DNA of 64,000 nucleotides from Tomitella gaofuii (lineage in GTDB: Bacteria > Actinomycetota > Actinomycetes > Mycobacteriales > Mycobacteriaceae). A program made the position numbers and the translations under genes. Location: assembly GCF_014126825.1 (NCBI RefSeq), contig NZ_CP059900.1, positions 248,001-312,000 of the forward strand, read 5' to 3'. The notes beneath the pieces are model-generated. The model did not search any database. It was not told the origin of the DNA and worked only from the letters and a program-made list of their open reading frames with translations. Shown here piece by piece: positions 1 to 64,000 of the stretch; the stretch's first letter is position 1, and each line of letters begins with the position of its first letter.

Positions 1-884
1 ATGAGCATGGGCACCCAGCCGATGCCGCCCTCGCTCATGGCGATCTTCAGCGCGGGGTTGTCCTTGGGGTAGCCCGACCACAGCCACTCCGAGCACGCGC
101 CCAGTGACAGCTGGCCGAACATGGTCGCGCCCAGCTGCAGGCCGGGCGCCCCCTTCGGGTAGGCGTACATCCCCGAGCTGCCCACGTGCAGCGAGATGAC
201 GGTGTCGGTCTCGACGCAGGCCGCGATGATCGGGTCCCAGTGCTCGCGGTCCCATAGCGAGGGCAGTCCGATGGCGTGCGGGCGCTCGGGGAAGGTGACG
301 GAGGTGAAGCCGCGCTCGGCATTACGGCGTATTTCCTTGACGGCCTCGACCGGGTCGGTGAGGTAGGTGATGCCGCCGGGGATCACCCTCTCGGGGTATT
401 CGAGGTACCACTCGTTGTAGAGCCAGTCGTTCCACGCCCTGGTGGCGGCGATACCTACCTGGCGGTCCTTCGCGAAGGCGAATACGCGGCCGCAGAAACC
501 GGTGATCTGCGACGGGAAGTTGAGCATGGCCCAGATACCGCCCAAGTCCATGTCCTTGACCCGGGCGTGGATGTCGTAGCAGCCGGGGCGCATCTGGTCG
601 AAGCGGAACGGCTCGTACTTCACCGTCTCTTTGCGCCGGCCGGCGACAGCGTTCATTCCCACCTGCGAATAGATGTCGCCGTCGAACTCCCAGACCTGGG
701 CGCCGTGCTCGTTCTGCACCATCTGCGGCCCGCGGTCGCGCAGGCTGGCGGGCATCCAGGTCTCGAAGAGGTGCGGCGGCTCCACGACGTGGTCGTCCAC
801 CGAGATGATCGTGTAGCGGGTGTCCTGCGGCTGCGGCTCGGGGGCGAACAGCGCGGGGTCGAGGTCTTCGGGGGTGAGCGTCAT
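1..884 (-). CDS. Amidohydrolase family 2 (PF04909-type) metal-dependent hydrolase, partial
   Basis: About 294 codons are open from an ATG at 884 to the window edge, with no stop, so the C-terminus lies outside. The N-terminus carries the metal-site motif VDDHVVEPP (about residues 29-37). Further on are the TIM-barrel features expected of the ACMSD/amidohydrolase-2 family, such as SLHVGSSG (a His-containing strand end) and MSEGGIGW near the edge. Members of this family hydrolyse or decarboxylate (aromatic) carboxylic acids. It diverges from the IclR gene, whose operator-like palindrome lies in the shared promoter region, so it is a likely target of that regulator. The substrate is not deducible. 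A paralogous family member is encoded at 24943-25800. Confidence 0.85.
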   Translation of the reverse strand, partial: MTLTPEDLDPALFAPEPQPQDTRYTIISVDDHVVEPPHLFETWMPASLRDRGPQMVQNEHGAQVWEFDGDIYSQVGMNAVAGRRKETVKYEPFRFDQMRPGCYDIHARVKDMDLGGIWAMLNFPSQITGFCGRVFAFAKDRQVGIAATRAWNDWLYNEWYLEYPERVIPGGITYLTDPVEAVKEIRRNAERGFTSVTFPERPHAIGLPSLWDREHWDPIIAACVETDTVISLHVGSSGMYAYPKGAPGLQLGATMFGQLSLGACSEWLWSGYPKDNPALKIAMSEGGIGWVPML

Positions 885-965
885 CGGATGCCTCCGGATC
901 GTGTCGCGGGAGTTCGGGCGTCAGGGAAACGTGCATCGAGGGACATGTATCGAGAAATGTGTGAG

Positions 966-991
966 TATCACTATGTGATAAGATCTATCAC
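966..991. promoter_or_regulatory. Probable IclR operator (three half-sites)
   Basis: A perfect inverted repeat, TATCAC-TAT-GTGATA, at 966-980 is followed five bases later by a third half-site, TATCAC (986-991). It lies in the 124-bp space between the amidohydrolase start (884) and the IclR start (1009). A site here could control both genes. The assignment to IclR is inferred from position only. Confidence 0.6.
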
Positions 992-1008
992 TTAGTTCAA
1001 GATTAGGA

Positions 1009-1728
1009 GTGATCCAGATCGCAGTCAAGACATCGGCGACGCTCGCGCGCGGCCTGCGCGTGCTGGAGGCCATCGCGGCGCGACAGCCGGCGGGCCTGGC
1101 CGAACTCACCGAGGCGCTGGGTGAGGACAAGAGCGCCCTGCAGCGCGCCCTCGCCACGCTGCACGACACCGGCTGGATCGCCCCGAGCGGGCCGGGCGTC
1201 TGGGAACTGACCACCCGCGCGCTGTCGATCGCGGGACACGCCGCCGCATCGTCGCCGGTGGTCGCGCGGGCCCGGCCGCTACTGGGCGCCCTGCGTGATG
1301 AGACCGGGGAGACGGCACACCTTGCCCTACTCGACGGCGCCGATCTCGTGGTGGTCGACATCGCCGAGGCCCGCCAGGTGGTGCGCACCGCGCTGTACCC
1401 GGGCCAGCGCATCGCCGCTGATGCCAGCGCAGGGGGGCGGGCGGTGTGCGCGGCCCTCGATGCGGCGGCGCGGCGGGCGCTGTTCGCCGATCCGTCCGGG
1501 CTGCTGCCCGACGCTGAATACGTGCGTATCGCTGCCCGCGGTTGGGCGGTGTGCGAAGGGGACGTGAAACCGGGGTGGACGAGCATCGCCAGCCCAGTCC
1601 GTACTGCGGGCGGGGCGCCGGTCGGAGCCGTCGTGACCAGCGGGCCGGCGCAGCGGCTCACCCCGGACCGCTACGACGGCATCGGTGCGCTGCTGCACGA
1701 CGTGGCGCTCGAGTTGAGCCGCAGGTGA
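1009..1728 (+). CDS. IclR-family transcriptional regulator
   Basis: 239 residues. The N-terminal winged helix-turn-helix spans about residues 8-60 (RGLRVLEAIAARQPAGLAELTEAL, then a recognition helix around DKSALQRALATLHDTGW). The C-terminal effector domain includes the family landmark YPGQRIAADASAGGRAVCAAL. IclR proteins sense small carboxylic or aromatic metabolites and repress or activate neighbouring catabolic genes. The GTG start at 1009 is chosen because an in-frame stop lies just upstream (976). AGGAG touches the start codon with no spacing, so translation may be leaderless or begin slightly downstream. The gene diverges from the amidohydrolase and probably autoregulates through the palindrome at 966-991. 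Confidence 0.9.
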   Translation: MIQIAVKTSATLARGLRVLEAIAARQPAGLAELTEALGEDKSALQRALATLHDTGWIAPSGPGVWELTTRALSIAGHAAASSPVVARARPLLGALRDETGETAHLALLDGADLVVVDIAEARQVVRTALYPGQRIAADASAGGRAVCAALDAAARRALFADPSGLLPDAEYVRIAARGWAVCEGDVKPGWTSIASPVRTAGGAPVGAVVTSGPAQRLTPDRYDGIGALLHDVALELSRR

Positions 1729-1763
1729 CTTTGCTCGGCGCGTAGTCGGCCGTACGCCCCCGC

Positions 1764-1821
1764 CGAGTGGTGCAGAACCGGGTGCTCCTCCGCGGATCAG
1801 CACCCCGGACGGCCCCACTCG
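1764..1821. repeat. Inverted repeat, CGAGTGG family (copy 1), in a 405-bp gene-free stretch
   Basis: The gene-free stretch 1729-2133 separates the convergent IclR and aldehyde dehydrogenase genes. The only structure I see in it is an imperfect inverted repeat. The left arm 1764-1786 begins CGAGTGGTGC and the right arm 1799-1821 ends GGCCCCACTCG; 18 of 23 positions pair. The arm ends match the copies at 22436-22496 and 54017-54086. It may act as a bidirectional terminator or be a dispersed palindromic element. The remaining 300 bp hold nothing I can support. Confidence 0.6.
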
Positions 1822-2133
1822 AGGAGCGCACACCCATGATCGACCCGTCACGCCCCGGATGGTCGCGGAGCCCCGCCGGCGCGGTGGCGCTCGACCCTGC
1901 GTTGTGGGCGGGCGGCACTTGCGCGACGGAGAACTCCGGGCGGTCTTGCACCCCGGGCGTCAGCACCCACCACGACCACGTACTGCCGGACACGATGCGG
2001 CGGTGAAGATCGGGGAGAGACTCGTGCCTGGAAGCCTCTTGGGGCGGACGCCGGCAGCGCCGAACCTGACGCCGGCGGCGCCGAACTTGATGCCGACGCC
2101 GCCGTCACCCGCGAGGACGTTCCCGGCCCGCCC

Positions 2134-3567
2134 TCACCGCGTGATCATCGACGCCATCATCTGCTCGAAGCCCTCGGGGTAGAGCGCGGCCGGCGGCTGC
2201 CCGGCACCGGCGGGCGCGTGGAACACCGTGCGCGCGTGGCTGAACTCCACGAATCCTTCGCGCCCGTGGTAGTGGCCCATGCCGGAATCGCCCACGCCGC
2301 CGAACGGCGCGTCCTCGAGCCCGGGATGCAGCATGAGGTCGTTGACGGTGACGCCACCGGACGTGGTGCCGTCGAGCACCGTCTGGAGCTCGTCGTCGTC
2401 CGTGCCCAGCCAGTACAGCGCCAGCGGCGCGGGCCGCTCGCCCAGGGCGCCGAGCACGTCGTCCACCGTGTCGTAGCCGAGGACCACGACGGCCGGGCCG
2501 AACAGCTCCTCGCGCATGACCGCCGTGTCCTCCGGCGGGTCGACCACGACGTGCAGCGGCGTGCGGCGTCCGTCGGGCTGCTCGTCGGGAACGGTTTCGA
2601 TGCGGGCGCCGCGGGTGCGGGCGTCGTCGACGAGGCCGGCCACGCGCCGGGCATGGCGGTCGTCGACGATGCTGATCGCCCCGGGGTTGCCCTGCACGGT
2701 GGGTACGAGCTGCGAGTACGCGCCGGTGAGCGCCGTGACGAACGCGTCGACCGATTCGCGCGGCACGTACACCAGGTCCGGGCTCACGCACAGCTGCCCG
2801 CCGTTGCTCGATTTGGCGCCCGCCACCTTTCCGGCGGCTGCGGCCAGGTCCGCGCTGCGCGACACGAGTGTCGGCGACTTCCCGCCCAGCTCCAGCGTCA
2901 CCGGCACCAGGTTCTCGGCGGCGCTGCGCATCACCGCCCGGCCCACCGACGTGCTGCCGGTGAACACGAGGTGCCCGAAGGGGCGCGTGGTGAACTGCTC
3001 GGCCACCGCGGGCCCGCCGGTGACCACGGCGACGTCGAGCGGGTCGATGCGCTCGGTGAAGAGCCGGGCGAGGGTCTCCGCGGTGCGCGGCACCACCTCC
3101 GAGGGTTTGAGCACCGCCCGATTGCCCGCGGCCAGCGCCGACGCGAGCGGGCTGAGCAGGGTGAACACCGGGGCGTTCCAGGTGCCCAGGATGCCGACGG
3201 TTCCCTTGGGGGTGTATCGGATCTCTGCGGTGGCGCCGTACTGGTCGTAAGGCGCGTACGCCTTGCGGTGTTCCGGTGCCATCCACTCCTCGAGACGGTC
3301 CCGCGAGGACTTCAGCGAGCCGAGGGAGCCGAGCACGTCGTTCATGATCGAGTAGCCGCGGTGGCGGCCGCCGAAGTCCTCGTCGACGGCTGTGACGATC
3401 GCGTCGTACTCGTCCACCAGAAGGTCGATCACGGCCTGGATGCGGGCGCGGCGCACAGCAGCGGACGGCATCCCCTCGGCGCGGCGCGCCGCGCGCTGGC
3501 GGGCGAGGACGTCGTCGAGCGCCGCGATGGCGGCTGCGGCGGAACCGGACTCTGCGACGGTGGTCAT
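2134..3567 (-). CDS. Coniferyl-aldehyde-type NAD(P)+ aldehyde dehydrogenase
   Basis: 477 residues, ALDH superfamily, closest in layout to the coniferyl aldehyde dehydrogenase (CalB) group. It has a short N-terminus and the active-site context GGQLCVSPD. The general-base Glu lies in ELGGK (E226) and the nucleophile is C260, giving the normal 34-residue spacing. The ATG at 3567 has GAGGAG seven bases upstream. The enzyme should oxidise an aromatic or medium aldehyde to the acid. It is transcribed divergently from the alcohol dehydrogenase at 3715, so the pair could take an alcohol to an aldehyde and then to an acid. A perfect palindrome (3641-3657) lies between them. Exact substrate unknown. 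Confidence 0.88.
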   Translation of the reverse strand: MTTVAESGSAAAAIAALDDVLARQRAARRAEGMPSAAVRRARIQAVIDLLVDEYDAIVTAVDEDFGGRHRGYSIMNDVLGSLGSLKSSRDRLEEWMAPEHRKAYAPYDQYGATAEIRYTPKGTVGILGTWNAPVFTLLSPLASALAAGNRAVLKPSEVVPRTAETLARLFTERIDPLDVAVVTGGPAVAEQFTTRPFGHLVFTGSTSVGRAVMRSAAENLVPVTLELGGKSPTLVSRSADLAAAAGKVAGAKSSNGGQLCVSPDLVYVPRESVDAFVTALTGAYSQLVPTVQGNPGAISIVDDRHARRVAGLVDDARTRGARIETVPDEQPDGRRTPLHVVVDPPEDTAVMREELFGPAVVVLGYDTVDDVLGALGERPAPLALYWLGTDDDELQTVLDGTTSGGVTVNDLMLHPGLEDAPFGGVGDSGMGHYHGREGFVEFSHARTVFHAPAGAGQPPAALYPEGFEQMMASMITR

Positions 3568-3640
3568 ACGTGCTCCTCAACCTCGGGGTCGGACCGGTTC
3601 GACGCTAGAACGGCTGTGACCGACGCGACAGGGAATTCCT

Positions 3641-3657
3641 GCACAGTGGAACTGTGC
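3641..3657. promoter_or_regulatory. Palindromic operator candidate between ALDH and ADH
   Basis: A perfect inverted repeat GCACAGT-GGA-ACTGTGC lies in the 147-bp divergent promoter region between the aldehyde dehydrogenase and the alcohol dehydrogenase. Its position suggests that one regulator controls both genes. No regulator gene is directly adjacent; the IclR at 1009 is the nearest. The half-sites differ from the IclR palindrome at 966. Confidence 0.45.
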
Positions 3658-3714
3658 TGCGGTGCAGGCAGATCGGGCCGGTAGACCTGGAGTACCGACT
3701 AGCCAGGAGGACAC

Positions 3715-4836
3715 ATGCGCACGCGGGGAGCAGTCATCAAGCAGGCGCCGGGGACGTTCGAGGTGGTGGACCTGGAACTGGACGAGCCGCGCCGCGACGA
3801 GATCATGGTGCGCATGGTCGCGTCGGGCCTGTGCCACTCGGACGCACACATCGCGGCGGGCGACCACGCGGTGAACAACTACCCGATATGCGGCGGACAC
3901 GAGGGTGCGGGCGTCGTGGAGCGCGTGGGTCCGGAAACCGAGGGCTTCGCGGTGGGTGACCACGTGGTGTTCTCGTTCCTCGCCGCCTGCGGCAAGTGCC
4001 GGTGGTGCGCGTCGGGCATGCAGAACCTGTGCGACCGGGGCGCCGCGATCATGACGGGCGGCCGGCCCGACGCCCCGGACAGCCACCGCATGCTCCTCGA
4101 CGGCGCGCCCGTGGGGCAGACGTGCGGGCTGGCGACCTTCAGCGAATACACCACGGTGCACGTGGACAACGCGATCAAGGTGCTCGACAAGTCCTTGCCA
4201 CTGGACCGGCTGTGCCTGCTCAGCTGCGGCGTCGGCACCGGGTGGGGTGCGGCGGTGAACTCTGCGCAGGTGTATCCGGGGCAGACGGTGATCGTCATGG
4301 GCACCGGCGGCGTGGGCATCAACGCCGTCCAGGGCGCGGCGCACGCCGGCGCGTCGCGGATCATCGCCGTCGACCCGGTCGCATTCAAACGCGAGAGCGC
4401 GCTGCGCCTGGGCGCCACCCACGCGGTGGCCGGTATCGACGAGGCGGCCGAACTCGCCCGCACGTTCACCAACGGTCAGGGCGCCGACGCCGCGATCATC
4501 ACCGTCGGCAACACCACCGGCGAGCACATCGCCCAGGCGTTCTCGTCGATCCGCAAGGCCGGGGTGTGCGTCGTGACGGGCCTGGGGAAGATGACCGACG
4601 TGGGCCTGCCGATCAGCCCGCTCGAGCTCACGCTCTACCAGAAGACGCTGGTGGGCTCGCTGTTCGGCGCCTCCAACCCCACCGCGGACATCCCCTGGAT
4701 GATCGACATGTACACGGCCGGAAAGCTGGAGCTGGACTCGCTGGTCACCAGCACCTACACGCTCGACGAGGTGGCGAAGGGGTTCGAAGACATGGAGGCC
4801 GGGGTGAACCTGCGCGGCGTGCTGGTGTTCGACTGA
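3715..4836 (+). CDS. Zinc-dependent alcohol dehydrogenase, NDMA-dependent (nicotinoprotein) type
   Basis: 373 residues, MDR superfamily. Catalytic zinc ligands are C40, H62-E63 and C171 (LLSCGVGTGWGAA). The structural zinc quartet is C92, C95, C98 and C106 (CGKCRWCASGMQNLC). The Rossmann motif GTGGVG lies near residue 197. The sequence pattern fits the actinobacterial NDMA-dependent alcohol dehydrogenases, which hold NAD(P) tightly and pass electrons to an unknown carrier. The ATG at 3715 is preceded by AGGAGG. The likely role is oxidation of an alcohol to the aldehyde handled by the divergent aldehyde dehydrogenase. The NDMA-type assignment rests on overall resemblance. Confidence 0.88.
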   Translation: MRTRGAVIKQAPGTFEVVDLELDEPRRDEIMVRMVASGLCHSDAHIAAGDHAVNNYPICGGHEGAGVVERVGPETEGFAVGDHVVFSFLAACGKCRWCASGMQNLCDRGAAIMTGGRPDAPDSHRMLLDGAPVGQTCGLATFSEYTTVHVDNAIKVLDKSLPLDRLCLLSCGVGTGWGAAVNSAQVYPGQTVIVMGTGGVGINAVQGAAHAGASRIIAVDPVAFKRESALRLGATHAVAGIDEAAELARTFTNGQGADAAIITVGNTTGEHIAQAFSSIRKAGVCVVTGLGKMTDVGLPISPLELTLYQKTLVGSLFGASNPTADIPWMIDMYTAGKLELDSLVTSTYTLDEVAKGFEDMEAGVNLRGVLVFD

Positions 4837-4872
4837 GCGTTCCCCGCGGGTGGCCCGTCACCGGACACCCGG

Positions 4873-4928
4873 CTTTGGTGGACATTTGGTTGGAAATCGG
4901 CGGAATTTCGACCAAATGTCCACCAAAG
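4873..4928. repeat. Long perfect inverted repeat between convergent genes
   Basis: The arm CTTTGGTGGACATTTGGT (4873-4890) is repeated as its exact reverse complement at 4911-4928. The 20-base loop itself contains GAAAT/ATTTC. It lies between the ends of the alcohol dehydrogenase (+) and the membrane protein (-). The stem is AT-richer than the surroundings and lacks a flanking T-run. It could terminate both transcripts or be a mobile palindromic repeat. Confidence 0.7.
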
Positions 4929-4951
4929 CGCACGTGGGGACCGGCGCCGGC

Positions 4952-5425
4952 TCACAGCCAGTGCGCCAGCCCCACCGCGAACAGTGCGAAGGTGAGCAGT
5001 CCGATGGCGCCGCGGAGCGCGGCCGCCGACCGGCCGCCGCGCGCGACGTGGCCGTCGAGCGCCCCGCCGCTCTCCTCGGCCCGGCGGCGCAGCCGAGTCA
5101 TGTTCCGGGCCTGCACGATCCCCCACGCCAAGGCCACCACGAGAGCGGCGGCGAGCACGGTGAGCGCGGTGCTCATGCCCGTCCACGGCGCCGTGCCCAG
5201 CAGCACCGCGCCGGCGATGAGGCCCACGAGCAGGTCGATCGTCGCGAAGATCCCGTAGGCGCGGCCGAACGCCCGGAAGAACGACACCCGCGCCATCGGC
5301 TCCAGTGTGGCGGAACTGGTGCGCGCGACGAACACCACCGTCACCATGCCCCCGATCCACAGGCATGCGGTGAGGATGAGGATGCCGGACAGGGTGCTTT
5401 CCGCGCCGGAGGACAGGCTGGTCAT
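4952..5425 (-). CDS. Small integral membrane protein, four predicted helices
   Basis: 157 residues. Hydrophobic segments lie at about 13-34, 57-78, 84-105 and 136-156. A basic stretch around residues 108-117 (ARNMTRLRRRAEE) probably faces the cytoplasm. I do not recognise the family with certainty; the layout is like the small four-helix DUF/CopD-like membrane proteins of actinobacteria. The ATG at 5425 has only a weak upstream GGA. The gene is convergent with the alcohol dehydrogenase and divergent from the lipoprotein at 5521, with about 95 bp between starts. No function can be given. Confidence 0.7.
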   Translation of the reverse strand: MTSLSSGAESTLSGILILTACLWIGGMVTVVFVARTSSATLEPMARVSFFRAFGRAYGIFATIDLLVGLIAGAVLLGTAPWTGMSTALTVLAAALVVALAWGIVQARNMTRLRRRAEESGGALDGHVARGGRSAAALRGAIGLLTFALFAVGLAHWL

Positions 5426-5520
5426 CGGATTCCGTTTCGCCGAGGGGGTGCGTCCGGTCTACCACCGGCCGGCCCGCGAGAGGCGCCCGGGCGGCCGCCG
5501 GGTCTGTTAGCGTCGGCGCC

Positions 5521-6096
5521 ATGAGTGGGACAGCGAACAGGAAGGGCGTCCGGGCGGCCGCCGCGGTGATCGCGGTCGCAGCCGCGCTGGGCGCCTCGGC
5601 GTGCTCCTCGTCCGACGACGGCCAGGGCGATGCTGCGCGCACCGCGCAGACGGGTACCGCCCAGACCGGCGCCGCGCAGACCGGTACCGCGCAGACGGGT
5701 ACCGCCCAGACCGGTGGTGCGACGGGGCAGCCGGCGCCGGGGGCCGGAGCGAGCGCCACCGTGACGTCGGTGGTGCTGAACGGCGCCCCGCAGGATGTCG
5801 GCTTCCCCGACGTGCGGTGCGACCACGAGCACGACGAGGGCTTTCCGCAGATCGATCTCGAGGCGCAGGACCGGGCGGCCGACAGGGAATTGCAGGTGGA
5901 GATCGTCCTCTCCGATCCGCCCAAGCTCGACGACTTCGAGCTTGAGCAGGGGCGCGACGAGTGGCAGGCCACCGACGCCGACAGGGCGGGCGCGCAGATC
6001 ACCGTCGACGGGTCGCACTACCGCGTGTCCTCCGCGGTGACTCAGGACGACACCAAGGAACCGGGCCGCATGGAGGTCGAGTTCACCTGCCCGTAG
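5521..6096 (+). CDS. LpqH-like (19-kDa antigen family) lipoprotein
   Basis: 191 residues. The signal sequence ends in the lipobox LGASAC (Cys at about residue 28), so the mature protein should be lipid-anchored outside the membrane. A low-complexity linker of five TAQTG/AAQTG repeats (about residues 41-65) precedes a folded domain with cysteines in VRCDHEHD and at the very end (EFTCP). These probably form a disulphide, as in the mycobacterial 19-kDa antigen (PF05481) family. The domain assignment is based on size, lipobox, linker and terminal Cys pattern. The gene stands alone between a divergent membrane-protein gene and the convergent secreted-protein gene. Confidence 0.7.
   Translation: MSGTANRKGVRAAAAVIAVAAALGASACSSSDDGQGDAARTAQTGTAQTGAAQTGTAQTGTAQTGGATGQPAPGAGASATVTSVVLNGAPQDVGFPDVRCDHEHDEGFPQIDLEAQDRAADRELQVEIVLSDPPKLDDFELEQGRDEWQATDADRAGAQITVDGSHYRVSSAVTQDDTKEPGRMEVEFTCP
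5641..5715 (+). repeat. Five tandem 15-bp repeats inside the lipoprotein gene
   Basis: Five near-identical 15-base units of the type ACCGCGCAGACGGGT encode (T/A)AQTG five times. In-frame gain or loss of units would change linker length without breaking the gene. Confidence 0.8.
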
Positions 6097-6127
6097 GCCC
6101 GGCCCGGCGTGGCGGGCCCGCAGCGCA

Positions 6128-7693
6128 TCATCCCGCCGGTGGTCCGATGCGGAGCATGCGCCCCACCGTTCCCTGCCAGTACACGCCGGGCCCGTCGCCG
6201 TCGCCGATGTTCGGTGCGACAGTCCCGGTGAGCTCCATCGGCTCGTCCACCGGCGCGGTGCCGACGAACGAGCGCACCACCTCGTCGCCGGTGTCCGCGT
6301 CGATGGCGGTGTAGAACACCGGACCGGTCTTCTGCGCGATACCGCTGGTGAGGACGTCTCCCAGCACGCCGGAGTCCGGCGCGTCGCCGTAGGACAGGCC
6401 GTGGATGAGCCTGTCGCCGGTGGTGGCCTTCGGCAGCGTTGCGGTGCGGGTGTTCGACGTCCACTGCCGCGTACAGCCGCTGCCGTCGGTGGCGATCGAC
6501 GTCATGCCGCCCCGGTACGGTGCCTGCGCGGGCATCGCCGGTCCGTCGACGGCCATCGGGAAGTACTGGAAGCCGTAGGTGTTCGCGATGATGAGCGACC
6601 ACTCGCCGCCGCCCGGGGATGCGAGCGCGATGGGGGAGTTCTCGGACTGGGCCGGGCCCTCGATGAGCCTGCCGTCTGGCGCGGCGGTCTCCGGGTGCAG
6701 GGTGGTCGCGAACGCGGGCATCGCGCAGCGCACGTCGCCGCTGGCACGGTCGAGGACGAACAGCGTCGACTGGTCTGCGGCGTCGAGGTAGGCGACGTAG
6801 TCGTCCTGGTTCGGCCCGAAGTACGTGGGCGTGGAGCCCGAGCCGTGGCTGAGCATCCCGGGGTGCCGGGCCGCGCCGGGATCGTAGGCCCGCCGCCACC
6901 GGATGTGCGGCTGACCGTCCTCACCCTGGTCCACCTCGTAGAGGGCGCGACTCGTCATCACCGAGGCGCCACCGGGCCGCACCGTGATGCCGTTGGACAC
7001 GCGCTCGCCCGGGGGCTGCCCCGCGTCGGCGGGCAGGTCGAGGATCCGCGCCGACGCGGGATCGCCGGGGACCACCGTGCCGACCACCGCGTTCACGGTG
7101 ACGAACCAGATGCGGCCGTCGACCCCCGGGGCGAGGCCCGTGACGTAGTCACCGTCGCGGATGAGCGGGCCCAGATCGGCGATCACCTCGTCGGTGAGGG
7201 TCCACGCACCGGAGGAGTCGCGGGCGTGCCCGACGGCGTGAAGGACGCCCGCGCCGTCCGCGACGACGACGCGGTCCTGATCGTCGAGGTAGCCGTACAC
7301 GCCGCCGAGCAATGCGCCCTTCGCCAACTGCATGCGGGCGAGGGCCGCGGCGGTGGCGGGGTCGAGCAGCACGACCATGGGCGGTGTGGTCTCGAGCGGG
7401 TCGGTGCCGACGTAGGCGGTGCACAGTGCCACGGGCATGCCGTCGCTCCCGACGAACACCGACGAACATGTGCCGCCGGGGATCGACGCACGCACACCGG
7501 TCTGCGTGCCGGGGCCGACGCCGGGGATCGTGTCGGTGGAGTAGATATCGCCGTGCACGGTGGCGGTTCCGAGGGGGCCGAGGCCGGGTGTTCCCGGCAC
7601 TGCCCCGGCGGGCGCGGCGACGGCGATCGCCGCAGCCAGCGCGCCCGCGCTCGCGATCGCCCCGCGGGTGACGGCTCCGGCGCGTCGTGTCAT
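6128..7693 (-). CDS. Secreted protein of unknown function, possible beta-propeller
   Basis: 521 residues from the ATG at 7693, which follows CAGGAG; an upstream in-frame ATG at 7708 lacks a good ribosome site. A clear signal peptide (MTRRAGAVTRGAI, then an Ala-rich core ending at AGAVPG, about residues 1-33) implies export. The mature part is rich in repeated motifs such as VVADGAGVLHAVG, LAPGVDGRIWFVTVN and GEWSLIIANTYG, which look like propeller blades that bind or report a ligand. No catalytic motif is evident. It ends 32 bp from the convergent lipoprotein gene. A beta-propeller fold is a guess from repeat pattern only. Confidence 0.7.
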   Translation of the reverse strand: MTRRAGAVTRGAIASAGALAAAIAVAAPAGAVPGTPGLGPLGTATVHGDIYSTDTIPGVGPGTQTGVRASIPGGTCSSVFVGSDGMPVALCTAYVGTDPLETTPPMVVLLDPATAAALARMQLAKGALLGGVYGYLDDQDRVVVADGAGVLHAVGHARDSSGAWTLTDEVIADLGPLIRDGDYVTGLAPGVDGRIWFVTVNAVVGTVVPGDPASARILDLPADAGQPPGERVSNGITVRPGGASVMTSRALYEVDQGEDGQPHIRWRRAYDPGAARHPGMLSHGSGSTPTYFGPNQDDYVAYLDAADQSTLFVLDRASGDVRCAMPAFATTLHPETAAPDGRLIEGPAQSENSPIALASPGGGEWSLIIANTYGFQYFPMAVDGPAMPAQAPYRGGMTSIATDGSGCTRQWTSNTRTATLPKATTGDRLIHGLSYGDAPDSGVLGDVLTSGIAQKTGPVFYTAIDADTGDEVVRSFVGTAPVDEPMELTGTVAPNIGDGDGPGVYWQGTVGRMLRIGPPAG

Positions 7694-7852
7694 CTGTGGC
7701 TCCTGCATCCGGGTCCCGGCGGCCGCGCACGCATGGATCGGGCACGGCCGCCCCTCCGGCGGTAGTCGGTGCAGTTCGTAACGACAATGGTCGTGTCAGA
7801 ATGTATCGACGAAACAATGCAAGTGCAACAGATCACAGGGGGTCGATGACCG

Positions 7853-8737
7853 ATGCCAGTCGAGAGGACGCCCGCCGAGCACCCCGGGACGACCCCGCTG
7901 ACAGGGGCGTCGTGGCGCACCGACCTGTTCGACATCCCCGGATGCCTGCGAACGATCGGGTTGGACGCCCCGGCCGGCGCAGAGCCGTCGATCGAGCTGC
8001 TCGCCGCGTTGCATGAATCGCACGTGCGCACATTGCCGTTCGCGAACACCGACGTTCTGCTGGACACGCACCCGGGGGTGGCGCCGGACGCCGTGCAGGA
8101 CCAGCTGGTGCGGCGCGGGCGTGGCGGCTACTGCTTCGAGCACGCGCAGATCTTCGCGGCCGCCGCCGAGCACCTGGGCTTCACCGTGCGCAGGGCGCTC
8201 GGTCGCGTGCATTCCCTCACGAACACGCGCACGCACATGAGCGTGCAGGTGCGGGCCGACGGCCGGTGGTGGCTCTGCGACCCGGGGTTCGGGTACAGCC
8301 TCATCCGCCCGCTGCCGCTGGAGGACGGCGCGACGCAGGATCTGGGCGGGCGGACCGCGCGGCTCGACCGCGCCGACGACGACGGCGCCGCCGTGTGGGT
8401 GCTGAGTCGTGACGGCGCCGTGGAGCACTGCACCGACGGGCTGCCGGTGAAGCCGGCGGATGTGCGCACCGGGCACTTCATCACCTCATGCGAGCCGGAC
8501 TCTCCGTTCGTCAACCACCTGATGGTCATGCGGCACATGCCGTACGGGCACGTGACGATCACCGAGGGTGCACGCACCGTGCGCTGTGCGGGCCGGCCCA
8601 CCGAGCACTCGGAGATCTCCGTCGCCGAGGTGGTGGACGGAGTGCGCGAACTGGGGTTGCGCCTGGCCGACGGGGAACGGGATCTGCTCGCCGCGAAGGT
8701 CGGGGGACTGCGGCGGGGCGGCGCAGGCTCTGCGTAG
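7853..8737 (+). CDS. nat: Arylamine N-acetyltransferase
   Basis: 294 residues, the usual NAT length. The Cys-His-Asp triad is visible: C94 in RGRGGYCFEHA, H128 in RTHMSVQV and D143 in CDPGFG. The 15-residue His-Asp gap matches known NATs. The enzyme transfers an acetyl or acyl group from CoA to arylamines and hydrazines. In mycobacteria and rhodococci, NAT is linked to sterol and propionyl-CoA metabolism and to mycolate formation. The ATG at 7853 follows AGGGGG by about ten bases. The gene appears monocistronic and is convergent with the TetR gene at 8915. The intervening 177 bp show no strong hairpin. Confidence 0.93.
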   Translation: MPVERTPAEHPGTTPLTGASWRTDLFDIPGCLRTIGLDAPAGAEPSIELLAALHESHVRTLPFANTDVLLDTHPGVAPDAVQDQLVRRGRGGYCFEHAQIFAAAAEHLGFTVRRALGRVHSLTNTRTHMSVQVRADGRWWLCDPGFGYSLIRPLPLEDGATQDLGGRTARLDRADDDGAAVWVLSRDGAVEHCTDGLPVKPADVRTGHFITSCEPDSPFVNHLMVMRHMPYGHVTITEGARTVRCAGRPTEHSEISVAEVVDGVRELGLRLADGERDLLAAKVGGLRRGGAGSA

Positions 8738-8914
8738 AGGCCGAGGGCCGTCACGCCTGTGCCCATGCTTCTGGCCGGCTGTGGAAGTAGCGCCGCGGGG
8801 CGATGTCACGAACGGTCGGCCCGCCGCGGAGGGGCGTGTCGGCGATCGGCCGCTGGGCCGTGCGTGCGCGTTGACGACCGATGCGTGTTCCGGTGAGGCA
8901 GTCGGGAACGAGCG

Positions 8915-9463
8915 CTACGCGGGCCAGGCGGCAGACGCGTAGCGGGCTGCGTCCAACAGGCGGGCGCGGCCGGCGCCGTCGCGGGCCAGGGCGGCCATCC
9001 CGGCCAGTACGGTGTCGACGAATGCGGCCACGCCGTCGGCTTCGGTGACCGACGCGAGTTCCCCCTCGGCGGCGGCCCGGCGCAGACGTTCGCGGATCAT
9101 CTCCCGTGTCTTGCCGCGTCGTTCGGCGAGGCGCGGTTCGCTCATGACGAGGCAGCCGGGGGGCTGGCCGGGGGCGGAGAAATGCTCGGCCGAGGTCCGC
9201 AGCAGGCGCTCGACCGCCTCGCGTGCCGTGGGGGCCGACAAGTCACTTTCCAGGCTCGCGTCCAGTTGCTCTGTGTAGAGTCCGCAGGCCTTGTCGAACA
9301 GCGCGACCTTGTCGCCGAAGGCCGCGTAGAGGCTGGGTGCGGCGATCTCCGCCTCTGCGCACAGCTGCGCGACGCTCACTCCGTCGAATCCGCGTTCCCA
9401 GAAGGCGCGCATCGCCATCCGGAGTACGGCGTCCTTGTCGAACGATCTGGGTCTGCCTGCCAT
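8915..9463 (-). CDS. TetR-family regulator
   Basis: 182 residues. The N-terminal DNA-binding domain spans about residues 9-55, with the helix-turn-helix GVSVAQLCAEAEIAAPSLYAAFGDK. The C-terminal part has the motif PPGCLVMSEPRLAERRGKTREMI, like the TetR_C subgroup that often controls oxidoreductases. No Shine-Dalgarno is seen before the ATG at 9463; the operator-like palindrome at 9470-9486 starts only seven bases upstream, so the transcript may be nearly leaderless. It is divergent from the enoyl-CoA hydratase at 9569, the most likely co-regulated gene. Confidence 0.9.
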   Translation of the reverse strand: MAGRPRSFDKDAVLRMAMRAFWERGFDGVSVAQLCAEAEIAAPSLYAAFGDKVALFDKACGLYTEQLDASLESDLSAPTAREAVERLLRTSAEHFSAPGQPPGCLVMSEPRLAERRGKTREMIRERLRRAAAEGELASVTEADGVAAFVDTVLAGMAALARDGAGRARLLDAARYASAAWPA

Positions 9464-9469
9464 GTCTCA

Positions 9470-9486
9470 TAGTGTATCGCACACTA
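9470..9486. promoter_or_regulatory. Palindromic operator of the TetR/enoyl-CoA hydratase pair
   Basis: A perfect inverted repeat TAGTGT-N5-ACACTA lies immediately upstream of the TetR start codon and about 85 bp from the divergent hydratase start. Position and symmetry fit a TetR autorepressor site. Confidence 0.6.
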
Positions 9487-9568
9487 AAGAACGTGCTATC
9501 GTGATTATGTAACAACGACTAAACAATGCGGCGGCAGTGCTGAGGCATCCGCGCGGAGGAGTGCAGCA

Positions 9569-10429
9569 ATGAGCTACGACGGCTACAAGTCCCTGGTGGT
9601 CCGCACGGAGGGTCGGATCGCCTGGGTGACCATCGACAACCCGCCGGTGAACACCGTCGACGCCACGCTGGCCGGCGATCTCCAGGCGTTCGCAGCCCGG
9701 ATGGCGGACGACGAGGACATCGCCGTGATCGTCTTCCAGTCGGCCAACCCGGAGTTCTTCTCCGCCCACGCGGATTTCGAGTGGTCCTTCGATCCGGGCA
9801 CCCTGGAGGCCCTGGCCGACCCTGACGCCGACGCGGACCTCAACCCGCTTCAGCAGCTCAACGAACGCCTGCGCACGTTGCCTCAGGTGACGATCGCGAA
9901 GCTGCGCGGCTACGCCCGCGCGGGAGGCGCCGAGCTGGCGATGTCCGCAGACATGCGATTCGCCGCCGCGGACCGGACCTGGATGTCCCAGCCGGAGTCC
10001 CTGATGGGCATCTTCCCCGGCGGGGGCGGCACGCAGTACCTCAACCGGCTGGTGGGCCGGGCCCGTGCACTGGAGATCGTCCTGGGCGCAGAATTGCTCG
10101 GCACCTCCGTCGCCGAGCGCTACGGGTGGATCAACCGCGCGGTGCCGGACGAGCACCTCGACGCGTTCGTCGATGCCCTCGCCCGCCGTATCGCCGGCCT
10201 TCCCCGGGGCGTGGCCGCCGCCGCGAAGGAGGCGCTGGACGCCGCCGAGGCGAGCGGACCCGTTCCGCGTCTTGCGGAAGAGGCCGCCGCCCACGCGAAG
10301 GTCTATCCCTCGCCGGACGACATCGTCCACCGACTTCGCGTGCTGATGGATCGCGGCGGGCAGACACGCGACGGCGAACTGGCATTGGAGCGTCTGCTCG
10401 AGTCCATCCCCTGGGCCCACCGCTCCTGA
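9569..10429 (+). CDS. Enoyl-CoA hydratase/isomerase (crotonase) family protein
   Basis: 286 residues, crotonase fold. Oxyanion-hole strands are seen at IVFQSANPEFFSAHADFEW (about residues 54-72) and RGYARAGGAELAMSADMRFA (about 113-132). The normally catalytic second Glu region reads MSQPESLMGIFPGGGGTQYL. It hydrates or isomerises an unsaturated acyl-CoA. The gene follows a clean GGAGGAG site and is divergent from a TetR regulator that probably controls it. The substrate is unknown. It could serve the benzoyl-CoA island to the right, but it has its own operator type. Confidence 0.88.
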   Translation: MSYDGYKSLVVRTEGRIAWVTIDNPPVNTVDATLAGDLQAFAARMADDEDIAVIVFQSANPEFFSAHADFEWSFDPGTLEALADPDADADLNPLQQLNERLRTLPQVTIAKLRGYARAGGAELAMSADMRFAAADRTWMSQPESLMGIFPGGGGTQYLNRLVGRARALEIVLGAELLGTSVAERYGWINRAVPDEHLDAFVDALARRIAGLPRGVAAAAKEALDAAEASGPVPRLAEEAAAHAKVYPSPDDIVHRLRVLMDRGGQTRDGELALERLLESIPWAHRS

Positions 10430-10436
10430 ACGGTCG

Positions 10437-10469
10437 CCGGCCGCGTGCTCCGCAGGGGCGCGCGGCCGG
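10437..10469. terminator. GC hairpin between convergent genes
   Basis: CCGGCCGCG (10437-10445) pairs with CGCGGCCGG (10461-10469) across a 15-base loop, just after the hydratase stop and before the end of the convergent TetR gene. There is no T-run, as is common in actinobacteria. Confidence 0.45.
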
Positions 10470-10499
10470 TTCGCAGGGCGTCACGATCCCGGCGAGGTG

Positions 10500-11096
10500 C
10501 TATCGGACGAGAGCGTTCAGATAGAACTCGACGCACTCCACAGAGAGGTCGGCAGCGGAGTAGTCCTCGGACGGCGTGAACCATCGGCCGGTCAGCCAGA
10601 TGCCGTCCTTGATCAGCTCGTATGCCGCGGCAGGGTTGATCGACGGCCGATAGGCGCCCTCGGCCACGCCGCGCTCGATGGAGGCCACCCACAGTGCGTG
10701 GTTGGCCGCCGCCAGTGCGCGGATCTCGTCGTAGCCGGCCAGGAGGCGGATGGCACCTTCCTCGTTGCGGCAGATCTGGGGCGAATACGGATCGCGCTGG
10801 ACCAGGTCGAGCGATCTGCGGATGAGCTCGCCCAGTTCCTGTGCGGGAGGTAGAGAGAGCGTCACGACGTGCTGGAACTCCGTGTTCACCGCGCGAAGGT
10901 GGTGGACGATGATCTCCTGGAGCAGCGCGTCCTTCGACTCGACGTATTTGTAGAGGCTGCCCGGCTGGATGTCGATGCTCGTCGCGATCGTCCGCATCGA
11001 CGTCGCCGCCAGGCCGTGCATCGCGAACAGTTCCGTCGCGGCCTGCAGCATCCGCTGCCGTTTCCGCGCGGCGTTCGTCGCTGTCTCCGTCGGCAC
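10500..11096 (-). CDS. TetR-family regulator
   Basis: 198 residues from the GTG at 11096, which has GGAGGGG just upstream. Longer in-frame extensions add about 80 residues of atypical sequence and are rejected. The helix-turn-helix is in GLAATSMRTIATSIDIQPGSLYKYVESKDALL (about residues 33-64). The C-terminal ligand domain has no recognisable signature, although TetR neighbours of acyl-CoA genes commonly sense acyl-CoAs. It is divergent from the MHS-type transporter at 11458. A cluster of GCTTG/CAAGC half-sites lies between them, so it probably represses the transporter. Confidence 0.87.
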   Translation of the reverse strand: MPTETATNAARKRQRMLQAATELFAMHGLAATSMRTIATSIDIQPGSLYKYVESKDALLQEIIVHHLRAVNTEFQHVVTLSLPPAQELGELIRRSLDLVQRDPYSPQICRNEEGAIRLLAGYDEIRALAAANHALWVASIERGVAEGAYRPSINPAAAYELIKDGIWLTGRWFTPSEDYSAADLSVECVEFYLNALVR

Positions 11097-11352
11097 GACC
11101 CCTCCATCGTCTTCCGTGCAGGCTGCACGATACACCGGTTCCGCCGGCGGGGCTTCCGCGTTCCGTCGCCACCGCGAACGCAGGGGCACCGCGTAGCGAG
11201 CGAACGCTCGGTTCCCGCAGGATGGGAGAAGTTGCAGCGGGGGTTCGCATGCCCGAGGCGTCATAACACCACATTGTCCGTCGTATTTCGCCAGAAGTGC
11301 GTCGGTCATCGCGGCCGGATGCGGACTTGACGTGTCAGGCGTCACCGCTCTA

Positions 11353-11375
11353 GCTTGCTAACAAGCAAATGCTTG
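11353..11375. promoter_or_regulatory. Operator candidate with three alternating half-sites
   Basis: The sequence reads GCTTG-CTAA-CAAGC-AAAT-GCTTG, that is, two overlapping palindromes sharing the central CAAGC. It lies in the 361-bp divergent region 11097-11457 between a TetR gene and an MHS transporter, about 85 bp before the transporter start. It is AT-richer than its flanks. No other structure is seen in this gap. Confidence 0.6.
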
Positions 11376-11457
11376 GTTACGACCGAGGTCGTTGCTGGAC
11401 CCGAACCTCGACGCCGGCCGGAACGGTCACGCGAGCCCGACTGATAGGTGGAGCAAG

Positions 11458-12819
11458 ATGGAAGAACCCGGCCGGGCCTCCGGCAGCCCGGAGTCGTCGC
11501 GCGCGCAGCTGCGCAGAGTCGCGCTGTCGAGTCTGTTCGGCACCGTGCTCGAGTACTACGACTTCCTGCTCTACAGCACGATGGCGGCGCTGGTGTTCGG
11601 CGAGGTCTTCTTCCCGGGGGACAGCCGGGTGGTCTCGACGATCGCGGCGTTCGGCACCCTCGCGGTGGGGTACGTCGCCCGCCCGCTCGGCGGGATCATC
11701 TTCGGCCACTTCGGCGACCGGTTCGGCCGCAAGCACATCCTCATCGTCACGATGGCGCTCATGGGCGGCGCGAGCTTCCTCATCGGGCTGCTGCCCGGCT
11801 ACGCGTCGATCGGCGTGGCCGCCCCCGTATTGCTGGTCGTACTCCGTGTCGCGCAGGGCCTGGCCGTCGGCGGCGAGTGGGGAGGCGCCGCACTGATGGT
11901 CGTCGAGCACGCGGACGCCGAGAACCGCGGAAAGTGGTCGGGCGTGATGAACCTGGGCTCGCCCATCGGGTTCCTGCTGTCGACGGTGGCGGTGGCGATC
12001 GTCAGCCTGCTGCCGGAGGAGAGCCTGCACTCGTGGGGCTGGCGGATCCCGTTCCTGGTGAGCGCCCTGCTCGTGGCCGTCGGCCTCTACATGCGCAGCA
12101 AGGTGGTCGAGAGCCCGGTGTTCCAGCAGGCGGCGGAGCGCGCGCAGGAGCAGAGCGCCGACCGCACCCCGCTGCGGGAGCTCCTCGCGAAGCCGAAGCC
12201 GGTGGTGCTCGCGTGCGCCGCGGGCATCGCGCCGTTCGCCCTCACCGCGCTCATGACGTCGCACATCATCGCGTATGCGACGGGCATCGGCTACGACGAG
12301 TCGACCGTGATGCAGGTGCTGGTGCTGCTGTCGGTGGTGTCGCTGGCCGCCATTCCGGCGGCGGCCACGCTGTCGGACCGCATCGGCCGGCGGTCCACGG
12401 TGCTCATCGGCGCCGTCGGGGCGGTCGGATTCGCCTTCCCGATGTACATGCTCATCAACACCGGCGACGTGTCGCTGATGATCGTGGGTCTGGTGATCGG
12501 GCAGGTGTTGCAGAACTTGATGTTCGCGCCGCTGGTGCCGTTGCTCTCGGAGATGTTCGGCACCACCGTCCGGTACACCGGAGCCTCTCTGGGCTACCAG
12601 GGCGCGAGCCTGATCGGCGCCGGGTTCACTCCGCTGATCGCCGCCAGCCTGCTCGCGGTCGCCGGCGAGTCGAGCTGGCCGCTGAGCCTGATCATCATCG
12701 TCACGGCCGCCGTCACGATCACCGCGCTCGCGATGATCACCGAGACGCGGGGCCGCGACCTCACCGCGGACGACGCCGCGCCGGCCCCGGCCCGTTCGGA
12801 AGGGTCCACCGCGTTGTGA
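11458..12819 (+). CDS. MFS transporter of the metabolite:H+ symporter (MHS) family
   Basis: 453 residues from the ATG at 11458, preceded by AGGTGGAG; a TTG 66 bases upstream is a weaker alternative. Twelve membrane segments are expected. The MFS loop 2-3 signature is GHFGDRFGRKHIL and the repeat copy is LSDRIGRRSTVL. The start region FGTVLEYYDFLLYSTMAALVF is typical of the MHS (ShiA/ProP/KgtP-like) family, which imports carboxylates or betaines with protons. It lies between its likely TetR repressor and the box genes, so benzoate or another acid is a possible cargo. It lacks the TCTACA operator of the box units. It ends in a 22-bp hairpin. Confidence 0.9.
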   Translation: MEEPGRASGSPESSRAQLRRVALSSLFGTVLEYYDFLLYSTMAALVFGEVFFPGDSRVVSTIAAFGTLAVGYVARPLGGIIFGHFGDRFGRKHILIVTMALMGGASFLIGLLPGYASIGVAAPVLLVVLRVAQGLAVGGEWGGAALMVVEHADAENRGKWSGVMNLGSPIGFLLSTVAVAIVSLLPEESLHSWGWRIPFLVSALLVAVGLYMRSKVVESPVFQQAAERAQEQSADRTPLRELLAKPKPVVLACAAGIAPFALTALMTSHIIAYATGIGYDESTVMQVLVLLSVVSLAAIPAAATLSDRIGRRSTVLIGAVGAVGFAFPMYMLINTGDVSLMIVGLVIGQVLQNLMFAPLVPLLSEMFGTTVRYTGASLGYQGASLIGAGFTPLIAASLLAVAGESSWPLSLIIIVTAAVTITALAMITETRGRDLTADDAAPAPARSEGSTAL

Positions 12820-12864
12820 CGGTCCGGCGCCCGGTGCCGCTGCGGCACCGGGCGCCGGACCGTC
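12818..12864. terminator. Strong bidirectional hairpin terminator
   Basis: A perfect 22-bp inverted repeat (12818-12839 with 12843-12864, three-base loop) overlaps the stop codon of the transporter and precedes the end of the convergent box operon. It is entirely G+C-rich, with no T-run. Confidence 0.75.
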
Positions 12865-12883
12865 GGACGGCTCTGCCGGCGCC

Positions 12884-13423
12884 TCACTGCGCCGCGGCGG
12901 CGATCCGTGCCTTGCCGGCCTCGGTGATGACGCGGTCGCCCTTCTCGGTGTCGAGCAGGCGCGGGTCGCCCTTGTAGAGCTCGGCCAACTTCTCGCGGCT
13001 GATGCCGAGCTCGCGTGCGGCCTGGTGCACGACAAGCTTGTGCATCCGGCCGCCAGGGGCTTCGGCGACGCGCCGCAGCAGCGCGTCCACCGGGTCCCCG
13101 GGTACGTCGCCGCCGGCGGGCTCGGCCGGCGTGATCTCGAGCAGCGCCTGCAGCTGCACGACGATCCCGGCGATGGCCGCCTTCATCTGCTCCACCTCGT
13201 CGCCCGCGGCGGCCGGCGCGCCGCCGGAGCCCTGCCACGTGCGCTTGGGGAAGCGGCGGATGTACTCCTGCTCCAGCTCGAGCATGCGGGCGGTGTGCGT
13301 GGCGAACTGCGCCGCCGTGCCGTGCAGGAACACCCAGTTGCGGGTGGCGTGCGCCTGCGTGCCCTGGTGCTCGAGCTCCTCGTCCGTCAACACCCGGGCC
13401 GGACGGCCCAGCGGGGCGGTCAC
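12884..13423 (-). CDS. Small conserved protein of the box operon (DUF6158-like N-terminus)
   Basis: 179 residues starting at GTG 13423, which overlaps the ferredoxin stop by four bases (GTGA), so translation is coupled. The N-terminal half (TRNWVFLHGTAAQF, then MLELEQEYIRRFPKRTW; residues about 28-63) resembles the short actinobacterial DUF6158 proteins. The C-terminal half (about 110-179: ELGISREKLAELYKGDPRLL, DTEKGDRVITEAGKARI) looks like a small helical or winged module. No enzyme motif is seen. As the last gene of boxC - ligase - reductase - ferredoxin, it may assist the oxygenase electron chain or complex assembly. That role is inference from position. Confidence 0.75.
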   Translation of the reverse strand: MTAPLGRPARVLTDEELEHQGTQAHATRNWVFLHGTAAQFATHTARMLELEQEYIRRFPKRTWQGSGGAPAAAGDEVEQMKAAIAGIVVQLQALLEITPAEPAGGDVPGDPVDALLRRVAEAPGGRMHKLVVHQAARELGISREKLAELYKGDPRLLDTEKGDRVITEAGKARIAAAAQ

Positions 13424-13749
13424 AGCTCCGCCACCATCGGCGTGTCGACCCCGACCGGGCCGAGTTTGTGGGCTCCGCCGGGGGCGCCCAGCGGCTCGTC
13501 GCGGCCGGGCAGCACCGACTCGAAGAACTCGCGGTTGTTCGCGATGAACGCCTCCTCCTCGTCGGGGACGCGGCGGTCCTGGCTGATGGCCTCGACGGGG
13601 CAGACGGGCTCGCAGGCGCCGCAGTCGATGCATTCCTTGGGGTTGATGTAGAGCTTGCGGTCGCCCTCGTAGATGCAGTCGACCGGGCACTCCTCCGTGC
13701 AGGACTTGTCCATCACGTCCACACACGGGCTGGCGATGACGTAGGGCAT
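13420..13749 (-). CDS. Ferredoxin, 7Fe/FdxA-type [3Fe-4S][4Fe-4S]
   Basis: 109 residues. Two cluster motifs are visible. The first has Cys at positions 9, 17, 21 and before Pro (CVDVMDKSCTEECPVDCI); the second is CIDCGACEPVCP (about 40-51). The pattern and C-terminal extension fit actinobacterial seven-iron ferredoxins. Its place directly downstream of a ferredoxin reductase in a boxC operon suggests that it carries electrons to BoxB, replacing the ferredoxin domain of the fused BoxA found in proteobacteria. It overlaps the downstream small gene by four bases. It could also serve cytochrome P450s, but the operon argues otherwise. Confidence 0.9.
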   Translation of the reverse strand: MPYVIASPCVDVMDKSCTEECPVDCIYEGDRKLYINPKECIDCGACEPVCPVEAISQDRRVPDEEEAFIANNREFFESVLPGRDEPLGAPGGAHKLGPVGVDTPMVAEL

Positions 13750-13832
13750 GGTTCGCTCCTTTCGCGATGCGCACATGCCTGGCGCGGCAGCGGCGGGCCA
13801 CGGGGCCGCGGATGCTGCTGATGAGTGGAAGG

Positions 13833-14858
13833 TTAAGCCGTCGCCGGCTGCGGCGCGGGCTGTTCGTCGGTCGAGTGCCCGGGGAAAAGCTGCGCGTCGG
13901 GGTCCAGGTGCACCGCGGCGTTGTTGACGGCCGTGGCGACCTCGCCGAACCCGACGGCGATGAGCCGCACCTTGCCCTCGTACTCGGTGATGTCGCCGCC
14001 GGCGAAGATGCCGGCGCGCGTCGTGCGCATGGCCGAGTCGACGACGATGTGCCGGTTGTCGCGCAGTTCGATGCCCCACTCGCGCAGTGGGCCGATGTTG
14101 GCGAGGAACCCCAGCGCGGCCACCACGTTCCCGCAGGGGACGACCTCTTCGTCGTCGGTGCCCTTGGACTTGACGTGGGCCTTGGCCAGCCGGTCGCCGC
14201 CCTCGAGGGACACCACCTCGGCGTCGGTGATCATCCGCACCGTCGACGCCTCCACCTGGGCGACGGTGGCGGCGTGGGCGCGGAACACCTTGCGGCGGTG
14301 CACCACCGTGACGGACCTGGCGTGCTCCTCGAGCATGAGCGCCCAGTCCAGCGCCGAGTCGCCGCCGCCGACGACCACCACGTCCGAGCCCGCATAGGGC
14401 AGCGGGTCGGGCACGAAGTATTCGAGGCCGCGGCCCAGATACTCCTCGCCGGCGGGGAGCTTGCGGGGCGTGAAGGTGCCGATGCCCGCGGTGAGCACGA
14501 TCGCGCCGCAGTGCACCAGGTCCCCGGTGGAGGTGGTGACGGTGAACCGGCGCGCGCTGTCCCCGTCCGCGACGTCGTGTTCGACCAGCTCCTGCGCCTC
14601 CTGGCCCAGCAGGTAGACAGGGTCGGCCTGCGCCGCCTGGGTGGCGAGGGCGGTGACCAGGTCGCGCCCCTTGACCTGCGGGTATCCGGCGATGTCGAAG
14701 ATCTGCTTCTCCGGGTACAGCGCGCTGACCTGCCCGCCCACCTCGGAGAGCGAGTCGATGACGCCGACTTTGAGGCCGCGCACGCCCGCGTAGTACACGC
14801 CGTACAGGCCCACGGGGCCTGCGCCGACGATGAGGATGTCGAGATCGTGTGCGGTCAT
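13833..14858 (-). CDS. Ferredoxin-NAD(P)+ reductase, thioredoxin-reductase-like type
   Basis: 341 residues. The N-terminal FAD motif is VGAGPVGLYGVYYAG (about 11-25). The central NADPH motif is VVVGGGDSALDWA (about 159-171), and the C-terminal FAD region is GIFAGGDITEYEGKVRLIAVGFGE. The CxxC redox pair of thioredoxin reductase is absent, as in the YumC-type ferredoxin reductases. The ATG at 14858 overlaps the ligase stop (ATGA). It should reduce the co-encoded ferredoxin with NAD(P)H to feed the benzoyl-CoA epoxidase BoxB. This is a split version of the BoxA function. Confidence 0.9.
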   Translation of the reverse strand: MTAHDLDILIVGAGPVGLYGVYYAGVRGLKVGVIDSLSEVGGQVSALYPEKQIFDIAGYPQVKGRDLVTALATQAAQADPVYLLGQEAQELVEHDVADGDSARRFTVTTSTGDLVHCGAIVLTAGIGTFTPRKLPAGEEYLGRGLEYFVPDPLPYAGSDVVVVGGGDSALDWALMLEEHARSVTVVHRRKVFRAHAATVAQVEASTVRMITDAEVVSLEGGDRLAKAHVKSKGTDDEEVVPCGNVVAALGFLANIGPLREWGIELRDNRHIVVDSAMRTTRAGIFAGGDITEYEGKVRLIAVGFGEVATAVNNAAVHLDPDAQLFPGHSTDEQPAPQPATA

Positions 14859-16453
14859 CGGGCCTCTCCTGTCATTCCGGCGGGTTCCGGCTGGGGGGCG
14901 GTGAGCGCGCCGGCGAGCTGCTGCTTGACGCGGAACCGCTGGAGTTTGCCGGTGGCGGTCTTGGGGAGTTCGTCGACGAAGCGCACGGCGCGGGGCGCCT
15001 TGAAGTGGGCGAGTCCGTCGCGGCACCAGTCGATGATCTCGTGTTCGGTGATGTCGTCGTGCGGGGTCTTCAGCACCACTGCGGCGACGGGTTTGACCAG
15101 TCCCGCCTCGTCCTCGCTGCCCACGACGGCCGCCTCCAGGACGGCCGGGTGCGCGAGGATCCGGGCCTCCACCTCGCCGGGCGTGACCCAGATGCCGCCG
15201 GCCTTGAGCAGGTCGTTGGACCGGCCGAGGCAGGTGAAGACGCCCTCCTCGTCGCGCATGTAGGTGTCGCCGGTGCGCATCCAATCGCCCAGGAACACCG
15301 AGCGTTGCGCGTCGGTGCGCCGCCAGTAGCCGACGGCCAGGCTGGCGCCGCGGATGAACAGCTCGCCCGGTTCGCCCGGCGGGCAGACGTGCCCGTCGGC
15401 GTCGCGCACCTCCACGTCCCAGCCGGGGACGGGCCGGCCCGTGGTGCCGTGCCGGATGTCGTCAGGCACGTTGGAAAGGAAGATGTGCAGCGCCTCGGTG
15501 GATCCGATGCCGTCGAGGATTTCGAAGCCGAACCGCGCCAGCACCTTCTCCTGCAGGGCCTTGGGCAGCGGTTCGCCCGCCGAGACGCCCAGGCGCACCG
15601 ACGCGAACGCGTCGTCCGGCACCCCGGAGTGGACCATCGCGTTGTAGAAGGTGGGAACGCCGAAGTACAGCGTGGGCCGCGCGGACAGGGCCCGCTCGGC
15701 GAAGACCTCGGGGTTGGGCCTCCGCGGCTCGAGGATCGTGGTGGCGCCGGCGGCCAGCGGGAAGAACACCGAGTTGCCGATGCCGTAGGCGAAGAAGATC
15801 TTCGCCACCGACAGGCACCGGTCCTCCGCGGTGATCCCCAGCGTCCGGCGCCCGTAGGTCTCGTAGACGTGGCGGATGTTGGCGTGCCGGTGCATCGCGG
15901 CCTTCGGCTTGCCGGTGGTGCCGGAGGTGTAGAGCCACAGCGCCCACGCGTCGTCGTCGGTGGGGGCCGGGTCCGGCATGGGGGCGGAGGGCGCGGAGGT
16001 GAGTCGGTCCCACCGGAGTACGTGCACCCGGTCCGGTACCTCGGCGGCGAAGTCGCCGGAGGTGATCAGGTGCTCCACCTCGGGCGATGCCGCGACCGCC
16101 GCGTTCACCGCGCCGGCGAACTCGGCGCTGCCCACGACGGCACGGGCGCCGGAGTCGGCGACGATCTCCGCCAGCTCGTGGCCCTCGTACATCGTGGAGA
16201 TCGGCACCGCCACCAGGCCGGCGTGGAAGGCGGCCAGGAGGGTGACGACGAACTCCACGTCGTCGACCATGACGAGCAGCACGCGGTCGTCGGTGTGCAG
16301 ACCCAGCCCGCGCAGGTTGGCGGCGGCGCGGGCCACGTCGTCGGACAGCTCGCCGTAGGTGCGCGTGCGCGTACCCTCCACGGCGGTCTTGGCCGCGAAC
16401 CCGTCGCGGACCTGACGGTGCACCAGAAAATCTGCTGCGTTGAAAGGGGCCAT
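14855..16453 (-). CDS. Benzoate-CoA ligase family protein
   Basis: 532 residues, ANL superfamily. The P-loop A3 motif is YTSGTTGKPKAAMHRH (about 174-189). The aromatic-binding region KIFFAYGIGNSVFFPL is characteristic of benzoate-CoA ligases. The GDTYMRDEEGVF and C-terminal KTATGKLQRF motifs carry the adenylation residues and the catalytic Lys. It converts benzoate (or a substituted benzoate), ATP and CoA to benzoyl-CoA, AMP and PPi, the entry step of the box pathway. The ATG at 16453 lies three bases after the boxC stop, so the two genes are surely co-transcribed. Confidence 0.93.
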   Translation of the reverse strand: MAPFNAADFLVHRQVRDGFAAKTAVEGTRTRTYGELSDDVARAAANLRGLGLHTDDRVLLVMVDDVEFVVTLLAAFHAGLVAVPISTMYEGHELAEIVADSGARAVVGSAEFAGAVNAAVAASPEVEHLITSGDFAAEVPDRVHVLRWDRLTSAPSAPMPDPAPTDDDAWALWLYTSGTTGKPKAAMHRHANIRHVYETYGRRTLGITAEDRCLSVAKIFFAYGIGNSVFFPLAAGATTILEPRRPNPEVFAERALSARPTLYFGVPTFYNAMVHSGVPDDAFASVRLGVSAGEPLPKALQEKVLARFGFEILDGIGSTEALHIFLSNVPDDIRHGTTGRPVPGWDVEVRDADGHVCPPGEPGELFIRGASLAVGYWRRTDAQRSVFLGDWMRTGDTYMRDEEGVFTCLGRSNDLLKAGGIWVTPGEVEARILAHPAVLEAAVVGSEDEAGLVKPVAAVVLKTPHDDITEHEIIDWCRDGLAHFKAPRAVRFVDELPKTATGKLQRFRVKQQLAGALTAPQPEPAGMTGEAR

Positions 16454-16456
16454 CGG

Positions 16457-18163
16457 CTACACCCGCTTCATGTCGTAGTCGGCGCGCTGCCCGGTGCCGA
16501 AGCGGCGCAGTGCGCCCTCGGGTCCGGAAGCGTTGGGGCGGATGAAGATCCAGTTCTGCCAGGCGGTGAGACGGCCGAAGATCTTGGTCTCCAGGGTCTC
16601 GGGGCCGACGAACCGGTGGTTGGCCTCCATCCCGGTGAGGGCGTCGGGCGAGAGCGACGCCCGCTCTTCGAGGACGATGCGGAGCTCGTCCTCGAAGTCG
16701 ATGTCGTCGAGGGCCATCGTGACCAGGCCGAGGCCGTCGGCGGCCGCGGCGTCCAGCGCGGTGTCCTTCTCCGCGGCGACGGCGTCCACCTGCTCGCCGT
16801 GGCCGTAGAACCGCGACTGCAGGCGGGTCAGCCCGTTGCCCATCGGGTACGGGCCGAAGTTCGAGTCGGTCAGCGTCACGCTCGCCGGCGTCGCGTCCGG
16901 GTCGATGTCCTCGTAGACGCCGTCGAGCATGTACTGGCGGTCCGAAGCCAGGGCGATCTCCGCGAGGAACCCGTCGAAGGCGCTGCCCGGCTCGATCACC
17001 GAGAACAGGCTGCGGCTCGTCACGTCGAGGCGCTTGAGCGTGCGTTTGAGGTACTGGTTGACCTCGTTGATGAACCAGTCCGCGGACAGTGCGCGCAGCT
17101 GCGCGTCGAAGGCGAGGGCCCGCTGGTGGTCGCCTCGCACGCGGAACACCCAGGTGCCGATCTCCTGCTCGTTGGTGCGCAGGCGCAGGATCGCGTCGTC
17201 CAGCTCGCGGGTCACGCGCAGCGGCCAGTACCCGGCGCCCTGTGCGAGCGCGCCGGCGGCGTCGGCGGGCGGCGCCTCGTCGGGGACGGTGATGACGATG
17301 TCGGCGCGGCGCCCGTCGCGGTCGAGGGCGACGGACACGCTGGAGTACTCGAGGGAGTCCGCGCCGACGGTCCGCTGCAGCGGGGTGAGGCGCACGCCCT
17401 GGGCGCCGCCGGGGCGCTGCGAGCCGGCGCCGGCGGCGAGGGCGCGTTCGCGGGCGTCGTCCATGAGCGCCGAGGCTTTGGCGAGCCCGTCGACGAGCCC
17501 CCAGTCCACCGCCGTCTGCCCGCGCACACCCTCCTGCCGGGTGGCGAAGATGTCGGCCCGGTCCTTGCGCACCTTGCGCTTGTCGACGACGCGGGTGAGG
17601 CCGCCGGTGCCGGGGAGCACGCCGAGCAGCGGCACCTCGGGCAGCGAGACGGCGGAGGTGCCGTCGTCGACGAGGAGGATCTGCTCGCACGCGGCGGCGA
17701 GCTCGTAGCCGCCGCCGGCGGACGTGCCGTTGACGGCCGCGATGTAGGTCTGACCGGAGTTCGCGGTGGCGTCCTCGATGCCGTTGCGGGTCTCGTTGGT
17801 GAACTTGCAGAAGTTCACCTTCCATGCGTGCGGCGAGGCGGCGAGCATCCGGATGTTGGCGCCGGCGCAGAACATGCGGTCCAGGCCGCCGGTGACGATC
17901 ACCGATGTGACCTCGGGGTGTTCGAAGCGCAGGCGCTGCACCGCGTCGTACAGCTCGATGTCCACGCCCAGGTCGTAGGAGTTCATCTTGAGCTCGTAGC
18001 CGGGGACGATGCCGCCGTCGGGGTCCACCGCGAGGGTGAGCGTGGCGACGGGGCCGTCGAACTCGAGTCTCCAGTGGCGGTAGGCGGACGGTTCGGTGTC
18101 GAAGTCGACCACCGGGGCGTGGCCGCCGGCGGTGGCGGGGGCGTCGTTGTCGATGACGGTCAT
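16457..18163 (-). CDS. boxC: Benzoyl-CoA-dihydrodiol lyase BoxC
   Basis: 568 residues, the usual BoxC size. Two crotonase-like halves are seen: an N-terminal one with MFCAGANIRMLAASPHAWKVNF and NGTSAGGGYELAAACEQI, and a divergent C-terminal one with FDGFLAEIALASDRQYML and LTDSNFGPYPMGNGLTRLQSRFYG. BoxC opens the ring of 2,3-epoxy-benzoyl-CoA hydrolytically, giving 3,4-dehydroadipyl-CoA semialdehyde and formate. The ATG at 18163 is preceded by GAGAGG; a 16-codon extension upstream lacks support. It is the first gene of the boxC - ligase - reductase - ferredoxin operon. The promoter (TTGACG-N16-TAGAGT) lies within the TCTACA/TGTAGA operator. Confidence 0.95.
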   Translation of the reverse strand: MTVIDNDAPATAGGHAPVVDFDTEPSAYRHWRLEFDGPVATLTLAVDPDGGIVPGYELKMNSYDLGVDIELYDAVQRLRFEHPEVTSVIVTGGLDRMFCAGANIRMLAASPHAWKVNFCKFTNETRNGIEDATANSGQTYIAAVNGTSAGGGYELAAACEQILLVDDGTSAVSLPEVPLLGVLPGTGGLTRVVDKRKVRKDRADIFATRQEGVRGQTAVDWGLVDGLAKASALMDDARERALAAGAGSQRPGGAQGVRLTPLQRTVGADSLEYSSVSVALDRDGRRADIVITVPDEAPPADAAGALAQGAGYWPLRVTRELDDAILRLRTNEQEIGTWVFRVRGDHQRALAFDAQLRALSADWFINEVNQYLKRTLKRLDVTSRSLFSVIEPGSAFDGFLAEIALASDRQYMLDGVYEDIDPDATPASVTLTDSNFGPYPMGNGLTRLQSRFYGHGEQVDAVAAEKDTALDAAAADGLGLVTMALDDIDFEDELRIVLEERASLSPDALTGMEANHRFVGPETLETKIFGRLTAWQNWIFIRPNASGPEGALRRFGTGQRADYDMKRV

Positions 18164-18216
18164 CGGGGGACCTCTCGTTGGTGGCGTGGCGGGCGCAGGG
18201 ATGCGATGCACATCAC

Positions 18217-18253
18217 TCTACACCGGACATAGGGAACGTCAAGAAAATGTAGA
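18217..18253 (-). promoter_or_regulatory. Box-regulon operator A with embedded promoter (boxC)
   Basis: TCTACA (18217-18222) and TGTAGA (18248-18253) form an inverted repeat with a 25-base spacer. Read on the minus strand, the spacer holds a -35 box TTGACG (18242-18237) and, after 16 bases, a -10 box TAGAGT (18220-18215) that overlaps the arm. A regulator bound at both arms would cover the promoter. The site lies between boxC and the divergent PaaX-family gene. Confidence 0.75.
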
Positions 18254-18378
18254 ATAAGAACCGATGCGTTATCGTAGGACACGCGTCCTGCTCTGCCGGG
18301 TGACAGGGCGGTCGGGGTGCCCGGAAGTGCCTGGACCGCCGCGGTTCCGGCCACCGAAGTCCGGCGAAAGGAGCCGAG

Positions 18379-19236
18379 GTGTCCCTCACCGATACCGCGG
18401 GTGCGTCCCTCGCCGCGGCCCGTGCGGATCTCGGCGGGGCCAGCGCGCGCTCGCTGCTGCTCACCGTGCTGGGCGAGTTCGTCTACCCGCGCGGCACCGA
18501 CGTGTGGACATCCACGCTGCTCGAATCCCTCGGCGCCCTCGGCGTGGAGGAGAAGTCGGCGCGCCAGGCCATCGCACGCGCCTCGGCGGAAGGGCTCCTG
18601 GAATCCACCCGGAACGGCCGCCGCACCCGTTGGAGTCTCACCTCGGCGGGCGCCGCGCTGCTGCGGGAGGGCACTGCGCGCATCTACACGTTCCTGGCCG
18701 ACGAGCACGATTGGGACGGGTTCTGGCTTCTGCTGTCGGTGGCGGTGCCGGAGGCGCAGCGCAAGCTGCGGCACCGGCTGCGCACCCAGTTGACCTGGCT
18801 GGGCATGGGCTCGCCGGCACCCGGGCTGTGGGTGGTGCCGGACGCTGCCAAGCTCGACGAGATCGAGGGCGTGCTGGACGGACTGGGATTGCGCCGGACC
18901 GCGTTCGTGTGGACCGGGCGGTGGGCGGAGGTCGGCGAGCGCCAGGCGCTCATCGAGGCCGCCTGGAAGCTCGACGAGGTCGGTGGGAAGTACCGCGAGT
19001 TCGTCGACGTCTTCGTGCCGGAGGACGGGCTGGCCCCGGCGGACGCGTTCGCCGCGCAGGTGCGGCTGGTGCAGGCGTGGCGGCGCTTCCCGTTCCTCGA
19101 CCCGGACCTGCCGGCGCGGCTGCTCCCCGACGACTGGCCGGGCCCCGCCGCCGCGCGCGCGTTCCGCGATTGCCACGCCGTCTGGCACGAGCCGGCGCAG
19201 TCGGCGTGGGAGGCCTGGGAGGCCGGCGCGGGATAG
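18379..19236 (+). CDS. PaaX-family transcriptional regulator (probable box-pathway repressor)
   Basis: 285 residues, the usual PaaX length. The N-terminal winged helix is about residues 20-95 (ARSLLLTVLGEFVYPRG, KSARQAIARASAEGLL, RRTRWSLTSAGAALL). A PaaX-type ligand domain follows (WLLLSVAVPEAQRKLRHRLRTQLTWLGMG and APGLWVVPDAAKLDEI). PaaX proteins repress phenylacetate or related CoA-dependent aromatic pathways and are released by the aryl-CoA. The GTG at 18379 is chosen for AAGGAG seven bases upstream. It is divergent from boxC and is the only regulator inside the island, so I infer that it binds the TCTACA-N25-TGTAGA sites and responds to benzoyl-CoA. Confidence 0.88.
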   Translation: MSLTDTAGASLAAARADLGGASARSLLLTVLGEFVYPRGTDVWTSTLLESLGALGVEEKSARQAIARASAEGLLESTRNGRRTRWSLTSAGAALLREGTARIYTFLADEHDWDGFWLLLSVAVPEAQRKLRHRLRTQLTWLGMGSPAPGLWVVPDAAKLDEIEGVLDGLGLRRTAFVWTGRWAEVGERQALIEAAWKLDEVGGKYREFVDVFVPEDGLAPADAFAAQVRLVQAWRRFPFLDPDLPARLLPDDWPGPAAARAFRDCHAVWHEPAQSAWEAWEAGAG

Positions 19237-19260
19237 GCGCGTACCCGCGGCGGGGCGCGC

Positions 19261-20172
19261 TCACCGCAGGTGCGGCAGCACCCCGTCGCCGAACGTCGCG
19301 ACGATCTCGTCGCGGCGCGTCCCGTCGCCGACGGGGGAGAACACGAGGGTCTCCGCGCCGGCGTCCCGGTACTCGCGGACCCGCGCGGCGACGTCGTCGG
19401 GCGTGCCGTGCAGCAGATAGCGGTCCGCGAGGTGTTCGAAATCCTGTTGGTAGATCCCGCTGACGGTGTCGACCACCTCGCGGCGGGAGCGCGCGCGGTC
19501 GGCGTCGTCGACCCCTCCCCAGCAGAACACCGCCCCGCGCACCGACGACGGGTCGCGGCCCGCGCGCTCGGCCTCCGCGCGCACCTGCGCCAGCGATACG
19601 GCCAACTGCTCGGGGCTGTACATGTAGGGGAACCACACGTCGGCGAAGCGGCCGGCCCTGCGCATCGCGATCGGCTTCCGCCCGCCCAGCCAGTCGGGCG
19701 GCCCGGGGCGCTGGACGGGCCGAGGCTGCAGCGCCTCGCCGCGGATGCGGGTGAACGCGCCGTCGAAGTCCACCGGTGCGCCGGTGAACAGCAGCTGCAG
19801 CACCTCGAGCGACTCGTCGGTGCGGCGGCCCCGGGTGCGCACGTCCACCCCCGCGGCCTCGAACTCGGCGGGGTACTCGCCGCCGACGCCAACACCCAGG
19901 TCGAGCCGGCCGTTGGACACCCGGTCGAGGGTCGCGGCCAGCTTGGCGGCGAGCGCCGGCGGATACAGCGGCAGGATCACCACGGAGGTGAGCAGCCGGA
20001 TCCGGGAGGTGGCGCCGGCGGCCGCAGCGAGCGCGACGAACGCGTTGGGCGTGGCGCCGTGGAAGAACAGGTGCTCGCCCAAGGATACCCCGTCGAAGCC
20101 CGCGTCCTCCGCCGCTGCTGCGACGGAGGACGCGGACTCCTGGTCGGGGCCCAGGGTGACGTAGACGTCCAT
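19261..20172 (-). CDS. LLM-class (luciferase-like) flavin/F420-dependent oxidoreductase
   Basis: 303 residues, TIM-barrel luciferase-like family. Landmarks are GEHLFFHGATPNAF (about 32-45), RLLTSVVILPLYPPALAAKLAATLDRVSNGRLDLGVGVGGEYPAEFEAAG and the C-terminal FGDGVLPHLR. The GVGVGGEYPAEFEAAGVD block is common to F420-dependent and FMN-dependent members, so the cofactor is not settled. It starts 12 bp after the boxB stop and so is probably expressed with it. No LLM step is part of the described box pathway. It may act on a substituted benzoate, detoxify the epoxide, or reduce a side product. This linkage is unusual and worth noting. Confidence 0.85.
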   Translation of the reverse strand: MDVYVTLGPDQESASSVAAAAEDAGFDGVSLGEHLFFHGATPNAFVALAAAAGATSRIRLLTSVVILPLYPPALAAKLAATLDRVSNGRLDLGVGVGGEYPAEFEAAGVDVRTRGRRTDESLEVLQLLFTGAPVDFDGAFTRIRGEALQPRPVQRPGPPDWLGGRKPIAMRRAGRFADVWFPYMYSPEQLAVSLAQVRAEAERAGRDPSSVRGAVFCWGGVDDADRARSRREVVDTVSGIYQQDFEHLADRYLLHGTPDDVAARVREYRDAGAETLVFSPVGDGTRRDEIVATFGDGVLPHLR

Positions 20173-20183
20173 GGCGCCGGCCG

Positions 20184-21665
20184 TCAGGCCAGCCCCTCCT
20201 CGGCCAGGTGCACGTAGTCGAACTCCACCGGCTGGTCGTTAATGCCGGTCTGCGGCGGCGCGATCCAGCCGGCGAACTTTCCGGGCTCGTACTGGGGGAC
20301 CATGAGCGCGGCCACCTTGGCGCGGGTCTCGTCCGACGGCAGCCACGTGCCGACGCCGGCGTTCCACTCCTCCTCGGAGATGACCTTGCCGTCGGGGCTG
20401 ACGAAGTGGCCCGCGTAGTTGCCGACCTGACGGTTGAAACCCTCGTGCGGCAGGGTCAGCCGCTCGTCGAGGCCGGCGTCCTCGAGCGCCTGGTTCCAGC
20501 GGCGCACGCCGTTCTCGCAGTCGGCCGTGTACTCGTCGCGCAGGTCCAGGTTGAGCGCGGTCAGGTAGGGCACCTGCTTCTCGACGATCGCGCCGTCCTC
20601 GATCATGCGCACCGGGTAAGTGGCGTCGGTGAGCTCGTGGTCGTCCTTGCGGCGCGTCTCTTGCCAGCGGCCCTTGAGCCCGCCGGTGTAGTAGGCGGCG
20701 ACGTTGGTGGACTGCTCGGAGCCGAACAGGTCCATCGACACCGAGTACTGGAAGTTGAGGTACTGCTGGATCACCTCGAGGGGGATGCCGCCGTACTGCC
20801 AGATGTCGTGGGTGCCGTGCTCCTTGATGAGCTCCGCCGTGCGCTCCACCGTGCGCTGCACGCCGGTGGTGCCCACGAACATGTGGTGCGCCTCCTCCTT
20901 GAGCATGAACTCGCAGGTGCGGGCCAGCGGGTCGAAGGCCGACTCCTTGAGCGTGCCCAGCTGGTACTTGCCGTCGCGGTCGGTGAAGTAGGTGAACATG
21001 AAGAACTGCAGCCAGTCGGTGGTCTCCTCGTTGAACGCGCCGAGGATGCGGGGCGAGTCGACGTCGCCGGAGTTGCGCTTGAGCAGCTGCTCGGCCTCCT
21101 CGCGGCCTTCGCGGCCGAAGTACGCCTGCAGCAGGTACACCATGGCCCACAGGTGTCGACCCTCCTCCACGTTGACCTGGAAGAGGTTGCGCAGGTCGTA
21201 GATGGACGGCGCCGTCATGCCCAGCACACGCTGCTGCTCGACGGAGGCGGGCTCGGTGTCGCCCTGCACCGTGATGAGGCGCATCAGCTCGGCGCGGTAC
21301 TCACCGGGCACCTCCTGCCAGGCGGGCTCGCCCTTGTGCTGGCCGAAGTTGACCACGCGGTCCTCCTTGGCCTCGGCCAGGAAGATGCCCCAGCGGTACT
21401 CCTCCATGGGGACGAAGTCGAAGTGCGCCCAGCCGTCCCGGCCGACGGCCACCGCGGTGCGCAGGTAGACGTCTTCGGTGGGTAGCTGCGGGCCGAGGTT
21501 CTTCCACCAGTCGAGGAACTTGGGCTGCCAGCGCTCGAGCGCGCGCTGCAGGCGGCGGTCGCCGGCGAGGTCGACGTTGTTGGGGATGCGCTCGCTGTAG
21601 TCGATGGGGCTGAGCTTGCCGGTGGGTGCGGGGGCCGCGCCGATGCGGTCGTCCTTGACGGTCAT
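20184..21665 (-). CDS. boxB: Benzoyl-CoA 2,3-epoxidase (oxygenase) subunit BoxB
   Basis: 493 residues, slightly longer than proteobacterial BoxB. It is a class I di-iron protein. ExxH-type ligand motifs are seen at E168-H171 (NVEEGRHLW) and E257-H260 (LKEEAHHMF), with an intermediate Glu pair in FNEETTDWL (213-214). These fit the four-helix di-iron centre. BoxB uses O2 and electrons from the reductase/ferredoxin to form 2,3-epoxy-benzoyl-CoA. The ATG at 21665 has AAGGAG upstream. The gene is first in a unit with the LLM oxidoreductase. Its promoter region carries box operator B. Confidence 0.95.
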   Translation of the reverse strand: MTVKDDRIGAAPAPTGKLSPIDYSERIPNNVDLAGDRRLQRALERWQPKFLDWWKNLGPQLPTEDVYLRTAVAVGRDGWAHFDFVPMEEYRWGIFLAEAKEDRVVNFGQHKGEPAWQEVPGEYRAELMRLITVQGDTEPASVEQQRVLGMTAPSIYDLRNLFQVNVEEGRHLWAMVYLLQAYFGREGREEAEQLLKRNSGDVDSPRILGAFNEETTDWLQFFMFTYFTDRDGKYQLGTLKESAFDPLARTCEFMLKEEAHHMFVGTTGVQRTVERTAELIKEHGTHDIWQYGGIPLEVIQQYLNFQYSVSMDLFGSEQSTNVAAYYTGGLKGRWQETRRKDDHELTDATYPVRMIEDGAIVEKQVPYLTALNLDLRDEYTADCENGVRRWNQALEDAGLDERLTLPHEGFNRQVGNYAGHFVSPDGKVISEEEWNAGVGTWLPSDETRAKVAALMVPQYEPGKFAGWIAPPQTGINDQPVEFDYVHLAEEGLA

Positions 21666-21763
21666 GGTGAACTCCTTGCTGTGTGCGCTGTGGGGCCGTG
21701 TGCGCTGTCTGCCGGTTGTGCGGCGTCACTGCAGAGGCGGAGTGTGACGCCGGATACGCATAG

Positions 21764-21801
21764 TCTACAGAAGAATGACGTGACGTCTAGGAAAATGTAG
21801 A
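21764..21801 (-). promoter_or_regulatory. Box-regulon operator B with embedded promoter (boxB)
   Basis: TCTACA (21764-21769) and TGTAGA (21796-21801) flank a 26-base spacer containing ATGACGTGACG. On the minus strand TAGACG (21789-21784) and TAGACT (21767-21762) are 16 bases apart, the same architecture as site A. It lies about 100 bp before the boxB start. Confidence 0.72.
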
Positions 21802-21804
21802 ACG

Positions 21805-21923
21805 TTATGTGTTTGCGCTGGTGGCCGTGAGCGTGCCCCGGGCGTTGATGACGCCCTTGGGTGCGCCGGTGAAGCCGGAGGCGAAAGGGTGTCGCGGGGT
21901 GGCGTGGTGCCCTCGTGGGTCAT
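21805..21923 (-). pseudogene. Remnant of an AMP-forming (feruloyl-CoA synthetase-like) acyl-CoA ligase
   Basis: An ATG at 21923 with GGGGAGAG upstream opens a reading frame (MTHEGTTPPRD). In the next frame 29 codons ending at TAA 21805 read PFASGFTGAPKGVINARGTL. This closely resembles the P-loop A3 motif of ANL ligases (SGTTGxPKGV), and VIN after the loop is typical of feruloyl-CoA synthetases. The intervening several hundred residues and everything after the motif are missing. I read it as the scar of an internally deleted, frameshifted ligase gene. It lies exactly between two box operators. A chance match in GC-rich sequence cannot be fully excluded. Confidence 0.5.
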
Positions 21924-21967
21924 GGTGGGCTCTCCCCGGATCGCGGTTCCCGTCACTCGCCTTTTGT

Positions 21968-22004
21968 TCTACGATTGTGTGACGACACGAGAACGACATG
22001 TAGC
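21968..22004 (+). promoter_or_regulatory. Box-regulon operator E with embedded promoter (cupin)
   Basis: TCTACG (21968-21973) and TGTAGC (21999-22004) with a 25-base spacer are an imperfect copy of the box operator. On the plus strand GTGACG (21979-21984) and TAGCAG (22001-22006) are 16 bases apart. It lies 65 bp before the cupin start. It could also have driven the ligase remnant on the other strand. Confidence 0.62.
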
Positions 22005-22068
22005 AGTATGGGCCGGTGGCACCGTGCCGGCCCGATCCGCCGCACACCGTGCTCGAAGGGAGCCCCCG

Positions 22069-22410
22069 ATGACGGACACCAGCCCCGCCCCCGCCGCGAT
22101 CCCGCCGATCGCCCTCGACACGGTCGACTGGATCATCGTGGGCTCCGGGGTGTACCTCGCGCCGCTGCACGAGATCGAGGAGGGTGCGGGCACGGCATTC
22201 CTGCGGTTCGACGAGGGCGCGGTGAGCCATCAGCACACGCATCCGGCGGGCGAGGAGATGTACGTGATCTCCGGCAAGCTCAAGGTGGGGGACGTGACCA
22301 TCTCCGCCGGCGACTACCTGCGCACCCCGCCCGGGGTCGTGCATGAGGCGCGGGCGCTCACCGACGCGGTCACGCTCATCATCGTGCCGGAACCGCTCGA
22401 GTTCCTGTAG
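22069..22410 (+). CDS. Small cupin-domain protein
   Basis: 113 residues, single cupin barrel. The metal-binding motif 1 is HQHTHPAGEEMYVISGKLKVG (about 45-65: two His, one Glu). Motif 2 is PPGVVHEARAL (about 87-97), whose His is the fourth ligand. Such stand-alone cupins may be dioxygenases, isomerases or metabolite-binding proteins. The ATG at 22069 follows GAAGGGAG. It is transcribed opposite to the box genes but from a promoter with the same operator (site E), so it probably belongs to the benzoate regulon. It ends next to the CGAGTGGGG inverted repeat. Function unassigned. Confidence 0.82.
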   Translation: MTDTSPAPAAIPPIALDTVDWIIVGSGVYLAPLHEIEEGAGTAFLRFDEGAVSHQHTHPAGEEMYVISGKLKVGDVTISAGDYLRTPPGVVHEARALTDAVTLIIVPEPLEFL

Positions 22411-22435
22411 CGGCCGCTGCGCCCGACCTGCCCCG

Positions 22436-22496
22436 CCGAGTGGGGTGATTTTCGGTGCTCCATCCGAGCTCTGCCACCGAAGATCACCCCACTCGG
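22436..22496. repeat. Inverted repeat, CGAGTGGGG family (copy 2)
   Basis: The left arm 22436-22457 (starts CCGAGTGGGGTGAT) pairs with 22475-22496 at 21 of 22 positions across a 17-base loop. It fills the 94-bp space between the convergent cupin and boxD genes, so it may terminate both transcripts. The arm matches copies at 1764 and 54017. Confidence 0.75.
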
Positions 22497-22504
22497 GGTG
22501 CGCG

Positions 22505-24067
<1,563 letters not shown>

Positions 24068-24136
24068 CGCTGCTCCTCAGTGTCTCGTGGTGTGGTCCGG
24101 TCGTGCAGGCGCCGTCCGCGCGGATGCTCCAGCGCC

Positions 24137-24919
24137 TCAGCGCTTCTTGCGTTCGAGGAAGTCGGTCATGCGCCGGTGCTTCTCGCCGTCCTCGAACAGC
24201 AGCGCCTGGATGGCGAGGTCGATCTGCGGATGCGCGGCCTCGTCGGCGTCGACGGCGAGCTTGGTCATGCGCAGGGCGAGGGTCGAGCTGCGCGCCATCG
24301 TCTGCGCGAGGGCGCGCGCCGCGTCCTGCAGCCCGGCCGGGTCGACGACGGAGTGCACCAGGCCCAGCGCCAGCGCGCGGTCGGCGTCGATCCACTCCCC
24401 GGCCAGCAGGATCTGCTTGGCCACGCTCTCGCCCAGCAGCCGGACCAGGCGGAAGGTGGCCCCGGCGCCGGCGATGATGCCCAGGGCCGGCTCCGGCTGG
24501 CCGAACTTCGTGCGCGGCGTGGCGATGCGCAGGTCGCAGGCGTAGGACAGCTCGGCGCCGCCGCCGAGCGCGTAGCCGTCCACCGCGGCGAGGGTGGGCA
24601 TCGGCAGCGCGCGGATCCGATTGAACAGATGCAGGTTGATGCCGGCGAGGGCGTCGTCGCGGCCGCGGTCGCGCAGCTGGCCGATGTCGGCGCCGCCGGC
24701 GAACACCCCGTCGGACCCGCCGGTGAGGATCATGATCCGCGGCCGCTGCTCCAGTTCCGCGCACAGCGCGTGCAGGTCGGAGATCATCGCGGCGTCGATG
24801 GCGTTCCTGGTGTCGGGCCGGTCGAGGGTCACCTCGACGTGGTCGCCGTGTTCCTCGATGCGCAGAGTGGAGTGTTCGGGGCCTGCGCTCGTGGCGTCGT
24901 CCTGCATCGCGTCGGGCAT
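24137..24919 (-). CDS. Enoyl-CoA hydratase/isomerase of the box island
   Basis: 260 residues from the ATG at 24919 (a second ATG 12 bases on is possible). It has a crotonase fold: GGSDGVFAGGADIGQLRDRG (about 67-86) and AAVDGYALGGGAELSYACDLRIA (about 112-134) form the oxyanion hole. The second-Glu region reads FGQPEPALGIIAGAGATFRLVRL. It probably handles 3,4-dehydroadipyl-CoA (Delta3-Delta2 shift or hydration) on the way to beta-oxidation. It lies between the amidohydrolase (24 bp upstream) and boxD (69 bp downstream) in one operon led by operator C. Confidence 0.88.
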   Translation of the reverse strand: MPDAMQDDATSAGPEHSTLRIEEHGDHVEVTLDRPDTRNAIDAAMISDLHALCAELEQRPRIMILTGGSDGVFAGGADIGQLRDRGRDDALAGINLHLFNRIRALPMPTLAAVDGYALGGGAELSYACDLRIATPRTKFGQPEPALGIIAGAGATFRLVRLLGESVAKQILLAGEWIDADRALALGLVHSVVDPAGLQDAARALAQTMARSSTLALRMTKLAVDADEAAHPQIDLAIQALLFEDGEKHRRMTDFLERKKR

Positions 24920-24942
24920 CGTGCGGTTCACCGCCTGCGGAT

Positions 24943-25800
24943 CTACAGCCCCACACGCGGGTACACGCGTGCGAGGTTGCCGGAAAGGATGTTGTCGAGG
25001 GTCTTGTCCTCCAGCCCGAGCCCGGCGAGCGCGCGCACGTTGTTGCGCGTGCCCGGCACTCCCGGCCAGTCGGTGCCGAAGATCATCTTCTGCGCGACGC
25101 GCTCGAAGGTGTAGCCGCTGTAGTACTCGGGCAGCTTCTTCGGCGGGAGCCCGGCCAGCTCCAGCCACACGTTGGGCTTGCTCTGCGCGAGGAACGCGGC
25201 CGTCTGATACCACCAGCCGCGGCCGCCGTGCGCGAAGACGAAGTCGAGCTCGGGGAAGCAGTCGATGGCGTCGAGATACAGCTCCGGGTTGCCGAAGCGG
25301 GTCTTGGAGCCGGGGAAGCTCGACGTGCCCGAGTGGTAGATGACGGGGATGTTCCGCTCGACGCAGCGGGCATAGACGGGGAAGAGCTCCTTGTCGCCGG
25401 GATCGAAGCAGCCGTGCACCGGGTGCAGCTTGAGGGCCACCGCGCCCAGGTCAAGCTGCCGCTCCAGCTCGTCTACGAGTGGGAAGTGCAAGTGCGGGTT
25501 GAGGTTCGCCACCGGATGGAAACGCCGCGGATTGTGCCGGACCAGCGGGAGCAGGTCGTCGAACGGCTGGATCCCGGTGGCGCGGGGGCTGTACTCGGAG
25601 AACAGCAGCGCGTGGTCGACGCCCTGCTCCTCGAAGAGCGCGTCGAGCAGTGCGGGGACGGGGGCGCCGGAATCGTCGAAGACGTCGCGCCACGGCTGCT
25701 CGCCGGAGAACGTGTCCGCCCAGTCCAGCCACGCCGGCCGCAGCGTGCCCAGGTGCGGTGCGTGCACGTGCGCGTCCACGACCACTCGTCCGTCGATCAT
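24943..25800 (-). CDS. Amidohydrolase family 2 protein of the box island
   Basis: 285 residues from the ATG at 25800, which follows GGCGGAG. An upstream ATG 45 bases earlier would begin almost inside the operator and is rejected. Metal-site motifs are VDAHVHAP (about 7-14), KLHPVHG (about 125-131), IYHSG (about 154-158) and FGTDWPG near the C-terminus, as in PF04909 decarboxylases and hydrolases. It is first in the operon amidohydrolase - enoyl-CoA hydratase - boxD, under operator C. A role in deesterifying or decarboxylating a benzoate precursor, or in lactone hydrolysis, is possible. The described box pathway needs no such enzyme. Confidence 0.87.
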   Translation of the reverse strand: MIDGRVVVDAHVHAPHLGTLRPAWLDWADTFSGEQPWRDVFDDSGAPVPALLDALFEEQGVDHALLFSEYSPRATGIQPFDDLLPLVRHNPRRFHPVANLNPHLHFPLVDELERQLDLGAVALKLHPVHGCFDPGDKELFPVYARCVERNIPVIYHSGTSSFPGSKTRFGNPELYLDAIDCFPELDFVFAHGGRGWWYQTAAFLAQSKPNVWLELAGLPPKKLPEYYSGYTFERVAQKMIFGTDWPGVPGTRNNVRALAGLGLEDKTLDNILSGNLARVYPRVGL

Positions 25801-25852
25801 CGGCTCCGCCCTCTCCTCGGATGTGCGGGCGCGACCGCCCGGCACCTAATAC

Positions 25853-25889
25853 TCTACAATCGTACAACGTGTGATCGTAAAAATGTAGA
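25853..25889 (-). promoter_or_regulatory. Box-regulon operator C (amidohydrolase-hydratase-boxD)
   Basis: TCTACA (25853-25858) and TGTAGA (25884-25889) flank a 25-base spacer. A minus-strand -10 box TAGAGT (25856-25851) overlaps the arm, as at site A, though the -35 region is weak. It lies just upstream of the amidohydrolase and downstream of the SatP-like gene. Confidence 0.7.
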
Positions 25890-25922
25890 GCAATGCGGTG
25901 CCGGGTGGCGGCATGGTCCGTG

Positions 25923-26552
25923 TCAGTCGGTGTGCCCGCGCTCCTCGACGGCGTCGAACTCGGCACCGTGCGGGGCGTGCTCGGGCTCGACGGCCCGCAT
26001 CAGCCGCTCGTAGGCGAGGTAGTAGATGGGCAGGGCGGACGCCAGCGCCAGCCAGCCGACGGCCTTGCCGAGCCATGACACGTCGGTGTTGAGCAGGGCC
26101 AGGCCCAGGAACACCTCGAGGCCGATGAGGAAGATGAACGCCAGGATGATCGCTGTCGCCCGGGTGCGTACCGCGGGCACGGCGAGGAACAGCGATGGGA
26201 TGACGAGGGCGAACGACCACCATGCGCGTGCGTTGGTGCTGCCGAGATCGTTGAGGGAGAGCAGGAAGAAGCCGATCAGCCAGATCCCGTAGGTGAGCAG
26301 CAGGTTGCCCAGGTAATTGTCCTTGCGCAGGATCGCGATGATGCCGCCGAGCGTTTGGCCGATGCCGCCGACGAGCAGTCCGAACACCAGCGCGCCCGTG
26401 GCGTCGTGGTCGACGACCTCCGCGATGAAGACCCAGGTGAGCGCGAGTCCGAAGGTGAACAGTGCGGCGCCGCCGGGGTCGCCGATGATGTGGCCGATCC
26501 CGTCGGGCCTGCGTGCGGGGGCGGGCGTGCGGGAGAGGGTGGGCGTGGTCAT
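25923..26552 (-). CDS. Small GPR1/FUN34/YaaH (SatP)-like membrane protein
   Basis: 209 residues. Six hydrophobic segments span about residues 28-185. The block GGIGQTLGGIIAILRKDNYLGNLLLTYGIWLIGFFLL matches the layout of SatP/YaaH acetate-succinate channels (GxxQ, helix 3-4 region, YGxW). The N-terminal signature is changed to GDPGGAALF, so it is a divergent member. It may import or export benzoate or acetate-like acids. The ATG at 26552 follows AGGAGG. It has its own box operator (D), which ties it to benzoate use. A second similar protein is encoded at 29997. Confidence 0.78.
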   Translation of the reverse strand: MTTPTLSRTPAPARRPDGIGHIIGDPGGAALFTFGLALTWVFIAEVVDHDATGALVFGLLVGGIGQTLGGIIAILRKDNYLGNLLLTYGIWLIGFFLLSLNDLGSTNARAWWSFALVIPSLFLAVPAVRTRATAIILAFIFLIGLEVFLGLALLNTDVSWLGKAVGWLALASALPIYYLAYERLMRAVEPEHAPHGAEFDAVEERGHTD

Positions 26553-26667
26553 GGGGCGCCTCCTGGGTGCGCGCCGGCTGCGGGCGCGGCGTGGTCGAGG
26601 GGGACGTCACGGCGATTCCGGATGCGCGGTGCTGCGGTGCCCCGGGGGCGTGCCGCAGTCGGGTTAC

Positions 26668-26704
26668 GCTACAAAACAATGACGTGACGAAAACTGAGTG
26701 TAGA
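26668..26704 (-). promoter_or_regulatory. Box-regulon operator D (SatP-like gene) in a 312-bp gap
   Basis: GCTACA (26668-26673) and TGTAGA (26699-26704) flank a 25-base spacer with the same ATGACGTGACG core as site B. The minus-strand -10 TAGCGT overlaps the arm. It lies in the gene-free stretch 26553-26864 between the SatP-like gene and the divergent lipase gene. I see nothing else definite in that gap. Confidence 0.7.
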
Positions 26705-26864
26705 TCAACGCAGGTGAGATGTACACCACTTCGGGCGACGGGATGCGCGGTCACGCTGGCGGAACCTCTGCCGGTCACGTCCCGATTACCGGAAGGGGCC
26801 GACGGATGCGGGATCCGCGGTTGCACACTGCGCGGGTCCCCGCCGCCAGCACAGTGAGGTAGCC

Positions 26865-28109
26865 ATGCCGCATCGCATCGACAGTTCCGCCATCGCCCAC
26901 CGGAAGCTGCTGCGAGGCAGGAGGTTCATGTGCTGTGCGGCGGCCGTCGCAGTGACCGCCGGCGTTGCGGCGGCGTGCTCGTCGGGCGGTGCGCCGGGCA
27001 CCGGCGGCGACAGTGATGTCGCCGCCGCACGGGCACAGGCGGCCGGCACGCTCCTCACTGCGGAACCGATCGCCACGGCGGCGGCGCTGCCCAGCGCGGA
27101 GAGCACCCGGATGGTCACATACATGTCCGAGGACGCCGCGGGGAAGCCGATCGTCGTGTCCGGCACGGTGTCCGTGCCGCGCGGACCCGCGCCGGACGGC
27201 GGATTCCCGGTGCTGAGCTGGGCGCACGGCACCAGCGGCTACGCCGACATCTGCGCGCCGTCGCAGGACACCGTCGACGGGCCGGACCACGACTACTTCG
27301 CGGGCGTCACCGCCGAACTGGACGAGTGGGTGCAGCGCGGGTTCGCGGTGGTGCAGACCGACTACGAGGGGCTCGGCACACCCGGCGGCCACACTTACAT
27401 GAACGGCGACAGCGCCGCCCACACGGTGACCGACATCGTGCGGGCCGCGCGGCAGCTCGACGGGCGCATCGGCGGCGAATGGGTCGTCGCCGGCCACAGC
27501 CAGGGCGGCCAGGCCGCGCTGTTCACCGCGCAGAACGCGCCGGAGCGCGCGCCCGAGCTGGACCTGCAGGCCGCCGTGTCCATCGCCCCCGGCGGCACGA
27601 CGCTCCGCGACACTGTCGACTACATCCGCGCGGGCGGCCCGGGGGCGGAGGCCGCCGAGGCGTTCGTGCCGATCATCCTGCTGGGCGCCGAGGCCGCCGA
27701 CCCGGCCATCGACGCCGGGTCGCTGCTCACCGACACGGCGCGGCCCATGCTCACCGCGACCCGGACGGGATGCCTCGCCCAGATCCGCCAGGCGGAGACC
27801 GTCCCCCCGGAGCAGTTCTTCCGGCCCGACGCCGACCTGGCGCCGCTCACCGACTACCTGGCCCGCCAGGAGCCGGGCACGGTGGTGCCGGCCGTGCCGA
27901 CGATGATCGCGCAGGGCGGCGCCGACGCGATCGTGCTGCCGGAGCGCACCGGCGAGCTCGTGGACCAGCTGTGCGACGTCGCGCCCGTGACCTATCGCCT
28001 GTACGAGGGCGAGGACCACCGCGGTGCCGTGCCCGCCTCCGAGGCCGACGTGCGCGGATTCGTCGCTGCGGCGATGGCGGGGGAGGCGACGCCGGGCTCC
28101 TGCGGATAG
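26865..28109 (+). CDS. Secreted lipoprotein lipase/esterase (secretory lipase-like alpha/beta hydrolase)
   Basis: 414 residues. The twin-basic N-terminus (RKLLRGRRF) and hydrophobic stretch end in the lipobox GVAAAC (C38), so it is an exported lipoprotein, possibly by Tat. The nucleophile elbow is GHSQGG (S212) in EWVVAGHSQGGQAALF. A likely His is in EGEDHRGAVP near the C-terminus, with an Asp in AQGGADAIVLP. The family (PF03583-like) hydrolyses triglycerides or esters outside the cell. The ATG at 26865 follows GAGGTAG. It is divergent from the SatP-like gene and convergent with the acyl-CoA ligase. Confidence 0.87.
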   Translation: MPHRIDSSAIAHRKLLRGRRFMCCAAAVAVTAGVAAACSSGGAPGTGGDSDVAAARAQAAGTLLTAEPIATAAALPSAESTRMVTYMSEDAAGKPIVVSGTVSVPRGPAPDGGFPVLSWAHGTSGYADICAPSQDTVDGPDHDYFAGVTAELDEWVQRGFAVVQTDYEGLGTPGGHTYMNGDSAAHTVTDIVRAARQLDGRIGGEWVVAGHSQGGQAALFTAQNAPERAPELDLQAAVSIAPGGTTLRDTVDYIRAGGPGAEAAEAFVPIILLGAEAADPAIDAGSLLTDTARPMLTATRTGCLAQIRQAETVPPEQFFRPDADLAPLTDYLARQEPGTVVPAVPTMIAQGGADAIVLPERTGELVDQLCDVAPVTYRLYEGEDHRGAVPASEADVRGFVAAAMAGEATPGSCG

Positions 28110-28129
28110 CGGCCGCGGGGCCGGCGGCG

Positions 28130-29668
28130 TCAGGCGGGGGTGCCGGCGGGGGCGGTGCCGGAGGCTGCCGGATCGGAGCGATCGAACTGCTTGCGCAGCT
28201 CCCGCTTGAGCACCTTGTGGCTGGGGCCCAGGGGAAGCGCGTCGACCACCTCGATCCGGCGCGGGTACTTCTGCTTGCCCAGGTGCTCGCGGGCCCACGC
28301 GTAGAGGGCGTCGGCATCGACGGATCCGCCGGGGCGGGGGACGACGATCGCACACACCTCCTCGCCGACGTCCGCGTCCGGAACGCCGATCACGGCGGCC
28401 TGGGAGACGGCGGGGTGCCGCATGAGCACCTCTTCGAGTTCGCGCGGGTAGACGTTGTATCCGCCGCGGATGATGAGGTCCTTCTTGCGGTCGACGACGA
28501 ACAGGAACCCGTCGTCGTCCTTGACCCCGATGTCGCCGGTGCGGAACCAGCCGTCGACGAGCACCTCCGCGGTGGCCTCGGGCCTGCCGTGGTACCCGGA
28601 GAACACGTTGTGCCCGCGCACCACGATCTCGCCGCGCCGGCCGGTGTCGAGCAGCGCGATGCGGCCCTCCACGTCCGGATCCGCGATCTCGACGTCGACA
28701 CCCCAGATGGAATGCCCGATGGACCCGGGGCGCACGCCGAAATCGGGCTGGTTCACCGAGGCCGTGGGCGAGGTCTCCGACAGTCCGTACCCCTCGTAGA
28801 TCGTGGTGTGGAAAGCCTCCTCGAACGCGGACAGCGCGGCGACGGGCAGCGACGCGCCACCCGAGATGCACATGCGCAGCGACGTGACGGCCTCCGCATG
28901 CCGCGCCGCTTCGGTGAGGCGGATGAACATGGTGGGAACGCCGAAGAACGCGGTCACCGACTCGCTGCGCATGAGCTCGACGGCCTCCGCGGCGTCGAAG
29001 CGCGGCTGCAGCACCAGTGTGGCGCCGATGCGGAAGGTCGAGTTCATCGACACCGTCTGGCCGAAGGTGTGGAACAGCGGAAGGCAGCCGAGCACGATGT
29101 CGTCGCGCTCGAACGGGTTGGCGTCGATCGCATTGGCGGTGGCGCACATGACCAGGTTCAGGTGTGTCAGCAACGCACCCTTCGGCTTTCCGGTGGTTCC
29201 CGAGGTGTAGAAGAGGACGGCGACGTCCTCCGGGCTGCGGGTGGCGTAGGTGCTGACGGCCGGGGTGTCCGGCGGGCAATGGGCGGGAAGCACGGTGGCC
29301 CCGGTGCAGGCGGCCGCGGTGCGGGCCGTCTCGTCGGGGCCATCGGGCACGATCAGATGCCCCGCGCCGGAGTCGGCGAGCATGTACTCGACCTCCTCGG
29401 GGCGCAGCATCGTCGGCACCGGGACCACCACCGCCCCGGCCGCGAGCGCCCCGTAGTAGGCGCGGACGAACTCGATCGTGTTGGGGCACATGATCGCCAC
29501 GTGGTCGCCGGGGGCCACGCCCTGGTCTGCCAGATACCGCGCATACCGCCGCGCCTGCAGCCACAGGTCCGCGTAGGTCACGCGGCGGTCCCCCTCGATC
29601 ACGGCGGTCTTGCCGGGGAGGCGGCGGGCGGGCTCGGCGAGAACAGCGGCGAGCGACAATGTGGACAT
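28130..29668 (-). CDS. AMP-forming acyl-CoA ligase (FadD/4-coumarate-type)
   Basis: 512 residues from the ATG at 29668, which follows GGAAGGG; a 25-codon upstream extension is rejected. ANL motifs are YTSGTTGKPKGALLTH (about 159-174), YEGYGLSETSP (about 300), GWFRTGDIGVKDDDGFLFVVDRKKDLI and the C-terminal catalytic Lys region PLGPSHKVLKREL. It activates a fatty or aromatic acid to its CoA thioester. The terminal motif is SHKVLK rather than TGKILR. It is divergent from the second SatP-like gene; a LysR-type box lies between them. Substrate unknown. Confidence 0.9.
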   Translation of the reverse strand: MSTLSLAAVLAEPARRLPGKTAVIEGDRRVTYADLWLQARRYARYLADQGVAPGDHVAIMCPNTIEFVRAYYGALAAGAVVVPVPTMLRPEEVEYMLADSGAGHLIVPDGPDETARTAAACTGATVLPAHCPPDTPAVSTYATRSPEDVAVLFYTSGTTGKPKGALLTHLNLVMCATANAIDANPFERDDIVLGCLPLFHTFGQTVSMNSTFRIGATLVLQPRFDAAEAVELMRSESVTAFFGVPTMFIRLTEAARHAEAVTSLRMCISGGASLPVAALSAFEEAFHTTIYEGYGLSETSPTASVNQPDFGVRPGSIGHSIWGVDVEIADPDVEGRIALLDTGRRGEIVVRGHNVFSGYHGRPEATAEVLVDGWFRTGDIGVKDDDGFLFVVDRKKDLIIRGGYNVYPRELEEVLMRHPAVSQAAVIGVPDADVGEEVCAIVVPRPGGSVDADALYAWAREHLGKQKYPRRIEVVDALPLGPSHKVLKRELRKQFDRSDPAASGTAPAGTPA

Positions 29669-29817
29669 AGGTGCGGTGCCCTTCCTGATGCGGCGGTGAC
29701 GGGGACCACTCCAGCATGGACCGCCCGCGCGCGCCTGCGCCAAGACCGTCGGCCTATGGCTGCCTTAGCGTCGCGACGATGGATCATCGGCACCGGTCAC
29801 GCGACCGCCAGGGGTGC

Positions 29818-29832
29818 ATAGTCTGCGGCTAT
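29818..29832. promoter_or_regulatory. LysR-type box in the 328-bp ligase/SatP-like divergent region
   Basis: ATAG-N7-CTAT fits the T-N11-A pattern of LysR sites. It is flanked by two direct GGTGCAT copies about 21 bases apart. It lies in the gene-free stretch 29669-29996, and two LysR genes lie 1-2 kb downstream. No other structure is seen in the gap. Confidence 0.4.
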
Positions 29833-29996
29833 CGGTGCATGAGCCTGCAGATCTTTGCCAGTGAGGCACGTCACGAGTGAGGATGGACACAGTCGACGGG
29901 GCACGGTGTGCCACGACATACGTCCCCCGGCTTCCGCGGCGCATTCGCCGAAGCGACCGCCGCCCCACCATTTCGACCACAGCGAGGTGCACGTTC

Positions 29997-30719
29997 ATGA
30001 CCATTCTCGACGAGACGACCCACTACGACGCCCGGCCGGGCGCCGAGGGAGGAGTCGGGCGAGCACCGAGTTCCCAGCCGACCGCCGCCGCCGGACGCGG
30101 GTCCGCCGCCGGACGGTTGAGCGGCCTGATCGACCCGACCCCTGTGGCGGTGGCGCTTCTGGCCGTGCAGTTGGCGGTCTTCGCGGTGCGGTGGCTGGGC
30201 GCCACCCCGGCGAGCCTCGGCAATGCGGCACTGGAGACCGCCCTGATCGTCGCGACTCTCGCCGCCGGCGGCGCGCAGCTCCTCGCCGGGATCTTCGGTT
30301 ACCTGCGCGGCGACAAGTACGTCTCGCACGTCGCCGCCGTCGTGGGTCTGTGGCTGTTCGGGCTGTACTTCCTGACCAGTAACGAAGCGATGGAACCCGC
30401 ATCAGTCGGCTGGTACAACATCTTCCTGGCCGTGCTGCTGGTGATCATCATGGTCCCCTCGGTCATCAAGCGCATGTACGCGTTCATCTGCGCATTCAGC
30501 TCGATCAGCGCCGTTCTCGTGCTGTCCGGCCTGGGATTCCTCAGCCTGCAGTCGGCCGAGGACGCGGAGGGGGCGGCCGACCTGTCGACCGCGGCCGGAC
30601 TGTTGAGCGCGTCGGCGTGGTTCGCGTTCATCGGCGCTGCCAGCCTGCTGTGGATCCTGGCGAAGACGCTGTACGCGGAGTCGGGAGTGCTGGGGTTCGG
30701 CGGCTCCGAAGACGACTGA
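29997..30719 (+). CDS. Second GPR1/FUN34/YaaH (SatP)-like membrane protein
   Basis: 240 residues from the ATG at 29997, preceded by GAGG. Six hydrophobic segments start at about residue 45. The block GGAQLLAGIFGYLRGDKYVSHVAAVVGLWLFGLYFL aligns with the equivalent region of the protein at 25923-26552 and with SatP/YaaH transporters. The N-terminal 40 residues are polar and Ala/Gly-rich. It may move a short carboxylate used by the divergent acyl-CoA ligase. It is followed by a clear hairpin terminator and convergent LysR genes. Confidence 0.75.
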   Translation: MTILDETTHYDARPGAEGGVGRAPSSQPTAAAGRGSAAGRLSGLIDPTPVAVALLAVQLAVFAVRWLGATPASLGNAALETALIVATLAAGGAQLLAGIFGYLRGDKYVSHVAAVVGLWLFGLYFLTSNEAMEPASVGWYNIFLAVLLVIIMVPSVIKRMYAFICAFSSISAVLVLSGLGFLSLQSAEDAEGAADLSTAAGLLSASAWFAFIGAASLLWILAKTLYAESGVLGFGGSEDD

Positions 30720-30750
30720 AAGACCGCGCCGACCCCGCGAGGGCGGAGCT

Positions 30751-30782
30751 CGGGCGTGCCGGTGCAGGATCCGGCACGCCCG
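30751..30782. terminator. Hairpin terminator
   Basis: CGGGCGTGCCGG (30751-30762) pairs perfectly with CCGGCACGCCCG (30771-30782) across eight bases. It lies between the SatP-like gene and the convergent LysR gene, so it may serve both. Confidence 0.7.
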
Positions 30783-30787
30783 AATCG

Positions 30788-31747
30788 TCATTCGAGATCG
30801 GATTCCCGCTGGCGCCGAAGGTGATCCCGGGTGAACTCGAGAAACGTCGCGCCGACGGGGGACAGGTTTCGCGGCCGGAACGCCAGCCCGAAGCTGCGCG
30901 CCAGCGGAGGGTCGGTGGGGCGCACCACGGCGTCGTCGGCCGCGTACTCGACGAGGGACCTCTCGAGCAGCGTGCCGCCGACGCCCGCGAGCACCAGGGC
31001 ACCCCATGCTTCGCGGTGCGCGGCGAGCACCGCGACCGGCGGCCGGCGCCCGCCCCGGCGGATCGTCGCCGCGAACTCGTCGGCGACGGAGGATCCGCGC
31101 GGGGCGAAGATCATCGGAATGTCCGGCAGGTCCGCCAGCGGTACGGACCCCTCCGGCACCTCCGTCCCCGGCGGGTAGGCCAGCCAGTACTCCTGCAGCC
31201 CCAGCGGCAGCACCTCGACGGCGTCGTCTCCGTCGTCCACGGCATGCGCCCCGTCGCCGGTGCCCTGTCCCCGGCCGTCGGCCTCGAAGGAGTCCAGCGG
31301 CAGGTGCGCCGCGATGAACTCGCAGTGCCCCTCGCGCAGCAACCCCGCGGCGTCGTCCTCGTCGCGCAGGGCGCCGAAACCGATCGCCACCCGGGGATGC
31401 GCGCGCCGGAACCGGCCGAGGACGTCGACGATGAGCCCCGAGGCGATGGCGGGGAACGCGAGGATGTCGAGCCGACCGGTGAGCGGGCCGGAGCGCGGCG
31501 CCAGCAGGTCCTCGGCGGCGGCGGTGTCGCGGAGGATGCGCCGGGCCGGGCCGACCATGGCGCGGCCGGCGGCGCTGAGCATCATGCCGCGTCCCAGGCG
31601 CTGGAACAGCTGCACGGCCAGCTCCCGCTCCAGGCGGCGCAGCGATTGCGACACCGTCGGCTGGGAGACGCCGAGGGCGGCGGCCGCGCCGCCGATGCTC
31701 TCGTGCTCGACCACGGCGAGGAAGTACTCCACCTGACGCAGCTCCAT
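30788..31747 (-). CDS. LysR-family regulator
   Basis: 319 residues. The N-terminal helix-turn-helix is about residues 1-60 (MELRQVEYFLAVVEHESIGGAAAALGVSQPTVSQSLRRLE). The co-inducer domain follows from about residue 90. An Asp/Gly-rich insertion lies around residues 155-180. The ATG at 31747 has GGAGG and begins four bases after the upstream LysR gene ends, so the two are co-transcribed. It probably controls the ligase and SatP-like genes next door. The inducer is unknown. Confidence 0.9.
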   Translation of the reverse strand: MELRQVEYFLAVVEHESIGGAAAALGVSQPTVSQSLRRLERELAVQLFQRLGRGMMLSAAGRAMVGPARRILRDTAAAEDLLAPRSGPLTGRLDILAFPAIASGLIVDVLGRFRRAHPRVAIGFGALRDEDDAAGLLREGHCEFIAAHLPLDSFEADGRGQGTGDGAHAVDDGDDAVEVLPLGLQEYWLAYPPGTEVPEGSVPLADLPDIPMIFAPRGSSVADEFAATIRRGGRRPPVAVLAAHREAWGALVLAGVGGTLLERSLVEYAADDAVVRPTDPPLARSFGLAFRPRNLSPVGATFLEFTRDHLRRQRESDLE

Positions 31748-31750
31748 CGC

Positions 31751-32614
31751 CTACCTCCCGGACCATGCGCGTGCGACGGAGGCGAAGGCGGCCGCCGCCG
31801 GAGAGGGCTTCCCCGCGCGGAGCGTGAGGCCTACCGCGCGCGCCGCGGGCGGTGACAGCGGGCGGTGAACGAGCTGCGCAAACGCGGCCCGGGCCACCGG
31901 GCGCGGCACGATCGTCGCGCCCGCCCCGGCCAGGACGAGCTCGCGCGTCGCGTTGGCGTGCGTGCAGTCGAGGACGGGACCGCCCCCGCGCACGCCGCCC
32001 GTGGCGACCAGTTCTGCGTAGACGGTGTCGGTGAGGTCTATGACCAGGGGAATGTCCGCGAGGGCGGCGCGGGGGACCGGGTTGGGGAGCCGGGTGGCGA
32101 GCGCCGTCGGGACAACGAGCACGAGCTCCTGATCGCACAGGTGGAGGGTTCGCTGCGCGCCGCGCGGGGCGTCTTGCACCGCCACCTCGGCGTCGCCGCG
32201 CCGCATGGTCGCGTCCACCTCGTCGGGGCCGGCCGCGTCGAGGACCCGCACGACGACCCCGGGGTGCCGCTGCCGGAAGCGGCGCAGGAGGTCGACGAGT
32301 GGATCGATGGCGAACGCGGGGTAGGTCACCAGGTCCACCCGCCCTGCCCGCAGCGCGCGCACCGCTTCGACCCGCTCCTTCGCGCGCTCGACGTCGGCGA
32401 GGATGCGCCGCGCCGCGGTGTCGAAGGCGCGGCCGTCCGCGGTGAGCTCCAGGCGTCCCCCGCGACGGTCGAACAGTGTCACCCCGAGCCTGCGCTCGAG
32501 CGTGCGGATCGATTGGGACAGCGACGGCTGCGAGATGTACAGCGACTCGGCCGCCCTCGTCACGCTCCCGCGGTCGACGACCGCGGCGAAGTAGGTGAGC
32601 GATTGCAGGTCCAC
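31751..32614 (-). CDS. LysR-family regulator
   Basis: 287 residues. The helix-turn-helix lies in MDLQSLTYFAAVVDRGSVTRAAESLYISQPSLSQSIRTLERRLG. The effector domain starts at about residue 88 (GRVDLVTYPAFAIDPLVDLLRRF). The GTG start at 32614 has no obvious ribosome site. It is paired head-to-tail with another LysR gene and shares the overall layout, which suggests a diverged tandem duplication. Targets are likely local. Confidence 0.9.
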   Translation of the reverse strand: MDLQSLTYFAAVVDRGSVTRAAESLYISQPSLSQSIRTLERRLGVTLFDRRGGRLELTADGRAFDTAARRILADVERAKERVEAVRALRAGRVDLVTYPAFAIDPLVDLLRRFRQRHPGVVVRVLDAAGPDEVDATMRRGDAEVAVQDAPRGAQRTLHLCDQELVLVVPTALATRLPNPVPRAALADIPLVIDLTDTVYAELVATGGVRGGGPVLDCTHANATRELVLAGAGATIVPRPVARAAFAQLVHRPLSPPAARAVGLTLRAGKPSPAAAAFASVARAWSGR

Positions 32615-32695
32615 GGACTCATGCTAAGACCACGGGTTCCTGCCGGTGCCGAGGCCGACGGATTCGGTGCAGACCCGATCAGCGGCCCGTGCCCT

Positions 32696-33796
32696 TCACG
32701 CGGTCCAGCGTTCGGGGCCGGCCTCGCCGAGACCCGCGACGCGGCGCGTCCGGCCGCGGTCGGCGAGGATGAGCAGGTGCGCGTCCGTCTCGCGGACGGC
32801 GAGCCTGCGTTGCTGCAGCCCCAGCGTGTCGAACGGGCGCGACCACCCGATACGCGTGCTGATCTCCCAGGCCGTCGATCCGGGATGAGCGGCCACGTCC
32901 GCGGCGATCTCGTCGAACCGCGCCTCGTGGTGTGCGATGAGCGCGCGGGAGCGCGCCGCGAGCCCGCGGAACCGGTACTCGTGCGCCGGCAGCACCTCCG
33001 CGTCCGGCAGAGTCGCCGTCGCGTGCAGCGAGAGCAGGTACCGGTGCAGTGGATGCTCGAGCTGGCCGGGGGCGGTGGAGATGTTGGGGCTGATCCGCGG
33101 CAGCAGGTGGTCGCCGCTGAGCACGACGCCCGCGTGCGCGTCGACGAAGCACGCGTGGCCCGCGGTGTGGCCGGGCGTCCACAAGGCGTGCAGGTCCCAA
33201 CCCGGCAGCCCCAGCGGGTCGCCGTCGCCGAGGACCACGTCGACGTGCTCGCCGCGCGGCAGCCGCACCAGGTCCACCTGCGGCGGCGTCACCGCGGCCG
33301 GCGGCGCGCCCAGCGCGGTCAGCTGGCGGGCCCACAGCGCATCACGCTTCTGCGTCTGCGCGGCGGTGTGGTGTCCCAGCAACGCGGCGTCCGCGGCGTG
33401 GACGGCGAGCGTCGCGCCGGTGGCCTCGCGTAGCCGCGGCGCCAGGCCGAAGTGGTCCGGGTGCAGATGGGTGATCGCCGCGTAGCGGACGTCGGCGATG
33501 TCGTGGCCGGTGCAGCGGATGCCCGCCACCAGGGCCTGCCACGCGTCCTCGGTGGGCCAGCCGACGTCGACCAGCGCCAGGCCGTCGTCCAGGGCGAACG
33601 CGTACACCAGCACGTACCGCAGCGGATTGCGCGGCATCGGGACGGGGATCGACCAGAGGCCGGGGCGCACCTGTTCGACGGGCGGCAGCGTGCCGCGCAC
33701 CCACGCCTCACGCTGGGCGACGCCCGTGATCGCGATCGGCGCCGCGTCGCGGGCGGGCATCGTGTCGGCATCATGCACTGCGGCGTGGGAAGTCAC
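32696..33796 (-). CDS. Metallo-beta-lactamase-fold hydrolase
   Basis: About 366 residues. The MBL signature is THLHPDHFG. Further metal ligands are in WTPGHTAGHACFVD and VLSGDHLLP, and a His lies in PAHEYRF. The layout matches the long MBL proteins (glyoxalase II/thioesterase-like, with a C-terminal helical tail) often found near acyl-CoA dehydrogenases. The start is uncertain: GTG 33796, GTG 33778 or ATG 33760 all lack a clear ribosome site. It is divergent from the acyl-CoA dehydrogenase at 33970. It may hydrolyse a CoA thioester or lactone; substrate unknown. Confidence 0.82.
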   Translation of the reverse strand: MTSHAAVHDADTMPARDAAPIAITGVAQREAWVRGTLPPVEQVRPGLWSIPVPMPRNPLRYVLVYAFALDDGLALVDVGWPTEDAWQALVAGIRCTGHDIADVRYAAITHLHPDHFGLAPRLREATGATLAVHAADAALLGHHTAAQTQKRDALWARQLTALGAPPAAVTPPQVDLVRLPRGEHVDVVLGDGDPLGLPGWDLHALWTPGHTAGHACFVDAHAGVVLSGDHLLPRISPNISTAPGQLEHPLHRYLLSLHATATLPDAEVLPAHEYRFRGLAARSRALIAHHEARFDEIAADVAAHPGSTAWEISTRIGWSRPFDTLGLQQRRLAVRETDAHLLILADRGRTRRVAGLGEAGPERWTA

Positions 33797-33969
33797 ATGC
33801 CCATTCGAGCATCGGCCGGATCGGCCGGGCAAAGATTTTGCGCCACATGCTCCGATCACCGGGGCCTATGGGTACGGCTGCCCCGATGGCCGGAGTATCG
33901 GTTCTGGCTATGCGCCCGAGCGGGCGAAACGTATTGGACGACCCCGGCGGTGCACGGCAGGCTGAGGAC

Positions 33970-35193
33970 ATGACCACCACCGCGTCCGCATCGCATCCCG
34001 GAACTCTGCACTCCCCGTCCGCGGGGGAGCCCCCCGAGGTGGACGACGAGGACCTGCGGGCGATCCTTGCGCAGGCCCGCGACTTCGTCCGCACCGTCGT
34101 GGTCCCGCGCGAGCAGGAGATCGCCGACGCCGATGAGATCCCCGCGGACCTGCGCGAGCAGGCGAAGGCCATGGGCCTGTTCGGTTTCGCGATCCCGCAG
34201 AGCTGGGGCGGCCTGGGGCTCGATCTGGCGCAGGACGTGGAGCTGGCGATGGAACTCGGCTACACCACTCTCGCGCTCCGCTCGATGTTCGGCACCAACA
34301 ACGGCATCGCCGGCCAGGTTCTCGTGGGCTTCGGCACCGAGGAGCAGAAGGTCCGGTGGCTCGAGCGGATCGCCTCCGGCGAGGTCGTCGCCTCGTTCGC
34401 ACTCACCGAATCCGGTGCCGGATCCGACCCGGCCGGGCTGCGCACCACCGCGGTGCGCGACGGCGAGGACTGGGTGATTACCGGCGACAAGCGCTTCATC
34501 ACGAACGCGCCCGTCGCGGATCTGTTCGTCGTGTTCGCCCGCACCCGCCCGGCCGACGAGACCGGGCCGGGCATCGCGGTTTTCCTGGTGCCGGCGGACA
34601 GCCTCGGGCTCAGCGTGGGGGCGAAGGACCGCAAGATGGGGCAGGAGGGCTCGTGGACCGCGGACGTGCATTTCGACGGCGTGCGGGTGCCGGGCGATGC
34701 GCTGGTGGGCGGCAGCGAGGACGTGGGGTTCCGCGCGGCGATGACGTCGCTGGCGCGCGGGCGGGTGCACATCGCCGCCATGGCGGTGGGGCAGGCGCAG
34801 CGGGCGCTCGACGAATCCGTCGCCTACGCTGCCGCGGCGACGCAGGGCGGCACGCCGGTGGGGGAGTTCCAGCTGGTGCAGGCGATGCTCGCGGACCAGC
34901 AGACCGGCGTGATGGCGGGACGCGCGCTGGTGCGGGACGCCGCGGCCAAGTGGGTCTCCGGCGAGGACCGGCGGATCGCCCCGTCGGTGGCGAAACTGTT
35001 CTGCACCGAGATGGCCGGGGATGTCGCCGACCTCGCGGTACAGGTGCACGGCGGAACCGGGTACATGCGCGACGTCCCCGTCGAGCGGATCTACCGCGAC
35101 GTCCGTCTGCTGCGCCTGTACGAGGGCACCAGCGAGATCCAGCGGCTCATCGTGGGCCGCGGGTTGGTGCGCGCCGCGCGCCGCGGGCGGTAG
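33970..35193 (+). CDS. Acyl-CoA dehydrogenase
   Basis: 407 residues from the ATG at 33970 (GAGGAC upstream); in-frame codons further left look like shadow. ACAD motifs are SFALTESGAGSDPAGLRTTAV (FAD/substrate loop, about 142-162), RKMGQEGSWTADVHFDGVRVPGDALVG, and the C-terminal block QVHGGTGYMRDVPVERIYRDVRLLRLYEGTSEIQRLIVGR. The Glu of YEGTSEIQ is at the usual catalytic-base position for short/medium-chain enzymes. It is an FAD enzyme that introduces an alpha,beta double bond into an acyl-CoA. It is divergent from an MBL hydrolase. Confidence 0.92.
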   Translation: MTTTASASHPGTLHSPSAGEPPEVDDEDLRAILAQARDFVRTVVVPREQEIADADEIPADLREQAKAMGLFGFAIPQSWGGLGLDLAQDVELAMELGYTTLALRSMFGTNNGIAGQVLVGFGTEEQKVRWLERIASGEVVASFALTESGAGSDPAGLRTTAVRDGEDWVITGDKRFITNAPVADLFVVFARTRPADETGPGIAVFLVPADSLGLSVGAKDRKMGQEGSWTADVHFDGVRVPGDALVGGSEDVGFRAAMTSLARGRVHIAAMAVGQAQRALDESVAYAAAATQGGTPVGEFQLVQAMLADQQTGVMAGRALVRDAAAKWVSGEDRRIAPSVAKLFCTEMAGDVADLAVQVHGGTGYMRDVPVERIYRDVRLLRLYEGTSEIQRLIVGRGLVRAARRGR

Positions 35194-35214
35194 TGCACGT
35201 GCGCCGCCTGCCGC

Positions 35215-35688
35215 TCAGGCGTTCTCCAGTTCGGCGATGACGATCTTCGTCATCGCCATCATGGCCTGGATCTGGGCGGGCCGGGCCAGCAGTGCGCCCA
35301 TGGTCGCCGGGATGATCTGCCAGCTCACGCCGAAGCGGTCCTTGCACCAGCCGCACTGTTCGGACCCGGGCACGTGCGAGAGCGCCGCCCAGTAGCGGTC
35401 GATCTCGGCCTGGTCCGCGCACGTGACGACGAAGGACACCGCCTCGTTGAACGTGAAGATAGGTCCGCCGTCGAGGCAGACGAAGTTCACGCCGCGCAGC
35501 GTGAACCGCCCGTTGAGGACATTCCCGGACATCCCCCGGAAGTGCTCGTCGAGCGACTCGTCGGGGTACTCGATGACCTCGTCGATCCGCGAATCCGGGA
35601 ACACGGACACGTAGTACTCCATGGCCTCGCGCGCCTGGTCGTCGAACCAGAGGCAGGGTTGGATTGCGGCGATCGCAGGTGTGTTCAT
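35215..35688 (-). CDS. PhnB-like VOC-fold protein
   Basis: 157 residues. The start PAIAAIQPCLWFDDQAREAMEYYVSVFP and the later block GWCKDRFGVSWQIIP are typical of the PhnB/3-demethylubiquinone-methyltransferase-like (PF06983) VOC proteins. These bind a small molecule or metal, but their role is mostly unknown. The ATG at 35688 follows GAAGG. It is divergent from the ECF sigma factor, a combination often seen in actinobacteria, where such VOC proteins accompany SigJ/SigX5-type sigma factors. Confidence 0.87.
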   Translation of the reverse strand: MNTPAIAAIQPCLWFDDQAREAMEYYVSVFPDSRIDEVIEYPDESLDEHFRGMSGNVLNGRFTLRGVNFVCLDGGPIFTFNEAVSFVVTCADQAEIDRYWAALSHVPGSEQCGWCKDRFGVSWQIIPATMGALLARPAQIQAMMAMTKIVIAELENA

Positions 35689-35833
35689 GATGGTGCCTTC
35701 CTATGCGGGTCCTCGCACAGGAGGACCGCCTGCGCGGCACCGATTCATCGGCGCGCACTCATCGGCGCTGCGCACCGCGTATCCGCTGCGCACGGGTCTT
35801 TACCGGAGGCCGCGGACACGGCAGACTGGGAGC

Positions 35834-36877
35834 ATGGAGGCCGCAGAGACCGCGACCGGGACGGTGGACCCTGTGACTGTGGAGCCTGAAACCGTGGAAG
35901 CCGAAGCGGCGAACCCCGCGAAGGCGGATTCCGCGTCGCCGGACTTCTCGGCCGTCGCCGCCAGATACCGGCGCGAGCTGCTCGCGCACTGCTACCGGAT
36001 GACGGGATCCGTCGGCGAGGCCGAGGACCTGGTACAGGAGACCTACCTGCGGGCGTGGCGCGCCTACGACGGGTTCGAGGGGCGTTCGTCGGTGCGCACC
36101 TGGCTGTACAGGATCGCCACCAACGTCTGCTTGACCAACCTCGACGGCCGCGCACGTCGTCCGCTGCCCACCGGCCTCGGCACCGCCGATTCGCGGGCGG
36201 CGGACGAGCTTGTGGAGGACCACGAGATCCCCTGGCTCGAGCCGATCCCCGACGCCGCGGTGGCCGTGACCGAGCGCGAGTCCATCCGGTTGGCGTTCGT
36301 CGCGGCCCTGCAGCACCTGCCGGCGCGCCAGCGCGCGGTGTTGATACTGCGCGACGTCCTGCGCTGGACCGCCAAGGAGACGGCGGCGGCTCTCGGCACC
36401 ACGGCCACCGCGGTCAACTCGGCGCTGCAGCGCGCACACCGCGAGATGAAAGCGGCGGGGCTCAGCGAGGACTCCGTCGTCGGCGAGCTCGACGATGCGC
36501 AGCGACGGATGCTCGACGCCTATGTGGATGCCTTCTGGCGCAAGGACATCGACGCCATTGTCGGAATGCTCACCGACGACGCCGTGTGGGAGATGCCGCC
36601 CTACACGGGCTGGTATGCGGGCCCGCAGCAGATCGGCGAGCTCATCGACACGCGGTGCCCCGGGGGACCGCGCGACATGCCGATGCTCGCCACGAGCGCC
36701 AACGGTCAGCCCGCGTTCGGGCTGTACATGGCCCAGCCCGACGGCACGTACACCCCGTTCCAGCTGCAGGTGCTGCGGCTGGATGGCGACAGGGTGGCGA
36801 AGGTGGTCGCATTCTTCACGCCGGGTCTGTTCGAGCGGTTCGGGCTGCCCGCCCGGCTGGACGCGCCTGCGGGGTGA
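35834..36877 (+). CDS. ECF sigma factor with C-terminal SnoaL-like domain
   Basis: 347 residues. Sigma region 2 is about residues 45-110 (YRRELLAHCYRMTGSVGEAEDLVQETYLRAWRAYDGFEGRSSVRTWLYRIATN). Region 4 is about 155-205 (LQHLPARQRAVLILRDVLRWTAKETAAALGTTATAVNSALQRA). An NTF2/SnoaL-like domain follows (LDAYVDAFWRKDIDAIVGMLTDDAVWEMPP, then GWYAGPQQIGEL). This layout matches the TIGR02960/SigX5-type sigma factors, whose extra domain replaces a membrane anti-sigma factor. The first 38 residues are a TVEPETVEAEAANPA-type Pro/Glu/Ala tail. The ATG at 35834 follows GGGAG. Confidence 0.9.
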   Translation: MEAAETATGTVDPVTVEPETVEAEAANPAKADSASPDFSAVAARYRRELLAHCYRMTGSVGEAEDLVQETYLRAWRAYDGFEGRSSVRTWLYRIATNVCLTNLDGRARRPLPTGLGTADSRAADELVEDHEIPWLEPIPDAAVAVTERESIRLAFVAALQHLPARQRAVLILRDVLRWTAKETAAALGTTATAVNSALQRAHREMKAAGLSEDSVVGELDDAQRRMLDAYVDAFWRKDIDAIVGMLTDDAVWEMPPYTGWYAGPQQIGELIDTRCPGGPRDMPMLATSANGQPAFGLYMAQPDGTYTPFQLQVLRLDGDRVAKVVAFFTPGLFERFGLPARLDAPAG

Positions 36878-36957
36878 CGGCCAGGCGATGATTCCCCGGA
36901 CGGGCGCGGTCTGCCCTGGGGTAAGGACTTGCAGCCATCGAAGGAACGGGATCCGTC

Positions 36958-37131
36958 ATGTCCGAACTGAAGACCCTCTCCACCGTCGACAGCCTCGCCG
37001 CCGTCATGTTCACCGTCGCCGACCCGGACGCGGCGTGCGCGTTCTACACCGAGAAGCTGGACTTCAAGGTGCGCGCCGACGTGCGCTTCGGGGAGAACGG
37101 CGAGAACCGGTGGCTGGAAGTGCAGCGGTGA
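36958..37131 (+). pseudogene. Truncated VOC/glyoxalase gene (N-terminal half only)
   Basis: 57 codons from ATG 36958 to TGA 37131. The translation contains SLAAVMFTVADPDAACAFYTEKLDFKV and ENRWLEVQ, which is the first beta-alpha-beta-beta-beta module of a glyoxalase/bleomycin-resistance protein. These are normally about 120-140 residues. Reading through the stop gives PPGGRVTTR, which resembles the usual continuation (WLEVxPPGG), and then runs into the 3' end of the opposing granule-protein gene. So the C-terminal half appears to have been lost. It lies 80 bp behind the ECF sigma gene, as companion VOC genes often do. Confidence 0.65.
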
Positions 37132-37147
37132 CCGCCGGGCGGCCGCG

Positions 37148-37884
37148 TCACGACGCGCCCGGCGCGTCCGCGCCGCCCTCGTCGGAACGAGTCTCGCCCG
37201 TTCCGGCGGCCCTGCCCTCCGGGGCGTCGGCGGCATCGGCGCCCAGCACCCCGCGGGCGGCCTTCGCCGCGCCCGCCGTCGTTTCGCCCACACGCGTGGC
37301 GTGCGAGGCGACGGCGTCGTCGACGGCGGAGATGCCGGTGGAGCCGAACATCTTCTTCTGCGTGTCCATCGCGGTCTCGACGGACTTCTCGTAGGCGTCG
37401 ACGCCTGCGATCCCGGCCTTCTTGCCCGCGCCGAGCGCGGCCGACCCGGCCTTGCGGCCTATCCCCACTGCGGTTGTGCCGGCCTTCCATCCCGCCCCGA
37501 GCGCCGCGACGCCGAGCCGCTTGCCCGTGTCGAGCGCTGCGGCGGCGGTGCCGTGCGGCTGCTCCTGGGCGGCCGGCGTCTCCGGGGACTGCGCCTGCGA
37601 CGACGGTGTGCCGGTCCGCCGTGCGGTGTCGGCGGCCCCGCCGCCGGGGCGCTGCGATCCTGCGCCCCGGGCTGCGCGCTGTCGCCGGCGCCCTGCCCGG
37701 CCGCCCCGCGCGCGGCCCGCCGCCGCGCCCGTGCGTCGCCGACGTACTTGCCCACGCCCTTGATCGCCGGGCCAGCGGATGTCTTCGCCGAGCCCGCCAG
37801 CGAGGACAGGCGGGCGCGGGCGCGCGCCCCTTTGCCGTGGGCGTCGCCGCCCTCTGGGGCCTCCCGGGGTGCTGGATCCGTCAT
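37148..37884 (-). CDS. Phasin-like PHA granule protein, apparently frameshifted
   Basis: The frame from ATG 37884 (AGGAG upstream) encodes MTDPAPREAPEGG and LSSLAGSAKTSAGPAIKGVGKYVG. It then degenerates into an Arg-rich shadow near 37640. The other frame takes over from there to the stop at 37148 with a helix-rich repeat region (GKRLGVAALGAGWKAG, GRKAGSAALGAGKKAG, DAYEKSVETAMDTQKKMF). Restoring one G at the GGGG run 37636-37639 joins the halves into about 245 residues. The last 50 residues are Ala/Gly/Glu-rich. It lies 54 bp after the PHA synthase, as phasins do. Real mutation, sequencing error or -1 frameshifting cannot be told apart. Confidence 0.65.
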
Positions 37885-37937
37885 CGCAGACTCCTGACCG
37901 TGCGGTGTGCGCCCGGGCGGGCCGCCGGGGCGTGCGC

Positions 37938-39713
37938 TCAGCTGTGGACGTACGTGCCGGGTGCTGCCACCAGCGGCGGGTGCGTCGCACTGCCCATGCG
38001 CGGCGGGGCCTGCATCGCTCCTGCGCGCGCGGAGCCCCACTGCGCCCAATCCTCCCACCACGTGCGGTCGGTGCGGGTGGCTTTCTCCGCCCATCCCTCC
38101 GCGCTGTCGGGCAGCGGCTCGAGCGTGGCGGCGTCGGGGGCGCCGAGGGCCTTGCACCAGCTCTTCTTGCTGGGCGGGTTGACGATGCCCGCGATGTGCC
38201 CGCCGTTGGACAGCACGTACCGCGCGTCCTTGCCGAACAGCCGGGCGCCCTTGTACGACGATCGCCACGGAACGATGTGGTCCACGTCGGCGCCGACGAT
38301 GTAGACGTCGCCGGAGAAATCGCGCAGGGAGATCGTGCGCCCGCAGATCTCGAACTCCTCCTTGCACAGCAGGTTCTCGCCGTACAGGTCGCGCAGGTAT
38401 TCGGTGTGCATGGCCGCGGGCATGCGCGTGGAGTCCTCGTTCCACACCAGCAGGTCGAAGGCGGGCGGCGCCTCGCCGAGCATCCACCGCGACACCCAGT
38501 AGCCGAAGATGAGGTCGTTGGCGCGCATGAGGTCGAAGGTGGTGGCCATGTCCGTGCCCGGCAGGTAGCCCTTCTTGGCCATGAGCACCTCGACCTTGTC
38601 CAGCGTGTCCGGGTCGGTCATGAGACCGAGCTCGCCGGGCTCGCTGTAATCGAGCAGCGTGTTGATGAGCGTGAGGGTGCCGATGCGGGTGTCGCCGCGG
38701 CCGGCGAACAGCGCGGTGGCGATGCTCGCGAGTGCCCCGCCCAGGCACAGCCCCACGACGTCCACCGTGGGGGCGCCGGTGATCTCCTGCACCGCGTCGA
38801 TGGCGGCGTCGATGCCGTCGGTGATGTAGTCGTCGAAGGTCACCGACCGCATGGAATCGTCGGGGTTGCGGTAGGAGATGACGAACACGGTGCGCCCGTG
38901 CTGGACGGCCCATTCGAGGAAGCTGCGGCCCGGGCCCAGGTCCATGATGTAGTACTTGTTGATCCACGGCGGGCTGGCGAGCATCGGAACGGCGTGGACC
39001 TCTTCGGTCTGCGGCCGGTACTGGATCAGCTCGATCAGCTCGTTGCGGAACACGACCTCGCCCGGCGTGGCGGCCATGTTCTCGCCCAGGGTGAAGGCGT
39101 CCGAGTCGACGCGCAGCGGGCGGCCTTTGCGCTTGAGCAGGTCGGACACCGCGTACCCGGTGCCGCGTGCGAGCGACTTGCCGCCGGATTCGATGGCGCG
39201 GGTGAGCACCTTCGGGTTGGTGACGGGGGTGTTGGTGGGGGAGGCGGCATCCCAGAACAGCTCGGCGAACTGGCGGGCCTTCGCCGAGGTGGGCCGATCG
39301 GCGTCGGCCGCGTCCACCAGGTCGAGCGTGAACGCGCGCGCGGCGAAGTACGACTGCACGAGCGCGAAGTAGACTGGGTTCTCCTGCCACGCCTTGTCGG
39401 CGAAGCGCCGGTCGCCGCGCAGCTCGGGCGCGCCGTCGACGTGGCCTCTGCCGAGCGCCACGCGTGCGGCGTCGCCGGGGATCTTGGCCAGGCGCGATGC
39501 GAGGTTCTCGGCGGCCGAGGCGATCCCCATCGGATTGCGTGCGGCACCCGCGGCCACCGTGGCCGTCGAGCCGAGCCAGCCGACCGGGTCGAGCTCGGCG
39601 GCGATGCGGGTCTTGACGGGGAATTTCGGCCCGGCGGCCTTCGTACCGGTCGTCGTCGTTGCGGCGCTGCCGTTCGTCTTCGTCGTGTCGGTTTTGTTCG
39701 TACTGTCGGTCAT
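37938..39713 (-). CDS. phaC: Poly(3-hydroxyalkanoate) synthase
   Basis: 591 residues, class I-type size. The lipase-like box is GLCLGG with nucleophile C323. Catalytic D478 (VGADVDHIVPW) and H506 (SNGGHIAGIVNPP) complete the triad. The N-terminal PhaC_N domain includes FAARAFTLDLVDAADAD and PVTNPKVLTRAIESGG. It polymerises (R)-3-hydroxyacyl-CoA into storage polyester on granules. The first 30 residues are a Thr/Lys-rich tail. The ATG at 39713 follows GAAGG. It is followed by the granule-protein gene and preceded by a MaoC hydratase that could supply monomer. Confidence 0.94.
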   Translation of the reverse strand: MTDSTNKTDTTKTNGSAATTTTGTKAAGPKFPVKTRIAAELDPVGWLGSTATVAAGAARNPMGIASAAENLASRLAKIPGDAARVALGRGHVDGAPELRGDRRFADKAWQENPVYFALVQSYFAARAFTLDLVDAADADRPTSAKARQFAELFWDAASPTNTPVTNPKVLTRAIESGGKSLARGTGYAVSDLLKRKGRPLRVDSDAFTLGENMAATPGEVVFRNELIELIQYRPQTEEVHAVPMLASPPWINKYYIMDLGPGRSFLEWAVQHGRTVFVISYRNPDDSMRSVTFDDYITDGIDAAIDAVQEITGAPTVDVVGLCLGGALASIATALFAGRGDTRIGTLTLINTLLDYSEPGELGLMTDPDTLDKVEVLMAKKGYLPGTDMATTFDLMRANDLIFGYWVSRWMLGEAPPAFDLLVWNEDSTRMPAAMHTEYLRDLYGENLLCKEEFEICGRTISLRDFSGDVYIVGADVDHIVPWRSSYKGARLFGKDARYVLSNGGHIAGIVNPPSKKSWCKALGAPDAATLEPLPDSAEGWAEKATRTDRTWWEDWAQWGSARAGAMQAPPRMGSATHPPLVAAPGTYVHS

Positions 39714-39789
39714 CGCCTTCGTCTTCTGCTGGTGGTTGAGGGTGCTGGTGGCAAGGGAAACGTCGATGGCCGCAGGTGCGGCCGGGGCG

Positions 39790-40293
39790 TCAGGAGTCGG
39801 TGTCGCCGAGGTAGCGCAGGATCATCCGGCACACGCAGACGGGGCGCTCGATGCCGGGCACGTCGAACACGAGGGACACGGCCACCTGGTAGCCGCCCTG
39901 GATGGGGTCGACCGCGTCGACGGTCGCGGTGGCGCCCACCTCGGAGTCCACGGGTACCGGCGCAGGGAAACGGACCTTGTCGAGGCCGTAGTTGATGACC
40001 TGCTCGGAGCCGGTGACCTCGAGGATGTCCCAGAACAGCTCCACGGCGAGCGAGAGCGTGAGGTAGCCGTGGGCGATGGTGGTGCCGAACGGACCGTTCT
40101 TCGCGCGTTCCGGGTCCACGTGGATCCACTGGTGGTCGCCGGTCGCGTCGGCGAAACCGTCGATGCGCTGCTGGTCGATGAGGACGCGGCGTGACGCGCC
40201 CAGTTGCCGGCCGGCGAGGGAGGGGAGATCGGTGAGACGGACTCGGCGCAGGGGCGATCGTGTGTCGGCCGGTGCGGAGGAGTGCGGGGTCAT
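39790..40293 (-). CDS. MaoC-like (R)-specific enoyl-CoA hydratase
   Basis: 167 residues, single hot-dog fold. The hydratase-2 motif IDQQRIDGFADATGDHQWIHVDPERAKNGPFGTTIAHGYLTLSL (about 38-81) carries the Asp and His of the active site. It hydrates trans-2-enoyl-CoA to (R)-3-hydroxyacyl-CoA, the PHA synthase substrate, so it may act like PhaJ. Of two adjacent ATGs (40296, 40293) the second has the better distance from GAAGGA. It lies 76 bp ahead of phaC on the same strand and is probably the first gene of the PHA operon. Confidence 0.88.
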   Translation of the reverse strand: MTPHSSAPADTRSPLRRVRLTDLPSLAGRQLGASRRVLIDQQRIDGFADATGDHQWIHVDPERAKNGPFGTTIAHGYLTLSLAVELFWDILEVTGSEQVINYGLDKVRFPAPVPVDSEVGATATVDAVDPIQGGYQVAVSLVFDVPGIERPVCVCRMILRYLGDTDS

Positions 40294-40569
40294 CATGTCC
40301 TTCGGGTGGTGGGCGGTCGGTGGGCACCGGCGCATCGCCGGGACGACTGCCGGTGTGGCACGCAGTGCGTGGCGGGAGAGCGGTGATCACGCGGTTCGGC
40401 GGAGCAGGAGCGGATGCGCGTGGACCGCGCGGAGGCGGTCACGGCTGCTTTCCCGGGCTTCGCGGACGAATCGGCATGCCGGCGGGGGCGGAAGTGCGAC
40501 CCCGGGAATGCACTCTCCGGGGACGACGCATTCCATGCTAAATGTCATAACGAACGCAATCAATGGTGT

Positions 40570-40586
40570 GTGATCTAATTCATCAC
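40570..40586. promoter_or_regulatory. Palindrome in the 510-bp, AT-richer region upstream of the PHA operon
   Basis: GTGAT-N7-ATCAC lies within the gene-free stretch 40294-40803, which from about 40520 to 40790 is clearly AT-richer than the rest of the window. The stretch is upstream of the MaoC/phaC operon and downstream of a TetR gene that reads toward it. I see no coding sequence in it that I can support. It probably holds the PHA promoter and control sites. Confidence 0.4.
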
Positions 40587-40803
40587 CGGCCCCGGAGTGC
40601 ATACTCGCAGGTAACACTGCCTTCGATGGCGAATGAAATCAATTCTCGAATGCGCCATGTCCGCGCCGGCATCACTACCGGAAGGTAGGGTATCGCCGGA
40701 TTTGGCGAAGGGGAATGGATTGGACGTCCGATAGGCAAAAATCGAATGGAATCGTCGCCCGAAAACGTGGACGAATCGGAAAGGGGGCGCGGAATCGCTC
40801 CGC

Positions 40804-41415
40804 TCAGAGGGTGGGCACGCCGTCGGCGAGCAGCGAGTGGACGGCGGCGTCGCAGATTTCGAGCATCCGGGCGCGGGTGATGCGCGACGAGCGGATGAGG
40901 GCCTGGATGGCGAGTCCGTCGAGCATGCCGATGAGCATCTCGGTGATGTCGGACCGGTCGAGGCCCGGACGGGTGAGGCCGGCGTCGCACACCGCGTCGA
41001 CCGCGTCGCGCACGATCGCACGCCAGCTGTCGTACACGGCGTCGTTGAGCCGCTGCAGTTCCGGGCTGCCCAGTGCCGCGGCCCAGAGCTCGATCCACAC
41101 ACGCCACGCCGTAGTGGTGGCGGGGCCGTGGGGCAGGTAGGAGGCGAGCAGGGCGTCGAGGCGTCGCAGCGGGTCGGCGGGCGGATCGTGCATCCACTGG
41201 CGTCGGCGCAGCGAGCTGTCGAAGTTGAATGCGAACGCGGCGCGCAGCAGCGCGTCCTTGCCGTCGAAGTAGTAGTGCACGGTGCCGCTGCTGACGTCCG
41301 CGCGTCGGGCGACGTCCGCCACGCGGACGCCGCGGAAGCCGAGCTCGGCGATGGCCTCGCACGCGGCTGTGAGTATCTGCCGCCTGCGCTCCGCCTCGAC
41401 ACTGGGCCGTGCCAT
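40804..41415 (-). CDS. TetR-family regulator (BetI-like)
   Basis: 203 residues from the ATG at 41415 (GGAG upstream). The helix-turn-helix is RGVRVADVARRADVSSGTVHYYFDGKDALL (about residues 28-57). The C-terminal domain includes TTAWRVWIELWAAALGSPELQRLND and LIGMLDGLAIQALI, as in BetI-like TetR_C domains. It closely resembles the TetR at 50375 in layout. It lies downstream of the acyl-CoA dehydrogenase but after a hairpin, so it is probably transcribed separately. It may control the PHA unit or part of the amino-acid regulon. Confidence 0.9.
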   Translation of the reverse strand: MARPSVEAERRRQILTAACEAIAELGFRGVRVADVARRADVSSGTVHYYFDGKDALLRAAFAFNFDSSLRRRQWMHDPPADPLRRLDALLASYLPHGPATTTAWRVWIELWAAALGSPELQRLNDAVYDSWRAIVRDAVDAVCDAGLTRPGLDRSDITEMLIGMLDGLAIQALIRSSRITRARMLEICDAAVHSLLADGVPTL

Positions 41416-41471
41416 CGTCTCCGTCCCGCCTCTCCGTCCCCGCTTGTCCGCCCCTGCGGTCCCCAACCGGC

Positions 41472-41516
41472 GGCGGCGCCGGAGCCGGGGTCGAGGACCC
41501 TGGCCCCGGCGCCGCC
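41472..41516 (-). terminator. Hairpin after the acyl-CoA dehydrogenase
   Basis: GGCGGCGCCGG (41472-41482) pairs with CCGGCGCCGCC (41506-41516), with further pairing inside the loop. It lies between the acyl-CoA dehydrogenase stop and the TetR start on the same strand, separating the two units. Confidence 0.6.
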
Positions 41517-41529
41517 TGCGCGCCGTGCC

Positions 41530-42687
41530 TCAGAGGTTGCGGGAGATCACCAGCCGCATGATGTCGGAGGTGCCCTCCTCGATCTCCTCGAGCTTGACGT
41601 CGCGCATCCACTGTTCCACCGGGTACTCGCGCGAGTAGCCCCAGCCGCCGAGGGTCTGCACCGCGGCGTGCGTGACGAACATGGCCGTTTCGGACGCGGT
41701 GAGCTTTGTCATGGCGGCGAGGCCGTTGACATCGTGCCCGGCGTCGAGCGCCCGTGCGGTGTGCAGCACCATCAGGCGCGCGGCAGTGATCCGGTTGGCC
41801 ATGTCGGCCAGCCGGAACGCGACGGCCTGGTGCTCGATGATGGGCTTGCCGAACTGCGTGCGGGTGCGCGCGTAGTCCAGCGCGTACTCGTAGGCGGCGC
41901 GGGCGGCACCCACGGCGGCGGCGCCGAGCACGGTGCGCGAGATGTCGAAGGTGCGCATGAGCCCGTAGAAGCCCTGGCCCTCCTCGCCCAGGCGGTTCTC
42001 CTCGGGGACGAAGACGTTGTCGAAGAACAGCTCGCGGCACACGATGGCGCGCTGGCCCATCTTGCGCATCGGCTCGCCCCAGGTGAAGCCCTCGGTGTCC
42101 TTGGTGAGCAGGAAGGCGGTGACGCCCTTGGAGCGCTCGCTGCGGTCGGTCTTGGCGAACACCACGTACTGGTCGGCGGCGCCGGCGTTGGAGATCCACG
42201 CCTTCTGGCCGTTGATGCGGTAGCCGCCGTCGACCTTGTCCGCGTAGGTGACGATGGACGCGGCGTCGGAGCCGGAGCCCGGCTCGGTGGTGGCGAGCGA
42301 GGTCATCAGCGGCGAGGTGCCGGTGAGCGGGCGCAGCCACTTGTCCTTCTGCTCGTCGGTGCCGAGCGCCATGAGCGGGTCGGAGAAGAATCCGTTGGAG
42401 CACACCAGGTTGCCGATGCCCGGGTCGCCCCAGCACAGCTCCTCCTGGACGAGGCACTGGGTGAACACGTCGGTCATGCCACCGCCGCCGAACTCCTCGG
42501 GGATCATGAAGTCGGTGATGCCCACCTGGGCGGCCTTGGCGAAGATGTCGACGGGGGTGACCACGTCGGCCTCGTCCACCTCACGGCCGCGGGGGCGGAT
42601 CTCCTTCTCGGCGAAGTCGCGGCAGAGCTTGACGATCTCGCGCTGCTCGGTGGTGAGGGGCCAGGGCTCGAACTCGAAGGCGTTCAC
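41530..42687 (-). CDS. Acyl-CoA dehydrogenase of the TetR regulon
   Basis: 385 residues from the GTG at 42687, preceded by AAGGACG. ACAD motifs are SLATTEPGSGSDAASI (about 127-142), QKAWISNAG, RKMGQRAIVCRELFFDNVFVP, ARTRTQFGKPIIEHQ and the C-terminal VQTLGGWGYSREYPVEQWMRDVKLEEIEEGTSDIMRLVI. The Glu of EEGTSDIM is in the usual catalytic place. It is an FAD enzyme for a short or branched acyl-CoA. Its promoter carries the operator at 42704-42721. It lies directly downstream of the aldehyde dehydrogenase and CoA synthetase genes, so it probably acts on their acyl-CoA product. Confidence 0.93.
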   Translation of the reverse strand: MNAFEFEPWPLTTEQREIVKLCRDFAEKEIRPRGREVDEADVVTPVDIFAKAAQVGITDFMIPEEFGGGGMTDVFTQCLVQEELCWGDPGIGNLVCSNGFFSDPLMALGTDEQKDKWLRPLTGTSPLMTSLATTEPGSGSDAASIVTYADKVDGGYRINGQKAWISNAGAADQYVVFAKTDRSERSKGVTAFLLTKDTEGFTWGEPMRKMGQRAIVCRELFFDNVFVPEENRLGEEGQGFYGLMRTFDISRTVLGAAAVGAARAAYEYALDYARTRTQFGKPIIEHQAVAFRLADMANRITAARLMVLHTARALDAGHDVNGLAAMTKLTASETAMFVTHAAVQTLGGWGYSREYPVEQWMRDVKLEEIEEGTSDIMRLVISRNL

Positions 42688-42703
42688 GGGACGTCCTTTC
42701 TTG

Positions 42704-42721
42704 ACTGACTGATTAATCAGT
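42704..42721. promoter_or_regulatory. ACTGACTGA operator, site 1 (acyl-CoA dehydrogenase)
   Basis: ACTGACTGATTAATCAGT, whose last 14 bases are a perfect palindrome, lies 17 bp before the GTG start. It matches three further sites at 50283, 51065 and 58133. It is AT-rich against a very GC-rich background. Confidence 0.75.
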
Positions 42722-42809
42722 ATTGTAGGCGAAGATGTAGTGCACGTCACTGGTGCGCGACGGGCAGCTCGGGATCGGGGGCGTGCGGGAGGCGGTGGCG
42801 TTCAGCGGA

Positions 42810-44240
42810 TCATGACTGCACCGCCGTCCACTCGACGCACTCGTCGAGGCCTGCCCGGCCGAGCTCGCGGCCCAGGCCGGACGTCTTCCACCCGCCGAAC
42901 GGCGCGTGCACATTGAACTCGGCGCCGTTGATGTCCACCTGGCCGGTGTCGATGCGCAGGGCCACCGACTCCGCGCGCGCCACGTCCGCCGACCACACCG
43001 CGCCGGCCAGGCCGTACTCGGTGGCGTTGGCCAGCTCCACGGCATCGTCGTCGCCGTCGTGCGCCTCGACCACGAGCACCGGGCCGAAGACCTCCTCGCG
43101 CGTGATCGGGTCGCCACGCTCGACGTCGGCCAGGACGGTCGCGCGGTGGTAGTGGCCGCCGGGGAACCCCTCGACGGGGGCGGTGCCGCCCGCGGCCACG
43201 CGCGCTCCGCGGGCGACGGCCTCGTCGACCATGGTGCGCACGGCGTCTAGTTGCGCCTTCGACACGAGCGGCCCCAGGTCGGTGGTGCGCTCCGCCGGGT
43301 CGCCCGGCCGCAGTGCGTCGGCCGCCTCGGCTGCGACGGCCACCGCTTCGTCGTACCGGTCGCGGGGGACCAGCAGTCGGGTCCAGGCGCTGCACGTCTG
43401 GCCGGTGTTGAGCATCGCCGACGCCACCGTGGCGCGCACGGCCGTCGGCAGGTCGGCGTCGTCGAGGACGACGGAGGCGGACTTGCCGCCGAGCTCCAGG
43501 CAGGCCCGCTTGATCAGTGCGCCGGCCTGCGCCCCCACCTGGCGGCCCACCGCGGTGGAGCCGGTGAAGGAGACGACATCGACGCCCGGGTGCGCGATGA
43601 GCGCCGGGCCCAGCACCGAACCGCGGCCCGGCACCAGGTTCACCGCCCCCGCGGGCAGGTCGGTCTCCTGGACGGCGTCGCAGAACAAGTAGGTGCCCAG
43701 CGGCGTGATCTCGGGGGGCTTGACCACCACCGTGCACCCGGCGGCCAGTGCGGCGCCGACCTTGGCGGCCAGCTGGTAGACGGGGTAGTTCCACGGGGTG
43801 ATGCAGGCGATCACACCCGCGGGCCGGCGGGCCAGCGTGGAGTTGCCCACCTTCTCGTGCAGCGGGGTCTCGGCGGCGAGCCGCGCGAACGCGTCGATGA
43901 TCGCGATGGCGAGGTCGATGTGCGCCTCCTCCGCCACCGTCACCGGCGCGCCCACCTCGGCGACCGTGGCGGCCACGAGGTCGGCGCGGCGTTCACGAAG
44001 CCGTTGTGCCAGCCCGGCCAGCGCCGTGCCGCGCTGCGCGGCGGTGCTGCGGCCCCACAGGGCGCCGGCGGACTGCGCGGCGGCGACGGCGTCGGCCGCG
44101 TCGGCCTCGGTGGCAACGGCGGCCCTGCCGATGATCTCGCCCGTCGCGGGGTTCTCGACGTCGACGGTGTCCGGGCAGTCCCGCCACCGGCCGCCGATGA
44201 GCACGGCGGACCGGTACCAGGCCGGTGATGTGGTTGTCAT
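42810..44240 (-). CDS. Aldehyde dehydrogenase (NAD(P)+)
   Basis: 476 residues. The general base is E249 (LELGGKSA) and the nucleophile is C283 (NTGQTCSAWTR), 34 apart as usual. The cofactor-binding motifs are PWNYPVYQLAAKVGAALAAGCTVVVKPPE and FTGSTAVG. It belongs to the broad betaine/gamma-aminobutyraldehyde-like ALDH group. The ATG at 44240 follows GGAGGGG. It is the last gene of the operon dehydrogenase - TPP decarboxylase - CoA synthetase - SDR - ALDH. It should oxidise the aldehyde released by the decarboxylase to the carboxylic acid activated by the synthetase. Confidence 0.92.
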   Translation of the reverse strand: MTTTSPAWYRSAVLIGGRWRDCPDTVDVENPATGEIIGRAAVATEADAADAVAAAQSAGALWGRSTAAQRGTALAGLAQRLRERRADLVAATVAEVGAPVTVAEEAHIDLAIAIIDAFARLAAETPLHEKVGNSTLARRPAGVIACITPWNYPVYQLAAKVGAALAAGCTVVVKPPEITPLGTYLFCDAVQETDLPAGAVNLVPGRGSVLGPALIAHPGVDVVSFTGSTAVGRQVGAQAGALIKRACLELGGKSASVVLDDADLPTAVRATVASAMLNTGQTCSAWTRLLVPRDRYDEAVAVAAEAADALRPGDPAERTTDLGPLVSKAQLDAVRTMVDEAVARGARVAAGGTAPVEGFPGGHYHRATVLADVERGDPITREEVFGPVLVVEAHDGDDDAVELANATEYGLAGAVWSADVARAESVALRIDTGQVDINGAEFNVHAPFGGWKTSGLGRELGRAGLDECVEWTAVQS

Positions 44241-44287
44241 GCGGTTCCCCTCCTCGGAGGTCGCGGCGTGCGGGACGCCTGGGCCGG

Positions 44288-45094
44288 TCACGCGCCGGCG
44301 CCGGGGTCGGTGTAGATGGACTTGCCCAGCCACTGGCCACCATCGACCACGAGTACCTCGCCGGTGATGTAGGCGGCGCGGTCGGACAGTAGGAAGGCGG
44401 CCGACTCGGCGACCTCCTCGGGCGTGGTGAACCGCGCGGCGGGGACGCTGGAGAGCACGCGGGTGCGCGCCGCCTCGTCCGGCCACAGCGCGGCGCCGGC
44501 GCCCTCGGTCTCGGTGGGGCCGGGGGCGATGCAGTTCAGGCGCACTCCCCGCTCTGCCCACTCGACCGCGAGCGTGCGGGTCATCGCCACCACGCCGGCC
44601 TTCGCCGCAGCGCTGTGGACGGTGCCGGGGTGGCCGTGCCAGGCGTAGGTGGCGATGGTGTTGAGGATGGCGCCGCGCCCGGCCGCGAGCATGTGCTTCG
44701 ACGCGGCGCGGGTGCCGTAGAAGGTGCCGTTGAGGACGATGTCGATGACGGCCTTCCAGCCGTTCGGCGACAGGTTCTCGCCGGGCACCACGAAGTTGCC
44801 GGCGGCGTTGTTGACGAGGGTGTCGATCCGGCCGAAGCGGTCGACGGTGCCGTCGATCGCCGCCTCGACGGCCGCGGGGTCGCGCACGTCGCAGGTCACC
44901 GCGACGCCCTTGCCGCCGGCCTCCTCGGCCAGGCGGACGGTCTCGTTGAGCGGCTCCTCGCGCCGGCCGACGACGGCGACGGTGCCGCCGGCGGCCGCGT
45001 AGCGCACGGCCACGGCGCGGCCGATGCCCGAGCCGCCGCCGGTGACGACGGCGACGCGCCCGGCGAATTCGGAGCGGGTGTCGGGTGCGGTCAT
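44288..45094 (-). CDS. SDR oxidoreductase, 2,4-dienoyl-CoA reductase-like
   Basis: 268 residues, Rossmann SDR. The cofactor motif is TGGGSGIG (about 19-26), and NNAAGNFV (about 95-102) is the form seen in 2,4-dienoyl-CoA reductases. The usual YxxxK catalytic Tyr is Ser here (VHSAAAK). This too is known in peroxisomal-type dienoyl-CoA reductases, which use another acid, so it need not mean inactivity. The C-terminus has VDGGQWLG. It lies 47 bp before the ALDH gene and 69 bp after the synthetase in one operon. It may reduce an unsaturated or 3-oxo CoA intermediate. Confidence 0.87.
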   Translation of the reverse strand: MTAPDTRSEFAGRVAVVTGGGSGIGRAVAVRYAAAGGTVAVVGRREEPLNETVRLAEEAGGKGVAVTCDVRDPAAVEAAIDGTVDRFGRIDTLVNNAAGNFVVPGENLSPNGWKAVIDIVLNGTFYGTRAASKHMLAAGRGAILNTIATYAWHGHPGTVHSAAAKAGVVAMTRTLAVEWAERGVRLNCIAPGPTETEGAGAALWPDEAARTRVLSSVPAARFTTPEEVAESAAFLLSDRAAYITGEVLVVDGGQWLGKSIYTDPGAGA

Positions 45095-45163
45095 GGTGGG
45101 GTCCTCCTGTGGTCTTCGTGTGCGGGAGTACGGGGGTGCCGGGGGGCGGTCCCGAGGCGGGGG

Positions 45164-47257
45164 TTATCGCCTGTCCGAGGCGATGACCAGGGCGTCGACG
45201 GCGACGACCCCGTCGGGGCCCACGCGCAGCGGGTTCACCTCGACGTCGTCGACGTCCGGCGCGGACACGGCCCGCTGCGACACCGCGACGATGAGGTCGA
45301 CGAGCGACTCGACGTCGACGGCGGGACGTCCGCGCCAGCCCAGCAGCAGGGGACGGCTGACGAGCCGGCGGAGCATGCCGTGCGCGGTGGCCCGGTCGAC
45401 GGGCGCCATCTCGACGGCCACGTCCTTGTACAGCTCGGCCTCGGTGCCACCGGCGCCGACGAGCACGACGGGCCCCATGTCCGGGTCGCGGCGGACGCCG
45501 AGGATCACCTCGACCACGTCGGAGCGTCCGTCCATCTCCTCGACCACGTAGTCGCCGTCGCCCAGCCGCGCGTGCATCGCGTTGAACGCGGCCGCGAGCG
45601 CGTGCGCGTCGGGGAGGCCGATCCGCACACCGCCCGACTCGCTCTTGTGCTCGAGCCACGAGGCCTTGAGCACGTAGGGCGCGGTGAGCACCGCCGCGGC
45701 CGCGGCGGCATCGGACTCGGAGTGCACCGTGCGCCCGGCGGGGAAACGGATCCCCGTCGGGGCCAGGAACTTCTGCGCGGCCAAGTACCCGGTGCCTTCG
45801 AGCTCCGCGTCGCGGGCGGGCGGTACCGCCAGCGAACGGGGCGGCGTGGACAGTCGCGCCGCTGCGGCCACGGCGCCCACCGCGGTCTCGATGCTGGGAT
45901 AGGCGGGGAGCCCGTGCCGCCACATCGCGTCGATCGCCGGGCCGCCGGCGGCCATCGAGTGGATGACCAGGGGCTTGCCGGCCGCGCGCGCTGCGGCGGC
46001 CATCTGCTCGACGAGCGCGGTCTCCCGCTCGGCCAGCGCCGGATTGTCCACCGCGTAGCTGCCGAAGTAGCCGGTGAGGACCACCGCATCGGCCTCGTCG
46101 GACTCGAGCAGGTCGCGGACGATCCGCAGATAGTTCGCCAGGTCCTGCTCGCCGGCGCCGGCGAGGTCCACCGGGTTGGCGCAGGCCGCGCCCGCGGGCA
46201 GCTGCGCGGCCAGCCCGTCCGTGAGCTCGCGGGAGAACTCGGCCACCGCCAGCCCGGCGTCGTGCGCCACGTCGGCGGCGATACCCGTCTGGCCGCCGCT
46301 GTCGCCTACGATCGCGACCCGGCCGCCCGCGGGCGGCTCGGCGGTCATGAGCAGCCGCGCCACCTCGACGATCCGGCTGGGCGTGTGCACGCGGACGGCG
46401 CCCGCCGCGCGCGCCGCGGCGTCGACCACGTCGAGCGCCGAGGTCATCGACCCGGTGTGCGAGCGGGCCAGCCGGGTGCTGGCGTCGGACGCGCCGACAG
46501 TGAGCAGCAGCGTCGGCTTGCCCGCCTTGCGCAGGGCCGCGAGCGTGCGGATCATCTGCTCGCCGCCCGCGAAGCTCTCCAGGTAGAGCGCCACCACGCG
46601 GGTGCGTTCGTCGTCGACGAGGTCCTCGAGCAGCTCGGCGGCGATGACGTCGGTCTGGTTGCCGATGGAGATGAACCGAGAAATGCCCATCCCGGCCCGC
46701 TCGGCCAGGCCCGCGATCTCCGATCCCAGCTGCCCGCTCTGCGAGATCACCGCGATGCCGCCGGGTGCGAAGTGGCCCCACGCCAGCTGCAGGTCGGTGG
46801 ACGCGTCGAAGATGCCGAGACTGTTCATGCCCACGATGCGGGCCCCGGCGGCGCGGATGCGCGCGGCGATGGCCGGCTCGTCGGCGACCCCGGCGGTGAT
46901 GCCGAGGAACCCGCGCACGCCCATCGCCAGCGCCTCGTCGACCACGGCCGGCACCGCGGCGGGCGGCACGCACAGCGCCACCAGCTCCGGCACCGCCGGA
47001 AGGTCCGACAGCGACGGGTAGGCGGGCTCGCCCAGCACGGTGCCGCCGCCGCGGTTGACCAGGTGGACCTCCCGGCGGTCCCGGCCCTTGAGCGCCCCCT
47101 GGGCCAGCCAGTAGCCCCACTTGGCAGGGTCGTCCGACGCGCCGACCACCGCGACCGAGGCCGGGTCGCGGAAGGCGCGCAGGGCCCCGCGGCGCCGCGG
47201 TGACGGTGCCGCCGCGCCCGGCGCATCCCCGGGGGCGAGGGTGGTGGTGTCAATCAT
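45164..47257 (-). CDS. NDP-forming acyl-CoA synthetase (acetate-CoA ligase, ADP-forming type)
   Basis: 697 residues, fused alpha-beta architecture. The N-terminal CoA-binding Rossmann domain is AVVGASDDPAKWGYWLAQGALKG (about 35-57). The succinyl-CoA-ligase-like flavodoxin domains contain GMNSLGIFD, SQSGQLGS and SHTGSMTSALD, whose His is the likely phosphohistidine. The C-terminal ATP-grasp domain runs from about residue 480 (GIRFPAGRTVHSESDAAAAA, VLKASWLEHKSESGGVRIGL). It interconverts acyl-CoA, ADP and phosphate with acid, ATP and CoA. In this operon it should activate the acid made by the ALDH before the acyl-CoA dehydrogenase. Confidence 0.92.
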   Translation of the reverse strand: MIDTTTLAPGDAPGAAAPSPRRRGALRAFRDPASVAVVGASDDPAKWGYWLAQGALKGRDRREVHLVNRGGGTVLGEPAYPSLSDLPAVPELVALCVPPAAVPAVVDEALAMGVRGFLGITAGVADEPAIAARIRAAGARIVGMNSLGIFDASTDLQLAWGHFAPGGIAVISQSGQLGSEIAGLAERAGMGISRFISIGNQTDVIAAELLEDLVDDERTRVVALYLESFAGGEQMIRTLAALRKAGKPTLLLTVGASDASTRLARSHTGSMTSALDVVDAAARAAGAVRVHTPSRIVEVARLLMTAEPPAGGRVAIVGDSGGQTGIAADVAHDAGLAVAEFSRELTDGLAAQLPAGAACANPVDLAGAGEQDLANYLRIVRDLLESDEADAVVLTGYFGSYAVDNPALAERETALVEQMAAAARAAGKPLVIHSMAAGGPAIDAMWRHGLPAYPSIETAVGAVAAAARLSTPPRSLAVPPARDAELEGTGYLAAQKFLAPTGIRFPAGRTVHSESDAAAAAAVLTAPYVLKASWLEHKSESGGVRIGLPDAHALAAAFNAMHARLGDGDYVVEEMDGRSDVVEVILGVRRDPDMGPVVLVGAGGTEAELYKDVAVEMAPVDRATAHGMLRRLVSRPLLLGWRGRPAVDVESLVDLIVAVSQRAVSAPDVDDVEVNPLRVGPDGVVAVDALVIASDRR

Positions 47258-47328
47258 GATGGCGTCGTGTCCTTTGCACAGTGGTCTTGCGGATTGCTGC
47301 CGGCGGCCGTCGGGGGCGCTGTCGGCGG

Positions 47329-48924
47329 TCAGCCGGCGGCCTGTTCCCGCACGTGGATGAGGGTGGGGCGGTCCGCCGCGAGCGCCTCGCGGACGGCGGG
47401 GCCCACCTGGTCGTACGAGTCGACGGCGACGCCGCCGCAGCCCAGGGCGCGGGCGAGCGCCGGGAAATCAGGCGTGAGCAGGTCGACGGCGTGCACGTTG
47501 CCATCGCGGTCGACCATCTCGTTGCGGATCTCGCCGTAGCCGCCGTTGTCGACGATGACGAGCGGCAGCGCCAGCCCGGCCTCAGCGGCCGAGGCGAGCT
47601 CGGCGATCGTGAACATCACGCCGCCGTCGCCGAGCACCGCGACCACCTCGCGCTGCGGCTCGGCCAGCTTGGCGCCGATGGCGGCGGGCAGCCCGTAGCC
47701 CAGCGTGCCCAGGCCGGCCGGGTACAGGAACGACCGGGGCCGGTGCAGCGGCAAGCTGCCGAGCAGGCCGTAGTAGCAGGACATCGAGCTGTCGGCGGCG
47801 ATCACCGCGTCGTCGCCCAGCGCCGCGTCCAGCGAAGCGCACAGGCCCAGGTAGGCGGCGCCGATCTCCCGCGCGTCGGCCTCCAGGCGGACGCGCCACT
47901 GCGCGGCGCGCTCGGCGCCCGCCCCCGACTGGGCCGCGGGCAGACGCTTGGTCAACGCCGCGAGGGCCGTCCCGGCGTCGCCGATGACGCCCACGGCGGG
48001 GCGTGCATTGGTGGCGATCGCGAGTGGGTCGATGTCGATGCGGATCAGCGGCGCCTCGGGCATGGGGCCCCACCACCAGTCCGCCGGCGAGAGCTCCGTG
48101 CCCACCGCGACGACGAGGTCGGCTTCGGGGACGATCTCGAGCAGCGATTGATGCTGCACGCCGGCACCGAGCGACAGCGGGTGGTCCTCGTCGAGCACGC
48201 CCTTGCCGTTGGCGGAGGTGACGACGGGCGCGCCGGCAGCCTCGGCGAAGGCCCGCAGTTCGCCCGACGAGGTGCTGCAGCCGCCGCCCGCGATGATGAG
48301 CGGACGCTGCGCCGCGCGGAGCAGGTCGGCGGCCGCGGCCAGCGCCGACTCGTCGGGCACGGTCAGGGCGTGGGCGACGGGCGCCTCGGCGGCCACCTCG
48401 GCCTCGGCCTCGAGCAGGTCCAGCGGCACCTCGAGGTAGGCGGGGCGGGGCCGGCCGTCTGTCATCGCGGCGAAGCACTGTGCGACGGCGTGCGGGATCT
48501 CCTCGACGCTCGTGACCCGCTGGGCGTGGCCGACGACGGCGCTCATCGCGTCGAACTGGCTCTTGACCTCGTGCAGCAGGCCGTTGTGCCCGCCGGGGTG
48601 CGCCAGGGGCATGCCGGGGGCGATGAACAGGACGGGGATCGAGTCCGAGTACGCCTGGGACGCGGCGGTGGCGGCGTTGAGAATGGCCGGCCCGGTGGTG
48701 GTGACGACCACGCCGGGGCGCCCGCCGGCCCGGGCGTACCCGTCGGCCGCGTAGCCGGCGCCCTGCTCGTGGCGGGGCGAGACGTGCCGGATGGGCGAGC
48801 TTTTGAGCGCCGAGTAGACGGCGAGGTTGTGGGTGCCGGGGATGCCGAAGACGGTGTCGACACCGTGGGCGACCAGGGCATCGACGATCGCCTGGCCACC
48901 GTTGACGAGTGGTCGGGACATCAT
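47329..48924 (-). CDS. Thiamine-diphosphate-dependent 2-oxoacid decarboxylase-like enzyme
   Basis: 531 residues, acetolactate-synthase/pyruvate-decarboxylase fold. The catalytic Glu is E53 (RHEQGAGYAADGYAR). The TPP/Mg motif is GDGGVMFTIAELASAAEAGL followed by VDNGGYGEIRN. The N-terminal FGIPGTHNLAVYSAL is like the AruI (5-guanidino-2-oxopentanoate decarboxylase) and benzoylformate-decarboxylase groups rather than biosynthetic acetolactate synthase. No small subunit gene is nearby. It lies directly after the amino-acid dehydrogenase and before genes for acyl-CoA formation, which supports decarboxylation of a 2-oxoacid to an aldehyde. Confidence 0.9.
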   Translation of the reverse strand: MMSRPLVNGGQAIVDALVAHGVDTVFGIPGTHNLAVYSALKSSPIRHVSPRHEQGAGYAADGYARAGGRPGVVVTTTGPAILNAATAASQAYSDSIPVLFIAPGMPLAHPGGHNGLLHEVKSQFDAMSAVVGHAQRVTSVEEIPHAVAQCFAAMTDGRPRPAYLEVPLDLLEAEAEVAAEAPVAHALTVPDESALAAAADLLRAAQRPLIIAGGGCSTSSGELRAFAEAAGAPVVTSANGKGVLDEDHPLSLGAGVQHQSLLEIVPEADLVVAVGTELSPADWWWGPMPEAPLIRIDIDPLAIATNARPAVGVIGDAGTALAALTKRLPAAQSGAGAERAAQWRVRLEADAREIGAAYLGLCASLDAALGDDAVIAADSSMSCYYGLLGSLPLHRPRSFLYPAGLGTLGYGLPAAIGAKLAEPQREVVAVLGDGGVMFTIAELASAAEAGLALPLVIVDNGGYGEIRNEMVDRDGNVHAVDLLTPDFPALARALGCGGVAVDSYDQVGPAVREALAADRPTLIHVREQAAG

Positions 48925-48995
48925 TCACTTCACTTTCTGGCGCGCCGCCGGCCGCGGGGGCGCGGGCAAGGCGGGGATCTTCCGGGGGTGGGGCG

Positions 48996-50216
48996 TCAGT
49001 AGACGGGGAACGTGGCGGTGATGGTCTCGAGGCGCTGCGAAGCCAGGTTGAAGGCGGCCTCGCGCAGGGTCATGTCCTTGTTGTCCGCGAGGTCGAACAT
49101 CTCGTGGCTCAATGTCTCCAGGCGCTCGGCGATCTTGCGGAACGACTGCTCGGGGGTGCCGTCGACGTCGCCGAAGAACACCCACCACCACCACGCGTTG
49201 GTGGCGGAGTTGGCCACGAAGTCCGGCGATACCTCGACGCCGCGGGCGGTGAGCAGCGCCTCCGCCTCCGGGGTGACCGGCATGTTGGCGGCCTCGGCGA
49301 TGAGCGTCGCGCGGATCTGCGCCTGGTTCTCCTCGGTGATGCAGTAGGAGATGGCGGCGGGGACGAGCACGTCGGTCTCGAGACCCAGCCACTGGTCGGC
49401 CGGCAGCTGCTGGTCCTCGGCGCGCAGCGCGGCGCGGTCCACATTGCCCTTGGCGCTGCGGGTGCGCAGCAGCTCCTCCACATCGAGGCCCCGCGGGTTG
49501 AAGACGACGCCCTCGACATCGACGATGCCGACCACGCGCACGCCGGCCTCGGCCAGGTAGCGGGCCGTGGCGCCGCCCATCGAGCCGAAGCCCTGGATGA
49601 CGGCGGTCGACTCGGCGGGGACGAGCCCGCGGCGTTCCATGGCGGCCAGGGCCGAGCGGGCGACGCCGTAGCCGCCGACGAGCTCGTCGAGCCGGATCCC
49701 GCCGACGACGCTCGCGAACGCGGTCTTCATGCGCAGCTGGGCGGCCTCCGGCGCGTCGACGACCTGCTCGGCCGCCTTGATCGAGGTGGAGATGCCGATC
49801 TCCGGGAGCATGGCGTCGATGGTGGTCTGCTGGACGCCGAAGTCCTCGCCCATGGTCCAGCGCTTCTCGATCAGCGGCGCCATCGCGGTGAGGAAGCGGC
49901 GAAGCACACCGTCGGCCTCCGGGCTGTACGGGTCGAAGTCGATGCCGCCCTTGGCGCCGCCGAGCGGGACGTACTGCGCGCCGTCCTCGAAGTGGATCGA
50001 CTCCTTGAGCGTCATCCCGCGGGCGAGGCCGCGGACTTCGTCGAGGGTGCAGCCGGCACGCATGCGCAGGCCGCCGGAGGACACCCCGCGCACCAGGCGG
50101 TCGATGACGAGGTAGCCGGTGGCGTCGCTCTCGGTGTCGCGCCAGACCGACTCGAAGAAGGCGCCGTCTCCGTCGCCGTCGCTCGCGCCGATCGCGTTAG
50201 GAAGGGTCATCGGCAT
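48996..50216 (-). CDS. Glu/Leu/Phe/Val dehydrogenase family amino-acid dehydrogenase
   Basis: 406 residues. The substrate domain has the motif MTLKESIHFEDGAQYVPLGGAKGGIDFDP (about 68-96) with lysines K71 and K89 at catalytic/binding places. The NAD(P) domain has IQGFGSMGGATARYLAEAGVRVVGIVDVEG (about 208-237). A late block reads PDFVANSATNAWWWWVFFGDVDG. It deaminates an amino acid to its 2-oxoacid with NAD(P)+. Specificity is unclear, since the substrate loop differs from ordinary GDH. The ATG at 50216 follows AGGAGAA. It is the first gene of a five-gene operon, and operator site 2 lies in its promoter. Confidence 0.9.
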   Translation of the reverse strand: MPMTLPNAIGASDGDGDGAFFESVWRDTESDATGYLVIDRLVRGVSSGGLRMRAGCTLDEVRGLARGMTLKESIHFEDGAQYVPLGGAKGGIDFDPYSPEADGVLRRFLTAMAPLIEKRWTMGEDFGVQQTTIDAMLPEIGISTSIKAAEQVVDAPEAAQLRMKTAFASVVGGIRLDELVGGYGVARSALAAMERRGLVPAESTAVIQGFGSMGGATARYLAEAGVRVVGIVDVEGVVFNPRGLDVEELLRTRSAKGNVDRAALRAEDQQLPADQWLGLETDVLVPAAISYCITEENQAQIRATLIAEAANMPVTPEAEALLTARGVEVSPDFVANSATNAWWWWVFFGDVDGTPEQSFRKIAERLETLSHEMFDLADNKDMTLREAAFNLASQRLETITATFPVY

Positions 50217-50282
50217 GGGGGTTCTCCTGACTGCGGTGCTCGGGGGATTCTGCTCAGCGGCTCCTACCGGGTGGTGCCTCTT

Positions 50283-50300
50283 ACTGAGTGCTCAGTCAGT
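50283..50300. promoter_or_regulatory. ACTGACTGA operator, site 2 (dehydrogenase operon)
   Basis: Plus-strand ACTGAGTGCTCAGTCAGT contains the perfect palindrome ACTGAG-TG-CTCAGT (50283-50296). Its reverse complement fits the 18-bp consensus. It lies 67 bp before the start of the amino-acid dehydrogenase. Confidence 0.75.
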
Positions 50301-50374
50301 ATGGCATGCATCACGAGGGGGGTCAAGGGGTGATCTGCGTGGGTATTCGCCGGCCGCGGCGGCGTTCGCGGCCC

Positions 50375-50968
50375 TCAGATTCCGAGCTCGCGCCGCACCG
50401 TGAGCGTGACCCAGTCCGCGACCTGCTCGCGGGTGACGGCCTCGTCGAACACGACCTGTTGCACGGCCAGGCCGTCGAGCATGGCGGTGAGCCGCCACGC
50501 GGCGCCGGCCGGGTCGGGGCAGTGGAACTCGCCGGCGGCCGTGCCCTCGTCGATGAGCCGGATGAGCACGTCCCGCCAGCCGGCGTCGAGCGTGCGGATC
50601 ACGCCGCGCAGCTCGGGGTTGCGCAGGCTCGCGGACCACGACTCCACCCACATGCGCCAGCCGAAGGCGGTGCCGGTCGGGCCGTACTCGCGGAGCACTG
50701 CGCGCAGCCGCGTGGTCACGTCGCCGGCGGTGCCGTCGAGGACCGCCTGCAGGTGCGCCATGTCGTGGGCGGCGGCCGAGCGCAGGGCGGAGATGATGAG
50801 GTTGTCGAGATTGTCGAAGTGGTAGAACACCAGCCCGGCGCTCACGCCCACTCGCTTGGCGATGTCCGCACCGCGGACCTGGTCGATCCCCTTGTCCTCG
50901 ATGGCCTCGAGGGTTGCGCCGAGGATGTCCTCGCGCCTGTCCGCAGATTCTTTTTTCACACGTGGCAC
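50375..50968 (-). CDS. TetR-family regulator (BetI-like), probable master of the amino-acid regulon
   Basis: 197 residues from the GTG at 50968; no ribosome site is seen, so it may be leaderless. The helix-turn-helix is IDQVRGADIAKRVGVSAGLVFYHFDNLDNLI (about residues 28-58). The C-terminal domain contains GPTGTAFGWRMWVESWSASLRNPELRGVI and MLDGLAVQQVVFDEAVTREQ. It lies between two units with the ACTGACTGA operator and is divergent from the permease whose promoter also has one (51065-51082). So I infer that it binds these sites and represses itself and the catabolic genes. Confidence 0.9.
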   Translation of the reverse strand: MPRVKKESADRREDILGATLEAIEDKGIDQVRGADIAKRVGVSAGLVFYHFDNLDNLIISALRSAAAHDMAHLQAVLDGTAGDVTTRLRAVLREYGPTGTAFGWRMWVESWSASLRNPELRGVIRTLDAGWRDVLIRLIDEGTAAGEFHCPDPAGAAWRLTAMLDGLAVQQVVFDEAVTREQVADWVTLTVRRELGI

Positions 50969-51064
50969 GCCGCAATCGTACTGGTGACCGCGATAATGGT
51001 CGGTATGTGACCGATGACGGGGGTTGACAAGTCTGTGATGCGCACCGCACAGTTGGCGTAGCTG

Positions 51065-51082
51065 ACTGAGTGGCTAGTCAGT
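51065..51082. promoter_or_regulatory. ACTGACTGA operator, site 3 (TetR/permease divergent promoter)
   Basis: Plus-strand ACTGAGTGGCTAGTCAGT; its reverse complement ACTGACTAGCCACTCAGT fits the consensus. It lies about 100 bp from the TetR start on one side and 76 bp from the permease start on the other. Confidence 0.72.
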
Positions 51083-51157
51083 TTCAAGGAGGTTCCGGAG
51101 CTGCGGTCGGGGGGCCGCGCCCGCACCGATGCCACGAACCGTGGAGGAGCGTTCGCA

Positions 51158-52681
51158 GTGCCCGATACATTGCCCATCGGCTCCGCAGAGGAGTCGCCAG
51201 ATATGAGTACACCGCCCGCATCACCGGCGCCGCACGACCCGGCCGCCGCCTCCGCTGCCGCGGAGCCGCCGCCCGTCGGGGAGGGGGAGTACGCCGACCG
51301 CCATCTCAAACGCGTGATGAAGAGCCGTCACCTGTTCATGATCACGCTCGCCGGCGTCATCGGGACGGGCCTGTTCCTGGGGACCGGCCAGGTGATCGGC
51401 CAGGCCGGGCCGGGCGGCACCATCGTCGCCTACATCATCGGCGGCGTCATGCTGTACCTGACGATGGTGTGCCTGGGAGAGATGTCCGTCGTCATGCCGG
51501 TCTCCGGCTCGTTCCAGGCGCACGCGACCAAGTTCATCGGGCCGGGCACCGGTTTCAGCATCGGCTGGATCTACTGGCTGAGCTGGGCCAGCTTCATCGG
51601 ACTGGAGTTCCTGTCCGCCGGGATCATCATGAAGTACTGGTTCCCCGACACCCCCACCTGGATATGGTCGGCGATCTTCATCGTCGTGCTGTTCCTCATC
51701 AACTGCTTCACCGCCCGCTCGTTCGCGGAGACCGAATACATCCTGGCCGGCATCAAGGTTCTGGCGGTGGGACTGTTCATCGGCCTCGGGGCGCTGGCCA
51801 TGTTCGGCGTCATCTCGATGGACGGCGAGCCCGCCCCCATGCTGTCGAACTTCACCGGCAACGGCGGCTTCTTCCCCGCCAGCATCGGCGCCGTGTTCGC
51901 GGCGATGATGACCGTGGTCTACACCTTCATGGGCTCCGAGGTGCTCGGCGTCGCCGCGGGAGAGACGGAGAACCCGGCCAAGGCCGTCCCGCGGGCCGTG
52001 CGCACCATCGTCTTCCGCCTGGTGTTCCTGTACCTCGGAGCCATCGTCATCCTCATCGGCCTCATCCCGTGGACCGAGGTGGGCCTGGACGAGAGCCCGT
52101 TCGTCACCGTCTTCGAATCCATCGGCATCCCGTTCGCGGCGAGCCTGATGAACTTCGTGGTGCTCATCGCCGTGCTGTCCGTCGGCAACACCGGCCTGTA
52201 CATGTGCACCCGCATCCTGTGGTCGCTGTCCAAGGAGAAGGCCGCGCCGAAGGCATGCGGGCGCACCACCAGTCGGGGCATCCCCATCGTCGCACTGGTC
52301 ATCACGCTGGTCTTCGGCCTGTTCTCGCTGCTGTCGAGCGTCGTCGCCGCCGACACGCTGTTCGTCTTCCTCATCTCCGTCAGCGGCATCGGCGGCGCGC
52401 TGAGCTGGATGACCATCGCCTGGTCCCAGTACCGGTTCCGCCGCCAGTACGTGCGCGGCGGCGGCGACGTGCACGACCTGCCGTATCACGCGCCGATGTT
52501 CCCCGTCACGCCGATCCTCGTCATCCTGCTCAACATCGGGGTGTTCATCGCGATGGCCTTCGACTCCACCCAGCGGCTCTCGCTGATCCTGGGGCTCGGC
52601 GTGGTGCCCGTCTGCTACGCGTTCTACTACCTGGTGGTCCGCAAGCGCGCCGAGGCGTCCGCCCCGGTGCAGGCGGCGTGA
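51158..52681 (+). CDS. APC-superfamily amino-acid permease (AAT family)
   Basis: 507 residues, twelve predicted helices. The family start is LKRVMKSRHLFMITLAGVIGTGLFLGTG (about 50-77), with the helix-1 GxGxG motif. Later blocks are GSFQAHATKFIGPGTGFSIGWIYWL and FMGSEVLGVAAGETENPAKAVPRA. It is a proton-coupled amino-acid importer like LysP/GabP/AnsP. The GTG at 51158 has GGAGGAG nine bases before it; an ATG at 51203 is an alternative. It overlaps the FAD oxidase gene by four bases (GTGA). It carries operator site 3 in its promoter, so substrate uptake and oxidation are coupled. Confidence 0.92.
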   Translation: MPDTLPIGSAEESPDMSTPPASPAPHDPAAASAAAEPPPVGEGEYADRHLKRVMKSRHLFMITLAGVIGTGLFLGTGQVIGQAGPGGTIVAYIIGGVMLYLTMVCLGEMSVVMPVSGSFQAHATKFIGPGTGFSIGWIYWLSWASFIGLEFLSAGIIMKYWFPDTPTWIWSAIFIVVLFLINCFTARSFAETEYILAGIKVLAVGLFIGLGALAMFGVISMDGEPAPMLSNFTGNGGFFPASIGAVFAAMMTVVYTFMGSEVLGVAAGETENPAKAVPRAVRTIVFRLVFLYLGAIVILIGLIPWTEVGLDESPFVTVFESIGIPFAASLMNFVVLIAVLSVGNTGLYMCTRILWSLSKEKAAPKACGRTTSRGIPIVALVITLVFGLFSLLSSVVAADTLFVFLISVSGIGGALSWMTIAWSQYRFRRQYVRGGGDVHDLPYHAPMFPVTPILVILLNIGVFIAMAFDSTQRLSLILGLGVVPVCYAFYYLVVRKRAEASAPVQAA

Positions 52682-53946
52682 CGCCCGAACCCCGCAGCAC
52701 GCACCCGCATCCCCGCTCCGCCGCCGTCGTCGGCGCAGGAATGGCAGGCCTGTCCACCGCCTGGTTCCTGCAGGAGCGCGGGGTGCGGGTGTCCGTGTTC
52801 GACCAGGCGTGGCCGGGCGCGGGCGCCTCGTGGGGCAACGCCGGCTGGATCACGCCGACGCTGACCACGCCGCTGCCTGAGCCGGGTCTGGTACCGCGCG
52901 CGGTGCGGGGGATGCTGCGGCCGGGCTCGCCGCTGTTCATTCCGCCCACGGTCGACCCCGCGCTCGCCGCGTTCCTCGCCCGCTTCGCCCGTAACACCAC
53001 GGCCGCCCGCTGGAGCGCCGGGGTCCGCGCGTTCGCGCGGATCAACCGCCTCGCCCTCGGGGCCTATGACGTGTTGACCGCGGGCGGCGTCGACTGCCCG
53101 CTGCGCGAGGCCGAGCCGTTCGTGCTCGCCTTCGCGGACACCGGCGGCCTGCGCGACGAAATCGCCGCGGCGGACCGGCTCGCCGCCCTGGGGCAGCCCG
53201 TGGATATCGAACCGGTGCCCGCGGACCGGGCGCGCGCGTTGGCGCCGATGCTCACCGGCCGCGTCCACGCCGCCGCGCTGCTCCACGGGCAGCGGTTCCT
53301 CGACCCGCCGGCCTACGTCGCGGCCCTCGCCCGGGCGGTGCGCGACCGGGGCGGGACGATCCACGACGACGTGCACGTGGCGTCGGTGCGCGAACTCGGC
53401 GGACGGGTCGAGCTGACCGGGACGGACGGCGCGATCGGCTCTGCCGACGCTGCCGTGATCGCGACCGGTGCGGCGCTGCCCGCGCTCGCCCGGCACCATG
53501 GGGTGCGGTTGCGCATGCGTGCCGGCCGCGGCTACAGCTTCGCGGTGGCGCCCGACGACCCGCCCGTAGGCCCGGTGTATTTCCCCGGCGCCGCGGTGGT
53601 GTGCACGCCGTTGGGCCAGCGGATGCGGATCGCCGGGATGATGGAGTTCCGTCGGCACGGCGCGCCCCTCGATCCGCGTCGCATCGACGCGATCGCCGCC
53701 GCCGTGCGCCCGCTACTGCGCGGCGTCGACCTGGACGACCGCGCCGACGAGTGGGTGGGCTCGCGGCCGTGCACCGTCGACGGGCTGCCGCTGATCGGCC
53801 GTACCCGCACGCCCCAGGTGTACGTCGCGGGCGGGCACGCCATGGAGGGCATGACGCTGGGGCCGGCGACGGGCCGGCTGCTCGCCGAATCGATCGTCAC
53901 CGGCACCGTGCCCGCGGCGATCGCGCCGTTCGACCCGCTGCGGTAG
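52678..53946 (+). CDS. FAD-dependent D-amino-acid dehydrogenase/oxidase-like (DAO family)
   Basis: 422 residues from GTG 52678, overlapping the permease stop. The FAD motif is VVGAGMAGLSTAWFLQERGVRVSVFDQ (about residues 18-44), followed by GASWGNAGWITP, as in DadA-type D-amino-acid dehydrogenases. The C-terminal flavin site is RPCTVDGLPLIGRTRTPQVYVAGGHAMEGMTLGPATGRLLAE. It oxidises an amino or imino acid to the oxo-acid, passing electrons to quinone or O2. Being fused translationally to the permease, it probably acts on the imported compound and gives the same 2-oxoacid pool as the dehydrogenase at 48996. Confidence 0.9.
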   Translation: MTPEPRSTHPHPRSAAVVGAGMAGLSTAWFLQERGVRVSVFDQAWPGAGASWGNAGWITPTLTTPLPEPGLVPRAVRGMLRPGSPLFIPPTVDPALAAFLARFARNTTAARWSAGVRAFARINRLALGAYDVLTAGGVDCPLREAEPFVLAFADTGGLRDEIAAADRLAALGQPVDIEPVPADRARALAPMLTGRVHAAALLHGQRFLDPPAYVAALARAVRDRGGTIHDDVHVASVRELGGRVELTGTDGAIGSADAAVIATGAALPALARHHGVRLRMRAGRGYSFAVAPDDPPVGPVYFPGAAVVCTPLGQRMRIAGMMEFRRHGAPLDPRRIDAIAAAVRPLLRGVDLDDRADEWVGSRPCTVDGLPLIGRTRTPQVYVAGGHAMEGMTLGPATGRLLAESIVTGTVPAAIAPFDPLR

Positions 53947-54016
53947 GGCGGGAGCCGCGCCGGGTGGAGCTCTGCGGGGTGGCCGTCGTGGAGTGGGGCA
54001 AGGCTGGCTGGCGAGG

Positions 54017-54086
54017 CCCCGTCGAGTGGGGCCGTGCGGGGCGGGTTTCCGCGCGCGGGCGCCCGGATCAGCCCCACTCGACGGGG
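54017..54086. repeat. Inverted repeat, CGAGTGGGG family (copy 3)
   Basis: CCCCGTCGAGTGGGGC (54017-54032) is repeated exactly in reverse complement at 54071-54086 across a 38-base loop. It lies between the convergent FAD oxidase and ABC ATPase genes. Another GAGTGGGGC occurs at 53991. The arm is the same kind as at 1764 and 22436. Confidence 0.75.
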
Positions 54087-54112
54087 GAAGCACGGGGACC
54101 CACATGGAAGCA

Positions 54113-54160
54113 CGCCCGCCGCGGCCCGTCCGGTTCGTTCCGGACGGGCCGCGGCGGGCG
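54113..54160. terminator. Strong bidirectional hairpin terminator
   Basis: A perfect 21-bp G+C stem (54113-54133 with 54140-54160) and TTCGTT loop lie between the FAD oxidase (+) and the ABC ATPase (-), 30 bp from the end of the latter. Confidence 0.75.
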
Positions 54161-54190
54161 GTGCGTTCTCTCGGGTGGGCGATGCCCGCG

Positions 54191-55318
54191 TCAGGCCTTG
54201 TCGCCCAGCACCACGAGGTCCTCCACCGGCCACGACAAGTTCACCGCGGCGCCGGGAACGACGCCGTCGGGCGCGTGCGGCACCGGCGTGCGGGCGATGA
54301 TGTGCCGCCCGTACGCGTCCAGGATCTGCACCTGCCGGCAGTTACCGAAGTACACGCTGTCTTCCACGGTGCCGGTGATGAAGTCGTGGTGCGACGGCAC
54401 CGGGATCTCGCGGGCGGTCACTGAGATCCGCTCGGGCCGCAGCATCACCCGGGCCGGTCCGTGGCCTTGCCCGTCAGTGTCGGCCACGCGGAAACCGCCG
54501 CTGATCGGGTCGTGGAAGCCGTCGGGCCCCAGCGTCCCCTCGAAGATGTTCGACGCGCCGATGAACTCCGCGGTGAACTGCGAGTTGGGCTTGCGGTAGA
54601 GCTCCTCGGGGGTGCCCACCTGCACGATCTTGCCGCCGCGCAGCAGCGCGATGCGGTCGGACATCGCCAGCGCCTCGTCCTGGTCGTGGGTGACGAAGAT
54701 GAACGTGATGCCCAGTTCGCGGTGCAGCCGCCGGATCTCCAACTGCAACTGTTCGCGCAGCAGTTTGTCGAGCGCGCTCAGCGGCTCGTCCATGAGCAGC
54801 ACCGACGGCTGGAACACGACGGCACGGGCGAATGCGACGCGCTGGCGCTGCCCGCCTGAGAGCTCGTCGGGCCGTCGCTTGCCCAGGTGGCCCAGCTCCA
54901 CCATCTCCAGTGCGTCGGCCACCGCCTTGCGGGTCTCGGCCTTGCCGCGCCGCTGGCGGCGCAGTGGGAATGCGACGTTGTCCGCGACGCTCATGTGCGG
55001 AAACAGAGAGTAATTCTGGAAGACGACGCCGAAGCCGCGCTTGTGCGCCGGCACTTTGTTCAGCGGCCGCCCGTCCACCTCGATCGTGCCGGAGGTGGCG
55101 CCGGTGAACCCGGCGATCACATTGAGCAGAGTCGACTTGCCCGAGCCGCTCGAGCCCAGCAGCGTCATGAACTCGCCGCCGCGGATCTCCAGGTCCAATC
55201 CGTCGAGAACAGTGTTGGACCCGTAGGACTTGCCGACGCCGCGGATCGAGATGGCGGCGCCCGGCCGGCGGTCGGACGTGGACGGCGCGGGGGACGGGGT
55301 CGAAACGGTGGTGCTCAC
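54191..55318 (-). CDS. PotA-like ABC importer ATP-binding protein
   Basis: 375 residues. Walker A is GSSGSGKST (about 55-63), the Q-loop lies in VVFQNYSLFPH, the signature is LSGGQRQR, Walker B is VLLMDEPLSALD and the switch His is in FVTHDQDEA. The C-terminal TOBE domain (RVMLRPERISVTA, then TVEDSVYFGNCRQVQI) is like PotA/CysA/MalK-type importers. The GTG at 55318 overlaps the preceding permease stop (GTGA). It is the last gene of the binding protein - permease - permease - ATPase operon. It powers uptake of a polyamine-like or amino-acid-like solute. Confidence 0.93.
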   Translation of the reverse strand: MSTTVSTPSPAPSTSDRRPGAAISIRGVGKSYGSNTVLDGLDLEIRGGEFMTLLGSSGSGKSTLLNVIAGFTGATSGTIEVDGRPLNKVPAHKRGFGVVFQNYSLFPHMSVADNVAFPLRRQRRGKAETRKAVADALEMVELGHLGKRRPDELSGGQRQRVAFARAVVFQPSVLLMDEPLSALDKLLREQLQLEIRRLHRELGITFIFVTHDQDEALAMSDRIALLRGGKIVQVGTPEELYRKPNSQFTAEFIGASNIFEGTLGPDGFHDPISGGFRVADTDGQGHGPARVMLRPERISVTAREIPVPSHHDFITGTVEDSVYFGNCRQVQILDAYGRHIIARTPVPHAPDGVVPGAAVNLSWPVEDLVVLGDKA

Positions 55319-56151
55319 GGTTGGACTCCAATCGCCGCCGGAACACGGCGGTCAAGGTATTTGCGCACGGCCTTGCGGGAGAGCGAGGTCAGGCCGTACA
55401 GGACGAAGGATGCGACGATGACGAACAGCGTCAGGCTCGCGATGGCGGCGACGGTGGGCTCCACCTGCACACGGATGCCGGACCAGATCTGCACCGGCAG
55501 CGTCCGCATCATGGGGCCGGACAGGAAGATCGCGCTGACCACCTCGTCCCAGGAGGTGATGAAGGCGAACAGGGCTCCGGCCAGGACGCTGGGCGCGATG
55601 TTGGGCAGGGTCACGCGGAAGAACGTCGACACCGGGCCGGCGCCCAGGCTGTGGGCGGCCAGCTCCAGGTCGCGGTCGTAGCCGGCGAGCCCGGCGGCCA
55701 CGTTGATGGTCACGTACGGAACGGCAAGCGCGGTGTGCACCAGGATGAATCCCAGCGGTGTCTCCGTCAGTCCGATGCGCAGGAACACGATGTACACCGC
55801 GAGCCCCACGATGACGTACGGCACGATGATGGGCGCCAGCAGCACCGCGGTGACGGCGCCCCGGAGCGGATACCGCCCGCGCACGAGGCCCATCGCTGCC
55901 AGCGTGCCCAGGACGACCGCGCAGATGGTGGCGAACACGGCCACCTCAAGGCTGTTGAGGGCGGATTCGATCCAGACGGGGTCGTCGATGAGCTGGTGGT
56001 ACCAGCGCGTGGAGAACTCCTTCGGCGGGAACTTCAGGAACGCGCTCTTGGCGAACGACATCGGGACGATGATCAGCACCGGGAACAGCAGGTACAGGAC
56101 GGTGAGTGCGGCCAGCAGCGACAGGCCGGCGCGGGTGAGGATGCGTGTCAT
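55315..56151 (-). CDS. PotC-like ABC transporter permease
   Basis: 278 residues, six helices, BPD_transp_1 fold. The EAA loop is LELAAHSLGAGPVSTFFRVTLPNIAPSVLAGALFAFITSWDE (about 160-201), which docks to the ATPase. The start MTRILTRAGLSLLAALTVLYLLFPVLIIVPMSF is typical of PotC/YdcV-type subunits. The ATG overlaps the PotB-like stop (ATGA), so translation is coupled. Confidence 0.92.
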   Translation of the reverse strand: MTRILTRAGLSLLAALTVLYLLFPVLIIVPMSFAKSAFLKFPPKEFSTRWYHQLIDDPVWIESALNSLEVAVFATICAVVLGTLAAMGLVRGRYPLRGAVTAVLLAPIIVPYVIVGLAVYIVFLRIGLTETPLGFILVHTALAVPYVTINVAAGLAGYDRDLELAAHSLGAGPVSTFFRVTLPNIAPSVLAGALFAFITSWDEVVSAIFLSGPMMRTLPVQIWSGIRVQVEPTVAAIASLTLFVIVASFVLYGLTSLSRKAVRKYLDRRVPAAIGVQP

Positions 56152-57068
56152 GATGCCTGCCCCAGGATGTACTTCTTCATGTCGACGAACCGCCCGGCGA
56201 TGGCCAGGAGGACGAACGTGCTCACGAGTAGGAGCACGCCGAGTGCGGCGGCGAAGCCGAACTGCAGCACGGAGGACACCTGCTGCACGATGAGCTCGCC
56301 GATCATCGTGTTACTGGGTCCGCCGAGCAACGCCGGGGTGATGTAATAACCCAGCGCCTGGATGAACACCAGCACGATGCCGGCGAACAGCCCGGGGAGG
56401 GTGAGCGGTGCGTACACCTTGATGAACGCGAGCGACGGGCGTGCGCCCAGGCTCTCCGCTGCCAGCAGGAGGCGCCGGTCGATCCCGCGCATCGTCGCGT
56501 ACAGCGGCAGCACCAGGAACGGCAGGGTGATCTGCACCATGCCGAACAGCACTCCCGGCATATAGCGCAGCAGCGGCAGCGGGCCGTCGATCACCCCGGC
56601 CGACTCGAGCGCGGTGTTGATGACGCCGGTGTCGCGCAGCACGATCACCAGCGCGAAACTGCGGATGAGCAGACTGGTCCAGAACGGCACCAGCACGCCC
56701 ACCAGCATGACCGCCCGCCAGAACGGCGTGGCCAGCGTCATGAGATACGCATAGGGGAAACCGATGAGCACGGTGAGTGCGGTGGTCGACAGCGCGATGA
56801 CGAAGGTGTTGCGCAGCACCTTCAGGTACAGCGAGTTCTCCCAGATGGCGCGGTAGTTCTCCAGCCCGACTGTCGGATCGGTGAAACTTTTCGCGAGCAT
56901 CACCACGAGCGGCAGCAGGAACACGAGGGTGAGGAACACGAGCACGGGGAGCAGCAGCATGCCCCAGCGGTCGACGGCGAACCGACGCGGCCAGGTGCGC
57001 GGCCGTGCGGGGGCTTCGTCGTCTGTGCGGCCGCGTCCCAGGTCCGGGCTCTCGATGACGGCGGTCAT
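56148..57068 (-). CDS. PotB-like ABC transporter permease
   Basis: 306 residues from the ATG at 57068, which overlaps the binding-protein stop by four bases; an ATG 12 bases upstream is also possible. It has six helices. The EAA loop is LLLAAESLGARPSLAFIKVYAPLTLPGLFAGIVLVFIQALGYY. The polar first 30 residues (TDDEAPARPRTWPRR) are cytoplasmic. It pairs with the PotC-like subunit to form the membrane channel. Confidence 0.92.
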   Translation of the reverse strand: MTAVIESPDLGRGRTDDEAPARPRTWPRRFAVDRWGMLLLPVLVFLTLVFLLPLVVMLAKSFTDPTVGLENYRAIWENSLYLKVLRNTFVIALSTTALTVLIGFPYAYLMTLATPFWRAVMLVGVLVPFWTSLLIRSFALVIVLRDTGVINTALESAGVIDGPLPLLRYMPGVLFGMVQITLPFLVLPLYATMRGIDRRLLLAAESLGARPSLAFIKVYAPLTLPGLFAGIVLVFIQALGYYITPALLGGPSNTMIGELIVQQVSSVLQFGFAAALGVLLLVSTFVLLAIAGRFVDMKKYILGQAS

Positions 57069-58120
57069 GACAGGGTCCACTCATTCAGTCGTTCGGAGAC
57101 CTCGGCGTAGTGCTCGGCCCAGTACTTGTAGTCGATGACCACTGAGGACTTGTCGAGGTTGGGCGGGTAGGTGGACAGCTCGCGCGCGAGCTCCGGCTCG
57201 ACGAGGTCCAGGGCGTGCGGGTTGACAGGTGAGAACTGGCTTTCCTCGGCGTCGCGCGCCTGGCCTTCGGTGTCGCCGAGGAAATGGGTCATCCACCGCA
57301 TCGCGGTGTCGGTGTTGGGATAGCCGCGGGGAATGACGATCTGGTCGTAGGAGACCATGTTCTGTCCCCACTCGTTGGCCACCGGTTCGCCGTCCATCGC
57401 GGCCTGGGCGATGCGGCCGTTCCATGCCATGACCAGGGGCGCCTCGCCGCTCGCGACGAGCTGCGTCTGCTCGTCGCCGGTGTTGTAGAACACGATGCTG
57501 TCCTTGATCGTGTCGAGTTTGCGGAACGCGCGGTCGATGTCGAGCGGATAGAGGTCCTCGGGGGCGACGCCGTCGGCGAGCAGGGCCGCCTCGAAAATGC
57601 CGCCGGTCGCATAGTTCCAGAACCCGCGTTTTCCGGGGAAGCGCGCGGTGTCGAAGAATTCGGCCCAGGTCGTGGGGTGACCGTGGGGGAATGCGTCGGT
57701 GTTGTACGCGATGTTGAAGGCGTACAGCAGGTTCGGGACCGCGCATTCCGAGACGTAGCGGGAATCGATGCCGGCGGATCGCGCGGCGTCGAATATCTCC
57801 GGGGATAGTGGGGTGATGAGGCCGGAATCGCAGGCGTTCTCCGCGAAGTTCGGCTCCACCTCCACCACGCCCCACGACACATTGCCGGATTCCACCTGCG
57901 CACGCAGCTTGGCGTAGTCGGTGGGCGAGTCCTGGAGGATCTTGATCCCGTTCTGCTCGCCCCAGGGGCGCACGTAGCTGGCGAGGTGCACGCGCTGTGA
58001 GGCGCCGCCCCACATCGTCACCTCGAGCGTGTCCGCGGGGTCGACGCTGCTGCATGCAGTGAGGGCCGCGAGGGCGACGAGCCCTGCCGCCGCCCCCGCT
58101 CTTCGTCTTGGGTGGGCCAC
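57065..58120 (-). CDS. PotD-like solute-binding lipoprotein of the ABC importer
   Basis: About 351 residues from the GTG at 58120, placed five bases after AGGAG; a GTG six bases upstream directly abuts the ribosome site. The signal peptide ends in the lipobox ALTAC (Cys at about residue 23), so it is anchored on the outer face of the membrane. The fold is bacterial solute-binding family 1 (LEVTMWGGASQRVHLASYVRPW, AFNIAYNTDAFPHGHPTTWAEFFD, FPGKRGFWNYATGGIFEAALLADG), close to YdcS/PotD polyamine-type binders. It leads the ABC operon. Operator site 4 lies 13 bp upstream of the start codon, placing the importer under the same TetR. Confidence 0.92.
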   Translation of the reverse strand: MAHPRRRAGAAAGLVALAALTACSSVDPADTLEVTMWGGASQRVHLASYVRPWGEQNGIKILQDSPTDYAKLRAQVESGNVSWGVVEVEPNFAENACDSGLITPLSPEIFDAARSAGIDSRYVSECAVPNLLYAFNIAYNTDAFPHGHPTTWAEFFDTARFPGKRGFWNYATGGIFEAALLADGVAPEDLYPLDIDRAFRKLDTIKDSIVFYNTGDEQTQLVASGEAPLVMAWNGRIAQAAMDGEPVANEWGQNMVSYDQIVIPRGYPNTDTAMRWMTHFLGDTEGQARDAEESQFSPVNPHALDLVEPELARELSTYPPNLDKSSVVIDYKYWAEHYAEVSERLNEWTLS

Positions 58121-58132
58121 TCGCACTCCTAA

Positions 58133-58150
58133 ACTGACTGAACACTCAGA
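58133..58150. promoter_or_regulatory. ACTGACTGA operator, site 4 (ABC importer)
   Basis: ACTGACTGAACACTCAGA differs from the consensus only at the last base. It lies just upstream of the binding-lipoprotein gene, overlapping its expected leader region. Confidence 0.7.
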
Positions 58151-58303
58151 TAGCTTTCATGAAGTGTGATGTGCTGCACCCGATAAGTCAAGTGTGGGCG
58201 GCGGCACCGCATGGGTGAGCCCCCCGCGATCAGCGGGCGATTGACCAGGGCGGACGTCCGTCTGTCGCGTGCGGTGCGGGGCGTGGCCTACACCGACGCC
58301 CGC

Positions 58304-58792
58304 CTATTGCGGCGCCGAGGCGGAGCGCCGGTGCCGGCGGAAACGCTGTGCTCCTGCCGATCGGGCGGCCGTCACGGGAACGGCGTGCGTCGCGCGTGCG
58401 AGTCCGACGGCCCGGCTGTCGTTGTACACCGACTCGGCGCGGTCGACCACGTACGTTTCGTGCCAGATGCCCACCGCGCCCGGGTTCTTCCGGGCCCGGC
58501 GATGGAACGCACGCCATGCCGGCAGGTGTCGGCCTTCCGGGGCGGCGGCGTAGGCGTAGAGCGCCTGCTGTGAATCCCAGTACTGCAGGACTGTGGGGCC
58601 CGTGCGCATGGCGAGGTACTCGTAGCCGAGCAGGCCGGAGTGCTCCTGCGTCTCGAGCTCGCGGAGCATGCGCGGCATCGCGGTGAATACGGGCAGCCAC
58701 AGGTCCGGGCGCCAGGGCTTCGTAATGGTCATCCCGATGAGGAAGACGACGAGATCGCCGTCGTGATCGTGGGTGAGGCGGCTGGACCGCAT
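58304..58792 (-). CDS. DUF4188-type monooxygenase-like protein
   Basis: 162 residues from ATG 58792, which follows AGGAGG. Motifs DHDGDLVVFLIGMTITKPWRPDLWLPVFTAMPRML, GLLGYEYLAMRTGPTVLQYWDSQQALYAYAAAPEGRHLPAWRAFHRRAR and VGIWHETYVV fit the DUF4188 family, a ferredoxin-like alpha-beta barrel. The last 25 residues are Arg-rich. DUF4188 proteins are often paired with MerR or TetR regulators and are thought to be stress- or fluoroacetate-type monooxygenase-like proteins; the reaction is unknown. It is divergent from the MerR gene, with a duplicated operator between. Confidence 0.85.
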   Translation of the reverse strand: MRSSRLTHDHDGDLVVFLIGMTITKPWRPDLWLPVFTAMPRMLRELETQEHSGLLGYEYLAMRTGPTVLQYWDSQQALYAYAAAPEGRHLPAWRAFHRRARKNPGAVGIWHETYVVDRAESVYNDSRAVGLARATHAVPVTAARSAGAQRFRRHRRSASAPQ

Positions 58793-58805
58793 GGCTCCTC
58801 CTTGG

Positions 58806-58848
58806 TTGGAGAGTGACGCTATCCAGTATTGGAGAGTGTTACTATCCA
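58806..58848. promoter_or_regulatory. Duplicated MerR operator
   Basis: TTGGAGAGTGACGCTATCCA (58806-58825) and TTGGAGAGTGTTACTATCCA (58829-58848) are two 20-bp near-identical copies, three bases apart. Each has dyad symmetry (TGGA/TCCA). They lie between the divergent DUF4188 and MerR genes. A helical-phase repeat of 23 bp is unusual for a MerR site, which is generally single. Confidence 0.75.
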
Positions 58849-58871
58849 AGTCAAGGGTGAAGGGGGCCGGA

Positions 58872-59507
58872 GTGCAGATCTCGGAGCTGAGCAAGCGATC
58901 GGGCGTTGCCGTCGCGACCGTCAAGTACTACCTGCGCGAGGGCCTGCTTCCAGAAGGCGAGCGCGTCTCGGCGACGCGGGCCGAGTACGACGACGCGCAC
59001 GCGCGACGGCTGGCGCTCATCCGTGCGCTGATCGGCGTCGGCGGGCTCAGCGTCGCGGGGGCCAAGGCCGTGCTCGAGGAGATCGACGACCCGCCGGAAT
59101 CGCTGCACGACGTCATCGGATCGGCCTACATGCGGCTGCCGAGTGCGGTTCCGGGCGCCGGAGCCGCACCCGAGGGTGCCACGGACCGGGCATCGCTGCT
59201 GCTCCGCGACCTCGGATGGGATGCGGCGGAGCGCGAATGCGCGGACGAGGTGGCCGGGCTCGCCAGGGCGATCGGCGCGATCGATGCGGCCGGGCTCGCG
59301 GTGTCGCGCACGGACCTGGCGGAGTATGGGCTCGCGATGGGTGAAGTGGCTCGGCGCGAGGTGGGGCGGACGCCGACCGAGTCCATTCCCGCCGCCGTGC
59401 GCTACGTGGTCCTGGGCACCGTCGTGGTCGAACCGCTGCTACTGGCGCTGCGGCGGCTCGCGCACGTGGAGATGTCGCGCCGGCTGCTCGGCGCGCCCCC
59501 GCAGTGA
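58872..59507 (+). CDS. MerR-family transcriptional regulator
   Basis: 211 residues from the GTG at 58872 (AAGGGGG upstream). Codons further left overlap the operator and are excluded. The winged helix is VQISELSKRSGVAVATVKYYLREGLLPEGERVSATRAEYDDAHARRLALIRALIGVGGLSVAGAKAVLEEID (about residues 1-72). The C-terminal 130 residues have no cysteine pair and look helical, so it is more likely a small-molecule sensor than a metal sensor. It probably controls the DUF4188 gene and itself from the tandem site. Confidence 0.9.
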   Translation: MQISELSKRSGVAVATVKYYLREGLLPEGERVSATRAEYDDAHARRLALIRALIGVGGLSVAGAKAVLEEIDDPPESLHDVIGSAYMRLPSAVPGAGAAPEGATDRASLLLRDLGWDAAERECADEVAGLARAIGAIDAAGLAVSRTDLAEYGLAMGEVARREVGRTPTESIPAAVRYVVLGTVVVEPLLLALRRLAHVEMSRRLLGAPPQ

Positions 59508-59537
59508 GGGATCGCGTGGATGCCCGCGCGCAGCCCC

Positions 59538-60413
59538 TCAGGTCCGGGCGAGGAGGAAATCCTCACCGCTCGACGGGTGCAAACCGTCCGGGCGTTCGTC
59601 GAAGTACCGCTCGCCCAGGTCGGTTCCTGTGACGTGCTCGACGCTGCGGAAACCGGCGGTACGTGCCAGGTCCAGCATGTCTTCGGGTGTGAAGAAGCTG
59701 ACGAACGGCGTCCCCGACGACCGTGCTCCCGCACTGCTCGCCTCGAGCCCGTCCTTGTCGCCGGCGTCGATGAGCTCCATCGGGAGCAGGAACGACAGTA
59801 TCAGCGTCGAGCCGGGGGCGAGGCGCGCCGCCGATTGCAACGTCGAGACGGTCGCCTCGCGCGTGAGGTACTGGGCGACTCCGGTGGACGCGACGACGGC
59901 CGGACGCGCGGCGTCGAACCCGGCGCGCGCAAGCGCCGACCACCAATCCTCGGTCTCGAAGTCCACCGGGACCATACGCAGGTTCCCCGGCACGCCGTAC
60001 CCGGCTTCGTCGAGTCGCCGCCGCTTCCAGCCCTGCGGGCCGGGCTGATCGACCTCGAACACCGTCATCCGCGCGGCAGGATCCGGGCGGCGCAGCGCGA
60101 AGGTGTCCAGGCCCGCGCCGAGGATCACGTATTGATCGACCCCGGCAGCGGCCTGCTCGGCGACGATCTCTTCGACGAATCGGGCCCGCGCAACGATCGA
60201 CGCGCGGAAGCCCGCAGAGAACTCCGCATCCATATCCGGCCTGCCGCGCCACCCCGCCGGCGGATCGACGAGGGCCAGGCCGACGGTGTCCTCGAAGACA
60301 TGCGGGGGCGCGTCCGCGAGCACGTGCAGCGCCCGCCACAGGGCCACCCGCTCCGCGGTGTTCTCGGGTCCGGCCGGGGCGTGGTCGGATGCGGTGCGCG
60401 GATCGTCGCTCAT
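59538..60413 (-). CDS. Class I SAM-dependent methyltransferase (TIGR00027/PF04072-like)
   Basis: 291 residues from ATG 60413; the ribosome site is weak. The SAM motif is VILGAGLDTFALRRPDPAARMTVFEVDQPGPQGWKRRRL (about 95-133). An N-terminal basic/aromatic block (AEFSAGFRASIVARARFVEEIV) precedes it. This matches the leucine-carboxyl-methyltransferase-like family that is strongly expanded in mycobacteria and relatives and methylates small acidic or polyketide-type substrates. No neighbour hints at the substrate. Convergent with the MerR gene. Confidence 0.88.
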   Translation of the reverse strand: MSDDPRTASDHAPAGPENTAERVALWRALHVLADAPPHVFEDTVGLALVDPPAGWRGRPDMDAEFSAGFRASIVARARFVEEIVAEQAAAGVDQYVILGAGLDTFALRRPDPAARMTVFEVDQPGPQGWKRRRLDEAGYGVPGNLRMVPVDFETEDWWSALARAGFDAARPAVVASTGVAQYLTREATVSTLQSAARLAPGSTLILSFLLPMELIDAGDKDGLEASSAGARSSGTPFVSFFTPEDMLDLARTAGFRSVEHVTGTDLGERYFDERPDGLHPSSGEDFLLART

Positions 60414-60546
60414 ATCGATCCAGTACACCACGGATGCGGGGCGGCTGCCATCGTCGACGGCGCAGGATCGTGGAATCGGCTTCCGCGTAGAGCCCGCCGC
60501 TATACGCTGAGCGTCAACCGGGAATTCAATGATGCGAGGGGCGGCG

Positions 60547-61332
60547 ATGACCATGGTCCGGATCGCGCGATCGGCCGCAGTGTTCGTGGCCGCAGGCGCG
60601 CTGCTGTGCGCCGGCGCGGGAACGGCCGCCGCCGACAGCTCCGCCGCCACGTCGTCCAGCGGGTCTTCGGGCAGCGCGGGGTCGTCGGGCAGCGCGGGGT
60701 CGTCGGGCAGCGCGGGGTCGTCGCTGGACCTGTCACGGCTCGAGGATCTGGGCGTGCAGGTGGGCGTGGACACCGGGTCGCTCGGCGACTGGGACGTCAC
60801 CGGGTCCCTGGGCATCGAGACCTCCGCGCCGGGACTGCGCACGGAGATCGACGACGCCGGGCGCATGCGTGTGTGGGTCACCCGGCCGCAGTCCGCGCCG
60901 CTGCTGTCGACGTGCACCCCGGTCCTCGTCGACGCCCGCCACATTCCGGAGCTGTTGGACAGCCTCGATGACCCGTCCGCGATCCTCGGCGGCGGACTGC
61001 CGGGGGTCACGCTGTTCGCCCCGCCGATCCCGTTCCCGCCGTCCCAGGCGCGCGACTACTGGCAGACTCGCGCCGCCGTCGGGCCGGGCGTGTACGTCCT
61101 GGCGGGGGTCTGCCTGCCGCAGGGCGCCACCCACATCGCGGCACTGGTCATGACGGTTCCCGGCAGCGGCTGGGGCAGCGTGGCGGAGACCGCCGGATTC
61201 GGCAGCGAGGCCGGTTCGATGCTGATCCGCGAGCAGCTGGGCTCCGTGACCGACTCGGCCGGCAGCGGCTCCGGGAGCAACAGCGGTTCCGGCAGCAACG
61301 GATCCGGCAGCGGCAGCGGTTCGGCGAGCTGA
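60547..61332 (+). CDS. Secreted protein with Gly/Ser repeat linkers
   Basis: 261 residues from the ATG at 60547, the one preceded by GAGGGG. The signal peptide runs to about residue 30 (AGAGTAAAD). A first low-complexity segment (SSGSAG repeated, about 37-58) and a C-terminal (G/S)n tail (about 235-261) flank a folded domain with two cysteines (LLSTCTPVLVD and LAGVCLPQG) that could form a disulphide. No enzyme motif is seen. It could be a cell-surface protein with flexible ends, common in mycolata. It is not part of the neighbouring Wadjet genes; it ends 16 bp from convergent jetD. Confidence 0.75.
   Translation: MTMVRIARSAAVFVAAGALLCAGAGTAAADSSAATSSSGSSGSAGSSGSAGSSGSAGSSLDLSRLEDLGVQVGVDTGSLGDWDVTGSLGIETSAPGLRTEIDDAGRMRVWVTRPQSAPLLSTCTPVLVDARHIPELLDSLDDPSAILGGGLPGVTLFAPPIPFPPSQARDYWQTRAAVGPGVYVLAGVCLPQGATHIAALVMTVPGSGWGSVAETAGFGSEAGSMLIREQLGSVTDSAGSGSGSNSGSGSNGSGSGSGSAS
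60669..60722 (+). repeat. Three perfect tandem 18-bp repeats
   Basis: The unit GGGCAGCGCGGGGTCGTC occurs three times in a row and encodes the GSAGSS linker. In-frame copy-number change is possible. Confidence 0.85.
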
Positions 61333-61347
61333 CCGCGGTGCGGCGCC

Positions 61348-62529
61348 TCAACCGAGGTGCCAGTGCTCCCGTAACCGCTGCATCACCCAGGGCCACGGTA
61401 TGCGCTCCTGCTCCAAGCGCAGGCCGCCGCCGCGCACCAGCTCGAAGGCGGCGGTCTCGCCGCCTGTGAGCCGGTCGAGGCCGTCCCGGGCGGCGGGGGA
61501 CGGCTCGTGGACGGCCAGGCCGGACCAGCGCGTCAGAGTGTCCGCGTCCATGAGGAGGCTGCGCACGGCGGGCAGGTGGGCGCGCAGCCGGTCGAGGATC
61601 GCGAACCCGTGCGTGTCCAGGTCGCCCCAGTACCAGGTTTCGGCTTCGCGCATCCACGGCAGGGCGGCGAGCTCGGGCACGGCGTAGCCGCCGCCATGCA
61701 CCGCGACCGTGTCCGCCAGCGGAGGGAGAGCGTAGAGCCCTTCCTTGTTCTCCAGCATGAGCACGCGGCCGGGGTGCAGGGGCAGCGCTGCGAGCTCGTC
61801 GAGCGAGGCGGCGAAGATCCGTGGGGCGCCCGGCAGCAGCGCGGGGTGGCACACCGCGATCCCGCATTCCCGGGGAACGGTGCGCACCCCGAGCCCGACA
61901 GCGGCGCCCTCCGCGCCGTATCCGTCAGGGCCGCCGTCGTCGGCCATCCCCCGCAGCAGCTCCTCCAGCAGCCCCCGATGCCCGGTGACCCACTTCGTGT
62001 CGACCCCGGGAATCGGCAGCTGCCGGATGTACAGACCTGACGACGGATTCTCGCGCAGCCACCGCAACACCGCGGTCAGCGCGTCGAAGTCCTTCTCCGC
62101 CAGTGACGACCAGCGGGAGGCGGTGCGGCCGAGGGTGGCCGGCAATGCGGGGGCTCCTGCCGTGACGGCGGCGAGCGCCTCGCGGCGTCGCACGATGGTC
62201 CGCCACTCGCGTGCGGCCCCGGCGGCGTCCGCCACCTGCTCCGCGCCCGTGAGGGTGAGCCGCACGGGCACGGTCTGGGTGCCGTAGCTGCGCCAGCGCC
62301 GCTCCTCCCAGTCGACGGTGCCGGGCCCGCGCCGCGATCGCCACGCGCGCACCCAGGCGACGGCGGCATCCGGGTCGGCGGCCACCCGTCGTTCCGTCGG
62401 CGGGTGCAGGGCGATCGTCACCGGATCGTCGGCGGCGAGCGTGGGCGATGCGATCCAGCGACTCCGCCGATTCCGGTAGGAGGCCGCGGCTTTCGCGGCG
62501 ACGGCGCCCGGGGCTACGGGTTCGGCCAT
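61348..62529 (-). CDS. jetD: Wadjet system protein JetD (TOPRIM nuclease)
   Basis: 393 residues. The N-terminal DUF3322-type region (WRSRRGPGTVDWEERRWRSYGTQTVPVRLTLTG) and the C-terminal TOPRIM-like DUF2220 domain are both present. The latter has the acidic motifs LMLENKEGLYALPP (about 256-269) and WYWGDLDTHGFAILDRL (about 294-310), which carry the nuclease metal ligands. JetD cleaves circular plasmid DNA after loop extrusion by JetABC. The ATG shares its A with the jetC stop (TGATG), so translation is coupled. It is the last gene of the jet operon; the promoter is outside the window. Confidence 0.93.
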   Translation of the reverse strand: MAEPVAPGAVAAKAAASYRNRRSRWIASPTLAADDPVTIALHPPTERRVAADPDAAVAWVRAWRSRRGPGTVDWEERRWRSYGTQTVPVRLTLTGAEQVADAAGAAREWRTIVRRREALAAVTAGAPALPATLGRTASRWSSLAEKDFDALTAVLRWLRENPSSGLYIRQLPIPGVDTKWVTGHRGLLEELLRGMADDGGPDGYGAEGAAVGLGVRTVPRECGIAVCHPALLPGAPRIFAASLDELAALPLHPGRVLMLENKEGLYALPPLADTVAVHGGGYAVPELAALPWMREAETWYWGDLDTHGFAILDRLRAHLPAVRSLLMDADTLTRWSGLAVHEPSPAARDGLDRLTGGETAAFELVRGGGLRLEQERIPWPWVMQRLREHWHLG

Positions 62530-64000
62530 CAGGGCGCGTCCGAGGTTTCGATGAGCAGGTGGGACAGTTCGGTGCGGTTGCGGTCGCGGATGGCGACGGT
62601 GACGACGCCGCCGATGTAGTCGTCGAGCGTCTGCAGCAGTTTGAGCGGCGTGGCCAGCACCATGTGGAATCCGAACTGGTCGAAGACGTCGAGCGCGCGC
62701 CGCGTGTAGGCCGGGTCGGCGCGGTCGAAGGCCTCGTCGAGCACCACGGTGGCGTACCGCGGCAGGTCCGCGCCGTCCTCGGCGAGCTGGTATCGCAAAG
62801 CCGCTGCGAGGCAGAAGAACACGAGCTTCTGCGCCTGTCCTCCTGAGAGGCCCGCGCTCGAGTCGTGGTAGTTGGCCTCCCGCCCCTCGGGATCCAGCTC
62901 CACGCCGATGAAGCCGACGTGCATGCGGGTGTCGAGAACGTGGCGCTGCCAGCGCTGATCGGCCGGGTCGCCGGAGTCGAGCCGCTCGAGCAGCGCGGCC
63001 ATCGCGGCGAAACGGTTCTCCGCGGCCGCGCGGTCCTCGTCTTCGAAGGCGCCGCTGGCGATGCGGTGGAGGTCGGCGAGGAACTCGGCGGCGACGGCGG
63101 GGCGGCGGTCCTTGACGTCGATCCGCAACGTGCGGTCGGTGTCGAACGGGGAGCGGCTCAGCGACCGGTTGACGGGTTCGATGCGGGCGCGGATCTCACT
63201 GGGCGCCTTGCGGATCAGGTTTGCGAGTTCCCCGATGTTGCGGTGCGACTGCTCGCGCAGCATGTCGAAGAACGCGTCCTCGTACTCCGGCAGCCCCTCG
63301 CCGCGCAGTTGCGCGAGGACGGCGAGCGCGTCGCCGACGTAGTCGGCATCCGCGCGCAGGTCGGCCCGGCGCTCCTCCCAGGCGCCCAGGTACTCGTGGA
63401 GCACGGCGACGATCCGCTGCCCCGCGTCCATCGCCTGCTGCTGCGCCCGGCGCAGGCCGGCGTCGATCTGCTGGCCCACCCGGGCGAGGGTGCGGTCGAT
63501 GTTGTCGACCGTCACCCGGCGCACCGCCTCGTCGAAACGCCGGCGGATGCGCGCGTCGACCCGCCCGGGGACGGGCGCGGCGGCGGCATCGGCCGCCTCG
63601 GCTTCGGTGATCTTGTCGCGGACCTCGGCGATCCGGCCCTCGTGCGCCGTGCGCGCGGCCTCGGCGGTGGACCGGGCCGTGGTCGCTGCCTCGTTCACCG
63701 ATTCGGCGCGGGCGAGCTCGGCGGTGAGCGCGGAGTACTCCGAATCGGCTGTGGTGAGCGTGTGGATCCGGTCGGTGAGCTGGTCGCGATGCGCGCGGGC
63801 CCCGGCGGCGTCGATCTCCTCCCACCCGACGTCCAGGACGGTGCGGGCGGCCGACTCCCGTTCGCGCAGGCGCGCGTCGTCGGCGTCGATGACGGACAAC
63901 GACTGCTCGAGCCGCGCCAGTTCCCGCCCTGCCTCGTCGATGCGCCGCCGCAGGTCGTTGAGCTTGGCCTCGTTGTCGAAGCCCAGCACCCACCGGCTGC
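62529..64000 (-). CDS. jetC: Wadjet system protein JetC (SMC-like ATPase), C-terminal part
   Basis: About 490 codons are open to the right edge with no start needed. The first visible residues (RWVLGFDNEAKL) match the middle of JetC. A coiled-coil region (about the first 200 visible residues, ARERESAARTVLD to RAQQQAMDAGQRIV) leads to the C-terminal ATPase half: ABC signature SAGLSGGQAQKLVFF and Walker B YATVVLDEAFDRAD. JetC is the SMC-like motor of the MukBEF-like complex that senses small circular DNA. The N-terminal Walker A part and jetA/jetB must lie to the right. Confidence 0.92.
   Translation of the reverse strand, partial: SRWVLGFDNEAKLNDLRRRIDEAGRELARLEQSLSVIDADDARLRERESAARTVLDVGWEEIDAAGARAHRDQLTDRIHTLTTADSEYSALTAELARAESVNEAATTARSTAEAARTAHEGRIAEVRDKITEAEAADAAAAPVPGRVDARIRRRFDEAVRRVTVDNIDRTLARVGQQIDAGLRRAQQQAMDAGQRIVAVLHEYLGAWEERRADLRADADYVGDALAVLAQLRGEGLPEYEDAFFDMLREQSHRNIGELANLIRKAPSEIRARIEPVNRSLSRSPFDTDRTLRIDVKDRRPAVAAEFLADLHRIASGAFEDEDRAAAENRFAAMAALLERLDSGDPADQRWQRHVLDTRMHVGFIGVELDPEGREANYHDSSAGLSGGQAQKLVFFCLAAALRYQLAEDGADLPRYATVVLDEAFDRADPAYTRRALDVFDQFGFHMVLATPLKLLQTLDDYIGGVVTVAIRDRNRTELSHLLIETSDAP

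What the first reader, a model, noticed from the sequence alone, without database searches (positions are those of the whole stretch)
61348..64000. Wadjet plasmid-defence operon at the right edge
jetD and the 3' part of jetC are clear and translationally coupled (TGATG). Neighbouring accessory genes to the right may include jetA/jetB and other defence systems. Genes to the left (secreted protein, MerR pair, methyltransferase) show no defence features.
Basis: partly seen in the sequence, partly recalled or inferred. Interest (0 to 1): 0.5.

Follow-up and report, generated by a model that had tools for sequence, protein, structure and literature searches.

The report
Complete type I Wadjet operon
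The window ends inside an intact four-gene Wadjet operon, a well-known bacterial system that cuts small circular plasmids; it sits among ordinary genes and looks like a normal member of its family.

Summary
jetD (61348-62529, minus strand) and the 3' part of jetC (62529 to the edge) are real and overlap in TGATG. The host genome (one 4.35 Mb contig) supplies the rest: jetC is 1134 aa, then jetB (243 aa) and jetA (487 aa from the likely start), with open frames and tight spacing. The best PADLOC match of each is a type I Jet profile. JetD's best solved match is MksG, with the residues reported for the C. glutamicum protein kept; JetC keeps its ATPase motifs. The guess of neighbouring defence systems is not supported: of 17 nearby proteins scanned, one gave a PADLOC match, and it is a MerR regulator. 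Beyond jetA lie an Emb-type arabinosyltransferase and selenocysteine genes. Two same-genus genomes carry both flanks with 49 and 70 bases in place of about 6.9 kb that holds the operon; JetD occurs in 9 of 81 genomes searched. Verdict: an ordinary new member of a known kind, presumably active against plasmids; activity was not tested.

The parts
61348..62529 (-). jetD (mksG), Toprim-type nuclease subunit, 393 aa
62529..64000 (-). jetC (mksB), SMC-like ATPase, 3' part; the whole gene runs to window-equivalent 65933 (L006:4530-7934, 1134 aa). jetB (L006:7931-8662) and jetA (L006:8669 to about 10132, at most 10333) follow beyond the edge on the same strand
61321..61341 (.). left end of the presence/absence segment: similarity to the jet-less genomes stops here (L006:3322 for G004, 3342 for G003) and resumes beyond the window at L006:10259 and 10252 (window-equivalent 68258 and 68251)
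60529..61332 (+). left flanking gene, 267 aa, signal-peptide-like start and serine/glycine-rich tail (read by eye), not part of the system
   Evidence: (no Pfam match)

Best explanation
This is a complete chromosomal type I Wadjet (JetABCD, called MksFEBG in corynebacteria) operon. By what is established for the family, JetABC is an SMC complex proposed to extrude DNA loops; on a small closed circle it completes extrusion, the two motors collide, and the Toprim nuclease JetD is activated and cuts the plasmid. Shown here: four open genes, their family membership, conserved catalytic motifs, and presence/absence within the genus. Inferred: the mechanism and that it is active in this host; nothing was assayed.
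For: Four genes in the order jetA-jetB-jetC-jetD with a 6-base gap (jetA/jetB), a 4-base overlap (jetB/jetC) and a 1-base overlap (jetC/jetD). Best PADLOC matches JetA1 4.8e-195, JetB1 2.5e-87, JetC1 0 and JetD1 3.4e-120. Best solved matches by sequence: JetC 8as8 9.6e-72, JetD 8b7f 'MksG' 2.4e-45, JetA 8q72 2.3e-21, JetB 8dk1 3e-8. JetD E260, Y282, D303, E373 and E375 have the same spacing as MksG E236, Y258, D279, E349 and E351 (passages of PMC10123090), and E260 aligns with the mutated residue of the chain named JetD(E248A). JetC keeps Walker A GPSGSGKS at 60, SGGQ at 1030 and VVLDEAF at 1063. DUF3375 (JetA) has one match in the genome.
Against: No expression or activity data. The IFDR motif near the JetB N-terminus, reported to contact JetD (passage of PMC10586767), is not found in this JetB with the pattern [IVL]F[DE]R; I did not test whether working actinobacterial systems have it. 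The jetA start is a judgement.
Confidence: 0.95

Rival explanations
1. The operon encodes a MukBEF-like chromosome organiser with JetD as an accessory, rather than a plasmid defence system.
For: JetABC belongs to the MukBEF-like SMC complexes (family descriptions; passage).
Against: JetD with DUF3322 and JetD_C is present and its catalytic residues are kept. JetD was not found at E<=1e-10 in 72 of 81 genomes, and two same-genus genomes have both flanks without the operon, which does not fit an essential chromosome role. In C. glutamicum deletion of mksG, mksB or mksF affects plasmids (passage of PMC10123090).
Confidence: 0.03
2. The operon is intact in sequence but no longer active in this host.
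For: A remnant occurs in the same genus: in the 19.9 kb around it G002 has JetD and a JetC match of residues 983-1129 only, no JetA or JetB at E 1e-4, and no DUF3375 in the genome.
Against: All four frames are open with gene-like G+C by codon position and the catalytic motifs are kept.
Confidence: 0.1

Closest known systems
MksBEFG of Corynebacterium glutamicum (type I Wadjet)
   Same: Same four subunits and gene order (mksFEBG = jetABCD; passage of PMC10123090). The chain named MksG (8b7f) is the best solved match to JetD; that it is the C. glutamicum protein is inferred from the paper. [quoted passage not shown]
   Different: Different chromosomal place: next to adhA in C. glutamicum; here between a small secreted-type protein and an Emb-type arabinosyltransferase.
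Solved type I JetABC(D) complexes (E. [quoted passage not shown] which PDB entry belongs to which strain was not printed by the calls)
   Same: JetC, JetA, JetB and JetD each match chains of these entries by sequence.
   Different: JetD is more distant from these chains (9.8e-20, 5.9e-18) than from MksG (2.4e-45); no IFDR-like string in this JetB.

Membership tests
Wadjet type I | JetA (DUF3375) present and open | tested here: met
   PF11855 1.2e-141, profile positions 1-473 of 474; JetA1 profile 4.8e-195
Wadjet type I | JetB (DUF4194, MukE-like) present and open | tested here: met
   PF13835 9.4e-43, profile positions 1-165 of 165; JetB1 2.5e-87
Wadjet type I | JetC SMC-like ATPase with Walker A, signature and Walker B | tested here: met
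Wadjet type I | JetD with DUF3322 and JetD C-terminal (Toprim-type) domain, metal-binding residues kept | tested here: met
   residue roles from passages of PMC10123090
Wadjet type I | four genes in one operon, order A-B-C-D | tested here: met
   order and spacing; co-transcription not tested
Wadjet type I | type I rather than type II or III profiles best | tested here: met
   best hit of each protein is a Jet*1 profile; best type II hit to JetC 1.8e-8, best type III hit to JetD 1.3e-5
Wadjet type I | IFDR-like motif in JetB N-terminus (reported contact with JetD) | tested here: inconclusive
   pattern [IVL]F[DE]R not found; whether actinobacterial members have the motif was not tested
Wadjet type I | restricts small circular plasmids | not testable with these tools
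   needs transformation assays
Defence island | other defence genes adjacent | tested here: not met
   17 nearby proteins scanned, 1 PADLOC match, on a MerR regulator; not every nearby gene was scanned

The most novel reading that the evidence does not exclude
The jetABCD operon moves alone as a clean unit of about 6.9 kb without integrase, transposase or flanking repeats, being gained or lost by exchange of the flanks among species of the genus, so that a plasmid barrier can be acquired or dropped in one step.
Probability: 0.3. Interest if true: 0.25.

Novelty: new member of a known kind. Interest (0 to 1): 0.12.

Why it matters
It predicts that this actinobacterium resists small circular plasmids, which would matter for its genetic manipulation, and it gives occupied and empty versions of one site within a genus. 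It adds nothing to the known mechanism.

Tried and rejected
Defence-island reading: not supported by PADLOC scans of 17 nearby non-Jet proteins. These are a selection: the ABC-transporter genes at window 54191-57080 and the reading frame after selA, among others, were not scanned.

A real break at the edge: rejected, the genome continues with open genes. A second Wadjet in the genome: DUF3375 has one match. SbcC_Walker_B has two matches over its cut-off, JetC and one at 2318230, which I did not identify, and one below it.

Transposon-like flanking repeats: between L006:3301-3360 and 10201-10300 the longest exact direct match is 8 bases, no evidence for a duplication. Foreign composition: the segment is 72.8% G+C against 71.2% for the window and 74.7% for the stretch to the right, and 25 of 88 windows of that size deviate as much or more in tetranucleotides, so foreign origin is not shown.

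Plasmid-borne close relatives: JetC matches 12 plasmid records, all below 60% identity (10 listed). Phage records were not searched. The genome-contig scan with JetC, which finds close relatives only, gave 5 loci, of which L043 has the same length and match positions as the G001 contig. Of papers I saw one search listing of 19 and passages of two; none was read in full.

Full report
What was checked. The finding names jetD and the 3' part of jetC at the right edge of the window. Frames on the minus strand at 61348-62529 (393 aa) and from 62529 to the edge (489 aa in the window) are there. PADLOC and Pfam identify them as JetD and JetC, best by type I profiles. The junction reads TGATG.

Beyond the edge. 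The window is G000:C1:248001-312000 of a 4,353,844-base single-contig genome. L006 is G000:C1:306000-324000; its first 6001 bases equal the last 6001 of the window, so window position = L006 position + 57999. There jetC is 4530-7934 (1134 aa), jetB 7931-8662 (243 aa) and jetA 8669-10333 at most (554 aa), all on the minus strand. The best JetA profile match begins at residue 69. The GTG at residue 68 (L006:10132), with GGAAGGGGAT upstream, is my choice of start; it gives 487 aa. Similarity to jet-less genomes begins at 10252 and 10259, inside the longest possible frame, which also speaks for a later start.

Is it complete? JetA, JetB and JetD match their Pfam domains and all four match type I PADLOC profiles over most of their length. 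All four match chains of solved Jet complexes. For JetD the best solved match is a chain named MksG. Passages of PMC10123090, on C. glutamicum MksG, name E236 and D279 as Mg-binding and Y258, E349 and E351 as putative catalytic residues. In this JetD E260, Y282, D303, E373 and E375 have the same spacing and align with that chain; which chain residue is E236 is inferred from the spacing. JetC has Walker A, SGGQ and Walker B. Against: no IFDR-like string in JetB, a motif reported at the JetB N-terminus (passage of PMC10586767).

Surroundings. Right of jetA: an Emb-type arabinosyltransferase (L006:10845-14300, +), an AIRS-family protein that I take for SelD (14353-15381, -), tRNA-Sec (15456-15551, +) and SelA (15578-16915, +). 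Left: the secreted-type protein without Pfam match, an LCM-type methyltransferase and a MerR regulator. Seven non-Jet proteins were scanned with PADLOC and ten. Of the 17, one matched (mad1, E=3.1e-9, on the MerR regulator, over its HTH part).

Occurrence. JetD is found at E<=1e-10 in 9 of 81 genomes, the own genome included, and in 3 of 5 of the genus (own, G001, G002). In stretches taken around the other 8, tblastn at 1e-4 found JetA, B, C and D in 3 (G001, G007, G052). JetB was not matched in G031 and G069 and JetA not in G075; frames of fitting size and place lie there in G031 and G075, none of the right strand in the filtered list for G069. G029 gave only the JetD C-terminal part, and G002 only JetD and JetC residues 983-1129. 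DUF3375 is in 1 of the 4 other genomes of the genus (G001). G001's operon (JetC 63%, JetD 56-60% identity) lies beside a Fic-domain and a FAD-binding gene, a different neighbourhood as far as its 16 kb contig shows. G001's version of the present site was not located.

Empty site. In G003 similarity to the own genome runs to L006:3342, just past the end of the secreted-type gene, and resumes at 10252, with 49 bases between in G003. In G004 it stops at 3322, just before that gene's stop, and resumes at 10259, with 70 bases between. The own genome has 6909 and 6936 bases there, holding the whole jet operon. tblastn of the four Jet proteins at E<=1 gave four matches in those two loci, the best at E=0.33, that is, chance. 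JetD and DUF3375 were not found elsewhere in G003 or G004. The short intergenic pieces of the three genomes do not align well, so the exact breakpoints are not known to the base. Gain in this lineage or loss in the others is not decided. No flanking repeat over 8 bases was seen and composition is not unusual.

Mechanism. From passages of the review PMC10586767: JetABC is proposed to extrude DNA loops; [quoted passage not shown] linear and very large DNA escape. This is taken over by homology and was not tested here.

Novelty. Patchy occurrence of MksG within families and probable spread between lineages are already stated for the family (passage of PMC10123090). The additions here are that this copy is complete, that its scanned neighbours are not defence genes, and the empty sites. 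It is an ordinary new member of a known kind.

Noticed in passing
L006:14353-16915 and L007:3599-6700 (G000:C1:320352-322914 and 327599-330700): Selenocysteine genes near the operon (SelD-like protein, tRNA-Sec, SelA) and a molybdopterin oxidoreductase gene whose upstream part does not seem to stay in one frame even with TGA read as U (judged by eye); decay, sequencing error or a misplaced boundary are all possible.
   Followed up: partly
G002, L022:10620-12190: Apparent Wadjet remnant in the same genus: JetD with only JetC residues 983-1129, JetA and JetB not matched nearby. A RES-domain protein (L022:9775-10593) lies next to it.
   Followed up: partly
G001, L021:1392-2606: A Fic-domain protein lies directly upstream of jetA of the G001 Wadjet operon, on the same strand.
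   Followed up: no
L006:16296-16376: ARAGORN reports a tRNA-Pro (ggg) inside the selA reading frame, probably a false positive.
   Followed up: no
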